Below, piece by piece: positions 1 to 64,000 of a stretch of 64,000 nt of DNA. Source of the DNA: Clytia hemisphaerica (lineage: Eukaryota; Cnidaria; Hydrozoa; Leptothecata; Clytiidae). The position numbers and the translations under genes are program-made. The notes under the pieces are model-generated. The model was not told the DNA's origin and did no database searches. It saw only the letters and a program-made list of their open reading frames with translations. How positions within the stretch are numbered: the first letter of the stretch is position 1; the number at the start of each line of letters is the position of its first letter. The stretch spans positions 1,487,243 through 1,551,242 of the forward strand of contig CACVBU010000181.1 of assembly GCA_902728285.1 (NCBI GenBank), read 5' to 3'.

Positions 1-227
1 TATGTGAAATATCTTTACTCTAACAGAAAACTTTCATGAAGACCAGATTTCAAAACAGTGCTTGAAAATAATCTACAATATATATGTAAGCCTTCCTTCT
101 TAAACTACCCCCCTTCCTTGTTATCTCCCCTTTCATAAAAATTTCTGATTACCCCCCTTCTTCATTTTTTCGGAAGGTGTCATCCTCCCAATACCGGGAC
201 TATGTCATCACCAACAAAAATAATCAC

Positions 228-3200
228 CTCAAGCTTTTCTGCTGGCTCTGTTTCATAGGGAAGAAATTGGTTTTCTTCTTTGTAAAACCATGTGCATCTT
301 CTCACTGTGGAGGGTTCTTCTTTCCAATAAACTGAATTCCTGGTCATGTCATTTAGATCAACATCATAACGTCCGCCGTCAGTCTGTACAACCACGCTAC
401 CACCGTTTTTTGTGCCACGGTGTAACAGATATTCATGCTCAAGTTTGTGTGAATCTGCTTTTGAAAAAACTTGCCATTCAGTCATTTTCTTATAAAATGG
501 AAGATGGATGGTCCACGTTCGGAGATAAAACCAATGAGGGGTTACTTTTGGTACTGAGTGCATTAAATTTTGTTGTGTATTCATTGATGCGAATGGTGAG
601 ATATTGTATTCCGTTGGCAAAGCCTGCTGTTGTTGGTATCCAGACATAGCCGGTGCTTGATTCATATTCTGTGATGGTGTATAGTAGTTATTAGCACTTG
701 GTTCTGGGTTTGATGGAGGTACGAACATTGTAGGTGCTTTTGGTGGTTGGTTTGGAGTGAAGACTTTTGGATTGTAAGTCGAAGGTTGGTTAAAAGCACC
801 TGTTTGAGCTTGTTGTGGTGACATGGTAGGGTTAAAGACTTGAGCAGGTGTGTTTGATGGTGGAATCATGGGGCCTGTCAGGAACTGGTTTGTTTGATTG
901 GATGGCGTGAAGGTAGGAATCATTGGAGCAGGAGGATGGTTGGTCCCACCAAAAGGTGTTACTAAAATAAAATTTGTTCGGTTAAACTTATTACTTACTT
1001 AGTTTTATACTCTTAAAAAAAGCAGAGCCATAAATGAATTATTATCTAAACTGCTGTCCAAACATTATACTCTAAAGTCCTGAATAAATATGTCCCCAAT
1101 TATTGAAAAGTTTTCGGACCCCCTGTTCTTATTAGGACCCCCCGTTTATTTATTGTGAAAACAGCAAACACAATCGGAATTAATCTAATAGCCTGGTTTT
1201 AGCTTATAGTTATCTTATTTTGTGGTTTTTAAGTAGAATTACGGACCCCTTGTTTATTAGATTTTGTTTCAGACCCCCTTTTTATTCGGAGTCCTCCACC
1301 CTACTTTTCGGGACCTTAGAGTAATCATTTTTTTACAGCTTAGTTAATAAAAGGCGAATGGTAAAGTAAAACCCCATCTGCTTCCATTCACCTATAACAT
1401 AGACGTAATTTTTGAAATTCCTGTTGATATGTTGGTGCAACCAAATATATTTTTTCTAAATACTTTGCATAGATTTATCAGTAACAAATCAAGATATAAT
1501 GCATTACCATTCATTGGTGGGCTTTGCAGAGGAACATTATCCAGTCCTTGTGTTAAGGGGACAGGTGTCATGTTTGGTCGCGGTGTTTGCCGTAAAACTT
1601 GCGTGGCATCATATTGTTTAGGTGGAGTAGTAGTTGGCAAAGGTGGTAAGCGTTGTGGTTGTGGTGCTGCTGGATTGAAATTGCTGCTTATATTGGGTGT
1701 TTGAAGTGGTGTGTGATATTGAGAAGGTGGTGGTATCGGGGTGTTAGGTGCTAGAAAGTATGAAATTTATTGAGAAAAAAAATTAAAGTCTATCCAGATA
1801 TAATTGGCAGTGGAAACAAGAATGCCTGTAACTTTTGATAGTCAAATATAATTATGGAAATTTTTTTTGCTTGTTTCAGAGAATCAAAAGCGCTATATTA
1901 GAATGTATTTTTGGTTGAAAAATTCGCGATTTTTAGTGGTTAAATTTGCGATTGCAAAAATTGAGCTTTTTTTCTACCTATGCTATAACGTTCATTTTTA
2001 CACCAGTGGTAGTTCAACCTTAGGTTAAGAAGTTTATTAAATTTCAAGGCGAACAAAGGAGTCCTTCGGAAGATATGAGACCCGAAATACCCCTTGGTAG
2101 CACTTTTCTGTGAAATATCAAATCTCCAACTTATTACTAAAACGGGGGTAGTGACATGATAAAACAGTTGTTCGATCATAACACATTTTACGATCTCTTT
2201 AATGACCTCATAGCCAAACTGTGTTTAGTGTTTTTGGAATTAGCAAAGTTCTTTAATACCTTAAAAATAGCAAAGGCAATATAAGTTCATGCTTATCTTT
2301 TCAATAAAAACAATTATACTGTGATTTCACTAAGTTTCGAAATAATCAATGATACCAATAATACCAATGCACCAACACTTTCCAACTTTTAATTGCACTG
2401 TTTAAAAAATATAACATAACCCCCGTCTTTAGTAATAAGTTGGAGATACGATATTTCACAGAAAAGTGCTACCAAGGGGTATTTCGGGTCCCATATCTTC
2501 CGAAGAACTTTTCTGTTCGCCTTGAAATTTAAAAAAATTCTTAACCTAAGGTTGAACTACCGCTGGTGTAAAAATGAACGTTATAGCATAAGTAGAAAAA
2601 AAGCTCAATTTTTACAATCGCAAATTTAACCACTAAAAATCGCGAGTTTTTTAACCAAAAATACATTCAAATATAGCGCTTTTGATTCTCTGAAACAAGC
2701 AAATAAAAATTCCATAATTATATTTGACTATCAAAAGTTACAGGCCTTCTTGTTTCCACTGCCAATTATATCTGGACAGACTTTAGTAACAAAAGAAAAA
2801 TAGTCTGAATTTTGCAATGAGTTAGGTAACATAACAACTAAAAATAACTCATTTTACATACACCTGATAATAAACAAGAATCCAAATATAAACATATACC
2901 AGGTAGTCCAAAAAGAACTTTGGATGTTTGGCAGCACCTTTAAGCAGAACGGATGAACATATGAACTTGAATCTAATTTCAAAAGAAAGAGGAAGTTCAC
3001 AATTTTTCAAGCTTTTCATAAAGCAAGGTCAACCTTAACAGATCATTCTGATAGCTCTAAAGTTCCATCAAACATCTGAAGTTTATTCTTACGTACTTTT
3101 GGGAATATTTTTTAAGATGATAAAGATTACATTTTAACAAGTATATCACGAGCCTTACCATGAAAAATTGAGAACAATTTTCACAAAAAGGAAAAAACAA

Positions 3201-6200
3201 CAAAATTTCGACAAAAACTGACATCACCTGACAAGAACCTGACCCTTGATGAAAATGAGTTTGACAAAGACCGTTGTACAGACCATAATTGCATTAAAAG
3301 ACAATGACAAGATGAAGATTCAATGCCATAAATGTCAAATTTATGTCATTTTCATCAGGAATACCTGAAAGAAAAGAATCAAGTAACTTATCTAATCCAG
3401 AAACAATTTTCCATCCTGGAAACAAAGCTATCCGCAAAAATTGAAGAGACAGTTAATGCTAAGATTCCAAAAATTCAAACAACAACAAAATCAAGCAAAA
3501 GCTTTGCCAATGCTACGAAAGTAAATTACCCATTAGGCGTAAACAGCATGAAGCGGCTGCTTCAAAGAGACAAAATAGAAGAAAAAATTGAAGACCAAAA
3601 AAAGCTATCAATAGACGCAAATATTATTATCCATGGGGTAACTGAAAATGAAAATGAAGAAGACATTGATTTCATGAACGAGCTTTTGAACAGTTTTGAA
3701 CGATGCCAACATTAAAACTAAGACTTTAAATGGAGAGTGCCTGGAAGTCCACGTGACAATAAAATGTATCTTAAAAAAATTTTGTACAAAAATGGTTTAG
3801 AGGCCCTGGTATACCTGAACTGTAATTATTTATGATAATAATAATGATAATAATAATAAGCACAATACTCCAAAGTACTAGGGGTTGATTAAGAACCTTA
3901 TATTGATCATTATATCAGAGTATGAAAACTGCTGCACACTTAAAGACAAAAAGATTTTAAAGAGAAAAAACTTTCAAAGAAAACGTGATGGATGTCTCAA
4001 TGTTCATAAAATGTTGACCAAACAAAAGCTTTCATCGTGCATTGGAAATTTACTTTCCACGTGCGTTTAAAATGTAGAAAACATTTATAAACTTGAAAAT
4101 TATTTCCATATGTTCTTAAAAATATGTAAAATTGTATCATCCACTACCTTAAGGGGATTAATTTCCATGAGGATTATATTTTGTGAGTCAAAATTCTTAA
4201 AAAAACTTTAGGAAATTGAAAGAAAATAGTAAAGAAAGGCATCATCTTGCGAAAATAAGCCCCGCAAAAAATTAAATTATTTCGCCAACTAAGATTTATA
4301 TATGTTTTTTAATAAAATGCGATCGTTAATGACTATTTTACTTCGTTTAAAAGAGACGTTCATAAAAATGTTTTATTACATTTGAATTATATTTTAATTA
4401 TGATTATAAGGTTAGTTTAGTATTTAGTTTTAAATTAAAGAGAGAAATTAAACATACACATACAAACTTTCTTACTTGCAGTTGTTTTCAGGACCCTGCC
4501 AATGACCTGGACAATACACGGTTTTTTTATAAGGAACACAAAATTGAGGCTGAAAATGGTCCCAAAAATAAGGAATTGTTAGGAGTTGGTAAACTTGAAT
4601 TAGCACACTGGTACAAAAGCCTAAACAAAGTCGAAAAGATGACAAAATATTGACAAAACAACTTTCAATAAGCGTTTTTTGTTGTACTGTAGTCCATTGT
4701 TATACTTATTATACATAAGTTAGTTCTGACTGAAGAGTGCCTGAAACTCTGAGTATCGGAAAATAAATTGTCTCTATTCTTGACTGATATACTGCTCTAC
4801 TGATGGTATAGAGCACTTTCTTGAATGACAAGTCAGATGTGCAATATACATAAGTTACATACTTAGCAAATCCAATCTAGGAGCTTAGTAAAGAAGGAAT
4901 TCCAGGCTTGGTGTCAAGTTAAGGTTCCTTATAAAAAAGATGTGTATATGGGGCAAAAAAGTTCCTTGAATCCAATAAAAATGGTTGTTCTTTTAGGTTT
5001 TATATTTACAGTATTACAATCCAAAAAAAATTCAAGCCATGTGTAATATTATTTCAGAGCAGATAATTAAGGTCTTTCCACATTGGGAAAGCATATGGAA
5101 ATAAATTTTTTCAAGTTCACAACAAAAGTTTTCCACATTTTTAAATGCACACAATAAGAAATTTTCCAATTGTGAACTTAAGTCTTCCTCATTTTAAACA
5201 CACTTCCGCGAGTCAATTCAAGACAGACTTTTAAGTCCATTTTTTCGAAAATATACTAAAGACTCAGCATGCATGCTTTCCAAATATGGCCTTAAGGCCA
5301 CAGAATTCTTATAAGAAAGGGTGTATTTTGCAATTCAAAAAAAAATTTAGAATATTCCATAATATCAACCATAAACAGCCTTAAGTCCTGAATTTTAGGC
5401 AGTTAGTCACACTAGGAAATCAAGGTTTATACGCTAAAGTAAAAATAATTCCGCATATGTAAATGGGTCATTATTTTAGGTCCGGCAAAATTCCCAGGAA
5501 ACAGTCTATCCCGTGGTACGCGGATCTAGGTGGGCTCCGTCTCCCCCCCTCCCCCCATAGATCTTTTTCTTGGGAAGTTGATCTTCAAATCAGTTTTCAA
5601 GGTTGGCTTGGCTCAAATTTTTTCATCTATGGCTCAAATTTTAGGCAATTTCTCAAAGTTTTTGAAAATGTTAATTTCATTAATTATTTTTTCATGAATC
5701 CCTTTAGAAATTTTCGCTGCATTTTTTTGCTTGAGAGTCAAGTAAACGATATAGCGCTTTCGCAGCATTGATCTTTGATACGCATTTTGGCGGGACGCTA
5801 GTGTGACTAACTGCCTTATTCTGCCTAAGGTGTATACATGAAGACAGCCTGACATGTCGTGTACGGGGGGAATCCAGTAACCCCATCAACTACCCACCGT
5901 ACATAATGTATGGCGGTATTTTTCGTGTACGATGGAACATGTACAGTGGTAAAAATGGGTTAGGCTCAGCCCATCGTACACCCACCGGACTCCACCGCAC
6001 AATGTACGGCAGTGTCCAGGGTTGTTCGGCAACCAGTTTCATCACACCCATCTTTAAAAAAGGCAACCAAGGCCTACCTGAAAACTATCGACCTGTAGCA
6101 TTAACTTCGCATGTAACTAAGATCTTCGAGAAGATTGTCAGAAAACGGCTACAAAATCATCTAGAAGAAAACGACCTCTTTAACGATAATCAACATGGAT

Positions 6201-9200
6201 TCAGGTCTGGAAGATCATGTCTTAGCCAACTTCTTTCGCACACAGAACGACTCATCCATCACATTGAAAAAGGACGTAACGTTGACGTTATTTACCTTGA
6301 CTTCAGCAAGGCATTTGACCGTGTAGATCATACAATCTTACTCCATAAAATCGAGAGAAATGGTATAACTGGCAAATTACTGCAATGGATCAGATCCTTC
6401 CTTACTGGTAGGACCCAACAAGTATCTGTTGACTACATTCTCTCCAAAAAAGCAGAAGTCATTTCTGGCGTCCCCCAAGGATCAGTTCTTGGTCCACTTC
6501 TCTTCCTGATAATGATCCAAGATATTGACACTAACATCCTACATTCATTTCTTTCTTCATTTGCCAACGATACACGTTTAATGAAGGAGATCTCTAATAA
6601 CACTGATGTTCAATTTCTACAAAACGACCTTGATGTGGTGTATCAATGGACATCATTTCTTAATTACGGAAAAAATGAAGAACTAAAAGAACACTCAAGT
6701 TACCTCTCAGACACTGGCTCTCCTATCGAAACCAAGATGGACGTGAAGGATTTAGGAGTCACTCTGGATGTTAACATGACATACAGCAAACACATCACAA
6801 ACCAGATTGAGAAAGTCAAAAGTATCATTGCTTGGATCCATGAGATTGTCAAGTAATGCTAACTCTTTGGAAGTCACTGGTACTACCACACATTGACTAT
6901 TGCTCCCAGCTGTGGTCACCTTCAAAAAGATATCTGATCCAACATCTGGAATCACTTCAAAAATCTTACCTGAATGGAATCCCTACACTTCAACATCTCA
7001 ACTATTGGGAGAAGTTCAAAGAACTATACAGCCTGGAGCGGCACAGAGAAAGATACAGGATTATCTACACCTGGAGCATCCTAGAACAGCTTGTACCAAA
7101 TTTTAACTATGCTGAAAACAAAGGTGGCATCTTCAGTTACGATAACCAAAGACTGGGTAGAAAATGTTATCTAAAAGAGGTGAATATAAGGCAAAAAAAC
7201 ATATGGAGAGACTCCCTGTCAGAAGAAGGTCCCAGACTATTTAATGCCCTCCCACAATCCATCCGTAACCTCAAAAACTGCTCCAAAACTAATTTTAAAC
7301 ATCAATTGGACCATTTTCTCAATTCACTATCGGACGAGCTACTGCACTGCCGAATTACTTTCCTCTTAGGAGAGCTGATTCAAATAGCATCAAAGTCATG
7401 GTCCATCATCGGATTTCTCAAATTGGATGATTGTTGAGACGAACAAAGAAGCCTTCAAAAAGTATCAAAAAAGTAAGTAACTGGGCAGGGGACTCGGTAT
7501 ATATAGACATAGTCATAGTACATAGATAGGAGTTTTAAGCATGAAAGATTGGGTTGGCAAACGATATCATACTCCAGGATGCAAGTGAAATTTTTCAATC
7601 CGCGGACGTAGACGGGGGTTCGGTTATTATCAGTTAGGGTTATGGTTGGAGCTCGGGAGTCACAATATAAGGCCGAAGGCCTTCTTAGAGGCTTTCGTAC
7701 CCTGTGACTTAACTTTGGATCCCGTAGGGATCCTTGTAGGGATACCGGTAGGGTTGGGAGCTTTCTTAATTAAAGTCTGTAAATTAAACGCTATAAGTAT
7801 TTGTGAATGACAACATTCTGCCGTGTCTCGTTGGCGTAAGCGGTTAGGCGTTGGGTTTGTAAACAAAGGTTGCTTGCATTTGGCAGTGTAGCTCTAAAGC
7901 TCTAAAACAGCATTTAATAACACGAAAACCAGAATATGATTTTTCAATGGGAATCAAAACTATAAAGTGCACTTACAAACATCAATTTGTCAGATCTAAC
8001 AAAATTTATAACGGCACTGTCATTATTGACAATAAAACAAACAATATTCTGTCAAGAGCCTTGTAAACATTCCAACAACTTCCATCGAAATGATCTATCA
8101 CAGCGATCACAGCTCAGTCTACCATTTTAGCGCGGTCCGAGGATTGAGCCGAGAACTCTCTCAGAGCGCCCGAGCTCCCGCGCTGCGCGCACCGCAGGGA
8201 TGAAAAACTTCAATCTGTCAATCATTTTCTCAAGCAAAAAGTAAGCGAAGCAATTCTAGCTTTACGATAGTGCCGCGGATCATCAATGGATAGTATGCAA
8301 TTATCATTATCCCTTTATTTTCATTACTAGAACTTTTGCAAAAAAAAGGAAAAATAGAAAAGTTGTATTTTTTACTGCTCTCTATTCTATTCACATACTG
8401 AATTTAAAAGATCTTCTATGTGGCGTTTTTTTGCAAACTTCCAAAAACTGATTTTTGTCCCGCCTTTTCGGGATTTTGGCCTAAGTGCTTGACAGTTACA
8501 TCAAAATGCCTCGAAAATGTCAATATGAAAATTGCGTAATCAGAGAACGTATGTCTCGCTCATTATAAAAAGGCCGAGACAAACTTTGAATAATTGGATT
8601 GTAACATCGAGTTAAGTCTCTTTTGTTAAGTCACCAGGGGGTAAATAAAACAGACCTTGATACATTTATCGTTCGTTTCAACTTGACCATTTGTTTAAAA
8701 CTCAGCCTCCTAAATATTTGGGGTAGGTAAAATATGTACAAAGAAATTCATACTTTTCCAACCCGGCCAATCTTTAAAAAAGAAGCGAACAATAAAATGT
8801 AATTGCCCTTTCCAAATAAACCTCTTCGGTGGCGAGCGTAGTCTACTCTGACGTAATTGTAAAATTTATGTAATGGGAGTTTGACATAGTAATGTAATGT
8901 TGTTTGGGGAATTATGAAGTTCTCTGGGATTTCGATTGCATTTATTCAGGTTGATTTTTATGACTTCTAATGGTACTTTTTCTAACGAGTTTGATTACTC
9001 TGTTCTCACACTTATGTCTTTTTTTTTCGCGTCCTTTTCCGTGATTACTTTTATTTATATTTTTAAAGACAGGTAAGAAGGCATATTGATGTAACTGCTT
9101 GAGTGCAGCATAGGGTACAAAGTCCAAATATGCGTTTCCCGTAATTTTTGTATGAAGAGTTAGGTCTACACTGTTTGGTGGTTCGAGCTGGGGGGTCGGT

Positions 9201-9559
9201 GACCTGTTTCACCGGGTACGGGCAAATTTCAGAAAAATACTTAGAAAACAGTTAGAAGAAACACTTGAGAAAGATAGAAAATCAGGATAGAAGATAGGAA
9301 AGTAGAAAATAGGGGGAAAATAAGAGAGGATGCATCCTGGAGTATGATATCGTTTGCCAACCGAAACATTGAGCTTTGTACCTGGTAATGGAGAGTTTGA
9401 AACATGACTTTGCTGAGGTAATGTTTGTGGAATAGTTGGTGCAGGAGGCAAAGGTGCTGGTGTGAACAGTTTAGGTCCAGAAAACTGAGATAAATCTAAA
9501 TCTCCACCAAGTGATTGACCAAATATTCCTGAATTCGATGTTGTTTTTTTCTCCGCCAT
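228..9559 (-). CDS. SEC23IP: SEC23-interacting protein (SEC23IP/p125, DDHD phospholipase family), N-terminal 385 aa, gene continues past left edge
   Basis: Three coding exons read leftward: 9559-9382, 1750-1508 and 961-228. Each has AG/GT borders and matching phases (1, 1, 0), giving 1155 nt or 385 codons. The start is the ATG at 9559 (MAEKKTTSNSG). Residues from about 1 to 270 are Pro/Gln/Asn-rich low complexity, as in the SEC23-binding part of SEC23IP. The end of exon 3 carries the WWE-like domain of this family: an HWFYL start, then TDGGRYDVDLNDM, VYWKEEP and VRRCTWFYKE blocks. In the known family this protein sits at ER exit sites, binds the COPII subunit SEC23 and has a C-terminal SAM and DDHD phospholipase part. 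Those domains would lie left of position 1 and are not seen. DDHD1/2 share the WWE-like block, but the long Pro-rich N-terminus favours SEC23IP. The first intron is 7.6 kb and full of transposons, the nearest only 18 bp from the exon 1 donor. Confidence 0.87.
962..1507 (-). other. Intron 2 of the SEC23IP-like gene
   Basis: No gene is seen. The stretch around 1110-1310 has several short runs of the type cggacccc / ttattagga spaced 25-80 bp apart, the look of a decayed repeat. Splice borders are GT at 1507-1506 and AG at 963-962 on the minus strand. Confidence 0.6.
1784..2785. repeat. Foldback (long inverted repeat) element, 1.0 kb
   Basis: Two arms of about 368 bp (1784-2151 and 2418-2785) are near-complete reverse complements, separated by a 266 bp spacer. 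Examples: taaagtctatccagatataa at the left end pairs with the right end, and atctccaacttattactaaa near the inner end of the left arm pairs with 2420-2445. It lies in intron 1 of the SEC23IP-like gene, so the pre-mRNA could fold into a long hairpin. No transposase frame is present, so it is a non-autonomous foldback or MITE. Confidence 0.9.
3332..3860 (+). mobile_element. Fragment of non-LTR retrotransposon ORF1 with ATA-rich 3' tail
   Basis: A 127-codon frame (3332-3715) has a Lys/Glu-rich, coiled-coil-like first part and ends with the block ANIIIHGVTENENEEDIDF, which resembles the start of the RNA-binding (RRM-like) part of L1/CR1-type ORF1 proteins. The frame stops early, and 120 bp further on a run of ATA/ATG triplets (3834-3860) looks like a retrotransposon tail. 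It sits inside an intron of the minus-strand SEC23IP-like gene, in the opposite direction. It is too short and broken to function. Confidence 0.55.
3861..5396. other. Intronic DNA without a recognised gene
   Basis: AT-rich sequence with no convincing exon, RNA gene or repeat with clear ends. Short open frames here do not match any family I know. Confidence 0.5.
5397..5816. mobile_element. MITE, about 420 bp
   Basis: Terminal inverted repeats of about 19 bp: aggcagttagtcacactag at 5397-5415 and its reverse complement at 5798-5816. There is no coding capacity. It lies in intron 1 of the SEC23IP-like gene. Confidence 0.7.
6025..7475 (+). mobile_element. Jockey-superfamily-type LINE, 5'-truncated and broken reverse transcriptase (copy 1)
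   Basis: Two overlapping frames (to 6856, then 6856-7437) give the RT and the C-terminal part. Visible blocks are SFITPIFKKGNQGLPENY, VDVIYLDFSKAFDRVDH (motif A), SGVPQGSVLGPLLFL (motif B) and a motif C that reads FANDT instead of FADDT, so a catalytic Asp is lost. A small internal deletion around 6655 and a frameshift at about 6853 also disable it. The 3' part ends in gtatcaaaaaagtaagta, shared with the two other copies at 41-43 kb and 59-60 kb. The endonuclease half is missing. It is inserted in SEC23IP intron 1, antisense to the host gene. Confidence 0.9.
7552..9362. mobile_element. Non-autonomous MULE-like DNA transposon, 1811 bp
   Basis: Perfect 32 bp terminal inverted repeats at 7552-7583 and 9331-9362 (beginning ggttggcaaacgatatcata) are flanked by a near-perfect 9 bp target duplication, gaaagattg on the left and gaaacattg on the right. 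A 9 bp duplication is typical of Mutator-like elements. No transposase is encoded. The right end stops 18 bp inside the intron from the SEC23IP exon 1 splice donor. The element contains a GC-richer block (7972-8235) that recurs at 60721-60973. Confidence 0.85.
7972..8235 (+). repeat. Dispersed repeat, copy 1 of 2 (264 bp)
   Basis: Closely matches 60721-60973 in the same orientation. Both run from cttacaaacatcaat through a block with cggtccgaggattgagcc (left copy) to cttcaatctgtcaatcattt. This copy lies inside the MULE-like element, so it is either part of that family or a passenger in it. No coding frame spans it. Confidence 0.85.
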
Positions 9560-9562
9560 CTT

Positions 9563-11440
9563 TATTTTGATGACGAAAAAATAGAATCGTGTAAATGTTT
9601 CACCATTTCTCCCTCTTAAAATTCTTGGAATTGAACTTGTCAGGGGGTTTGTAAGACTCAATTCTTTTGTGAATTAGATTAAATCAGCAAAATTAAGGCT
9701 TTAAATTTATCTATTTCATATAAAATGTTATTTTTTTCCAGTTTTGAACATCAACATTTCATTTTTTTGGGGTCGAAAAAATAATTGCAGTTTCAAAAAA
9801 AGCTAATACTTACACCCTTTACTGTTTCGTTCAAAGTCTAATGTAAAGCAGCCGTGCCGAGGCAGATTATAGATGGTGCAGTCGGGGTCAACTATATTAA
9901 AATGGAATATTGTATATTTTGTAATGAGGTGATTACGCTGTACCCGACTGAGTGGCCTGCGTTCATTGAAATTTTCCTTGTTCGTCTGGAAAACTTTCTT
10001 TTTATAGGGGAAGTACAGGTATTTTTTTCATTTCTGTTTATAAACACTGAAAGTTTGAGGGTGTTAGGATCATCAGGTCTTGCAGTGCTTCCTTTCATAT
10101 TGTATTGCGTTTTATACAGTTTATTTCATTATTACATATTCGGATAATAAACTTCACCATTTTGAACATTTGAATATAACTAGGGAATCGAAAAGAATTA
10201 TATTGAACTTCAATTTGGAGGTAAAAATGTTTATATTTTTAACAAATACCTAGATTTACTGTTTTAATTACAGGGTGGCCAGAGCTCAGTCAGGGATATC
10301 CTTGCAATACTCCTTTAGGAGAACGCAACAGTCTATAGACCTTTTTTCAAAGAGGACGTCCTGTTGAATAATTATGTAGTCCAGCCATAAAAACAATGAT
10401 AGTGTACTGTATCAAGCATATTGTAATAATTATGCATGGTTTTATCATTGTTTTTCTGCTGGACTACATAATTATTCAACAGGGTGGCCTCTTTGAAAAA
10501 AGGTCTCTATCAGGATTAGAAACTAGGCTAGGCTTATCTCTTTTATCTCTCCCTGCCCTTTACAACAATACAATGCTGACAAGTTGACACAACACATTGA
10601 CTAGTAATCCCTGTAGAGAGAAGTTTATATTGAAATCTGCGACAAAAAACGAAAGTGGTTTCTTCTACTGATTGCTTCCTGGCGCTCCTTCATAGCTGTT
10701 TATCAAATTTCCACCAATGAGATTGCCACATTTCACACGACCTTTCTATGTATTTTTGGAAGATAGTATGTATTTTGAAAGATACCGGTAGTATTTTTGT
10801 TCACTGGAAAGTATTCTTTCCATAAAACTAAAAATCTTCAAATTTTGACAATTTTTTATTTTTCGATGACATCATTGTTTATGACGTCATTTCCTTAATA
10901 TCTCCTGACATATTTATTTTCAGATATAGGTTGTGACCTTTTTTTATCAGTTTTTCATGCTCTTTCGATTGCAACAAAAACTTTTCAATTTTACTACTTT
11001 TTATTTTGGTTGCCATAGTAACCAGTGACGTCAGTTTCCATGGCAACAGGTGATCACACCCAACCCCACCTCTCAAATTTTGATCTTCTACATTCAAGGA
11101 ACAACTTTTAGCACTTAAATATTTTTTGTAGCTTTAAAAACATGGCATAGCACAGTTGAGAGATAAAGGTTGTCTGTCGACTTAAGACAAATTTACTATA
11201 AATAAGACTCAATAATTCCAAAAATAACACACAAATTTCTTTGACAATATGGAGGGCTCATGCACCAACAAAAAACATTCTAGAATTTTAGCACTAGAAA
11301 AAGGGCAAACTCAAACAAATAATGTATCTTGAAGCTAATCAATAACATCATAACCTGTCATCGCAATTAACAGAAGGTTTCTTTTGGTATTACTTATTGA
11401 CTTTATTTTAACGCATGGTGTATTCTTATTTTGTTTGTAG
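9563..11440. other. Intergenic region between divergent SEC23IP-like and STING-a genes
   Basis: The two genes point away from each other, so both 5' ends and their promoters should lie here. A tttgtttgtag acceptor ends at 11440, just before the STING-a start codon, so at least one 5' untranslated exon of STING-a is probably within this stretch. I see no clear core promoter motif. A palindromic MITE is at 10337-10506. The short frames around 9892-10147 and 10396-10587 match nothing known. Confidence 0.55.
10337..10506. mobile_element. Palindromic MITE, copy 1 of 2 (170 bp)
   Basis: The whole element is close to a perfect palindrome: it starts agaccttttttcaaagagg and ends cctctttgaaaaaaggtct. 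The inner blocks gttgaataattatgtagtcc and ggactacataattattcaac also pair. CTAT on both sides may be the target duplication. A second copy lies at 55515-55687. Confidence 0.85.
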
Positions 11441-11446
11441 GTTGAA

Positions 11447-12867
11447 ATGGCTGAAGAAGGAAAACCGCAAACAAAAAGACTTGAAAATATTGAAAATAAT
11501 GGCTTTGGTCCATTGCCGAAAGCTCGTGGCATGCGTGATACTATCCTCTTCAGTTTACTAGTCCTTCTTGTGTATTTAAGCAGTGCTGCAGTATACCGAA
11601 ATTTTTACCAAGGAAAACGAGCTCTACTTTCACAAGATGTTGGAGATGCCTTTGTAATACTTTTTGGAATCTGTCTTGGGGAGTTGTTGCGCTCAATTGT
11701 GCTTTACGGAGAGGAGAAGAATCACACAGTATCGCGATATTCAAACTCTCATTGGAGGGCTTTACAGGCTTGTGTTCCATACTCTTGGAAGCAAATTTGT
11801 GTTTTCAAGGTAAAATTGGTTTTTTAACATTATTGGAAGTAGTATGTTGAAGATGTCTGACTTTTCTTAACTTACAGGGTTGATTACAAAAGACTTCTGA
11901 ATTTTTTTTATCAACATAGGGCTGATAAATTTTAAACTCCCTCCTCCCATGCTGTTATCAAACAAGATTTTTCGAAACAAAGTTTTACCCTTTTTGGAAA
12001 CAATTTTCCCAACCATGTCCATCAGCATCAGAGGAATTTTTTATTTTTTATTTTTTTATCACTGTTTTTAAAGAGATTTAATCTGATTGATTTAAATTTT
12101 TATTTTAGATTATTTTTTTGGTTATATCTTTTTGTGGAACTGCTGTATACTGGATTTTTGCTGAAAAGGTGTCGTTCAATGCATTCCATTTGTTATCCAT
12201 AACAGTTTTCAGTGCAATCAATCAAGTGGTTCTGTCCAAAGCTGAAGTCTCCCATTTGAATGAAACTGAAAACAAACATGTTGCTGATGGCCTTGCATGG
12301 AGTTATTACTTTGGCTACCTCAAAATCATGTTGCCTGGTATGAAAGGAATGTTGGCTTTAGCTCAAGGAGATGAGTACAAAATTGATGGCGAAGATATTC
12401 GTGATAAATTATCTTCAGAAAAGCTTCACATTGTGATTCCCAAAAATTGTTACACCTATGATTCTTTTAAAGAAGTAGATAAAAGAATCACTTTTAAATG
12501 CAGTATGCCACCAATCAAGAAAACCAGAGGAGGAGTTCAAGAGCGTGTCTACAAGAATACTGTTTGGGAGGTAAAACTTGAAGATGATGAAGAACCACTG
12601 TACGTGCTTATGGAATATGCCACACCTGTCCTATCCATGTATGACATGAAGAAAGAAGAAAGTGCTCACTTCCATGGACAGGATCTTGAAGACCAAGTTA
12701 AAGAATTTACAACCAAACTGCAGAAGATTTTGGATGAAGATGAAGAATGCAAAAATAAGTATGAAATTGTCTTATGCGGTGATGTCAAATCCCAAAAACT
12801 CAGCGAGATCATGCGCAGAACCATTCAAAAGGAAAAGGAAAATAAAGAAAAGGATAAAAACATATAA
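11447..12867 (+). CDS. STING1: STING (stimulator of interferon genes), paralogue a, 373 aa
   Basis: Exons 11447-11809 and 12109-12867 join in phase 0 (AAG|gtaaaa ... ttttag|ATT). STING is an ER membrane receptor for cyclic dinucleotides that triggers innate immune signalling. Four hydrophobic segments fill residues about 28-175. The ligand-binding domain starts with VADGLAWSYYFGYL, matching human VAHGLAWSYYIGYL. Pocket residues equivalent to human S162, Y163, G166, Y167, R232, R238, Y240, E260, T263 and P264 are all present (here S186, Y187, G190, Y191, R261, R267, Y269, E290, T293, P294), while T267 is Ser (S297). The protein ends soon after the fold with a Lys/Glu-rich tail (QKEKENKEKDKNI) and has no PLPLRT-type TBK1 site or pLxIS motif. 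Human Cys148 is replaced by Asn. The start is ATG 11447, just after an acceptor at 11440, so a 5' UTR exon is likely upstream. Confidence 0.96.
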
Positions 12868-13974
12868 GCTAACATAATGGTAGTTTTGAATTGAAATATG
12901 AAATGAAGTTCCCAGGAAAAAAACCGATTCCACCTTTTTTTATTTCAGAAGTGGTATATTTCCAATCACAGCTATTTTTGGACCCAGGGATGTAATAGCG
13001 TTTGAGAATGTATATGCCGAACAGGCCACTGAACACTGAGCCAACTCTATAGAGAGATTTGATTTTTGTGAAAAAGTTTACAAAATCAACGAAAAAGTGT
13101 TCCTCAGAGATACAATTTTGAAAAAATTTCTAACCTTAGAGACCTTAGAGAGATCTTTTCTTGGTTTCCAAAAAAGGAAAAATCCCAACCTTAGAGAGAC
13201 TTGAATTTTTTTTCTAAACTCCTAGTGATCGTCTGCACATACCCAGAACTATTTTTGCCTAAATTCCTCTCCCCCGTTTTTCAGTAACTACTATGTTGTG
13301 AACAGTATTAAATCATTTAAGATAATAACTGTAGAATCTTTCCAATAAATGTGACATGAAGTCAGAAAACTGGAAACTTCTCAAAACTAAAGTTTGGATG
13401 GGCTATAACTATCATGACTATAGTTTTGCGTTTTTGTGAATTATTAAAAAATATTAAATTTAAGTTTTAGGGTAATTTGAAGGGCTAGTTTTTGTCTCGT
13501 TTGTATATACCCTTTTCAAGCCATTTTTGTAGATTTTCTCAATTTTCCATACATCATCCCGAATCTTATTGTATAATTGAAAACTTTTGTCTTTAAATTT
13601 TATTTTTAGTATCAATCTTTGTATGGATTTATTAAACACAAAACTTATAAAAGCGACACCATTTTCACAAGTATTTTTAACGATTATCAAGTATAGAAAA
13701 CAATTTTTAGGATAAAATATAATGTTTATTGTTGTTTTTGTAATGTTTTAATTCTTTTATTCCTTGTTAATGGAAGAAATTTATTCCATAATCTTGTTGT
13801 AAAAGGTGAATGTATTAAAATAAGCAGGTTATATTGTAAGAATTCTTTATTTGAAAGACACATATGATTGAAAAAGTTGCGCTAATAGCTTTTAATTGTG
13901 TCTTTTCAAATTGCAGTGTGTACCAAACAGAATTTTCAAGTGAGCTACAGTCTGTCCAAAGAACAAAAAAGATG
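12868..13974. other. 3' flank of STING-a
   Basis: Probably holds the 3' UTR of STING-a, with a canonical aataaa at 13344-13349. Between about 12985 and 13270 are several ttagagagac motifs and catacccag.actatttttgcc, the same words found in the G/C-capped elements at 19.4-20.0 kb, so a decayed member of that family lies here. No further gene is seen. Confidence 0.5.
13344..13349 (+). terminator. Possible polyadenylation signal of STING-a
   Basis: Canonical aataaa about 480 bp after the stop codon of STING-a, the first clear one downstream. Its use is inferred from position only. Confidence 0.4.
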
Positions 13975-14225
13975 TTAGAAAAATTTACTTTGAGGTCATA
14001 AAATTTTAATTTTTTTTTTCTTTCAATAAAAGTACATTTTGATTTTTGTGCTTCTGAACTTTTTCAACTGTACAAGAGATGTGATTTGTATGTTTTTTTT
14101 TCACATACAAATCACATCTCGTCAGATCTCTTGTACATTTGAACAAGTGCAGAAGCACAAAAAATTAGGTTATGTACTTTTATTGAAAGAAAACTGTTAA
14201 ATTTTACTTAGCTCTGGTATCTTGT
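13975..14225. repeat. Foldback repeat, about 250 bp
   Basis: Arms of roughly 110 bp meet at a central run of t. The blocks gtacaagagatgtgatttgtatg and cacatacaaatcacatctc face each other, followed outward by gtgcttctgaac / gcagaagcac and by ctttcaataaaagtac / gtacttttattgaaag. A related copy with a collapsed centre sits at 16335-16510. Downstream unique flank (cttgtttgtttatcatcgag) is also shared, so the two were duplicated together. Confidence 0.8.
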
Positions 14226-14287
14226 TTGTTTATCATCGAGCAGTATTCAATATGATTTTATGAAAATGATTTTGAGGATATAAGAAG

Positions 14288-15686
14288 GGGCAGGTCTAAA
14301 ACGCCTAATACCTACTACTTAATACTTACTACCTAATACTTAATACTGACTACCTAATCCGTTTGGATACTTTACAGACCAGAACTTCCAGGCTCTCCTT
14401 CGCCTGTTCGAAATCTCTATTCTAAAAAAATGGTTTCGAGGAATTTGAATGTGTCATCTAAAAGAATATTTAAATAAATATTTTCTTCGCCTCATATAAG
14501 TACAAAGCAAAATGTTTTTATCTTAGTTTTTTTCCTTTTACTGCTCTCTCTTATGACTTTGATTTAATTATAAGAACACGTGTGCAAATATCTAAAACAG
14601 ATATTCTTATACACCCATGTCTCCTTTTTAAAAGATCCAGATGGTTTAAAACGTTTAGTGTGGTCGTGTTACAAAAATACAGGCTGTTTGTAGGAAAAGA
14701 ATAAGATCCAGCTGAAACTTTCTCCAGACCTTCTCTATAGGATGGTTATGCCTCAGGAAAAATTCCCCTAAAATCCCACTGGTGGAACATCCTTTTTTTG
14801 GGACATTTCTTTTTTCCCCAGGCAAAAGCCTAAGGGCGAAATTTTTTGAAAATTTCAAACTCATTTTTAGACATTATCAAGTATACCATTCGAAAGCTCT
14901 CGAAAAACTACATAGAAGACTTTTAAACGGGTATAGCCGAAATGAAAGGTAATGGTAATGAAAGGTAATGAAATCGGCTATACCTGTTTAAAAGTCTTCT
15001 ATATAGTTTTTCAAGAGCTTTCGAATGGTATACTTGATAATGTCTGAAAATGAGTTTGAAATTTTCAAAAAATTTTGCCCTTAGGGTTTTGCCTGGGGAA
15101 AAAAGAAATGTCCCAAAAAAAGGATGTTCCACCAGTGGGAATTTAGGGGAATTTTTCCTGAGGCATAACCATCCTATAGAGAAGGTCTGGAGAAAGTTTC
15201 AGCTGGATCTTATTTTTTTCCCTTAAATTATGCTAGACAACCCCACTAGTTATTTAAACGTTCTTTGAGATTAAATATAGTTAGGTCATTTAATTGTATC
15301 CTTTTGTATTTATCTGCATCATACGGAGTAGTAGGGCTTTATCTTCTCAACTGATTCTTATAAATAAAACTAATATGAATGAGTAAGCCAAAAATATTTT
15401 TCTCCTACGAAAAAGTGTGTCTCGACAAAATGTGCGTAGTCTGTAAACTTTATAGAAAAAGCGCGGGAAAATGAAGTGAAGAGAAAAAAAGAGCGAAAAT
15501 ATTTTCCTGTCTTCAAAACACTATAACACAAAAACTTAAAAAGTTTTTAACACCAAATTTTCAGATTTGGTCATAATTGGCATGCTGATTATTTTAAAGG
15601 TATTAAATTTTGAGGTATATACAGTAAATATTAAGTATTAAGTAGTAAGTATTAGGTAGTAGGTATTAGGCGTTTTAGACCTGCCC
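14288..15686. mobile_element. MULE-like non-autonomous transposon, 1399 bp, with exact 10 bp target duplication
   Basis: Ends gggcaggtctaaaacgccta (14288 on) and its reverse complement (to 15686) continue as a longer inverted repeat of tacctactacttaatactta type. The direct duplication atataagaag lies at 14278-14287 and 15687-15696. The related sequence near 16575 lacks the insertion and serves as an empty site. No transposase frame is present. A near-perfect internal hairpin is annotated separately. Confidence 0.9.
14697..15215. repeat. Long internal hairpin, two arms of about 245 bp
   Basis: Left arm 14697-14941 and right arm 14973-15215 are almost exact reverse complements (agatccagctgaaact facing agtttcagctggatct; gggtatagccga facing tcggctatacc). 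The spacer of about 30 bp is made of the repeated word gaaaggtaat. It sits in the centre of the MULE-like element. Some frames of the arms stay open, but this mirrors the arms and is not a gene. Confidence 0.9.
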
Positions 15687-15740
15687 ATATAAGAAGTCAT
15701 TGTCCAAAAACCTGTTTTATGAAGTTATTGACATTACGTA

Positions 15741-16006
15741 CAGTGCCGTAGCAACTGGGGGGCAAAGGGGGGGGGGCTATGCCCCCCCAATAATTTTTTT
15801 CAAAAATGGTTATTTTGCAAAATGCAAAAGTTTTTCTTTTTTAATTTGTCATAATTGTCTTTTATGTGCATGTTTTGAGTGTGTTTTTAAGCAATCTAGA
15901 GCTCAATTTTCAAAATTCCCCCCCCCCTCGGGCCAAACCATGGTTGGCCCTCGCGGTGTCACTAAACTTCAGCCCCCCCAATATGAAAATGCTTCCTACG
16001 GCACTG
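15741..16006. mobile_element. Mariner-type MITE with G/C-run interior, 266 bp
   Basis: Ends cagtgccgtag and ctacggcactg are flanked by TA on both sides, as for Tc1/mariner elements. The interior carries gggggggggg (near 15770) and several C runs. It interrupts the same repeated segment (gttattgacattacgta) that is intact at 16610-16630. Confidence 0.75.
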
Positions 16007-16334
16007 TATCTACGAAACGAAAATAAATTAATTTATTTCCTAATTCTTCTAAAATCTTGTCAAAGACCCAATGAAAATTGAAAACACGATGAAACAACAA
16101 CTGAAATCTCGATTTCGAGACAGATTTAATGTATTCTAGTAGTAGTAGGAGCCGTACCAAATCCTGTGTCGTATTTATATCCAAAACCATCTTATAAAAT
16201 ATGAAAAATATATTAATCCCTAGTTCTATTTCTAACTATAATTTTATTCCTAGCCCTAGTCCTAATCCTAATCATAATCCTAGTTTAAAAAATAATACAA
16301 CTACTCTCGTTCCTTGACCCCCTCGGATGAAAAA

Positions 16335-16632
16335 AAAAGCTGTTAGAAAAATTTATTTTGATGATTTAAAGTTTAAAAGTTTTCTTTCAATAAAAGTACA
16401 TAACTTAAAGTTTCGTGCTTCTGCACTTATTCAAATGTACAAGAGATGTGATTTGTATGTGAAAAAAAAATCTATGTACTTTTATTGAAAGAAAACTTTT
16501 AAATTTTACTTTGCTCTAGTATCTTGTTTGTTTATCATCGAGCACTATTCAATATGATTTCATGGCAATGATTTTGAGGATATATCAGCCATTGTCCAAA
16601 AACCTGTTTTATGAAGTTATTAACATTACGTA
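16335..16632. repeat. Second copy of the 14.0 kb foldback unit and its flank
   Basis: Matches 13975-14287 plus 15697-15740: the foldback part, then cttgtttgtttatcatcgag, then ccattgtccaaaaacctgtt and the block ending attacgta. This copy is free of the MULE-like and mariner-type insertions and so shows the order of events. Confidence 0.8.
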
Positions 16633-17518
16633 ACATTACGTCATAATTTTTTTCATGAACAAAAGTCATAAAAACGTCAAATTTTGACCATGAATAGATT
16701 AACTCAAATTTTGGGCAATAACTTCTTATAGTCTCAAAATGATTTTTCATAAAGCTATCATGCAAGACAATGCCTTTTCCTAGCTATTTAAAAACAAAAA
16801 TAACTTGATATTTGACCTAAAAAATACTCATTTTTACAAACTCGAAAGACCCATTATGAATTTGGTACTTGACGTAGCACGTACAGTCATTCGACGTAAT
16901 CAAGAACTGCCTTGAAGAAAATTACTAACATTAATACAATTAAGGTATTATTTTAAATTATTGATCTGTCAATTCTTTAAAAAAATGTGGTTATAAGACT
17001 TAGGGTCTAGGGATCTCAGAATTTACTTTAAAATTCAATCTTCAACAAAAATTTTTCAATTCAGAGTCCTAGATACTTTCATTGAATGGCTCTACATGTA
17101 GTTGTCAGGTATTTTCCCTATTGAAATACTAAAAATCATGAAAAAGTTGGCCTTCTAGTATATCAAAAAATTTACACCTAGTGGAGTCTCTTCATAACTC
17201 GAACTCGCTAATGGGGACCACAAATTTGCGGTTCTAGTTATGAAAATTTCGAATTATAGAGAAAGGCTTATAAGACATTACTAACTGAAAGGACCATGTT
17301 CGAGCTAAGGAGACTTTTGAATTCTAGAGGTTCGAGTTTAACAGACACCGCTGTATTAAATTGCTTTTGGATATGTCTGATATGATATACACAAAAGAAT
17401 GTTAATTCTCCTTCGCAATTCTCTCTTTCCATGTATGTTTTAAAACAATTTTATGTTTTTTTATTTTTAGCAAAATATAATAAGAATAAAGATCAAATAT
17501 GAGGAATTTATCATGCCT
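16633..17518. other. Intergenic DNA between the STING genes
   Basis: No gene seen. A short imperfect inverted repeat (cataactcgaactcgc near 17195, ttcgagtttaac near 17330) may mark one more small MITE. Confidence 0.4.
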
Positions 17519-17773
17519 ACACGTTTTTTTTTATAAGAACAAACTATATAAGAACATAAGGCTTCGAGGCCCAAAAATTTAAGAACATTCTAAGAACATT
17601 CTAAGGCTTTGGAGACTTAAAAACATGCATTTTCTTAAGAAATTACATCAAAATGCTAAAAAATGCTGAAAATAAGAACATTTTAAGAACATTTTTAGGC
17701 TTCAAATCCAAAAAACTAAGAACATCCGAAGGCTTCAAAATTTTTTGACGTTCTTATAAAAAAAAAAACGTGT
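17519..17773. mobile_element. MITE with T-run/A-run ends, 255 bp
   Basis: Ends acacgttttttttt-ataagaac and gttcttat-aaaaaaaaaacgtgt are inverted repeats of about 22 bp. The interior contains repeated aagaacattctaag and ggcttc words. Confidence 0.65.
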
Positions 17774-18430
17774 ATGTAGAAACATCAGAAGATCTGGACC
17801 GTTTTTCAAGCCCACTGCACGTTGTAAGTTAGTTGTTTTTAGTAGAGGCTCAATCCTTGGGATGGGATACGCAATCTCGAGTTCCTAATAAACGTACTGT
17901 AACGAATAAACATACATGGTTGAAAATGAAGGGATAAAAATCTGATTGGAGCTTCTTTTCAGGCTAGGTTAGGGGGGAAAATAATGGGTATTCTGCTTTC
18001 ATTTGACGAATAGATAAAACCTCCATATTCAATAAAGGGTATTTAGCCTCAGAAACACAAGTAGGCACTTGAAATTGAGGAAAGGTTTGTTGAAATTAAT
18101 AAATGTACATGTATTAGGATTTTGAACCCTTTCTGAGAGGGTGCCTTTAGACTTGGCCAGGTAAAACCTTTTATGGCCAAACGACTGACGATACAGGCGA
18201 AACTCTCTGTGCCAAAAAAATGGAGTCGAATAGAGAATGAAAATGTAAGAAAAAGTAAACCCCCATAAAGTTTTCCACTAAGACTCATTTCAAAGTACAA
18301 CGTTTTCTGTAGTTTAACTTTCATATTAGAATATTGCTATCTCTCGAGCAATACAGTATTAAAATATAGAGGTCAAAGTACAAATGTTTGACTGCCTTGT
18401 CAAAAAAGGTGGATACAGCCTATCGCCTAT

Positions 18431-18842
18431 CGCGTAATTCCCCCGGAGGGGGACCTTGACGGCCGTCAGGGACGTGCCGCTGGAGTTAAAATAAAGTTAA
18501 AAAGAGATAAAAAGAAAAATGGACCCTGTCAGATATGAATATCTGGTAAATTTAAAACCCTGTCAGAATGAAAAATCGTAAAACCTTCCAATTTTCACCC
18601 TGAAAAGTGGCCAAAATGACTAAAGATTGACGCAAAATTGAAAGATTTTCTAATTTCCATCCTGAAAATTGTCAAAAATTACCAAAAGTTGATCCTATCA
18701 GATAAATATCTTAAAATTAGTAAATTTAAGACCCTGTCAGCTGTCAGATATCTTTAAGAGCCTAAAAAGGAACCCTGACAAGCGGCACGTCCCCGTACCT
18801 ATTTTTGCCTGATTGCCCCCTCCCCACCCGGGGTAATTCCCC
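18431..18842. repeat. Low-complexity repeat block with inverted gggacgtgccgc motif
   Basis: gggacgtgccgct (18469) faces agcggcacgtccc (18780), with outer C-rich blocks on both sides. Inside, words of the type accctgtcagat recur at least five times. It is probably a decayed element related in style to the G/C-capped family at 19.4-20.0 kb. Confidence 0.5.
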
Positions 18843-19360
18843 ATTTACGTTCATCGAAAATGAAAGTTTATTATTATGCTCTTCATGAATAATGAAAAGA
18901 TCTGGAAATTCCCTAAGGAGCTCGAAGGGAATTTTGAAATAGAGTCAAATCAAAATCAATTTATAAAATATTAATAGAATTCATACCTTTCCATAAATAC
19001 AATAGTTCTTACGAAAGTACAAATTAAAATGGAAATTCCCATTCCATTTTAAGATAGGGTAATCACCTATCATTATCATCATTTAAAGTGTTCCTAAGCA
19101 CCAGCAAGTTATTGTTTGGTGTTCTTTTCTTATTCTGTTGACACTTTGAACTACGTAATTTAAATTTATGTGTTTTAAACATAATAAATATTCACGTTTT
19201 TTACCTATAACCTGGAGATTCAAATTTTGTTATTCTTTCACTGGTGTCCAAACTTTATTGGAAAAGATGCAAGTTTTAATTTGTTTTAATTTTTTAGTAA
19301 GTGATCGAGGACAGCGCAAAAATCTGCCTCACAGGTCGAACCTGTCCTGTCTAGTTTTGA

Positions 19361-19996
19361 CGGGGGGGGGACAGCCAAGTAAGATGACTGACGGGTATGT
19401 GCGGGCAATAAGGGTGTGTTTTTTAAGGCATTTCCAAAATGCACTGTAAGGGTGGGTTTTTTGCCGCCTGCACTGTAAGGGTACGAATTGACCCATTTCA
19501 ATCACTCCCGGGGGGGGGGGTACTAGGGTTGGCGAATGAGGGGTATGTGCTGAAAAGGTGACCCTTAGAGAGACTTTATTGAATTTTTTTTTTTCGATTT
19601 TTGAAAAAAAAGTCATACCCTTAGAGAGACTTTATTACAATTTTTTCTCTGGAAATCAAAAAATTTCCTAAAAATCCTGAATTTTCCGACCCTTAGAGAG
19701 ACTAATTTTAAAAACTTTCTGAGTTTTCCGACCCCTTAGAGAGACTTTGAAAGGTGAAAAAACCGACCCTTACCGTCCGCACATACCCATCATCCATTTT
19801 TGCCTAAGTACCCCCCCCCCGGGCAATCACTTCAGGGAAAAAAGCTAGAATGCACTGTAAGGGTATTCAACTTCGCGAAAAATGCACTGCAAGGGTGTAT
19901 TTTTCGGGAAAAACCACTGCTCTGTAAGGGTGCGATTTTGAACGCCAAATTTTAGCCCGCACGTACCGTCAGTCCAATATCCGACTGCCCCCCCCG
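19361..19996. mobile_element. G/C-capped non-autonomous element (outer, interrupted)
   Basis: Begins cgggggggg-acagccaag and ends with the inverted counterpart ...gactgccccccccgg. The subterminal block gactgacgggtatgtgcgggc has its mirror gcccgcacgtaccgtcagtc before the right end. The words gcactgtaagggtg repeat inside. It is split by the inner element at 19507-19823. Confidence 0.75.
19507..19823. mobile_element. G/C-capped element (inner) with exact 8 bp target duplication
   Basis: Starts cccgggggggggg-tact and ends agta-cccccccccc-ggg, 317 bp. caatcact occurs on both sides (19499-19506 and 19824-19831), an 8 bp duplication as made by hAT and related transposases. The interior repeats acccttagagagact with spacing of 50-60 bp. 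It has no coding capacity. Confidence 0.88.
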
Positions 19997-21130
19997 GACC
20001 TTCTTTAATCTCAACTTAAAGCAGCAGCCTCAATGTTTCTTAAGAAATCGGCCTTTTCAGTATTTAATGTTTCTTACATATGTTTCTAAGCTTTTTGACA
20101 AAATCAGCCTATTTTTCATGCAAAGAAGAAAAACATTTGTTTCAATTGGAAGGTTTTAAAAAAAACGAATTAAAAATGTTATTTTCTCATTCTCAGCCTC
20201 AGCATGTTTCTTGTAGATGTTTCTTAGTTTCCAGGCATTCTGAGCCTCATGTTTCTTAAAAGTGTGTTTCTTAAAAAACACAACGTGTAACCAAACAGTC
20301 TTTGGCTCTTTGGTATACCTTCGTTTCACATACCTGTTGGCAGGGTTGGCACTCTTGCCCTACTTTGGCCTAAATCTTGTCCCCAATGGGAAATGGGAGC
20401 AATAGAATTTCTATCCCCATTGGGATTTCGATCGAAATTCCCATCCCCACTGTTCACAAAAGAAACTGAATTTATGTATGAATTTATGTTCAAAACTTCA
20501 GTCTTTCAGACCTAAAAATTTACAGTATGGTCTATTTTTTGAGGGGACTATTTCGAGTAGCCTATCTCTATCCCAACACGCGATTTTTTGATCCGACAAG
20601 TTACAGACGGAACGGTGTCGAGGAAAAAGCCGTGGTCGTCTGGTACAGGCAATATTTCGAGTGGAACGCTATCCGGGTTGGAACGATATCAAGCGTTAAA
20701 AGTGAGTTTAGGAGTTTTGAACTGTAGAAAGTATTATAATAAGTATTATATAGTATTTTTGAAATGTCAACAGACTTGGAACTGTGTGAGATCATACACT
20801 GTATATAACATGGAACTGATTCATAAAATTTTGATATTATTCTCAAAATTCTCATACATTTTCCATGAATCAGAAGTACACCTGGAAATTCCCCACACCA
20901 CTGCACGAGATTTCCGCGATGAATAATAAAAAAAGCTCTTCAGAAAGATTGCTAGATTTTGTCTACGTACAGGGAATTCCCTGTTTCATAAGGGAAAGTA
21001 CCCTATCGCCATAAATCATTCATTTAATCATAATAAATAGCTTGATATGTTTTTTAATATCATCATAACACAATTTTTTTAGTTAAGTAAGCAACAGACA
21101 AGAAAGAATTTATCGTTTAAACGACTGAAC
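19997..21130. other. 5' flank of STING-b
   Basis: 20030-20290 contains repeated atgtttctta words like those of the 17.5 kb MITE. Two overlapping frames at 20527-20926 match nothing known. ttttttag at about 21081 could be a splice acceptor for a 5' UTR exon of STING-b. No clear promoter element is seen. Confidence 0.45.
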
Positions 21131-22531
21131 ATGGATAAATCTTTAAAAGTTAACAACTTCTTTGGCGAGCTTCCTGAGCGACGTGGTTACGGTGCAGAAT
21201 GCGGTAAACTTGCTGCAGTTGTTGTGTTTCTTTTAACGCTGGCAAGACATCGAACATCGAACAACAAGGAGATTATATCATTAGAAGATCTTGGTGATAT
21301 TGCTGTTATTGTCTTAGCAATAATCTCTGCACAGCTCTTACGATGCCTTTATTTGCTGGTTGAGGAAAGACGATGTTTGTTTTCGAGATATAATGGCTCC
21401 ATACAACGAATGCTGAAAGCTTGTTTACCAGACTCTCCTAGCACAGTCATCAGTATCAAGGTAGGTCTTCTGATTTGATCTCCATGATTTGGTGTATTTT
21501 TCAGGCAGTTGCTGTGAAGTTTTAGGAGACATTTCTGTTTGCTGTTTTTTTTCTTCTAAACTTACAAACGAACTTAAAAATGAAAATGTCCTCTTACCAA
21601 AATAAGTTCCTCGCCACAAACAATTCTGTTATTCATCAGCTCTTGAAAACTAAACTGAAATATACTGACAGCTGATAATCACGGGAACAGATAGCAGTCA
21701 AAACTAGAGAGAAATCAAACTCGATCATTCAATATGGCTAACAACATTTTTTATACTTTCTTCTACTTTTAGATTGGTTTGTTCCTCATTTCATTCGCTG
21801 GTTCATCTTTTTATTGGATCACATCAACCGAACCTCGTTTAGATTTCTCTCTCTTCATAGTAATCACTTTTATCTTATCCCTGGATGTCCTTCATTTATC
21901 CAAAGCTGAGATCTCCCACCTCAATGAAACCAAAAACCAACATGTTGCTGATGGCCTTGCTTGGAGTTATTACTTTGGTTATTTGAAATTGATTTTACCA
22001 AGGTTTCCAGAGATGATTAATTTAGCCCATAGCGAAGATGATACATTCAAAGCAGATGGTGTTGATCTACGTGACCAATTATCGTCAGAAAAGCTGTTCA
22101 TTATTATCCCAAAGAATTGCTATACCCATGCACAACTTGGTCAGTTTGATGATCGAATCTGTAGAGATGGTTTTAGCACGCCAGAATTCAAGTACACCAG
22201 AGCTGGCGTCAAAGAGAGGTCATACAAGAATACCGCATGGAGAATTGACTACCCTGGAGAAGAATCACTGTATGTTCTAATGGAATATGCGACACCTTGT
22301 TTATCTATGCACGATATGATGCTACATGCTCGTTCCCAGTTTGATGAAGAAGATTTGGAAGCACAAGTGAAGGAATTCTCAATCAAACTACAATCGATTT
22401 TGGACAGCGATGAAAAATGTAAAGGTCGATATCATTTGATATTGTGTGGTGATATTAGACATCAGAAACTTGGTGATCTAATTAAAGAAGCTGTGCAAAA
22501 AGAACGAGAAGAACAAAAGAAAGGACAATAA
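21131..22531 (+). CDS. STING1: STING (stimulator of interferon genes), paralogue b, 362 aa
   Basis: Exons 21131-21460 and 21773-22531 join in phase 0 at the same point as STING-a, and exon 2 has exactly the same length (759 nt), so the two arose by tandem duplication. Four membrane segments are followed by the cyclic-dinucleotide-binding domain. Pocket residues are kept: S175, Y176, G179, Y180, R253, R259, Y261, E281, T284, P285, with Ser288 at the human T267 site. The shared LSKAEISHLNET linker and HVADGLAWSYYFGYL are near identical to paralogue a, while exon 1, the dimer lid around residues 190-250 and the segment after RTAWR-type sheet differ clearly. The C-terminus is a short charged tail (QKEREEQKKGQ) with no TBK1- or IRF3-recruiting motif, so any signalling would use a tail-independent output such as autophagy or an unknown partner. 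The start ATG at 21131 is the first in frame after an upstream ttttttag. Confidence 0.96.
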
Positions 22532-23372
22532 TTTGAAAATTATGTTTTAGTATTCCCATGACGGGAAGGACTTACAAATCTTTGTTAATGATAAGTTGAT
22601 GTACAAAATAACATTGAGACTTAATACTTGAAAGTATTATGCTGGATAAATATTCACTTACTCCATCCCCTCTTAGGGTTAGCCAGCTATATTTTTTCTT
22701 GCCTGTTAAACTAGTAAGCATTTATAAATAATATTTATGTATATACACAGCATTTTTCTTTAAACAACACATCTTTCCCGATATCGATTGCGTAATACTA
22801 AAACACGGGAAATTCGACATAGATTTTTTGGAAAATGTTTGTAATTTTTTTTCTTATAACTTATAAAAGTGTAAAGGGACTCAAGACACAAGTTTTATCT
22901 TCAAATCTCATAACTGATCTTTTGACTATGGTCAGAGGCCCATGTAGAACCCCCCCTTGGGGTTTGTCAGCTCTTTTTTTGCCTGGAATTTTAAAATAAT
23001 ATTTATGTACATACAGAGCATTTTTCTTTAAACAATTTAAAAAAAAGTACAAAATCATTTTTAACTCATCTCGTGTTCTCTATTTTTTTCCGGTCGATTC
23101 ACCCCAACAAATTTTGAGATTTTTTGAAATTTTAAAAAGTTTTCTTAGGTTTTCTTTAAGTGATATTGTTAACAGTTTGAGGAATTTACGTAACACCATT
23201 AAATTTCGCCAGTTAAGAATTTGAAAATAGTCATTTTAGCGCCTACCTTTCAAGCAATCACCATGAAATCTCAATTTTTTTTCTCGAGGATTTTTTATGC
23301 TGATATAAAAGCCTTCTAGTTGTAAATATTATATCTGTGGTTATAACTTTTAGTATTCTTTTGTTGCTTTAG
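22532..23372 (+). other. STING-b 3' flank and 5' part of the MTRF1L-like gene
   Basis: No canonical aataaa is obvious close to the STING-b stop. The start codon and mitochondrial presequence of the MTRF1L-like gene are not identified. They may lie here in a short exon that joins the 23373 exon in phase 2. A stray ctatggtcagag at 22926 matches the ends of the element at 25972-26665. Confidence 0.4.
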
Positions 23373-26300
23373 GTCATACATTGAGACCACGACTACTGTT
23401 CACGTGGAGTGCCTCAATACAGCATCACATCGATAACATGAATCATGAGTATAAAAATATCACTGAAAAACTCATGATGCCGGACGTAAGTTTCTTAACC
23501 TTTTTTATGAGGGGCTTCAAATATGAATAATTCTAAATCTAATTGACTAAAAATCCTAATTTCTTGCTAATAAATTATCAAGCATCTATCAGAAGAGTTA
23601 TTGACACATCGCTGTATGGGTCAAGCAGTTTTACTTCCCCGAAAAAAAAACTGTTCCCATCCCAAAAGTCAATGCCCGTCAATGTTAAAAGTTCTCTTGA
23701 CTCAAGCGGATTTCCGTCGCAGCAAAGTATATATAAAGAAGCTTTTCCGTCTCAAAATTCTGCATAATTCACCGAAATTTCAAGAATATACGCTAGTAGA
23801 CCTTTTCATAAATTACGTTACGAACATCACTTGCCTCGTTTATGAAAAGTTCTATTTGCTTTTTATAATTCTTTGCCACGGAAAGTCATGTTACATCTTT
23901 TTCAACCAATAAGATTTAATAATTTCGAGGGTAAAACAAACACTATTATACATGGTTTAACTCACTAAAAGATTATGTTTACTGAAAACACATAATTAAT
24001 CTTTAGTAAGTGTTCTGTTGTACCCCAGATCTGACGTCATGCCGTGGCGAAGAATACATTTTCCGTCTCAGACGAAAAACCTTGTTTCCATGTTGACCAC
24101 TGCATGAATTTCAACCTAACGCTGCACACTCGCTAGGTTTTAACCTTCAAAAATGGCCTTCTACAGTTAAGAAGAAACAAGTCTACCATTACTAACTAAA
24201 AAATCCTATGTCTAACCTGGTCTAATTTCTAGGAACTATCTAAATCCGAGATGAAGAAATTTTCAAGTGAGATGAATCAGTTGAGGCCGATCATGGAAGC
24301 CTACCACCATCTACTGAAAAAGAAAGAGGTACATAATCTTCTTTTTTACTGTTCAAAACTCTGCATCTGTAAAGGCCGGTCTCCGCTTGTGCGCGCTGCG
24401 ATTGCACCTTTTGGTTTCAATCATTTTTGCTTGGAAAAAAGATTACGTCGTAAAAAGGCAGCGCGCGCTCGAAAAAAAAGTTGAACACATTTCAACTTTT
24501 TTCAACCGTTACTTCAGATTGCGCCAATGTTCGAAAAAGTGCGATCGAAGCGCGCGGAAGTGTAGACCGGCCTTATCGATTTTTAAAAACTAATAACATG
24601 GAGGTGTCTAGTCTGAATCACAGACTTCTACAAAACCTCAGTATAGTATATCAAAACCCAGCTTGCACACAACGTTGTTTCAATGTTCATCTAATGTTCA
24701 CAACGTCCATATACCGTTCGATGAACGTTGGAACAACGTTGTGTGCCAGCTGGGTAAGGAGCAGCATTCCGTTGGTGGATGCCAGCTCACGTGTATTGAA
24801 TAATGACCTGATTTTAAAATATTTGAAAAGGAGACTAAGCTATCCAAGAATATACAAGCCATGGGGGCCGTCCACATAGTACGTGCGCACTAAGGGGGGG
24901 TCTTCTCAAAAGCGTATACTTGTCTACAGGGGGAGAGGAGGGATCAAAGTAAAATGTACCTACGCAGAGAAAATTTTTCATAGCCCTTTTTTGCTTGTAA
25001 AATCTTTTGAAAGAGAATAAAAAGAGAATTATTGTTCGTTTGTTCCTTACGAAATGCCAACTGTATGAAATAAAGGTCCAAACCAAACGATTTGAATTCG
25101 AAATTTTCTTTAATCGGGGGGGGGGGGGGGGGGGAGGGGTGAATGAAAAAGTACGTATTTACCAGGGGGTATAGCCATTTGCGTACGCTTGCGTACAGGG
25201 GGAGGGGGTACTCGATTTTCGACATTTCAGTGCGTACGTACTATGTGGGCGGCCCCAAAGGGTGAAATCCTCCTGAGTGTAACGATTTACAAAATCTATT
25301 AACAGAGAAGGGCCCAGAGAGTATATTTTGCGCTTAACTTGATCAAAACTTGTTGTTACAGGCTAATTATTAGAAATAAGCTTTTGACCCACGTATGTTT
25401 ACGTACGTTTAAAAATACTTTCATCCTCAACTTCGACGTACAGGAACTACTAGAAGTTGCAGCATTAGCGATCGATGATATGGATTTTGAAAAGCTTGCA
25501 GAGGACGAGATGAAAGAGTTGCGCCAACAGATCCAGCAACGAGAATCAGAACTCATTGAAATGGTTATACCTTCTGATCTCGATGATGAAAATAATGCAG
25601 TGTTGGAGGTTCGAGCTGGTACTGGTGGACGAGAGGCTGCCATATTCGCTTTAGAGGTTTGTGTTTTAAGGGTTGGTGCCGATCTGGGGGGTTGTTACCA
25701 GGGTTGCGAGCTGAAGGGGGGGGGGTGTGCCGCCCAACTTTCGACCTTTGGACCCTTACTGGGACTAAAAAAGAGAAAACAAAGGAAAATGTTGTGAATT
25801 TTCTGACCCTTATTGGGATAAATTTGACCAATTTCGATCTTTCCGAAGGTAAAAAGTTGAAATTTTCTCCGACCCTTAGTGGGACTGAAATTAGATTTTC
25901 TGATTTTTCCGACCCTTAAGAGGACTTTGGAACCCTTAAGGGCAGTACATACCGTACCCTCCATTTGCTTAAGGGCTCTGACCATAGTCGAAAAATTGAC
26001 TTTAGTATTTGAACATAAAAGTTATATTTTAGGTTCTTGGCACTTTTAACAAATAATTGCCTTTATAAATTGCTTTTTAATCAAATCCCTTTAGAGTAAT
26101 TAAGAATTTAATTGCAAAAATGACGCTATGAACTTTAAAAAGACGTTAATAATATGTTGCATTACCTTCTTTTATAAAAAGTGTTTTAATGGGTAATTAA
26201 GGTTTCGAATTTTTTTCAAACTGTCCGCAAAGAATTGAACTGTTTTAGATTTTTCGGAAAGATTTTCTTAATTAATGCATCAAAAGTTTATATTTTTCTA

Positions 26301-29257
26301 TTAAAAATTGTGATGAAAAATTGGTCAAAAAGTACTATTTTCAAGATTTTGAGACAAATAAGCTTTTAGAAAATTTTCCGAAAATCTATTTTCAGTTCGG
26401 TAAAAGATACATCATCTACCGCAAAAGTTTTTTCAAAATGCTTTTTTTTCGCCGAAAATAAGCTCTTCAAAGTTGAAATACTCTTCTTCGCAAAAGTCTT
26501 CATTTTCTTCTTCATCAAATTTTTTCATTGCGATTCTTAAATTTTCAGACTCAATTGGCCTAACAGAAAATGTATAATATGCCACAGTTTTGTGTGCTAC
26601 ATCAAGTAGAAATTTATATTTTGTACTTGGAAAATATTAAAAATTTACTATGGTCAGAGCCCCTAAGTACCCCCTCCCCCCCGGGGTGCCGATTGGCCTT
26701 TTGTAGAAGGTGACGTCATACTGAATATAATGACTCCAGTATCAAAACAATGATAAGAAAGCATTTAGTGCACGTGTTTACCCATCATGCTCTCGGGTGT
26801 TTTTATTGTGATGCTCGAGTTTTCAATTATCCAACATGACAGCGCCTCCTACAAAAAGTCTATTTTTAAAAGAAAAGTAGTGTCTATCTGCGATTTCCAA
26901 TTTCTTGGATAAACTTTAAGGACACAGTTCAATTTAAGTCATCAAAAACCTCCGATCGGCCCCTATTCGTAAACACTTGGAGTACTCTATTTCTAACAAA
27001 AATTACCTCAAATAAAATGTTTTTGGACCGACCTGGAGGTCCTATAAATTAACCGTTGTCCGTTCGTTCATTCGTCCTTCCGTTCATCTGTTGCCAGCTT
27101 TGCTCGAGATTGGCTCATTAGTTTTTTTCTAATTTTTTTACATGAATCCGCTAATAGGAAATACGTGTATTATGGCCGAGTCCGATTTTCGAGAAAAATT
27201 ATTTTCCGGTCTGAAATGCCGGAAAGCCGTTTTTGCTGATTTTCATTGTTTTTTCACGCAAAGACATTATTGATAACAATGCCACCATCAAGCATGATGT
27301 TCATAAAACTGATTTTTTTTGCTTGGATTTTCTAAAAATTGCAGGAACAGCCGAGAATCGCCAGAAAAATAGTTTTTTCTTGAATTTTTCAAAACATGAC
27401 TGAGTCCGATTTTCTCCTTATTCCTATCTAACTTTCATCATCAGTTAGGTCCATTCAGCATCTAGCTTGTTCATCATAATTTTATTTTCATTTTAGATTT
27501 TCAACATGTATAAGAAGTTTTCATCCAGCAATAGATGGTCATTCGAAATCGTATCTGAAAGTGTCAATGCGGAAGGAGGACTGAAAGAGGCTTCTGCTAC
27601 CATCAATGGAAATTCTGTATTCGCCTTCATGAAGGTAAGTGTTAAAGCCAGATTAACGATATTCAAAATGAGGTCTGAATCGCATCGAAAACAACAGTGC
27701 ACTTTCTAACTTCAATCAATTGTTTAATTTGACAATAGAACACAAATAACACATTGCTGACCAACGATTTGGAAGGCTTCGTTGTTAGAAATGTTAAATA
27801 AGAATTGAAACGAATATCAAGTTAATATTTTACGTTACTTATCACCGTTGACAAATCCAAAGGTCTAATCTCAAAATTATTGCCTGGGAAAACTTTATAT
27901 TTTTTTGTTTGTCTGAGCATAAATTTTGAGATTGCCATGTTTCATGTAGATGGGACCCTCCTCACTTTGTAAAATGGGCGTTATGCAAGATCAGCAAACA
28001 GCTTCTTATATATAGTGTCCCAGGAAAAAGTTTTCTCTCCTTTTTTGTGAAACTGTTTTCCTTAAGTTGCATTTATTTGTGTCCTCTGGAAATCTATACC
28101 GCCTGGTAGTTATTGGTACAATTCGACAAAGCTAAGCTGAATACACTGGAAAGTCTACTATGCCAGAAAGAAATTACAGTTGACGCTCTCTAATCCGATC
28201 TTTAAGGGGAATTGGATTTTCATCGACTAAGGAAGCTTATCGGCTAAGGAAGCGTCGTTTATGAGAGTTTCTTGTTGACGGGGACTTTAAATATCATCAA
28301 ATAAGGGAGCCTATCGAATAGTAGAACGTCGAATTAGACAGTGTGGCGTTTGCTTATTGATTTTTTATTCCTACAAGGTTAGTAAGTAGTCTGTTAATTA
28401 TTGACCGAATCAATTTATCTTCTTTTTGTTCGTTCTAGCACGAAATCGGTGTCCATCGAGTTCAACGTATTCCCGTTACCGAATCACAAGGTCGCGTACA
28501 CACGTCAACTATTTCCGTTGCCGTACTTCCGCAACCCGAAAACGTTGGTTTCGTTCTCGACATGAAAGACGTCAAAATAGACACCTTTAAATCGTCTGGT
28601 GCCGGCGGTCAACATGTCAATACGACCGATAGTGCGGTACGGGTGACGCATTTACCAACAGGAATGACAGTTTCAATGCAAGATGGCAGATCACAAATTA
28701 TGGTAAGATAACTAAACGGCCTGAACGGTTATCAGTATTCTAATTTCGCGAAGATGGCCAGAATTTATGAAAATCGCGAAAGTTTGTCTCGGGGTAGCTC
28801 ATAATTTAGATTGATGATTCTGATGTAAGACTTTGAGACCATGAGACTACTAATATGAATAGGTCCAAGTTATTATAGCGTAGTCTGGCAATCAGTGAGT
28901 CTAAGCGCTTTGATATTATACGATTCCTTATTATCTCACTTTTTTCAGAATCGGCAGAAGGCATTGCAAGTGCTGAGTGCCAAACTTTACGACGAGGAAC
29001 GGACACGTGCAATGAAAGAACGTAGTGACGCACGGCGTATCCAAATTGGGTCCGCCCTAAGATCAGAACGTATACGAACTTATAATTATCCACAAGACCG
29101 AATCACTGATCATCGTATCGGTCTAACATTACACGGAGTAGAGGACTTATTAAATGGTGGATCAAATTTACATGAACTTATTGACTCGTTAAAAGCTCAC
29201 GAGAAACTATTATCTTTAGAGAATCTTTCTAATTTGAAACCAGTTGTCAGACTATAG
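23373..29257 (+). CDS. MTRF1L: Mitochondrial peptide chain release factor (MTRF1L / mtRF1a type), lacking identified first exon
   Basis: Six exons: 23373-23485, 24233-24328, 25444-25656, 27497-27634, 28439-28702 and 28949-29257 (stop TAG). All have GT/AG borders and phase-0 joins after the first, giving about 376 aa, near the 380 aa of human MTRF1L. The protein ends translation in mitochondria by reading stop codons and releasing the peptide. Exons 1-3 give the helical N-terminal domain; exon 3 ends in [13 protein letters not shown], typical of class-I factors. Exon 5 carries [18 protein letters not shown], where PVT is the PxT stop-codon-reading motif without the insertions seen in MTRF1, and GAGGQHVN with the catalytic GGQ (28604-28612). 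Exon 6 has the family's [19 protein letters not shown] block. The true start and targeting peptide are not found. Introns hold at least six MITEs. Confidence 0.94.
24372..24574. mobile_element. MITE in MTRF1L intron, 203 bp
   Basis: Inverted ends aaggccggtct and agaccggcctt. The subterminal GC-rich blocks gcgcgctgcgattgcac and gtgcgatcgaagcgcgcgg pair as well. Confidence 0.8.
24657..24755. mobile_element. Palindromic MITE, about 100 bp
   Basis: acccagcttgcacacaacg at the left faces cgttgtgtgccagctgggt at the right, and gttcatc / gatgaac continue inward, so nearly the whole element folds on itself. Confidence 0.8.
24864..25256. mobile_element. MITE with 27 bp inverted ends and a 19-G run, 393 bp
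   Basis: ggggccgtccacatagtacg at the left faces cgtactatgtgggcggcccc at the right. Position 25116-25134 is an uninterrupted run of 19 G, followed by aggggtg. Another gggggagaggagg block lies near 24929. It is inside an MTRF1L intron. Confidence 0.82.
25698..26690. mobile_element. G/C-capped element in MTRF1L intron, interrupted by another element
   Basis: Left gggggggggg-tgtgccgcc and right taagtaccccctcccccccgg border a region with repeated gacccttagtgggact words (25750-25940), the same style as the 19.5 kb family. An inner element at 25972-26665 splits it. Confidence 0.6.
25972..26665. mobile_element. Nested transposon with ggctctgaccatag ends, 694 bp
   Basis: ggctctgaccatagtcgaaa at the left and tactatggtcagagcc at the right are inverted repeats of about 15 bp. 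taag on the left and ctaag on the right may be the target duplication. The interior is AT-rich without a long frame. A solitary end of this type occurs at 22926. Confidence 0.65.
27020..27330 (-). repeat. Fragment of the Ccgg-rich repeat family of 44.5-46.0 kb, reverse orientation
   Basis: ggaccgacctggaggtcctataaattaaccg followed by cgtt/cgtc words and ttccggtctgaaatgccggaaa is the reverse complement of the right end of the array at 45.9 kb. It lies in an MTRF1L intron. Confidence 0.7.
28176..28345. mobile_element. MITE (acagttgacgctctctaa family), 170 bp
   Basis: Starts acagttgacgctctctaatc and ends near gtcgaattagacagtgtggcg. The same element, split by a LINE, is at 40899-43242, where both ends and the central gacgggg block agree with this copy. 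Confidence 0.75.
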
Positions 29258-30376
29258 TACCGACAGGTTTGTAGATTTTACATTTTAACTTTTCTACGAA
29301 ATCAGAAAAACAACACAGTTTTCAAATCAAAGGTACAGTGGTAATATTTTCTGTGAACTGGTCCATGATCCCTTATTCGTTGTAAATATCATTTGTAGAT
29401 TACCTATCCGCGAAATTTGAACATTTTGCGGGGACTTATTTTCGTGGATAAAGCCTTTTACAATTTCTTTCTGGACTTATTTTTAAGGATAACACCAAAA
29501 TCCGAAATCCGCGAAATTTAATCCCCGCAAAATTTAATCCCATCAAAGTACTTACTGTCAGTTTTTGGTAAAATATTTTACAACGTATCCATCCAATTTG
29601 ACTGTTGTTATATTAAATCATTAGTTGATCGTATGAGGGAGTTTATCTAACAAATCCTGCATTAATAAAAATAGACCAAAAGAACGACAAATTTTGCCGT
29701 CCACAACCTCGACCGAAAGTGACTGTACCACCCCTACGGATTCATTCCTCTGATTATCACGGGAAAAAAGAAAGGCAAATGACGCATGCGTGTTATTAAT
29801 GCAGGAATTGTCAGTCGAACTCACCTGATATGGAAGTAATTCACTGCTTATCAATAAGTAAGTTGTTTGTAAATTCTCATTAATGTTCGTTCATACGGAT
29901 CCACGAATCCAGAGAATTGTGTATATCTATATCTATCTTCTCTAGATTGTAGCACTATTCCAAATTCATTTTTCGATAATTTTTTATCATCGATTGTTCT
30001 TCGGGTGGCTGATCAACCAATGTTCAAAACATACAGTCCTTCTAACATACTGAATAATATTTGAAGAGGCATTTTGATCATTCTGCATTACGACACCCGA
30101 TTCTCCCATCGCAACACTTTTTCTCGACATAAATATTGTTTTTGAAAAGCTGGTTTCTCTTAATATTTCAGTCAATTATTCGAGGTTTCAACCACTGTCT
30201 ATTTTCACTTATTGTATCAGGCACCGATGCCTACAATGTTAGCTTTTGTCTTCTGGAAGAGTTGATAGTTTGTAGTCCATGAGTCTCGATTCGTAATACT
30301 CGTGATGTAAACTCTATGATGGAACCACCCCTAAAGGACAGCTTCGTATTGATTGTTAAAGGTTTTCAAACTTCAC
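29258..30376. other. Intergenic region between convergent MTRF1L-like and claudin-like genes
   Basis: Holds the two 3' ends. Nothing else is recognised. The short minus-strand frames at 29621-29854 and 29987-30175 have no known relatives. Confidence 0.45.
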
Positions 30377-32461
30377 TTAATACAGTCCTTCCACGTAAAC
30401 ATTATCTTTGGAAGCGATATAAATCAAACAAGCAGTTACGAAACACATTCCTGTTGATACCCATCCCATGATGTAAGAATATCCAAAGTTTGGGATTGGA
30501 TCCATACTGTTCATTTGGTGAGTCATAATCAACATGGCTGTGAACAAACAAGAACCTGAAATAAAAAAAGTAGTTTTATAGTGAGGTTTGCGTTTTAAGA
30601 TGTTTTTGTGTCTTTTGAAGCGACAATTCATGATATTTATAACGTAATGTTTTATACGGAGGCACTGAAAATAGTCCGGATGTTTCTCACTAATTTTATT
30701 TGTTTAAATTGAAAATTAGTGAGAAACGCCCGAATGCTTCCAAATAAAACACTACTTTGTGAATAACACAAATTCTTTGAGGAGCTAATGATCCCTTTTT
30801 GGTTACATTGAGTCAGTGCTAAATTATTTTATGTAGTAATTTTATCCCGAAATCAATAGGCCAACATGTTTTAGGTTTTGATTTTGTCCTAACATTAAAT
30901 CTCTAAAATTGTGCCAAAAACATTTTTCCCTAGTATATTCCTCCTATCTCGTACGCCAGAGCCAAACACACTTCTCTTAGACTGACGTGGAACCATCGTG
31001 CTTTCTTTTACGGGCACTATCAGGATCATAAAAAAACACACGAGGGACAGGGACATGATACTAGTTTCTCTTTCTCTCGTCACCTTAAGTGGGTTGATTT
31101 TTGGCGGGGATTTAATTTGACCCACCATTCGCCAAATTTAACAAAAAGAATATTATGCAAAAAACAATAACTTTACAGTATATTATATAGTAATTTTCAT
31201 CCATTTTAGCGTCTCAAAATTTGCAATTCGCCAAACTAAATCCACAATCCACGCCAAATTTTATGAAATTGATCTATCGACAAATTAATCCCCCGCCAAA
31301 ATTAATCCACTTTTATGGTACTTTCCCAATCACTTCAGAATTAAAAACATTATATTAACCTGCAATTCCTGAAAGAACTGACATCAAACCAATCTTCAGA
31401 ATTCCTGTTGACATTTGCTTGAAGAAGGGCGGATAACCAAGTGCGCCCACCATAAATAAGATTGCCATTGAGATCAACACCCTCACGCCTGTCAGCTCCT
31501 CTAAAATAGAGAAAAAGTCAAGGATATTCAAGATAACTGGAAAGAGTACTTGTTTGAGCGTTTTATATGCTATTCGGATGCTTTGGACGATGAATAAACC
31601 TTGCTTGGGCATTTAGTACCAGCTAATTTCTTGGGTATTTCTACTTTTTTATGATTTGCTTAAATTTCTTAAATATTTTAGTGGTATAAACTTTTTTAAC
31701 TTAGATGTTTTGTTATATAGACTTTCAATACTTTCAATAACATTGAAAATGATAGAGATTCTATGCCATAATTCAAAGTGAAAGCAATTTTAGGCTGCAA
31801 TTAAACCCGTTCCCTGCACCGATACAAGGGCTTTGCATGCTTACGAAAATAGTGCGAAATTATATTCTTTGGTCTCTACAGGAAACGTTAAAAACACCCC
31901 CTTCTCACAACTCCATTGGCTCGTCCGATATCCTCCCCGGTGGAATATTTTACTCTAATTTTTGTCCCCGCTGCAAATTATTGTGCTATTTTATTCCATT
32001 GCCACTGAATTTTCTTGCTCAAAAACAATGGAATTCAAATTCCCAGTCATAAGCAAAATGGGAATATCAATCCCCCCATTGAGTTTTGCTCCGCTTTTTT
32101 TACCCCCACTAGCTGAAGAAATCTCACCGGGTCTGTGAAAAGGGGATGTTTGTAAAAATGCCTTAGGATACACGGCGGGACGAGGGTTTGATCGTAACTT
32201 ACCTGATGATATATCAAAGAAGGGATCGTCATGCGGATTGTCAGGCGTCGGTGGTTCAGGTAAGAAATGACAGTATGCTGGCCAGTCTTGTTTGCCTTCA
32301 CAAACATTCCAAATCCCTTTGAAAACTTTGATTCCTTTCTCATTGATCTTACTATACCAGCTACTTGTACAAAACGAAACCATTGTGATAGCCAGAGATA
32401 CGAAAAGGAAAATATAAGAAACTGGCCTCAAGTATGTGTTGGTACAGCCTTTACGAAACAT
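30377..32461 (-). CDS. Four-transmembrane claudin/PMP22-superfamily protein, 192 aa
   Basis: Exons 32461-32203, 31500-31360 and 30555-30377 join in phases 1 and 1 with GT/AG borders and end in TAA/TAG-type stop after VEGLY. Hydrophobic segments lie at about residues 11-32, 90-110, 116-145 and 155-178. The first extracellular loop contains W (CTSSWYSK), then GIWNVCEG and a second Cys (AYCHF). This is the W-GLW-C-C signature of claudin, PMP22/EMP and related families, which form cell junctions or modulate membrane complexes. The loop is longer and Pro/Asp-rich (PEPPTPDNPHDDP), unlike classical claudins. I cannot name the subfamily. Intron 1 contains a MITE (31892-32152). Confidence 0.75.
31892..32152. 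mobile_element. hAT-like MITE, divergent member
   Basis: Starts acacccccttctcacaactc and ends gggtctgtgaaaaggggatgttt, similar to the family at 32.5, 33.9 and 39.4 kb. The inner ccccggtggaa and aatttttgtccccg blocks are shared with 34.8 kb. Confidence 0.65.
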
Positions 32462-32522
32462 AATGATCTTGTTCTTGTCAATGTGTAGATTTTCTGTTTT
32501 GTCTAAAAGTGATTGATATGAT

Positions 32523-32790
32523 ACACCCCTGTCTCACAGCAACTCGGTAGGGATGAAAATTCCTATTGAAATCCCAATGGGGATGGAAATTCTATTGTTC
32601 AAAGGTTAAAAATTCCAGTGGGGATGGTTTTGGAGTGCAATTTTTAAACATTTAATTTCGATTGGGGGATGAAATATAAGCCATTTTCCCAGTGGGGCTA
32701 AAATTCCAGGGTATTCTCCTACCGGGAACGAAATTTCCGCCAGATTTTCCAGTGGTGCTGGGTCCCAGCGGGTCTGTGACACAGGGGTGT
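32523..32790. mobile_element. hAT-like MITE (acacccctgtctcaca family), copy 1
   Basis: Inverted ends acacccctgtctcacag and ctgtgacacaggggtgt. tatgat is found on both sides. The interior repeats aattccagtgggg. It lies just upstream of the claudin-like gene. Confidence 0.85.
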
Positions 32791-32794
32791 TATG

Positions 32795-33909
32795 ATGTTT
32801 GAATTGAATTCGATTTTGATCTCAAATCTTTTAAAGCTTTTCACAACTTTCTAACTACCTCTCTTTATCTCTACCATACAGGCTATAATCTTAATTTAAA
32901 ACTTTTTACTTCAGGGTACCACTAAGGTACATCAAAACATCCTTGTCTCATTTCAAACTATATTTTTTGGGACTCTTACTTGCTTCCTTTTAGGGGTTTT
33001 TTGATCTCCCTCTTCACAACACAACTTATTGGAAAAATTAAGTGAAGGAAAGATAAAAAAATATTTTCTAATGCCCGAAAAACACTGTATTTTTATGCTC
33101 AATCTCCACTGAGAAATCAACTTCAGTTGTTTTTAGTTTGATCCACTCTCACTCTCAATTATCTTTTCACTTGATGCAAAATGATTTACCTATCTGTATC
33201 TGTAAAGCCTTAAAAAATATTTATTAGGACAACTCTTTCATTTGGTCTTAATTATTGTTGGTACTTCTGATTCTTATTATCAAAGAGCCTTCTTTGATAA
33301 AGCCCGTCTATAGCATACCGTTCTTCTATCTATCCCTTTAAACTTTGATGTTCTTTTCCAGCCTTCTTTTCTCATAGTCGACACAAATAAAACGAACAAA
33401 AAGAAACCACACTCAAACAAAATTATACGCGTCTGTAATACTAAAACAAATCTTTCCCTCATTCTGCTAAAAGTTAAAGTTAAAGTACAAAGACCATATG
33501 TTTCAAAATCCCCTTTGGGACCCTAACAAGATGGGGGAAGGGAAAAAAGAGTATAGTGTGAGGTGACTAGGTGAATGTATATTCAGATAAACGAAGAAGA
33601 AAACTCAAGGAAAAGATAAAAAGTGAAAAAGACTCGTCTAAATTAACAGATGGTTTTCTCTTCTTCTTGCAATCTTCTTCTTTTCATTATTTTTGTCTGC
33701 GCTTAATTTTCTTCTTCATATTTTTTATCAATTTTTCACATTCCTCTCTCTCGTTCCTCGTCCCTACTCTACTTTCCCAATTTTAAATGACTATTTTTCG
33801 TACCAATATGTTGCATATCCTTCGTAAAGTTAAATCACATTGCGAAAAATTCAGAGGTCTCTCGAAAGTTTTTGGTCAAAAAGATTTCACCTTGACTTTT
33901 AATTGAAAT
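32795..33909. other. Intergenic DNA upstream of the claudin-like gene
   Basis: No gene seen. It is pyrimidine-rich around 33660-33785 (cttcttc, ctctctctc), with nothing that resembles an exon. Confidence 0.45.
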
Positions 33910-34204
33910 ACCCCTGTCTCACAACACAAGCCCGGTGGAACTTCTTTCCTCAGTGGGGATAAAAATTCCAATGGGGATAGAAATTCCAATGGGGGTAGAA
34001 ATTCTATTGTTCCAAGGTGAAAAATTCCAGTAGGGTTGGTTTTGGAGTGCGATCTTTGAGCATGAAATTTCGAATGGGATCAAATCAAAGTCAATTTCCC
34101 AGTGGGGCTGAAATTCCAGGGTATTGAACCACCGGGGAAAATTTTTTTGCCAAATTTTCCAGTGGGGCTGTGATCCCAGCAGTGGGTCTGTGACACCGGG
34201 GTGT
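33910..34204. mobile_element. hAT-like MITE, copy 2, with 8 bp target duplication
   Basis: acccctgtctcaca at the left and tgtgacaccggggtgt at the right. attgaaat is directly repeated at 33902-33909 and 34205-34212, an 8 bp duplication that supports hAT origin. The interior matches copies at 32.5 and 39.4 kb. Confidence 0.88.
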
Positions 34205-34762
34205 ATTGAAATACAGCTAAATCGAGCACATTTTTGCTACATGCATCTTCACTGGGCTTTATCACATTGCCGCCCAAATTGGTTCGCTTAATAACTCAAG
34301 AATAAGGCAAAACTGAATCAAAAATAAAGAAACTGCATCCTCTGACTGAACAACATAAACCATACACCAACCAGTAAAAGCTTTCACTCGTGTTTCTCTT
34401 ACAAACAGTAGCCCAGGATTAGAATGTAGACGATAATTTTTCTCAAAAAATACTTGATGCAATATACTTCCCATTTTCATCCAAAAGAAAAAGAAGAAAA
34501 AATAACAAAAACTTAAAGGTCCCCAATATTAAAAATATTGAAAATTTTAAATAGTATAGACAAATATATAAAGGAAGATGAGAAAAATAAATCTGTACAT
34601 AGCAATTACTGGGATATGGAGAAAAGGAAAAAGAAAAATCTGCAACACAATAGTATCTCGCTGGTTCCTATTTTTGGAGACTTTTTAAAAAATTTGAATT
34701 ATTTATGTTGATGATTCCCTTATCAGACTTCACAGTTATTCTTATAAGAATCCTTGTACAAC

Positions 34763-35398
34763 ACCCCCTTCTCACAGACTTGCTGAAAAAATATTGGTCA
34801 AAATATCGTCCCCGGTGGAAAATTATACTCCAATTTTTGTCCCCACTGAAAATAATCAAATAAACAAATCTTCATTGCAAAAAATTATGCCATTTCTTCC
34901 ACCCCCATTTATTTTTCTGACAAAAGAATTTAAATCCCCAGCCATAAAAAAAAATGGGAAAATCAACACCCATCGAGTTTTTCACCGTTAGTTAAACAGA
35001 ATAATGTACTTTTTTTCCATCCCCACTACAATACCAGTCATAATATTTGAGAAAAAAGGGAATTTTAAAATCTTATAGCCACAATCGATTTGGAACCGCT
35101 CTAACTCTAGGTGGGAAAGGTATAAACCCCACCCAAACTGAAATATTCGATCAAGTTTAACAAATAGCCCAAAAGCCACTTTCTCACCCGGCGAACTATA
35201 AAATGCTAAAAACGAGGAATTAACCAAAATTCTCAATATATTTTGACCAATATTGTAAGTTTGCTGACTTGGAAACAACGGAACTCAAATCTCCGGTTAT
35301 AAACACATGGAAACCTGATAGAGTTTCCGCTATTTTTACCTCCCACTGTCTGAATAAATCCTACCGGGTCAAAGGGAAAGAAACATTTCGAAGATAGC
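34763..35398. mobile_element. Compound, decayed hAT-like MITE copies
   Basis: Starts acacccccttctcacagact and later has tcctaccgggtcaaaggg. The inner words ccccggtggaaaattatactcc and atttttgtcccc match the 31.9 kb copy, while 34990-35280 adds unrelated sequence. Probably one copy was inserted into another. Confidence 0.55.
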
Positions 35399-36073
35399 CT
35401 AAAGCACTTTTTTTGTGTCCAACAAATAAACCAAAATCAGCTCAGTATTACAGAAGAAAAGAAAAAACACCGTGAATTTTTCAGTTTTTGGTAGATTGAA
35501 GCTTTTTCACAGTGAACCTAAGAAATTAATAATGTGTGTCTTATATTATCCTATCAATCATGTTAGCTTGACATCAGCATTCAGCGAAAGTTTCAATGAT
35601 GCCAAAAATCTCCGTTGCAAGTTCGTAACCACGTGGTTATTACAGACAATTAGGTTAGAGTGTATTGTCGGGGTAGTGTCCTTGTTATTCACAATATTCA
35701 TTACGTAATGTTTTCTACGGAAACAAACCGGTTTTCGCCAATAGTGGCAAATCTTAAACATTTTTTTCTGGTGTAAATTACGAAAATTTATCACTACTAA
35801 ACAAGTCCTACCACTGGCAATGACGGGCAAAGAGCAAAGATGAGACTTAAAATCATAGATGTGGAGTTTTCCATAAATGTGCCATTTTAAACTCGGTACT
35901 ATTCACTAGAGATTGAAAGTCGATTTCATAACTTTGAAACCTCTTATAGAATAATCTTTTCATTGAAGAAACATCCCGTTTGTCTCTAAAATCGGATTAT
36001 ATTTTGATGCATCTCGCAATGAAATCCAAGTGAGATTGCTGCTGCATTGTCATTTTTATTCGTAATTGACCAA
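35399..36073. other. 3' flank of SLC46-like gene A
   Basis: No gene seen. Minus-strand aataaa (tttatt at 36055-36060) lies 14 bp after the stop codon and may be the poly(A) signal, although that would be a very short 3' UTR. Confidence 0.4.
36055..36060 (-). terminator. Possible polyadenylation signal of SLC46-like gene A
   Basis: Reads aataaa on the minus strand, 14 bp after the TGA stop. Very close, so uncertain. Confidence 0.3.
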
Positions 36074-39000
36074 TCAAATCACTAGTCCATTTCTATCATC
36101 ATTTTCATTGAAAGCATTGTCTATACTTTCGTAATCTTCTCCGCCTTTGTCATCTTCTTTTGTGTCATTGCAATTTTTGTTTGTGGGTGGTGTTGGTTGT
36201 TCTGTGTTTTCGTCGTCGTTTTGAGTGTTACGATTTTTTTTTTCGACGTAGTAAAAATATCTGAAAAAAGAAAGACAAAATTTTTTTTCAAATCATAGAT
36301 CTTCACAAGGTTGGTCTAGAAGTAGGGATAGTTCTATAATATTTGTTGATACTTGCAAGCATTGACAAAATACTATACTAGTAAAAACTATTGAAAAATT
36401 AAATTATAAATAGAAGATTTCCACGAACACACTGTATTTCACTACAGACTCTGAGTTTTATATTTCTACAATCATCAGTTGTGAAAAAAGTGAATATCCG
36501 CTCCTAGTTAGTTGAGCACTGTTTGAAGCTTGCAGACTCATTTTGTGTTTTCAATACAGCGTATACAGAGAAATTCGAGATTGTTATCTATCCGGGTCGG
36601 AACTTATTAAACAAGCGAACTGAAATCATCGCCAAATGCCGCCACAGACTAAAATTTCTCTTCGAGACTTTCGAATAATTCTTATTTTGAATTGACGTCA
36701 GAAAATTTTTTTGAAGACATTAAATTGTAAATTTTTATAAAACGTTTATTTCACTGAATATTGCCATCCTGGATGGCATGAAACCGTGAGTATGAAATTA
36801 AACTAAATCGTTTTCTTTACTCAAACTAGTCTCGGGTAAATTAATGCGTGTCCAAATTTTCGTTAATTTTTCGGAGGCAATTCCACCCCTCCTAGCATAA
36901 TAAATTATACCTTTAAAGAAGTGCATTACGATGTAGAACATGAAAATCGGTGTTACTTAAATTTAGGTTTTGCCAATTTTGCGAAAAATCGCAAAAATCA
37001 AAAATTGCTGACGTCAGCAAAACTTGTTTTTTAAATAACTCCAGTTTGGCTAATGATATGAACATGAAATTTGGACCAAAGTTGCACATCATTAAAAGGT
37101 TCATTTTGAAAAATTATTTTTTTGAAATTTTGCTGATGTCAGGACTTTATTGCAAATTTTCGTATTTTGCTGATTTCTGCTGACGTCAGCAAAATTTGAA
37201 AAAAACGATTATGCAAAAATGTTTTTATTAATGATATCCGAGGTATAAAGCTCTGTTATCATTAACATTGAGCACTGTTATTGATTTTGGCTTACACAAA
37301 GCATACAGCTAATAAAGTTACTTACAAAGTGGAAAACTTACGTTGAGAAAATGATAGGAATGATTGTAGTGAAACTAGCAATAATGAACACAGCAGCAGG
37401 TTCGTTATGTTGATTCGTGTAAATGTAGATTGCATTGTAAGATAACGAGGCTACCAAACTGACGATGGTTTGGAAGAAACCAAGTACTGAAAAGACTGCA
37501 CCTGTATAGGAGAAAATAATAATATAATAATAATAATAATAATCAAAGGATTACCAAGATATAGCGCCGAACCAATGTTGAGACACCAATGTCCCGGGGG
37601 GGGGGGGGCACTCGATTTCTAAATGATGGCATGTGCGGCCAAAAATTGGTTTGTGAAATCGGACCCTTAAATCAAAGTGAGTCAAATACAAAGATACATC
37701 AGATTTTTATTGTCAAACATGCGATCCAGCAGTCCAAACACACCCTTACATGGTATCCAACTAAAAGAAGACCCTTGTAGTGTCAGACCACCATGAGTGC
37801 CCCCCCCCCCCAGGGCCACGGTCCAAGCTAGGGTATGCGTAGAAAATATTGACTTGGGTCACTATTGCTGAATGCAAAAAACCTTTCATTTATCAATAGA
37901 TTTCGAATAAAAACTTCTCATCTAAGGTTGTTGAAGCCTTCCACTGGAGTTGAATTCTATTTTAGGTAATTGTAACAAATTTTTTCTAAATCCTTTCTTC
38001 AATTGTATCTCCTTACCTTGTTCGTTGGCATCAACAATTTGTGAGATTATTCCTCTTGTTATTGGTTGTGCTGAATATGCAAATAAACCAGCTAAAATGG
38101 CTGAAAATAAAAAAGGTATTTTTGCAAAGTCTGTTTCTAAGATACAACAAGAGCCGTAAATATGGGGTTAAGTGTTTCCTTTTATTCGTCGAAAAAATAA
38201 TTTAATTTTGGCTTACTCTGTACCAGAGGGCATCTAAAGTATCAAATAGCGTATCACATTGCCTCACTGCGGCAATGAAATTCTGTAATTTCCGTATACA
38301 TCAGATCTGATTGCAGACAAATTTTGGTCGCGTGAGAAGCGTAAATAATACCAACTTTTCAAAAAGTTTAATTATTTCACATACAGAGAAAAATACTTTG
38401 TGTCTCAGTTTGTAAAATACAATTAAGGTTTTCTTCCTTAGTGGTTTCTTAAGCTAAGTGTCTACCAATTGGTAACGTTATTAATATAATTTTGTCCTCA
38501 AACAACAGATCCATTGTTTCAAGGCTATAGTATGAGGTACAGCAGAGAACTACATTGTAATTTAGAGAGCCTAAGACAGTATCTTTCAAAGTATGTATTT
38601 TTATTACAGTTAAAAGTAAAATAAATCTTTTATAAAACAACTTACATACATAAGAAGCCCATACACTTCTGGAGAGTGAAAATGATACTAAATAACCGGC
38701 AGACGATAAACAAGCCACAATAATGACCAACGGTTTTGCCATGATATACGGTAACAGTTTCACTGCTATTACACCGCCCACGCCCATTATAGCGAAAAGG
38801 GCGCCCCTGTAATATCCTATCCATGAAGAGGGCCAACAGAATGGAATGTTCAGTAAAATAAGAATTAACAGACTCTGAACACTGACAGGTGCTGTAAAAC
38901 CTACAGTCGAATCCACCACCATGAGAAGAAGTAACTTTTTACGGTTAGGTCTCTTTCTGATAACGCTACCTAGCACCCGACGAGGGATGGTAAATAATGG

Positions 39001-40809
39001 ATCTTTTGTTTCAGTTCTTTTCTCAGGCGGTAGTGATTCGGAGATGAATAGAAAACACCAGATCACGGATACGATTGAGATGGTAAACATCAGAAGAAAA
39101 CAAGCAAGGAATCCAAATTCTTGAAGATATTTGCCGTTTGAGAAGTTGCTCGCTGTTATGGCAGCGAATAAAACAAGATCCACAATAGCTGAAAATATAA
39201 AACAAATTCAATCTTTTAGACAATCGAAGCTTCACTGAACAGATAATTGACTACTAATATATCGATATCGCTCGAATAAACATGAAAAATGGACATCCTA
39301 TACCTTCTTAATCTGAAGGTTTGAAGAGCAAAAACCTTTTGGAAGCACAGAGTAGCTTATACGAATGAAAATTGCCAATACACGTTCTCCAGAACTCCAG
39401 AACTAGAAACACTTCTGTCTCGCAGACCCGGTGGAACTTTTTTCCTCAGTGGGGAAAAAAATTCCTATTGAAATCTCAATGGGGATAGAAATTTTATTGT
39501 TCCAAGGTTAAAAAATCCAGTGGGGATGGTTTTGGAGTGCAATTTTTAAACATTGGATATCGAATGGGGTTAAAATCAAACTCAAATTCCCAGTGGGGCT
39601 GAAATTCCAGGTTATTTTTCCACAGGGAACGAAATTTTTGCCAAATTTTCCAGTGGGGCTAGGGTCCCAGCGGGTCTGTGACACAGAGGTGTTCTAGAAA
39701 TAAAAAAGACAAAACAAACTTACCTATTCTAAAAGCTCTATTATCCGGTTGCGTTCGGTCAGAAACATAAGCCAATAACGCAACAACAGCTGATAAATAA
39801 TATCCACAACATCCCCAAATGAAATTAGCAACAAGAATTAAATATCTGCTCAAATTGAAATAAACAACGGCAGTGAGGATCGTCGACCAAAATGCGTAAC
39901 CGATAAAGGCGATCATCATGACAACTTTACGACCATACCGATCGGCTAATGGGCCGAAGAAAAGAACTAACAAAATAGGTGGAATGTTTTGCGCTAACAT
40001 TAAATAAAGTTGGAACTTGGATATTCGGTCTTGAACCTATAAATAAAGAAAATGGAACTTGTCAAAGACAAACGTTGAAAAGTCGTATTCATAATGGGCT
40101 CTTCCAGAAAATGTCCGTATATGGGGGGTGGAGGATATATTTTCCGGGGGTAATTTGGGTTGTTCGGGGGGTCAACTGATGCTTGTCCGGGGGCCAAAAG
40201 TCACTTTGTCCGGGGTAAATCACTGAAAATTGTTATATCCTCCACCCCCCCCCCAATTTTTTTTCTGGAAAAGCCCAATTGTGTTTCTAATGTTCAACTA
40301 AACAAGATGGGATATATTTCTTACCAAGCTAGAAAAAGATTCAAGTTGATATTTAGTGTATCTTTAGGGTGCTGGGTTCTTGGGTTCACAGCCTTGCAAC
40401 TTTTTCAAAGTCTGCTGACCTAACAGAGTTCCAAAATAAATTAATCCTTGAAAAAATTTCCGATTTTATTTATCTGACATGGTTTAAAAATCAATTAGAA
40501 TGGCCTAAGCCATATGCTAATTACCAGATTTTGAAACGTTGACGTCTTGTGCCAGTTAGTAAGTATAGAATCTCTTACCTCCTTCAAAAGTGTATGGCTG
40601 GTCGAGTTCAAATCACCTTTATTGCAATCACTATTAGCAGTATTTGAATTATACGTATAATTATATCCAACTTCGTCACTGAACACTTTATATAAATATT
40701 GCTCCAACGTTGGTCCAGAGAATAGGACACCATACAGATGAAAAACGAAAAGCAGTTCTGGATAGTAGCGTAAACTTCTGATGAACTTTTTGAATTTGGT
40801 AAACGCCAT
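36074..40809 (-). CDS. SLC46A: SLC46-family major facilitator transporter A, 505 aa, six exons
   Basis: Exons 40809-40579, 40036-39724, 39188-38646, 38100-38017, 37501-37342 and 36260-36074 give 1518 nt with consistent phases and GT/AG borders. SLC46 proteins are MFS carriers: SLC46A1 moves folate with protons, and SLC46A2/A3 are linked to cyclic dinucleotide and muropeptide transport. Exon 1 gives a short N-terminus, TM1 and an extracellular loop with two N-glycosylation sites (NYT, NST) and one Cys. Exon 2 has the MFS signature GPLADRYGRK. Exon 3 contains TM5-8 and an FCWPSSWIGYY loop whose Cys could pair with the loop 1 Cys, as in SLC46A1. Exons 4-5 carry TM10-12 (SAQPITRGIISQ, VDANEQG). 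The tail is long and acidic/Asn-rich. Introns 2 and 4 hold MITEs. Substrate cannot be told from sequence. Confidence 0.92.
37594..37815. mobile_element. G/C-capped element in SLC46-A intron 4, about 222 bp
   Basis: cccgggggggggggg-cactc at the left faces gagtg-cccccccccccc-aggg at the right. The subterminal word gcatgtgcggcc resembles that of the 19.5 kb copies. It stands 93 bp from the exon 5 acceptor. Confidence 0.78.
39409..39692. mobile_element. hAT-like MITE, copy 3
   Basis: acacttctgtctcgcag / ctgtgacacagaggtgt ends and the same aattccagtgggg interior as copies 1 and 2. ctagaa is found on both sides. It is inside SLC46-A intron 2, about 30 bp from the exon 2 donor. Confidence 0.83.
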
Positions 40810-40898
40810 CTTGCGTGTATGAGGTCAATTGCTTCCTATGAATGCGTTGTTTGTTGAATATCTGTATGAAATTACCTTTTTATAAAAAAAAGAACAGT

Positions 40899-43242
40899 AC
40901 AGCTGGCGCTCTCTAATTCGACATTCTACTATTCAATAGGCTCGCTTATTCGATGAAATTTAAAGTCCCCGTCAATAAGAAACTCTCATTAACGACGCTC
41001 CTTATTCGATAAGCTTCCTTATACCTCAGACCTCAGACCTAGAGAAACAATACGAAACTTTTATTGAAAAGTGTATATCAGTTATTTCAGCAAACAAAGT
41101 ACCAGCTTTGAAAACCAAAACATTCTTATAAAATAATCCCAAGAGACAGACGTGTTTTAATGCGTAATAGATCAAAATTAAAAAAAAAAGCATCGAACGA
41201 ACAAAACCGCAGAGAAACTTATCGATATTGAACTCAAGCTTCAACAGTCACACATAAATGAAAGACAAAAGCAAGAACTTGATGCTACTTCAAAAATTAA
41301 ATCTAATCGTAAATATTTCTATGCCTATGCAAAGAAGTTTTCAAAGCATAAACCCAAGGTTGGACCCTTAATAGATCCGTCAACAAATGAACTTACAAAT
41401 GACAGTAAACGTATGGCTAACATACTTCAGAACCAATACAGTTCTGTCTTTACTCAACCATTGGAGAGACACGACCTGAATGAAAATGACAACAACACTT
41501 CTCAACTATGTGATATAGACCTCACAGAAGCTAATTTTATCAACGAAATCAACACCCTATCTTCAAACTCTGCCCCTGGACCTGATGGTTTCCCTGTCAT
41601 CCTGCTCAAAAAAGCCAGACAACAACTTGCAACTCCTCTTTGTCTTATCTGGAGAAATATTCTAGACAAAAGTCAAACTCCCCATCTACTGAAATCAAGC
41701 TACATCACACCAATCTTCAAAAAAGGCAACCAAGCTTTACCAGAAAACTATAGACCAGTCGCTTTAACTTCGAATGTCTCAAAAATTTTCGAAAAAATTG
41801 TCAGAAGTAAGATACAAAAACATCTTGAAGACAACAATCTTTTTAATTGCAACCAACATGGTTTCAGATCTGGTAGATCCTGCCTGAGCCAACTTCTCTC
41901 TCACACAGAACGACTTATCCACCATATAGAAAACGGCAATAATGTGGACGTGATCTACCTTGACTTTAGCAAGGCTTTCGACAGAGTCGACCATACCATT
42001 CTTCTGAACAAAATTAAAACCAATGGCATCAAAGGCAAACTGCTTGCTTGGATCAAATCCTTTCTAACAGGTAGAACGCAACAAGTCTCTGTTGACTACA
42101 CACTATCAGAAAGGTCAGAAGTCATCTCTGGTGTTCCCCAAGGATCTGTGCTTGGACCACTACTGTTTCTGATAATGATACAAGACATTGACAAAAAGAT
42201 ATTACACTCTTTCTTATCATCATTTGCTGATGATACACGTATAATGAAAGAAATCAAAAACCATGCTGATATCATTCAGCTCCAAGATGACATGAACGCA
42301 GTCTATGAGTGGACTGGATTGAATAACATGAAATTGAATGGACTTAAATTTGAACATCTCAACTATGGTAGAAATGAAGAACTTAAAGAACTCTCCAAAT
42401 ACTTCTCTGATACCCAAAAGGTGATAGAGACCAAGACTACAGTCAAAGACCTTGGGATCACTTTAGATGTGGGTATGACATATGACAATCATATAGAAAA
42501 TGTAATCGACAAGGTCAAAGGTATCAGTTCATGGATATATCGAACTTTCAAAACAAGGGACCCTACTGTAATGCTGACCCTATGGAAGACATTGGCAATC
42601 CCTCACATTGATTACTGTTCACAGCTATGGTCACCATCCAAGAGACACCAAATGCAACGACTAGAACAGCTTCAAAAATCATTCCTAAATGGAATATTCT
42701 CTTTACAAAAACTGAACTATTGGGAAAACCTTAAAACTCTAAAACTATACAGTCTGGAAAGACGTAGAGAAAGATATCAAATCATCTATACTTGGTATAT
42801 CTTAGAGAAATATTCTCAAAATTTCAACCACTCTGAGAACAAAGGGGGTATCACCTGCTACGAAAACCAGAGACTCGGACGAAAATGCCACCTTAAAGAA
42901 GTAAATTCTAAACACAAAAACATATGGAGAGGCTCACTATCTGAAGAAGGACCTAAGCTTTTCAATTCTCTCCCATTCTACATTCGTAATATCACAAACT
43001 GCACAAAAATTAAATTCAAAAGACAACTTGACCTTTTTCTTTCCACACTGCCGGACGAACCACTGCTCCCGAATTATTATCCCTACAGGAGAGCGGATTC
43101 AAACAGTGTGAGAGAAATGGTGAATCATCCGATTTCCAAATTGGATGATTGAGAGACTCAAAGAACCCATCAAAAGTATCAAAGTAAGTATTCGATGAAA
43201 ATCCAATTCCTCTTGAAGATCGAATTAGAGAGCGTCAACTGT
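40899..43242. mobile_element. MITE split by a LINE insertion
   Basis: Left part 40899 to about 41030 starts acagctggcgctctctaattc. Right part from about 43190 to 43242 ends cgaattagagagcgtcaactgt. Joined, the two halves follow the intact copy at 28176-28345, so the LINE landed in this MITE. The break is in the word cttccttattcgatg. Confidence 0.8.
41031..43190 (+). mobile_element. Jockey-superfamily-type LINE, reverse transcriptase frame intact (copy 2)
   Basis: A single frame runs open from about 41190 through the Met at 41413 to the stop at 43152. RT blocks: SYITPIFKKGNQALPENYR, DVIYLDFSKAFDRVDH (motif A), SGVPQGSVLGPLLFL (motif B) and FADDT (motif C, 42223-42237), so all catalytic Asp are present. 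The C-terminal part has HIDYCSQLWSPSKR and a basic tail region. The endonuclease and ORF1 are missing, so the copy is 5'-truncated and cannot move by itself. It is the youngest-looking of the three copies in the window. It sits in the 3.3 kb between the two SLC46 genes, antisense to both. Confidence 0.93.
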
Positions 43243-44098
43243 ATTGTTGGAATGGTAAGAAAGCTATTGAAAAGCCCAGTGATGTGAAATTCAAATTGGG
43301 AGCTTTTGCTCAAAATTAGGGAAAATATAAAAAAAGATTGAATTTCACCAATTTTCTGCTACATTGTAAGGGAATGATTTCAAAACCCAATTCATCGGTC
43401 GCACATGCTGTTGATTTGAATACCCAGCATCCCTTGGTGTCACACACAATTAAATATAGGTTTCAAAATATTTCCAAGATATTCTCCAAGATATTCAGTA
43501 CCTTGTAGAGATATATATATTTCAAAACTAGAAACAAAACTGTAAAGACTCTCTTAAATACATTTATATTACTAAAATTTCTACTCTAATTATCATCTAT
43601 CTACAAAAAATTATCTGAACGCGTGAATAATTATAAAAAAATAATTCATCAAATAAAAAAATACGAAAATCTATTGGAAAATGGTTAATCTACGTGAAAA
43701 ATGAAATGACAACCCCCCCCCCCCAAAAAAAAAAAAGATTGCAAAGCTGTTGTAGAATTGATGCACGCTTTTCTCAAATGAGCAAATTATACATTTTCCC
43801 TTTTGGTCCCGGGACGGGCACTAATGCCCCTTTTTAAACGATAACGACCAAAAAGACATGATTTTGGTACAGTGAATTTTGGGGTAACTTTCATCGCATA
43901 AAAATTCAAGACTTTTTTTATTAATCAAAATCATTAAAGTCAAAAATAAACAAAACAAGACATTCTAGCTCAATTATGAAAGACAGACTGAAAATTTCTG
44001 CTGTTTTTGAATTATGAAAGTTACCCCTCATTTACCCTCAGTTGGCAAGACTTAGGCAATAGGGCCCCTGACCTGCAGGTATGGATACAAATAAATTA
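43243..44098. other. 3' flank of SLC46-like gene B
   Basis: No gene seen. Minus-strand aataaa (tttatt, 43917-43922) about 180 bp past the stop is a fair poly(A) signal. A c/a run (43712-43736) lies nearby. Confidence 0.45.
43917..43922 (-). terminator. Possible polyadenylation signal of SLC46-like gene B
   Basis: Reads aataaa on the minus strand about 180 bp after the stop codon of gene B. Confidence 0.45.
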
Positions 44099-47000
44099 TT
44101 ATGATATGAGTGGATCATTTTCTTTAGCATCGTGTAATGATTTCTGATCGGCAGTTCGTTCTTCATTTGAGTTTTCTGCTTTCCGTTTTCGCTCTTTCCG
44201 TTCGTACGCGATATCTCTCGTCATGTAAATGCTGGAGAGGAAAAGAGTAGGAAACTATGCTGGAAGCCGTACCTATTCTGAATAAAAAATCTACCCATAG
44301 GAGGCGAGAATCTAATGAGAAGCGAAGCCCAGGGTTATGATACTACGCTATCTAAAAAAATACTCGTACATAATAATTTCCAAAACAAACTATTTTTTCC
44401 ACACATACAATCTACAAATAGATACGTAGATATTTTCATGAACTCTCAAAAGGAAATATAATTTTTTTCTTTCTTTCTTCTTTCATTCCTGGCAAGATTC
44501 ATTATAGTAGTTATCTATAGGAAAAACACATCACCAGGAAGAAATTTTCAAAATTTGCAAAAATCAGTTTTATTGACAATTGAATCATGCTTGATGTTGT
44601 TATCAATAATGTTTTTGTATGAAAAACATAGAAATATAAGGAAAAAAACCCAATGAAAATCTGCAAAAACGGCGATTTCCGGAATTTTCGACCGGAAAAA
44701 ATTTTTTCTCAAAAATCGAACTCGGCCATTTTTTGAGCATTGCGAATACGCATCTTTCTGCAAAAAATCAGAAAAAACTAAAAATAAAAATTCGAGAAAA
44801 TGTCAAAAAACCGGTTTTTCCGGCATATTTCCGGTATTTTCGGCCGGAAAAAAATGTTTTTCGAAAATCGGGCTCCGTCACATTTTAGATATTGTCATAT
44901 TGCGTCAGTGTGTAAAATTTCATAAAAAAATATAAAGTACAGCTCGAGAAATTCAAGAAATACTGTCTTTCCGGCGAAAATAGGTTGTTCCGGCGACTTT
45001 TAAAATAGTTCCGGCTTCAAAAATCAGTTTTATTGAAAATTGAAACATGCTTGATGGTGGGCATTGCTATTAATAATGTTTTTGAATGAAAAAACAACCA
45101 ATTATAAGGAAAAAGTCCGATGAAAATCTAGAAAAACGGCGATTTCCGGCATATTTCAGGCATTTTCCGCCGGAAAATTTTTTTTCTCAAAAATCGGACT
45201 CGGCCATGTTTTGGGCATTGTTAATACGCATCTTTGAGCAAAAAATCAGAAAAAACTAATGATAAAATCTCGAGAAAATGCCAAAAAAACAATTTTTCCG
45301 GCATATTTCCGGCATTTTCAGCCGGAAATGAATTTTTTTCGAAAATCTGGCTTCGTCACAATTTAGGTATTGACATTTTGCATCAGTGTGCAAAATTTCA
45401 TGAAAAAATATAAAGTACAGCTCAAGAAATTCAAGAAATACCGTTTTTCCGGCGAAAATCGGCTGTTCCGGCGATTTTTAGAAAGTTCCGGCTTCAAATA
45501 TCAGTTTTATTGACAATTGAATCATGCTTGATCGTGGACATTGCTATTAATAATGTTTTTGTGTGAAAAAACAACGAAATATAAGGAAAAAGTCCCATGA
45601 AAATCTGCAAAAACGACGATTTCCGGCATATTTCCGGCATTTTCGACCGGAAAAGATTTTTTCTCAAAAATCGGACTCGGCCAAGTTTTGGGCATTGCTA
45701 ATACGCATCTTTGTGCAAAAAATCAGAAAAAACTAATGATGAAATCTTGAGAAAATGCCAAAAAACCGGTTTTTCCGGCATATTTCCGGCATTTTCGGCC
45801 GGAAATGATTTTTTTTCGAAAATCGGGCGCCGTCACATTTTGGGCATTGCCATTTTGCATCATTGTGCCAAAAATCAGAAAAAACTAATGAGCCAATCCT
45901 GAGAAAAGCTGGTAACAGACGGACGAACGGACGGACGGACGGACAGACGGACGGACATCGGTTAATTTATAGGACCTCTACCCCACCGGGGTAGGTCCAA
46001 AAATCAACTTTCAGCTTTTCTGTCACATGATTCTTATAACATGAAAATATATCCCAACCACACAACGAGCCAATGAATTGCTCATTTCTAGTATTTGAAA
46101 ACTATGAAATCTGTCAAACTTCAAGATTCAAGATTCACTGTAGTAGGTACACTATCTCCAAAGAAAATACATAACACCAGGAAGAATTTCCGCATTTATA
46201 GCAGAAAAGATTTGCTTTCAAAAGTAGAAAATCAACTTTCAGCTCTTCTGTCACATAATTTTAACAAAATGAAAATGTATCTCTTTAAAGTAACCACGTA
46301 ATGAGCCCATAAATTAGTCGCTTCTAATCTTTAAAATCGTGTCATTGACTAATCTCACATTTTGTGAGGTCGGCAGTAAAACATCGAAAGTAAAAAGGGG
46401 GCAATCAGGAGGCTAAAACAAGGGCGGAAGGCTATCTTAGGAGAAAGCTCACTTTTCATGCGCAGATTTTTTCAACTTTTACCTACTTACCAGGGGTTTT
46501 AACACCCCTGTCTCAGTGGCCCTAGTAGAACTTTTTCCCATAGTGGCGATGGAAATACCTATCGATATAAAAACAAGCTACAGTAAATAAATGACGTCAT
46601 CTTTTAGCCAGCCTGTATTTGAATTCCTACACTCCTTTGACCAACCTCTCTAAATGCTTGACGTCATGAATAAAGTTAAAAAATGTAGGACAAAGTTATT
46701 GATTCTTATAGCTGCCAATCCTATTTTCTTTCCTATTTCACACAGCTCTACCATACAGCGTGCCCCCAAAAAATGTGGGAAAAAAAATTTTATAGAGTAA
46801 AATATTGAACAGATTTTGGAGAATGAAATATTAAGTAAACAAGTCATAAAATTTCGCAAAAATCATGAGGATTTTATTTTACATAAAAGTTTGTCCGCTT
46901 TTTTGGAACACACTGTAGAGTTAACTAAAATGCCCAGGTCCTTTAGCTTTAATATATACAAAAAACTTTCACTTTTATACTACTTTATTCAAAAAACCAA

Positions 47001-50000
47001 ATGAAACAACGTGTTGTACATTTCAAACTTTATCACAAGCTATCTATCAAAACACACACCAACAAGCAGAGCGCAGTTATGACATCAGTACAAAATATCT
47101 CCTTTGTCCTTTGAATGTGTCAAGGAAAATGAGAAAAGTGACTTGCTTGGTAAGCAAAAATAGTAACCTTTTGATGATAATTAGAAGTTCGATGACTACA
47201 CATAAACAGTCAGAATTCTTTGAACACTAGATGTTGCTATAAGGGTCAGGTTACACAGAGTTTCAAAATCACATGTTTGACATTAGACTGGATGGGGAAA
47301 ACCTTTTCGTGCACTTACTGTACTAAAAAGTCGAACTTGTGCATTTCACTTGGTTTTTTGAATAAAGTATAATAAAAGTGAAAGTTTTTTGTATATATTA
47401 AAGCTAAAGGACACCTTAGTGAACTCTACAGTGTGTCCCAAAAAAGCGGACAAAATCTTATACAAAGTCATGACTTATGCGAATTTTTATGACTTGCATA
47501 CTTAATATTTCACTCTCCAAAACCTATTCATTTTTACTTTATATAAAAATTTGCTCAAACTCAGAATTTTTACAGTGGCTCATATAGTTGTTGTTGAAAC
47601 GTACCCAAAAATAAATCTTCAATAAATGAAAAAATGCCCAAAAATATTTCTCCCAAAGGAACAATTTTGGATAATTTTAGCCAGACCTGACCAATTTGAT
47701 AGCCATTGGGCTGCTCCAAAGTTTCAAGCTCGCTTTTTCAATGTCAAAAGGTAAAACATTTCATTCTTTCAAGAAATTCGCTCTGAGTAGACCAAATGGA
47801 AGAAGAGACTAGGCTTCTCATTGTTGTAATAACTGAATTGAATTTTTATAGAATTTCCAACACTCGCAGCACATTGGCATCTATCAAAAATGATCTTTCT
47901 TCCCATAATCCAGTATGAACTAATAAACTAAATATCTCCAAGAGTAAAATCCCGAAAAAAAATAAAGTCAAAAGAGATTATAATTAGATCTATAAACAAA
48001 AATCAAAATCAAATCAAATCAAAACAACGACAGTTTTAACATGAAGCATACAAATCATCTCATTATGTTATCCTCTTTCCATTTTGATCATTAGGAAATG
48101 TGCTTAAGGATGTAGCAATAAAACTTGACCAAAACTTTTCTCATATGTTTAGATAGAAAACACCTCATACTTGAAGAGATTTGTACTGTTGTTATTTGCT
48201 CCCTTTGCCAAAATATTTGTTTAGGTCAAGACTCACATAAAATAATTACGGACACTTTTTACTTTTAACACTTAAATCACTTACAATGCGTTTTAATTTT
48301 TTTCGATTTTAGGAGGGGCGTTTATTCGAAGGGGCGTTTAAAAGAAGGGGGCGTTTATTGAATTTTTTTAGTCGAAACTCGAATATTTAGAGCAAATATA
48401 CCATTTGTTTTAGTTCTTTGTCAGGATTTTAGTGCAAAATTCCTTTGGTTCAACGATGAAAACTGCATCGAAAAGTGCTCTGGTTACAAGAAATGACTAA
48501 AATCTTCCTTTTCAAACCCAATCAACACTGGTATTGAAGTATTAAACTCACAAGTTTCTAATAAACGCCCCTCCCCTAGAGTTTATTCGAAGGGGCGTTT
48601 ATTTGAGGGGGCGTTTATTAAATCATTTTCCTTTTAGGAGGGGCGTTTATTCGAGGGGGAGGGGGCGTTTAAAAGAAGGGGGCGTTTATTCGAAGTAATA
48701 CGGTGGAGGAGCTAACATCTCATCCTAGTGGCTGGATCAAAGAATGAAAGAAACTTCAACTTGTTTGCTGATCGAATATAAGACGTCTAGTACTTTATAG
48801 CAGTTTCTCAAAATTCAATAAACGAAAAAATGCCGACAGACAAAGCAGCTAAACTGCCAGGGCTGCTTGTGGATACTTACAATGCTAAGATGAATGGAAA
48901 AGCCAACGCAAAAGCGATTGCAATGAAAACAGCTTGTGGTTTTCCTTTCTCATCTGCCAAACGATATATCTTTTGATACGTGAATGTTGCTATGGTCTGA
49001 ACCAGTGATTGCATAGCGCTTACGAAAGCATATAATGCACCTGAAACAAACAATATTGTAAAAACATAGTAACACAGCAGTTACATGGCACGAAACATCA
49101 AGCTGTGCTCATCTTGCACTAGCCCGGAGTCCACTTAAAGCTTTTTTTTATAGAATGGATGGCGCTTGATTATATCATTCAACTCCAAGTAGTTCTAGTG
49201 TTATTTGGATTTTTAATATTTTTCTCTCGAAATAGTCTACTGGACTCAGCGTCATAACAAACTATCAAAAAGCAAAGCTCAGCCAAAAGTAGACTCTAGT
49301 CCAATCTTGCACCCATCGCACCCATATAACGTTAGATGGACGTTGAGACGATGAGATACGTAACGTGCTCGCTATCTCATAAATCTTTCGTATGTCATCA
49401 GTCTGAAAAAGTGTCTAATGAGACCAATTTGAATTTAGTTGTTTTACGGGCCCGACCGACCCTGAAATTCCAAAAATCGAAATAAAAATAAAATTGATTT
49501 TGGTAGTACATTTTTGTTTTCATTGCTTTACAGACTGCCAAATGCTCAAAATTTTGGTAGTTTTTTTCAGGTTTTGGGAATCTCATGTTCTATTTTTCAT
49601 TTTATCCATGAATTCGAGCTTTTTTGTCTTTTTATTTTCCATTTCGCATTTTTGTCAAGGTGTAGTAGTTTTTGCTGCCTTTTTAGGAGATTTTAAAGGT
49701 GAGATTCCACTTTTATTTTTACTTTTTCGCCGACCGACCGAGCCTATTTTTTGGGTAGCTTGGCCCTTAAAACAACAAATTAAATTGGCCTCGCCTAATC
49801 TTTTATATTAAAAGACTCAAAATGTTTCCCGAATATAATTTCACCATGTCACCATGTCACTCACTGCGTAATAATGGTCTGAGGATAAAATTAAAGAGCT
49901 AAACAAAAATCGCTTGCTTTTGAAGAGTGTGGATTTTAAATTACCTTGGTTATAGCTCAAAACCCAAGTGAAGATACTTATAATTACAATTTTTGCTTTA

Positions 50001-52304
50001 TGTTAATGCAAGTCTATTGAGTTATCTAGTAGAATGAAATTTCAGGGTCTTTTGCTCACTCAGAACACTTTTCGAACAAGTGTCAGCAGGTAGGGATGAC
50101 CAAAGAACTGAAACTTAACACAAATTATTTCCCTCGTGTCTGAGGGAATATTTTTACCTCTTTCATGATCTTTCACTTGATTTCCAAGCATGGATCGTGT
50201 CATGGCAGGTGTTGAAAATGAAAATATTCCAACAATGATTGCTAAAAATCAAAGGTCATAATGCAAAGAAAAATGAAAACTTACAGGCACAATAAATAAA
50301 GTTGGTCATTTATTTATTTTAAGTTATTGCCTTCCAGCTTTAAAATACAGATTAGACATCTGTATGATGTAAACTAGTTTTTGACAGAAAATTATAAGAA
50401 AAAAATATTCTTTATTCCGATTGGATCTTTATTCTACTCAAGTTCAATTCTTTATATCTAACGGCAAAGGGGGAGGCACAAAAGGCACATGGGTATTGCC
50501 CTCGAAGACATGTTTCAGGTATAGTATTTAAGTGCACAGTAAGGGCAAACAGGAGACAAGATGTCATGGTAAGAGTGTACAAAATCAAGGGTCCAATAAG
50601 TACAATTCCTGCTTTATATTGGCAAAGGTTTCAAAAATTACCCTATGATTACATCCCTTTTAGATTATGTAAGATTCAAATTCAGCAAAATGACTCAGAA
50701 CTAAAGGGAATAAGGATGTTTTAAAAGAAGGCTTACCAATATAATACCAAGTCATTGTTTCAAAAGATCCAAGCAATACCAGATAGCCAAATGAAGATAG
50801 ATTGGAAATCAAAATCACGAACGCCTTATGAAAAATCTTTGGAAAGACTTTAACCGCAAATACAGCACCAACACCAGAGATGAAGAAATAAGTTCCTCTG
50901 AAGAAACCAATTCCCTGGGATCCCCAGCAAAAGGGACTATTCAAAAGCCGAAGCAGTAATATAGGTCCAATGACAACCTGACCAGATAAAAACGAAAGAG
51001 CATCAATACTCAGTAACATTTTAAGTCTCCATTTTTGTGATCTTGGAACTTTCAATAACTTGTATATACGTTTAGGACTTTTAATCCAATGATATTCCTG
51101 CTTGGTGCGTTTTTCTTTGGGTAATGATTCTTTGAGGTGGATAATCATGAGAAGGATTGATGCCAGGAAACATGCGCCCATGAAGACGAACGTGTATAAG
51201 AATCCAAATGAATTGAGAATGATACCACTCAACATGTTACTGATTGCGATGGAGAAGAATATGATGAGATCAATAACAGCTGGGTGAAGAAATTAAAGAA
51301 AATACGTAGTAGTTGTTTATATTATATGAGGAAATGCATTTTTGAGTGACAAGTTTTTTGAATGTAATTTTTGCACTCTACGCAATGCTATTGTAAGCAC
51401 ACCAGGATTTATCTAGAACTTAATAACAAAATAAAACAGTACTTGAGACAGTTATAATAGCTCTCATATGTACTTACCGATGCGCATTGCTAGTTTTTCC
51501 TTTGGCACAATATCAGTCAAATACGATAAAATCGGTGATACTGTACCAGCCAGGAAACCTGTACATCCAGCAATAAATCCTGCTACATTGTACCATAAAA
51601 TGCTGATACCAGTCAGCTCAATCATTACCAAACACAACATGAGTAACAGAAAACCACAGGTCGGTAGAATCATGAATGGTTTTCGACCAAATCGATCACT
51701 CATTGGTCCATAGAATAATAATGTGATCATTGGTGGTAGAGATTGGACGAGTGTTTGTCGTGTCACGAACCTGGACACGTCTGCTTGAACCTAATGATGA
51801 AAAATAAGTTAAGAAAAAATGTTGTTGTTAAGATAAAGAGTTTTAGAAAAAAGATTATGAAAAGAAGATTCTATAAGTTATGGTTACGTTACCCAGTTAA
51901 GCTGGGTGTCCACTGAAAAAAAAGTTCGTCGCAACTACATGTTGACAAAAATTTTGATCTAAATCTAAATTTTGAATCAGTTCATTTTGTATAGCCTCGT
52001 GCCACTTTATTCTTAAATGCTGCAACATTGTATGGCATCCAAAAGCAAGAAAATTATAAACGAAGAAGAAATTTAATACCTCATGCATCAACCGGGTGAC
52101 ATTATTATCTGTACCAGTATCATTTGGACATCCAGCTTTCTTATTTTCAAAATGATATTCCAAGCCATGTTTCTTACTGTACACTTTATAATAATATTGC
52201 TCATTAATGGGTTGCATCATCATCATTGCAAAGAATAAAATACAACCTATGAATTCTGGTCGATATTGTAAACTTCTCCATAATTCTTTGAGTAACATCA
52301 ACAT
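44099..52304 (-). CDS. SLC46A: SLC46-family major facilitator transporter B, 485 aa, six exons
   Basis: Exons 52304-52080, 51790-51478, 51279-50737, 50241-50158, 49040-48881 and 44231-44099 give 1458 nt in one frame. Exons 2-5 measure 313, 543, 84 and 160 nt, exactly as in gene A, with the same phases, so this is a tandem duplicate. MFS signature GPMSDRFGRK is in exon 2. Loop 1 has a Cys (AGCPNDTG) and possible N-glycosylation sites (NDT, NVT); the TM7-8 loop again has FCWGSQGIGFFRG, so the disulfide may be kept. Exon 4 reads STPAMTRSMLGNQVKD, where gene A has SAQPITRGIISQIVD. The tail is short and highly charged (ERKERKRKAENS) and ends in a DPLIS motif that could be a sorting signal. Intron 5 is 4.6 kb and holds a 470 bp tandem array and a foldback element. 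Substrate is unknown. Confidence 0.92.
44560..45995 (+). repeat. Tandem array of about 470 bp units ending in a ggac run
   Basis: Three units start at about 44562, 45020 and 45500 with atcagttttattgaca(a)attga and cont. catgcttgat. Each contains words of the type tttccggcatatttccggca. The array ends with (ggac)n-like sequence at 45915-45955 and ggacctctaccccaccgggg. A reverse fragment is at 27020-27330. It lies in SLC46-B intron 5. Confidence 0.85.
46497..46562. mobile_element. Fragment of the hAT-like MITE family
   Basis: acacccctgtctcagtggcc followed by agtagaactttttcc and ggaaatacctat matches the left third of the copies at 32.5 and 39.4 kb. The right end is absent. Confidence 0.55.
46790..47548. 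repeat. Foldback element with arms of about 200 bp
   Basis: Left arm 46790-47002 and right arm 47349-47548 pair through tactttattcaaaaaacca / tggttttttgaataaagta, ctttagctttaatatataca / tgtatatattaaagctaaag and gaacacactgtagagtt / aactctacagtgtgtc. The gtgtgtcccaaaaaagcgga words resemble Tc1/mariner ends. The loop is about 346 bp without a transposase. Confidence 0.82.
48311..48706. repeat. Repeat block built from ggggcgtttattcga motifs
   Basis: The word ggggcgttta(t) occurs at least eight times in direct orientation and a reverse aataaacgcccc is in the middle. The left edge (48311-48360) and right edge (48638-48700) are near-identical direct copies. It lies 175 bp from SLC46-B exon 5. Confidence 0.75.
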
Positions 52305-53638
52305 TTTTATGATTGTATCATGAAATTTAGTTTTTCAGCCCTTTAAAAAAGAATAAAGTTAAATAATTCAGACTTTTTTGAGAAATCAAATTTTAGAAAA
52401 TGAAAATTTAGAAATTTTTTAAATGATCTTGCTTCTTCATCATAACTTTCTGAAAGGTTCTCAACTTCCCTGAAACTATCACAACCCCCCTTAGGGAGTT
52501 ACCCCTGTATAAATTGACACCCGATATGATAATTTGGACATATTATGCTCATTTTAGCATTTCAAAAAGTTACATCAGAAACTCCTATAAAATCATAACC
52601 CCCCCTTAATTATTAGCTTTATCCTCTCAAACTTGAGAAAGTGTCAAATTCTTGGACAAGTTATAACCTGTACAAAAAATTTTATGAATCATAAATAAAC
52701 ATATGACAGCCAGTTGTTTCAACCCTTCTTCAGCCAAATCTGTTCCTCCTTAATTTTCCCAAAACGGCTGAAACAGAATTTTGGGCCCAGGACTTTTTGA
52801 AAAGACATTGATATGACGAGTAAGAAGAAACAAAGATTTTCCCAAAAAGGGGTGGTACAAATGGCCGTCACGTATTATATATTTGATTTGTTAATATTGT
52901 GCACAGGCTGTAACTTGCCCGAGTTTTGAAACCTTGAAATACCCTACATACTTGAAGCTTAGCCAGGATCTTACCGTGACTCCTGGTGACTCACCTATTA
53001 TCTAATCTGATGCATACTCTGTATGGAAAACCCTGATCTGGAGGCCACTGTTGTGTTATTAACTTTTTTTTGTTAAAAAAACAATAGTAAAAAAGTTTTT
53101 GATCACGTTATCCAATATTCCTTATAAGGTTTGGTATATTATTTAATCACATAATCAAAAGTGAGTAATACAAACCATTTTTTATACTCAAGTTTGAGAT
53201 GTTATATAAAAAGGCTTACGGACCAAGGTTCTTTATGAACTATGCTGATAGCGCGAGGGCAGTCATCTGGGCATCCCTTTTTTAATCACATAATTCATGT
53301 TATAAAGTCAGTTAGGGAAACCATCCAGGATCCTGCGATTCTATAATAAGCCAGTAAAAACTAAATGACACTTGTCATGCACTCCACCACAGTACACATA
53401 GAAACCTGTTTCAATAAATATCATTTAAATTATAAGAATATCTTATGTGCTTACCTTCAGAAAACTTTGAGTGCTTCATTGAAAATGAAGAAGGTAAGAA
53501 GATAAAAAATGCGCTGGATAATTTTCATTGTAACAGTTTGGTCAATCATCGCTGAAAGTTTGAAAAAGTTTTTTCAACGCAAAAAAAAATTTCAGCCAAT
53601 TAAAAGCACAGTTATAATTTTTGTGATTGCTGCCGCGT
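52305..53638. other. 5' flank of SLC46-like gene B
   Basis: The promoter of gene B should lie here, but I see no diagnostic motif. C-runs with gttaccc at 52480-52620 look like decayed repeats. No gene found. Confidence 0.4.
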
Positions 53639-54241
53639 CAGGGGGGGGGGTACAGAGGCAGGGTACTAACCCATAGGGTACTAACTTGATTTTTCACTCA
53701 ATTTCTTTTTAGTACCACCCACCCATATTTAGTACCGGGTACTACTTCATTTTTGCTGTAAAAAATAGAGACACCACCCCCTAAGATTGTATATTTTACA
53801 GATTAGACCAAAAGAGAGGGTACTATGTTAGTTTTTCTGACTGAAATGAACAGATAATTCAAACAAACCATCATTGATTAAGTCAGAGGCTTTTGTCCTT
53901 TGATTTTAATAACATTCTTCTTGACCATTTCGGAAGTTTTGTCTTCACAAAAATCAAAAAATTTCTCAAAAGAGTAAAAAAAAGTTTTTCAATTAAAAAA
54001 AAATTTAAATCAAAAAAATAAAATTTGAAAAAAGTCAAAATATTACAAAAGACTACTTTTTTATTGAAAAAGGATCAAAACTCTGTGAAAAAGTACCCAA
54101 ATAGTACCCTGTACTTGCTAGAAGAGTGAAAAATACACACCCCCACCCCTAAAGTAGTACCGGGTACTAACTTTTTTGAAATGCAAAAATAGACACCACC
54201 ACCCGGCTGTGGGTTAGTACCCTGCCTTCTTACCCCCCCTG
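53639..54241. mobile_element. G/C-capped element with 7 bp target duplication, 603 bp
   Basis: Left cagggggggggg-tacagaggcagggtac and right gtaccctgccttctta-ccccccctg are inverted repeats that continue as gggtactaac / gttagtaccc. gccgcgt stands on both sides (53632-53638 and 54242-54248). The interior repeats agtaccgggtacta. No coding capacity. Confidence 0.85.
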
Positions 54242-54752
54242 GCCGCGTACAGGAACTTGCCAAATGTTCCTAACTGAAAGTGTATCAATTAGAAGCCTTT
54301 TGTCAAAAAAGTCATCCTATATACCTTTAAGGGAATTAATTTTAGCGGTCAAAAAAGAATTCGAAAAAAATCGCATTTCAAAGAAATAAATTTTCGCAGT
54401 TTTGCCCTATTTTGGACACATCTCTCTCATTTTTCTAGGAATTTTGAGAGAAAATTAGTCCTTGTGAAAATAAGTTCCATTAAAAGGTATGTAGTTGTTT
54501 GGGAGAACGTGACAGACTTTTTTATAACGAATTACTCCAGTATAAATTGTTTTATTAATGATAATATCATATTAAATTATTGATTTGTCTTTCACAACAC
54601 AGCTAGGGACAAGATAATTTATCCCAATTGTACTGGCTGAGGGAAAGAAATGTATCATGGAGTAATTTGTTATTCAATAGATTATTATCAAAAATCTTTG
54701 TCTTTTAATATTTAAGTTAGCAAAAAAACGAAAATCCTAGTTTTTGCTGAAG

Positions 54753-55513
54753 TACCGTAGAGTCGTCTAATCTCGACATACGTCTTGCAATCTCGACATA
54801 GCTGTAGGCTGGTCTTCGAAATAAAAAATCAAACATAAACAAATACATACCGAAGTTATCAATCAATCACTAAAATGTACTCTCTCTCTATCACGTCACA
54901 GATTGTTAATATAATATGAGAAATGTGAAGTGTTATTACTTATATTTGAAAAGAAAACTTTAACGATGTAGTAATCGCTAAAAACTAATTAGCATACTTT
55001 CAACGAAGATGTCCAAGTCCAATTATCACAACAACACAACATTTTGCACGCGAGGAATTTTTAGTAGACATTTTTACCGTGAACCGAAAATAATAAAAAG
55101 AACCCGGTTTCCTTTTGAATTTAATGTGACCGCCATACTGGCAATCACGGCGTGCGGCCTGTTAGCGCCTAGAGCCTGTGTTCTTATATATAAGGAAGGG
55201 GAAACCAGGCTAAGCGCGCGAATTATTTTTATCACGTGACTTGAAGCGTAATAAAGCTGTAAAATTTTAATGATGGACACGAGAAAGTTACGAGGAAGTT
55301 TGCATGCGTTTCGTGTGTTGTGTAAAACTGCTTATAATTTGGCTGTTTTTTTTAATTGAAAGGATTGCAATGTTTACTGAACTTCTAGTTTGATGGATGA
55401 ACTTGTTCGATAAGAATGATACCAAGAATTTCATTCAAGGTTTGTTTTGATTATTTTACAGATCCGGTGTCGAGATTGCAAGACGTATGTCGAGATTAGA
55501 CGACTCTACGGTA
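54753..55513. mobile_element. Mariner-like MITE with 46 bp inverted ends, 761 bp
   Basis: taccgtagagtcgtctaatc... at 54753-54798 has an almost perfect reverse complement at 55466-55513. Outermost TA on each side fits a TA target duplication. The word tctcgacatacgtcttgca is repeated within each end. No transposase frame. The next MITE (55515) begins directly at its right end. Confidence 0.85.
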
Positions 55514-55514
55514 T

Positions 55515-55687
55515 AGACCTCTTTTCAAAGAGGACGTCCTGTTGAATAATTATGCAGTCCAGCTATAAATACAATGATAGAGCCATACTGTATCATGCAT
55601 ATTGTAATAATTATGCATGGTTTTATCCTGGTTTTTCTGCTGGACTACATAATTATTCAACAAGGTGGCCTCTTTGAAAAAAGGTCT
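55515..55687. mobile_element. Palindromic MITE, copy 2 of 2
   Basis: Near identical to 10337-10506: agacctcttttcaaagagg to ctctttgaaaaaaggtct, with the palindromic attgtaataattatgcatgg centre. It abuts the preceding element. Confidence 0.85.
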
Positions 55688-56710
55688 ATATAATCAGAAG
55701 AATCTCTGTCTCTGAGAAAAAAAATTCTCAAAAGGTCGACCTTTGTGTGAGATACCTACATCACTTGAATGAACCATGGTATTGGAGAAACTTAAAAATT
55801 TTTTTTTGAATTTCCATTGTCATCAAGTTAAGTTTGTTATTGTACACCACAGTACAGTGCACAGACAGACCTGGTGGGATTTTTTAAGCCAGTGGACAGG
55901 AAATCTTAATGAGAATTCGGAATTAAAGATTTTCAAGGAGATTGGATGCCACATCCTCTTCTCCTAACTCTTAATTTATCCATTCTCTCCTTTAAACATT
56001 TTCACCTCTTTTCCTTTTCTTCATTAGTTCACTTTACTTTCACTTTCATTTTCAAAATTCCAAGAAATTGCCGTTCGTTTTTTTTTTACTTTTTTCGAAC
56101 GTCGCAGAAGAGATTCGATAATTACTTTAAGTAATTGATAACTACCTCTCCTTTTCATACCTTCTGACCTTCTGATCCAATGTGACGTGATGTGTGTGAG
56201 ATTTTGAAGATAAGAAATCCTAGAAAACCAACATTTTTCGAAAAGGGTTCTTGCAAGGTCAAGCTCGAAATATTCTATTCCCCATCTACATGTCAAATAA
56301 TTTGTGAAAATCAAGTTACCCCTTATAAAACTATTTTCTTGACAGCATTAACCCAGAGATTCACATTCACATGCATTAAAGTTATGTTTCTATTAACCTA
56401 GGTAGTACAATAAGTGATGATTATCCATGGATCAGAATAAGTTTAATATTATTTTGTTAGTTTAAAATTTTGCCATATAGCAAGGCCTTTAATCTGGATT
56501 GACTTTCACAATCTAGTAATTTGCAGAACGGTATTCTAGAATTCACTTGTTTAAAAAAGTATTAGTCATTTGAATTCGGCACTTTATCCACTCTTGCCGT
56601 ATCAAAAGTTGTCAAAACATCGATCAAGGAAAGCCAAAAAAAATCAAGTGAGAGGAAAATATGGAGGATGTCACACTTTTTCTGACAGGATTATGCATTT
56701 GGAAAACAGT

Positions 56711-56907
56711 ATGAGACATCAGTTTGTATTCTTAGTGTTTTTTCTAAACATACAATCGTTTCTCTTGTATGATATTAACACGTGTCGTGATCCTGAAAAC
56801 AAATGTTCAGGGTTAAACAGCTTCTACAACAAAACAACAGGATCATGCACTTGTGGGCTTGATAGCACCCAAATGTGGGGAAATAAATGTCAATATGGAA
56901 GGCAGAG
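56711..56907 (+). CDS. Probable first exon of a secreted or membrane protein with Cys-containing module
   Basis: From ATG 56711 the frame gives a signal-peptide-like start (MRHQFVFLVFFLNIQSFLL) followed by a short region with five Cys (CRDPENKCSG, CTCG, NKCQYG) and a possible N-glycosylation site (NKT). It ends at a good donor, CAGAG|gtatac (56907/56908), in phase 2. An upstream Met at 56570 is in frame, but the hydrophobic block directly after 56711 favours this start. The Cys spacing is reminiscent of EGF-like or small extracellular modules, but I cannot assign a family. No following exon was found in the last 7 kb, so the rest may be outside or in a long intron. Confidence 0.4.
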
Positions 56908-57054
56908 GTATACATTTTTCACTCTAAAATTTCTCCAAACTAATACTGAAGCTCAACAAGTCCAGCTTTTCTGAAACTGAAAGGTTGTTACTGTTGTGTA
57001 AACGTTTGTTTCAGTCGTCCTCTTCTCACAGGCTGTCTCAGGACCTCCTTTCAA

Positions 57055-57655
57055 ACGACCCTCGACATGGCCCGAGAATTCTCGGGCCAAAACTTTTATT
57101 GGAATTCGCGTAAAGCCCGAGTATGGCCCGAGCTGGCCCAAGAATTCGGGCCGTGTTCGGACCACACGCGGGTCACGCACGGGCAACACTCGGGCCAATT
57201 TTTAAAAACATGATTTAAACAGGCGCGTAATTTCAGGACTGAATTTTTTTAACATTTTGTTTGAGAAAAACTTGGTTTATTCTCTTAATTATATTAAATA
57301 TATGAATGTTGTAAATTCATATAAATATTAAATGTCTTATTTGGTATGAAATTGAAAACATAGTTATAAATATACTAGGGTGGAAATATTTGCTAGTAAA
57401 CTGGTCCTGGTTTTAAACTGAAGCGTGTCCACAGGAAGCTCGTAAAGTTTTTTTTTAGCGATATAAACAAAACAGACAAATCTTATTTTGTACTATTTTG
57501 TTTGACTGGACATGCTGAATCAATTTAACATTTAACATGGCCCGAACATGGCCCGAATGACTCGGGTCATGTTCGGGCCAAAAGAATTGATAGGGTCTCT
57601 CGGCCCGAACATGGCCTGAAGAGGCCCGAGAATTCTCGGGCCATGTCAAGGGTCG
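57055..57655. mobile_element. MULE-like MITE with 9 bp target duplication, 601 bp
   Basis: Inverted ends of 33 bp with one mismatch begin cgaccctcgacatggcccga on the left and cgacccttgacatggcccga on the right (minus strand). tcctttcaa is directly repeated at 57046-57054 and 57656-57664. The interior carries many cggcccga words. It lies 150 bp after the 56.7 kb exon. Confidence 0.9.
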
Positions 57656-57880
57656 TCCTTTCAATGACCCTGCCGATTCCCTGGAAAATATGGGGCAAAT
57701 GTCTTGGGAACAAAAAAAATATTTCTTTCCCTTGGCATATGTCTGGGGTACCATTACGCTTGAGAAAAATTATGATTAATGGGCCATTCTAGAAAATTTT
57801 TGTCACCCCCGTCCGTCAGACACAACGTACATTTTTTTTTCTTTTTTTCTAGAGCCTCAGAAATATATTTTTTTTCCAGT

Positions 57881-58910
57881 CAGCCTAGACTAATGTTAAT
57901 TTTTCTTTCAGAAAAAAGACTATAATTTGTTTACCTTTATTCCTGCAGCTTTTCAACATCCAAGCTCTCAAACATCACAAGCCAAATGAAATTACTTTCG
58001 ATTTCCCGTAGAAATTATGCGATGAAAAATCCGGGGGTCGAAGAATGAAGACTTTTTATTTCCGAACAAGTTATCTTTGCTTATAACGAAATATTACTTT
58101 TCAATATATTTGCTAAATATAATGTTTGATTACAAAAATACTTTACACTGAAAAAAAGTCGATTCTACTATTCTACTTAGCTCTTTGTTTTCATGTCTAA
58201 CCCCCGTCTCAAAAGAAGTCCCAGAATCCCGAGATTTTTGCAGTCGGGCGTTCAAAACAAAGGCGTTTTTATTTTTCCGCCCATTTACGAATTTTTCTTT
58301 ATAATAGGCATTTAAAATATCAAATTTAAAAATAATAGTATAAAACCTTATTTTCTACCATATAGTATTTCTTCTAAAACGAAAAAACAAAATACACTAG
58401 AAAAATAAAAAATTTACGAGTGTTATCAAGCCACCCAAAATGAACTTTCATTCGTCCGCGTCATCGAATTGTTGTATACGTCACGATCAATTGTCAACCA
58501 TTGTCCAATCCCGTAAGCGATTGAAGTGCCGTCAGTAATAATCTGAGAAGAGAACAATAACATTATGACATCACACAAATAAATTACGCTGGGAAAGTCC
58601 GCGAGGACAACACGCGGTCTTAACTTTTTTCCCTCGTAAGTTTGGGGGGAAAACGAAAGTACTCTATATTTTACGTATGGGGAAGTGTAAGAAAGATTTA
58701 CAAAATAGAAAAGTTTCGTTTTGGGGTAAAGAATCAGTATTGTGAATTTAAGCGAGTTTCTATTTTGCAATTTTTCTACAGAGCCAAATAAAGATTTTTT
58801 CTATTGTTCTTGCTCGATTGCCTCTAACGATAAGTTCCGTAGTTATGAGGTTATCGAGACAAAATGTGACGAATTTGCGCGGAAACGAAATTTAACATTA
58901 GTCTAGGCTG
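57881..58910. mobile_element. Terminal-inverted-repeat element, about 1.03 kb
   Basis: cagcctagactaatgttaa at 57881-57899 and its exact reverse complement at 58892-58910. The interior is AT-rich with no long frame. Confidence 0.75.
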
Positions 58911-59144
58911 CCAGTGGTGGTCGGAAAGTCTAAAAATCCATTTGTAAAATTCAACAAAAATTCCATACATTTTCTTCTCTCTCCTTGATTGAATTTTGGT
59001 TGAAACTTTTGCCCTCGAAAATCCTACCATGAAGTTGAGTACTGTAAGCTGGTCTAATATTGACATTCCTCGTCTAATTCCGACACCCTTCTTTAGAGAC
59101 AGGAATAATATGAAAGCTTGAATCACTGAATTAAAAAGGATTAC

Positions 59145-60283
59145 TTACTTTTTGAAGGCTTCTTTGTTTGTCTCAACAATCATCCAATTTGAGAAATCCG
59201 ATGATGGACCATGACTTTGATGCTATTTGAGTCAGCTCTCCTAAGAGGAAAGTAATTCGGCAGCAGTGGCTCGTCCGGTAGTGAATTGAGAAAATGGTCC
59301 AATTGATGTTTGAAATTAGTTTTGGAGCAGTTTTTGAGGTTACGGATGGATTGTGTGGGCATTAAATAGTCTTCTGACAGGGAGTCTCTCCATATGGTTT
59401 TTTGCCTTATGTTCACGTCTTTTAGATAACATCTTCTACCCAGTCTCTGGTTATCGTAACTGAAGATGCCACCTTTGTTTTCAGCATAGTTAAAATTTGG
59501 TACAAGCTGTTCTAGGATGCTCCAGGTGTAGATAATCTTGTATCTTTCTCTGCGCTGCTCCAGGCTGTATAGTTTAAGTTCTTTGAGCTTCTCCCAATAG
59601 TTGAGATGTTGAATTGTAGGGATTCCATTCAGGTAAGATTTTTGAAGTGATTCCAGTTTTTGGATCAGATATCTTTTTGAAGGTGACCACTAGGGAGCAA
59701 TAGTCAATGTGTGGTAGTACCAGTGACTTCCAAAGAGTTAGCATTACTTGACAATCTCTTGTTTTGAACGTTCGATGGATCCAAGCAATGATACTTTTGA
59801 CTTTCTCGATCTGGTTTGTGATGTGTTTGCTGTATGTCATGTTAACATCCAGAGTGACTCCTAAATCCTTCACGTCCATCTTGGTTTCGGTAGGAGGGCC
59901 AGTGTCTGAGAGGTAACTTGAGTGTTCTTTTAGTTCTTCATTTTTTCCGTATTTAAGATGTTCAAACTTCAAGCCATTGAGCTGCATGTTGTTTAATGAT
60001 GTCCATTGTGCATTGATACACCACATCAAGGTCGTTTTGCAGAAATTGAACATCAGTGTTATCAGAGATCTCCTTCATTAAACGTGTATCGTCGGCAAAT
60101 GAAGATAGAAATGAATGTAGGATGTTAGTGTCAATATCTTGGATCATTATCAGGAAGAGAAGTGGACCAAGAACTGATCCTTGGGGGACACCAGAAATGA
60201 CTTCTGCTTTTTTGGAGAGGATGTAGTCAACAGATACTTGTTGGGTCCTACCGGTAAGGAAGGATCTGATCCAGTTATACCAT
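59145..60283 (-). mobile_element. Jockey-superfamily-type LINE, 5'-truncated, frameshifted (copy 3)
   Basis: On the minus strand, frames at 60147-59962, 60053-59574 and 59416-59180 give HSFLSSFADDTRLMKEIS (motif C intact), KDLGVTLDVNMTYSKHI and the C-terminal SIRNLKNCSKTNFKHQL block. They match copy 1 more closely than copy 2. Deletions (for example near 60262) and frameshifts break it. Its 3' end (tacttttt-gaaggcttctttg on plus) is shared with copy 1. Confidence 0.88.
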
Positions 60284-60390
60284 TATTCCTCTCTGACCAC
60301 TAAGCAAAGAAAACAGTTTCAACCTTTCTATCAATTTTAGCTGATGAAAAGGGTGTCGAAATTAAAGGAGGGATTTCAACATTAGAACAA

Positions 60391-60603
60391 GTTACGGTAA
60401 CTTGCATCAGTGGAGGGAAACTTGTATATCTCTCAAATGAATGACCTGGCTGGTCATTAAAATACAAAGTTAAATCAAAATAAAATGGTAGAGTAGAGCT
60501 GCAAGCGGAGCTGCGTAGTTGATTTGTTTTGAAATTTTGCTGCTTTGGTTGGTCAGTCATTTGATGGCTATGCAAGTTTCCCTCCACTGACGCAAGTTAC
60601 CTG
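60391..60603. mobile_element. MITE, about 213 bp
   Basis: gttacggtaacttgcatcag with tggagggaaacttg faces caagtttccctccactga with cgcaagttac. The inverted repeat is about 33 bp, and ctggtcattaa / ttggtcagtc in the interior is partly symmetric. Confidence 0.7.
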
Positions 60604-60720
60604 ACTTCTTGGTATGTCATCCGCCGCGTCCCTGTTGTAGACAAATTCTGGAATGGCCCAGTTTTGATAAGCTTATTACTTATGGCGTTTGACCACCACG
60701 TCGATGTCTCTTTTTACAAA

Positions 60721-60973
60721 CTTACAAACATCAATATGTCAGATCTAACAAAATTAATAACGGCACTGTCATCATTGTGTCATCATTGACAAAAAAGCAA
60801 ACAATTTTCTGTCAAGAGCCTTGTAAACATTCCGACAACTTTCATCGAAATGATCTATCACAGCTACGTCTACCATTTTTAGGGCGGTCCAAGGATTGAG
60901 CCGAGAACCCTCACAGAACGCCTGGAGCTTCCGCGCGGGTGAAAAACTTCAATCTGTCAATCATTTTTTCAAG
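60721..60973 (+). repeat. Dispersed repeat, copy 2 of 2 (253 bp)
   Basis: Same sequence as 7972-8235, here with gtcatcattgtgtcatcatt expanded by a small duplication and lacking the gcgatcacagctcagt and gcgctgcgcgcacc words. The MULE-like ends that flank copy 1 are not seen here. Confidence 0.83.
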
Positions 60974-61599
60974 AGATTAGATAAGCCTTTTTGAACATGT
61001 TCAAAAATCTGAGGCAATGCATTGCACATCTCAAAATTCACTAAAATCGATTTTTTGCTATAAAATTAGGGACAAGCTGGAGTTTTTACAAGCTCTTATT
61101 TGATTTGGTTGGTCGTTTTGATGTAATAAAAGAATCTTATTACTTTTTCTAAAGAACGCGTCATCTCTATCACTTCAAATGACCAATTAGTGAAGTATCT
61201 TGTAAAAACTCAAGCTCATCCCTAAAATTGACATTTCTCAACATTGGGATCTGAAATTTTCAGAAAAGACCCGCTGCAATATTTAAAATGATACGGCTTT
61301 GTCAAAATGTCAAAATTTGCATTCAGTACAGAGAAATTATAATTGATAAGAAAATAACATTGTTACTATTTGTGTAGTAATAAGTTAGTTTATCGCTAAT
61401 AACTCACTTAATTGGTTAGAATTACCTATTTAGGTAGTCCCAATGTCTTCAGGCCAGAGCGTAACATAGGTAAACTTCAAGATATTGATAAAAATGTAAC
61501 ATTGCATAAATAATGACAATTTCCTTCAACCTTTTCATTGTAACAGTGATTTACCAATGTTTGTATGTTATTATGATGTATGTTCAGGGCTCGAGTCTT
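60974..61599. other. Intergenic DNA with a foldback of about 200 bp
   Basis: Around 61045-61245, ttagggacaagctggagtttttacaag faces cttgtaaaaactcaagctcatccctaa, a likely MITE. Nothing else seen. Confidence 0.5.
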
Positions 61600-62425
61600 T
61601 GTCAGCTATGGAATGTGCATCATGAGTTGATGCTTCTGGTGAATGTACAGCAGAAGTTGGTGGTTCTGGTGAATGTGCAGCAGGAGTTGGTGGTTCTGGT
61701 GAATGTGCGGCAGGAGTTGGTAGTTCTGGTGAATGTGCAGCAGGTAGTTGGTGATTCTGATGAATGTGCGGCAGGAGTTGGTAGTTCTGGTGAATGTGCA
61801 GCAGGTAGTTGGTGATTCTGATGAATGCAATGGTGGAGTTGGTGATTCTGATGAATGCAATGGTGGAGTTGGTGGTTCTGGTGAATGTGCAGCAGGAGTT
61901 GGTAGTTCTGGTGAATGTGCAGCAGTAGTTGGTGATTCTGATGAATGCAATGGTGGAGTTGGTGGTTCTGGTGAATGTGCAGCAGGAGTTGGTGATTCTG
62001 GTGAGTGTGCAGCAGGAGTTGGTGGTTTTGGTGAATGCAATGGTTGAGTTGGTGGTTCTGGTGAATGTACAGCAGGACTTGGTGATTCTGGTGAATGTAC
62101 AGCAGGAGTTTGTGGTTCTCGTGAATATAATGCTGGTGTTGATGGATCTGGTGAATGCAATGGTGGAGTTGATGGTTCTGATGAATGTGCAGCAGGAGTT
62201 GGTGATTCTGGTGAATGTGCAGCAGGAGTTGGTGATTTTTGTGAATATAATACTGGTGTTGATGGATCTGGTGAATGCAATGGTGGAGTTGATGGTTTTG
62301 GTGAATATGATGGTGGAGTTAATGGTTCTGGTGAACATGATGCTTGAGTTGATGGTTTTGGTTAATGTGATGGTGGCCTTGATGGTTATAGTGAATGTGA
62401 TGGTGGAATTGATGGCTCTGTAAAA
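61600..62425 (-). repeat. Minisatellite of about 30 bp units (roughly 27 units), possible Pro-rich coding repeat on minus strand
   Basis: Units follow the pattern ggagttggtgattctggtga followed by atgtgcagca, with some variants of the last third (atgcaatggt, atataatact). Because 30 is a multiple of three and units lack stops, frames stay open on both strands. The minus-strand 62280-61606 frame reads SPEPPTPAAH-type decapeptides, a composition seen in mucin-like or cell-wall-like proteins, while the overlapping 62458-61571 frame reads the less protein-like FTRTTNS. Several units are 31-34 bp and would shift the frame. I therefore call it a repeat and not a gene. No splice context supports coding. 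Confidence 0.85.
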
Positions 62426-63116
62426 CCTTCCTAAAACTTTTTCAAGTGTCACTTTCAATAGTTAAAACCTGGCAAGCTTATAATTGAGATATTACAAAAT
62501 TTTAGAGTATTAAGACTTTTGAGTAGTCCAAATTTGTTTGCTACGTGCGTTACATTTTGATCAGATTTTGTACTTGAAAGTAATCTTCTCTTTATAAAAT
62601 ATATGTTGATTTGGTAAGTGAAGGGTCCTGAATAGGTTATTTCTAAATCAGATGCCTTTATAAAGACAAAATATTGATATTTATGTAACAATATTTATAA
62701 AGTTCCAAATCTTTTCATTATATATTACGGTTTTATCAAACTTTTGGGATTTAACTATGTTTTTTATGTCTTAATCCTAGTTTTAAGTTCAGTTGGAAGT
62801 TTGAAGTAACAGTTCACAAAATATCATTCAATAATAAACAATTATACATTGTATATAAATTCACTTGATGATAAACCTATCTAATTCAGCCTAAAATTCA
62901 GCATCTTCACGGTGATATGTTTTTTGTTACATTTGGGCCAAATTGAAAAGTGGTCAACCAAAACACAAAATCAAAAATCTTACAAACAAAATAAGTAGCT
63001 GTGATTTTTTTTAAAAATAACCCTTAAATTTTCCAATTTCAACTTTTAAATCAACTGAGTCGCACTTTTAGTCTCTGTAATCAGGTGATTATATCGAAAC
63101 ACAACTAGTGAGGTTT
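62426..63116. other. Intergenic DNA, nothing recognised
   Basis: AT-rich, with no exon, RNA gene or repeat with clear ends. Confidence 0.4.
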
Positions 63117-63497
63117 GTCACGGAAGGACAAGTGTTAAAATATAATGGACCTTCTTTTGAAAAATAAATGATTAATCAAAAATGAAATGTTGTTTTAAAA
63201 CAAGTACATACCCTAGTTAGTTTAATAGGTTTGTTCATTTTGAAATAAGTCAAACAACAAAAAAAGTACTGCACGCAGAAATTTTTCAAATATCGAATTC
63301 CTTCCGTGACAATTTCAAGACAAAAAGTTTTTTCACCAGTTTTGTGCAAGTACACTATTCTTGATATTATTGCAAGTTCTAACTATTGGTACCCCTAACA
63401 AAAAATGAATTACTTCCAAAGCAACTCCTTCATATTCACTTACAAGGTCTGAAATTATTGTCCTTCCGTGACACTTTCACCTTGTCCTTCCGTGACG
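63117..63497. mobile_element. MITE with gtcacggaaggacaag ends, about 380 bp
   Basis: gtcacggaaggacaagtg at the left faces ccttgtccttccgtgac at the right, and two further ccttccgtgac words are inside (63300, 63461). No coding frame. Confidence 0.7.
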
Positions 63498-63527
63498 GAT
63501 TAAAAATATCTTTTTATTTTTAGAAAT

Positions 63528-64000
63528 CTTGGACTTCAATGGGTCTAATTTATTGCAGGAGAGTGTCCTACGAGGTTTAGAACCATTGGGAACCAGCTCA
63601 ACCCTGTATGGAGCTCAGAATAAGCTTAACTAAGGCTCCAGTACAGCGCTGTAAGCTTACAGGCGTAAGCCCAGCCGGCTCTGGAGGCCTAAAAACCGGT
63701 TTTCTGGCAAAACTACTGTTCCCAGTGGGTTCTAAACGCTCAAAATTGCTTCAGCACCATGGAAAAATGCTAATTAGAGCCTTTGGAAGTAGCTCACTTG
63801 CTTGCAAGGTTGCGTTTTTACGTTTTTTGCTTAAAAAAGCCTTAAAAACGCTTAAATAGAGCTTTTTAAGCGTTTTTAAGCTATTTTAGTGAAAATTTGT
63901 CTGTTCTGCCCCCTTCGCTAGACTTCAATGGGTCTAGTCCATTGCAGGGGAGTGTCCTTCAAGGTTTATGACCATTGGGAACCAGCTCAGCCCTGTATGG
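63528..64000 (+). repeat. Direct repeat of about 82 bp, 391 bp period, running off the right edge
   Basis: 63528-63611 and 63919-64000 both read gacttcaatgggtct..ttgcagg.gagtgtcct and gaaccagctca.ccctgtatgg. In the first copy one frame is open (DFNGSNLLQESVLRGLEPL) after a tttttag acceptor-like site, while the second copy has a stop in the same frame. It could be a tandem repeat or a duplicated exon; the window ends before this can be told. Confidence 0.6.

Follow-up and report, generated by a model that had tools for sequence, protein, structure and literature searches.

Two tandem STING genes of Clytia hemisphaerica, STING-A and STING-B, appear by residue to share one class of ligand pocket and may be divided mainly by regulation, STING-B being NF-kB-inducible and STING-A not; this is the reading that we favour, and we give it about an even chance. 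The pair is an old local duplication, and both copies have long been kept under constraint.

Gene models and identity

The genes lie in a 64-kb window (the whole stretch of DNA that was analysed). The initial annotation had described a tandem STING pair with the same single phase-0 intron and an exon 2 of equal length, and this description held. Both frames are intact, with two exons each, and encode proteins of 373 aa (STING-A) and 362 aa (STING-B):

11447..11809, + strand, STING-A exon 1 (363 nt, 121 aa; N-terminus and first membrane helices)
11810..12108, + strand, STING-A intron (phase 0, GT-AG)
12109..12867, + strand, STING-A exon 2 (759 nt including stop; ligand-binding domain about 12280-12825)
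21131..21460, + strand, STING-B exon 1 (330 nt, 110 aa)
21461..21772, + strand, STING-B intron (phase 0, GT-AG)
21773..22531, + strand, STING-B exon 2 (759 nt including stop; ligand-binding domain about 21944-22471)

The Pfam family STING_LBD matched STING-A with E=1.5e-46 and STING-B with E=8.9e-41, and STING_TM matched residues 70-176 of STING-A (E=2.1e-8) and 57-165 of STING-B (E=7.8e-12), all above the gathering scores. In a PDB sequence search the best 60 of 76 matches were STINGs for both proteins alike, headed by the Nematostella STING 5cfp (E=1.2e-40 for STING-A, 9.1e-35 for STING-B), and these E-values exclude a chance resemblance to STING. Hydropathy regions lie at residues 32-50, 59-86, 117-135 (which spans the exon junction) and 137-164 of STING-A and at 20-38, 59-77, 98-129 and 129-153 of STING-B; together with the STING_TM matches, these overlapping peaks, read as four regions, indicate a four-helix N-terminal membrane domain in both STINGs. 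The ligand-binding domain is likewise present in both, by the Pfam and PDB matches and, for STING-A, also by Foldseek. The predicted structures of the two exon-2 proteins are of low confidence (mean pLDDT 48.7 and 51.7), and a Foldseek search with the STING-A model returned STING structures among the best 50 of 462 matches and added nothing on pocket geometry. One Foldseek match, 8ywb, bears no more specific title than 'a protein with a ligand'; among the PDB sequence matches it is a STING.

No third STING copy was found in the window, where the 13 tblastn rows beyond the true genes and their cross-matches had E-values of 2.6 to 9.8. None of 49 pattern matches in a genome contig collection and none of 61 in a viral contig collection was confirmed as a relative, and Rfam gave no match at gathering scores. 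The gene on the left-hand side, which has a WWE domain, is presumably SEC23IP-like.

Age and divergence of the pair

STING-A and STING-B are 47% identical in amino acids, with synonymous sites near saturation (NG86: dS 2.42, pS 0.72, dN 0.49), and differ at 162, 105 and 201 first, second and third codon positions, respectively, over 359 codons. Uncollapsed alleles are excluded because of this low identity and the near-saturated synonymous sites. That the pair is an assembly artefact or includes a dead copy, for which we found no supporting evidence, is of negligible probability, given the intact frames, the GT-AG introns, the exclusion of alleles by pS and the 8.3 kb that separate the genes. 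The binding domains are 56.9% identical (103/181) and are mutually the closest among the six sequences compared.

Ligand pocket

All pocket residues named in the initial annotation (human S162, Y167, R232, R238, Y240, E260, T263 and P264) were recovered by alignment, eight of eight identical to human in STING-A (S186, Y191, R261, R267, Y269, E290, T293, P294) and in STING-B (S175, Y180, R253, R259, Y261, E281, T284, P285). The linkage preference of coral STINGs is reported to be set by two positions, which correspond to human S162 and T263 (PMC9980059). STING-A and STING-B both have S and T there, and both also have the P264 equivalent; S/T/P at human 162/263/264 is found in STING-A, STING-B, human, Nematostella and Sp-STING1 of the coral Stylophora pistillata, and Sp-STING3 has N, S and N. 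By residue, both copies belong to the 2'3'-preferring subclass (S at 162, T at 263; human, Sp-STING1), and neither has the N at 162 and S at 263 of the 3'3'-preferring Sp-STING3. A split ligand preference, as had been suggested earlier, is therefore not supported, and a split through the known determinants is rejected, as the copies are alike at human positions 162 and 263.

A subtler ligand split is possible because differences remain near the pocket and lid, at human positions 236 (STING-A Q265, STING-B K257), 233 (G/A), 239 (V/S) and 265 (V/C). Position 236 is the one altered in the Nematostella structure 5cfp, which its title calls 'humanized F276K', and there is a precedent in S. pistillata, whose STING paralogues share 54-75% identity across the binding domain (PMC9980059). 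It is nevertheless unlikely that STING-A and STING-B differ in the cyclic dinucleotide that they prefer, in the way of Sp-STING1 and Sp-STING3, since the published linkage determinants and the P264 equivalent are alike, and of 2'3' type, in both.

C-terminal tail and output

The absence of a vertebrate signalling tail, claimed in the initial annotation, was confirmed by C-terminal alignment and by a tail-pattern scan downstream. Only 13 residues (STING-A) and 11 residues (STING-B) are left after the Q aligned to human Q335, so that the proteins end shortly past the ligand-binding-domain helix, with neither PLPLRTD nor pLxIS of the TBK1/IRF3 type. Six tail-like patterns, run against all three forward frames of 12868-21130 and of 22532-25300, revealed no hidden tail exon; the only matches, two loose [LIV][LIV]xIS, run into a stop, after four residues in one and immediately in the other. 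The L333/R334 pair reported to be necessary for autophagy by human STING (PMC9417302) is absent from both C-terminal tails, where T-I (STING-A) and A-V (STING-B) are aligned to it in a register uncertain by 1-2 residues, and since neither copy has an L-R counterpart this motif does not separate them.

Identity is 35.5% in exon 1 (39/110), 26% in the membrane part of exon 2 (11/42) and 33% in the tail (7/21) vs 60% in the binding domain (112/186), which would fit copies that traffic or signal differently, or that heterodimerise with one tuning the other. We consider such a split in output quite improbable, as we saw no positive sign of differing outputs and the autophagy pair is missing from both copies alike.

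kB sites upstream of STING-B

The strongest asymmetry found between the copies is in the upstream DNA, not the protein, a cluster of kB sites being present before STING-B only. The window has four distinct strict kB sites, and every one precedes the STING-B ATG, at distances of 159-2227 nt; two are at least 2.1 kb away from it:

18904..18913, - strand, kB site GGGAATTTCC, 2227 nt before the STING-B ATG
19031..19040, - strand, kB site GGGAATTTCC, 2100 nt before the STING-B ATG
20884..20893, - strand, kB site GGGAATTTCC, 247 nt before the STING-B ATG
20972..20981, no strand assigned, palindromic kB site GGGAATTCCC, 159 nt before the STING-B ATG

No kB site occurs in the 2 kb before STING-A and no strict site near that gene, and the window scan gave none near the SLC46-like genes described below. 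In post hoc controls (three motif patterns had been viewed on two promoters beforehand), four sites were reached in 2 of 2000 dinucleotide shuffles of the 2.3 kb and two sites in 0 of 5000 shuffles of the 300 nt; permuted consensuses placed at least two sites in 300 nt in 0/2000 cases and at least four in 2.3 kb in 0/2000, and four uniformly placed points fall inside the span of the sites with p=1.75e-4. The 310-nt neighbourhood of each of these sites has no other match in the window. The sites before STING-B are beyond chance in this post hoc sense, and position alone is unusual: strict strand matches in the whole window number 5 vs 3.89 expected, which is ordinary, and the looser GGRNNNYYCC gives 27 vs 30.5, with no enrichment. 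Introns in the 5' UTR may shift the true promoters, because an AG acceptor-like site stands just before each ATG.

No interferon-type ISRE was found in the 2 kb before either gene, and in 2.3 kb there was none before STING-A and one before STING-B. Nine other motifs were tested; STAT-like sites number three before each gene (of 40 in the window), and STING-A is preceded by two CRE sites (of 9) and three SOX-like sites (of 23).

The palindromic site GGGAATTCCC has the letters of an EMSA probe used for anemone NF-kB (PMC5700166, PMC10329013). The NF-kB of this animal may have a site preference of its own; human p50 and anemone NF-kB are reported to have closely similar binding profiles (PMC5700166), and according to a review these NF-kB proteins vary somewhat in the sites that they recognise (PMC13042239). 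The NF-kB proteins of two jellyfish are described as binding a consensus kB site, and neither was able to drive a kB reporter when placed in human cells (PMC12221839). Nematostella is reported to mount an antipathogen response with increased nuclear NF-kB when infected with bacteria or given a 2'3'-cGAMP mimetic (PMC9621439), and a gene that reacts to cGAS-STING activation there, TRAF3, has been proposed as a direct NF-kB target with three upstream sites (PMC10329013).

Under dosage or drift, the two genes would encode receptors that largely duplicate each other, without any true split, and the kB cluster would be due to chance or non-functional. The chance-level kB count of the whole window, the like pocket class and the post hoc discovery of the motif all agree with this; the position controls (shuffles and permuted consensuses) and the fact that both copies have been kept for so long under constraint argue against it, and we regard it as rather improbable.

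SLC46-like transporters nearby

Two tandem transporter genes lie in the same window:

36074..40809, - strand, SLC46-like transporter 1 (six exons, 505 aa)
48881..52304, - strand, SLC46-like transporter 2 (five exons found, 441 aa; last exon not found, with no convincing candidate)

Exons 2-5 of the two genes are equal in length (313, 543, 84 and 160 nt). PCFT/SLC46A1 (7bc6) is by a wide margin the best match of both proteins among solved transporters: the first aligns to it across 415 residues with E=2.6e-28, the runner-up having E=3.6e-4, and the second across 391 residues with E=1.1e-21, the runner-up having E=1.2e-4, so that the relation to SLC46 extends over most of the MFS fold. Among the human members A3 is provisionally the most similar to both transporters, followed by A1 and A2, as judged from approximate sequences. 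SLC46A2, the human cGAMP importer according to reviews, is thus not the closest member to either.

A functional tie of these transporters to STING is only a hypothesis, and our literature search on STING with SLC46 found no report of such linkage. It is a long shot that the locus forms a cyclic-dinucleotide response neighbourhood, in which a resting STING-A and an NF-kB-inducible STING-B would be served by two SLC46-type carriers, within 41 kb and on the other strand, that import extracellular cyclic dinucleotides for both.

A possible division of labour

Both STINGs would sit in the ER as dimers, closing over a cyclic dinucleotide with 2'3' linkage that is presumably supplied by a cGAS-like enzyme, and both would act without TBK1/IRF3. 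In the division by regulation that we favour, NF-kB would turn on STING-B through the four predicted kB sites that precede it within 2.3 kb, which would make it a feed-forward, infection-induced copy, and STING-A, which has no kB sites, would serve as the resting sensor. A retained pair with similar pockets but different upstream DNA would allow a direct look at whether tonic sensing and inducible amplification are divided between two genes in an invertebrate, and it also offers an exact test of the rule by which ligand linkage follows from the residues at human 162 and 263.

Comparison with known STINGs

Human STING1 shares its eight named pocket residues with both copies, but has the TBK1/IRF3 tail and the L333-R334 pair, which STING-A and STING-B lack. 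The equivalent of human C88, a residue with a role in palmitoylation, is present in both (C109 in STING-A, C98 in STING-B), whereas human C91 aligns to a gap. Nematostella vectensis STING (5CFL-5CFR) is the best solved relative by sequence, 5cfp being the top match for both copies; it is likewise described as being without the vertebrate tail (PMC9417302), and has F276 where STING-A has Q265 and STING-B K257. For Nematostella, one STING homologue is spoken of (PMC9621439), whereas here there are two.

The initial annotation was right that a retained pair is uncommon, 88% of the animal genomes analysed in one study encoding a single STING (PMC9980059). Several STINGs are already reported in a coral, an oyster and Hydra, so that such a pair belongs to a kind already known: Hydra, also a cnidarian with more than one STING, is credited with three candidates, STING-1/2/3 (PMC10855445), and Stylophora pistillata has seven STINGs (PMC9980059). 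Stylophora (Sp-STING1, 8EFM/8GJZ; Sp-STING3, 8EFN) likewise carries several STINGs in one invertebrate genome, with the architecture, stacking and lid residues seen in STING-A and STING-B, although the segment past the first ligand helix is longer in our two proteins. In the binding domain, Sp-STING3, whose 3'3' changes occur in neither copy, is 40.1% identical to STING-A and 33.9% to STING-B, and Sp-STING1, whose 2'3' determinants occur in both, is 40.2% identical to STING-A and 43.5% to STING-B.

Gene structure and divergence of the STING pair

Gene models, Pfam and PDB sequence matches all bore out two tandem STING paralogues, STING-A and STING-B, with the same single phase-0 intron and equal exon 2 length, and the initial annotation of the pair was right in all details checked. 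The intron of each is GT-AG and exon 2 measures 759 nt in both; STING_LBD was recovered with E = 1.5e-46 in STING-A and 8.9e-41 in STING-B, STING_TM with E = 2.1e-8 and 7.8e-12, respectively. For each protein the best 60 of 76 PDB matches were all STINGs, and the top one among the matches listed was the Nematostella entry 5cfp. By themselves the STING matches point to a probable cnidarian, with few invertebrate STINGs among the PDB matches listed. The window DNA is animal-like (35.4% G+C, with introns and reverse-transcriptase elements).

Features of the window
183-998 and 9212-9673, - strand: leftward gene, toward the left edge; WWE domain in the 183-998 frame
5807-7437, + strand: LINE-type reverse-transcriptase copy (RVT_1 match)
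11447-11809 and 12109-12867, + strand: exons of STING-A (373 aa)
14693-15221: foldback element with a 33-nt loop between 248-nt arms (97% complementary)
21131-21460 and 21773-22531, + strand: exons of STING-B (362 aa)
25303-29257, + strand: peptide chain release factor gene (PCRF and RF-1 domains)
30377-32533, - strand: claudin/PMP22-like membrane protein (exons joined by eye)
36074-40809, - strand: SLC46-like transporter 1, in tandem with transporter 2
41182-43152, + strand: LINE-type reverse-transcriptase copy (RVT_1 match; 656-aa open frame)
44558-45907: tandem repeat, 477-nt unit, 2.8 copies; 152-nt unit at end
48881-52304, - strand: SLC46-like transporter 2, in tandem with transporter 1
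59180-60282, - strand: LINE-type reverse-transcriptase copy, resembling the other two by eye
61611-62369: tandem repeat, 30-nt unit, 25 copies, open in several frames

The stretch 9212-9673 is likely the first exon of the WWE-domain gene, which at 183-998 we tentatively take to be SEC23IP/DDHD-like and which lies head to head with STING-A; the release factor gene, immediately 3' of STING-B, is probably of mitochondrial type. Inverted and direct repeats surround the foldback element (13961-16632) between the two STINGs. Pyrimidine-rich, AG acceptor-like sites lie closely 5' of both STING start codons (11427-11446 in STING-A; 21060-21083 in STING-B), which may point to introns in the 5' UTR or to trans-splicing.

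The two proteins are 47% identical (167/356, BLASTP); identity is 35.5% (39/110) in exon 1, 26% (11/42) in the membrane part of exon 2, 60% (112/186) in the binding domain and 33% (7/21) in the tail. NG86 gave pS 0.72, dS 2.42 and dN 0.49, and with dS close to saturation the dN/dS of about 0.2 is rough. Uncollapsed alleles as the source of the pair were excluded by the A-B sequence comparison. We aligned six sequences: both copies, human STING (confirmed identical to 6nt5) and the solved binding domains of Nematostella STING and of two Stylophora pistillata STINGs, Sp-STING1 and Sp-STING3. Because STING-A and STING-B share 56.9% identity over the binding-domain columns (103/181), and neither exceeds 43.5% with any other sequence, the duplication seems to postdate the divergence from the anthozoans of the compared set, by pairwise comparison rather than by a tree.

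kB sites upstream of STING-B

The strict NF-kB-type motif (kB site, GGGRNWYYCC) gave five strand matches in the whole window, corresponding to four distinct sites, all four of which lie upstream of STING-B; an initial scan of the 2 kb upstream of each STING with three motif patterns had placed kB sites before STING-B only.

kB sites and distance from the STING-B ATG
18904: kB site, -2227
19031: kB site, -2100
20884: kB site GGGAATTTCC, -247
20972: kB site GGGAATTCCC, -159

The total is at chance level (5 strand matches vs 3.89 expected), and the unusual feature is the position of the sites, not their number. Four random points fall within the span of the cluster with p=1.75e-4; dinucleotide shuffles of 2.3 kb held four sites in 2/2000 cases (mean 0.30), and 300-nt shuffles held two in 0/5000 (mean 0.006). 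None of 2000 column-permuted consensuses yielded at least two sites in 300 nt or at least four in 2.3 kb, and among 30 palindromic permutations of the kB core, ranked by count, the kB form alone had more than one site in 2.3 kb. Within the window, the 310-nt neighbourhoods of the sites matched only themselves. Nine other motif patterns formed no comparable cluster before STING-B, the maximum being three STAT-like sites (three also before STING-A, 40 in the window), and the looser GGRNNNYYCC showed no overall enrichment (27 found vs 30.5 expected). In raw counts, the 2.3 kb before STING-A (9147-11446) contain two of the nine CRE-type TGACGTCA sites found in the window, and none stands before STING-B.

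STING-B is probably an NF-kB-driven copy. In Drosophila, STING itself is induced by NF-kB. The site GGGAATTCCC served as the probe in work on anemone NF-kB (PMC5700166; PMC10329013), the binding profile of which is described as little different from that of human p50 (PMC5700166). Bacterial infection or a 2'3'-cGAMP mimetic reportedly raises nuclear NF-kB in Nematostella (PMC9621439), where TRAF3, responsive to cGAS-STING activation, has three upstream kB sites required for reporter activation, and where 8% (16/200) of random upstream regions have a predicted kB site within 500 bp (PMC10329013). Against an NF-kB-driven STING-B, the jellyfish Aurelia and Clytia are reported to have NF-kB proteins that bind a consensus site, yet both failed to activate a kB reporter when tested in human cells (PMC12221839); according to a review, the specificity of these proteins varies to some extent (PMC13042239).

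Ligand pocket and C-terminus

Complete cyclic-dinucleotide pockets were confirmed in the six-sequence alignment, with 8/8 of the residues named initially found in each copy; predicted structure models were of poor quality. In S. pistillata two positions, equivalent to human S162 and T263, are reported to track linkage preference, with S and T in the 2'3'-preferring Sp-STING1 and N and S in the 3'3'-preferring Sp-STING3 (PMC9980059). Both Clytia copies align S at human 162, T at 263 and P at 264. The proposed split in ligand preference was therefore not borne out at the coral determinants, and by the only determinants that could be tested (162 and 263) both copies are of predicted 2'3' type. 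The copies carry unlike residues at human 233, 236, 239 and 265. At 236, STING-A has Q and STING-B has K where Nematostella STING has F276 (changed in 5cfp, the 'humanized F276K' structure), so the two may differ more mildly in how they handle ligands.

As initially claimed, neither copy has the vertebrate signalling tail, and the forward frames downstream, up to 21130 (STING-A) and 25300 (STING-B), held no convincing tail-like motif. The tailless Nematostella STING is reported to answer cGAMP with autophagy, not interferon, and in human STING the L333-R334 pair has been mapped as required for autophagy (PMC9417302). No L-R counterpart was found in STING-A or STING-B; because the helix is short and the alignment register may slip, we take this as a caution on transferring an autophagy output to them rather than as a difference between them.

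SLC46-like neighbours

Beyond the release factor and claudin-like genes lie two SLC46-like transporters that are 34% identical (148/437) and have four internal exon lengths in common (313, 543, 84 and 160 nt). For each, the best hit is the proton-coupled folate transporter (SLC46A1, 7bc6), with 2.6e-28 for transporter 1 (next best 3.6e-4) and 1.1e-21 for transporter 2 (next best 1.2e-4). They belong to the same family as human SLC46A2, a cGAMP importer according to two reviews (one PMC10855445), but are provisionally nearer SLC46A3 and A1, both ranking SLC46A3 > A1 > A2 against human sequences. The linkage to STING may well be chance, because invertebrates often have many SLC46-like genes, the linkage was noticed post hoc, after the window had been read, and the whole-window scan found no strict kB site near these genes.

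Comparison with other animals

What would be new, if true, is the regulatory split between STING copies, described in none of the papers listed by our literature searches, and, more remotely, the SLC46 link. The papers listed for STING together with SLC46 were reviews by title, and none was a report of that linkage. The pair is indeed rare, one STING being reported in 88% of animal genomes (PMC9980059). It is not new in kind, because several STINGs have been reported elsewhere: some animals have 3-10, such as the oyster C. virginica and S. pistillata, the latter with seven (PMC9980059), and three candidates are listed for Hydra and two for the lancelet B. floridae (PMC10855445). Multi-STING animals are thus already known, and the tandem pair of Clytia adds to them.
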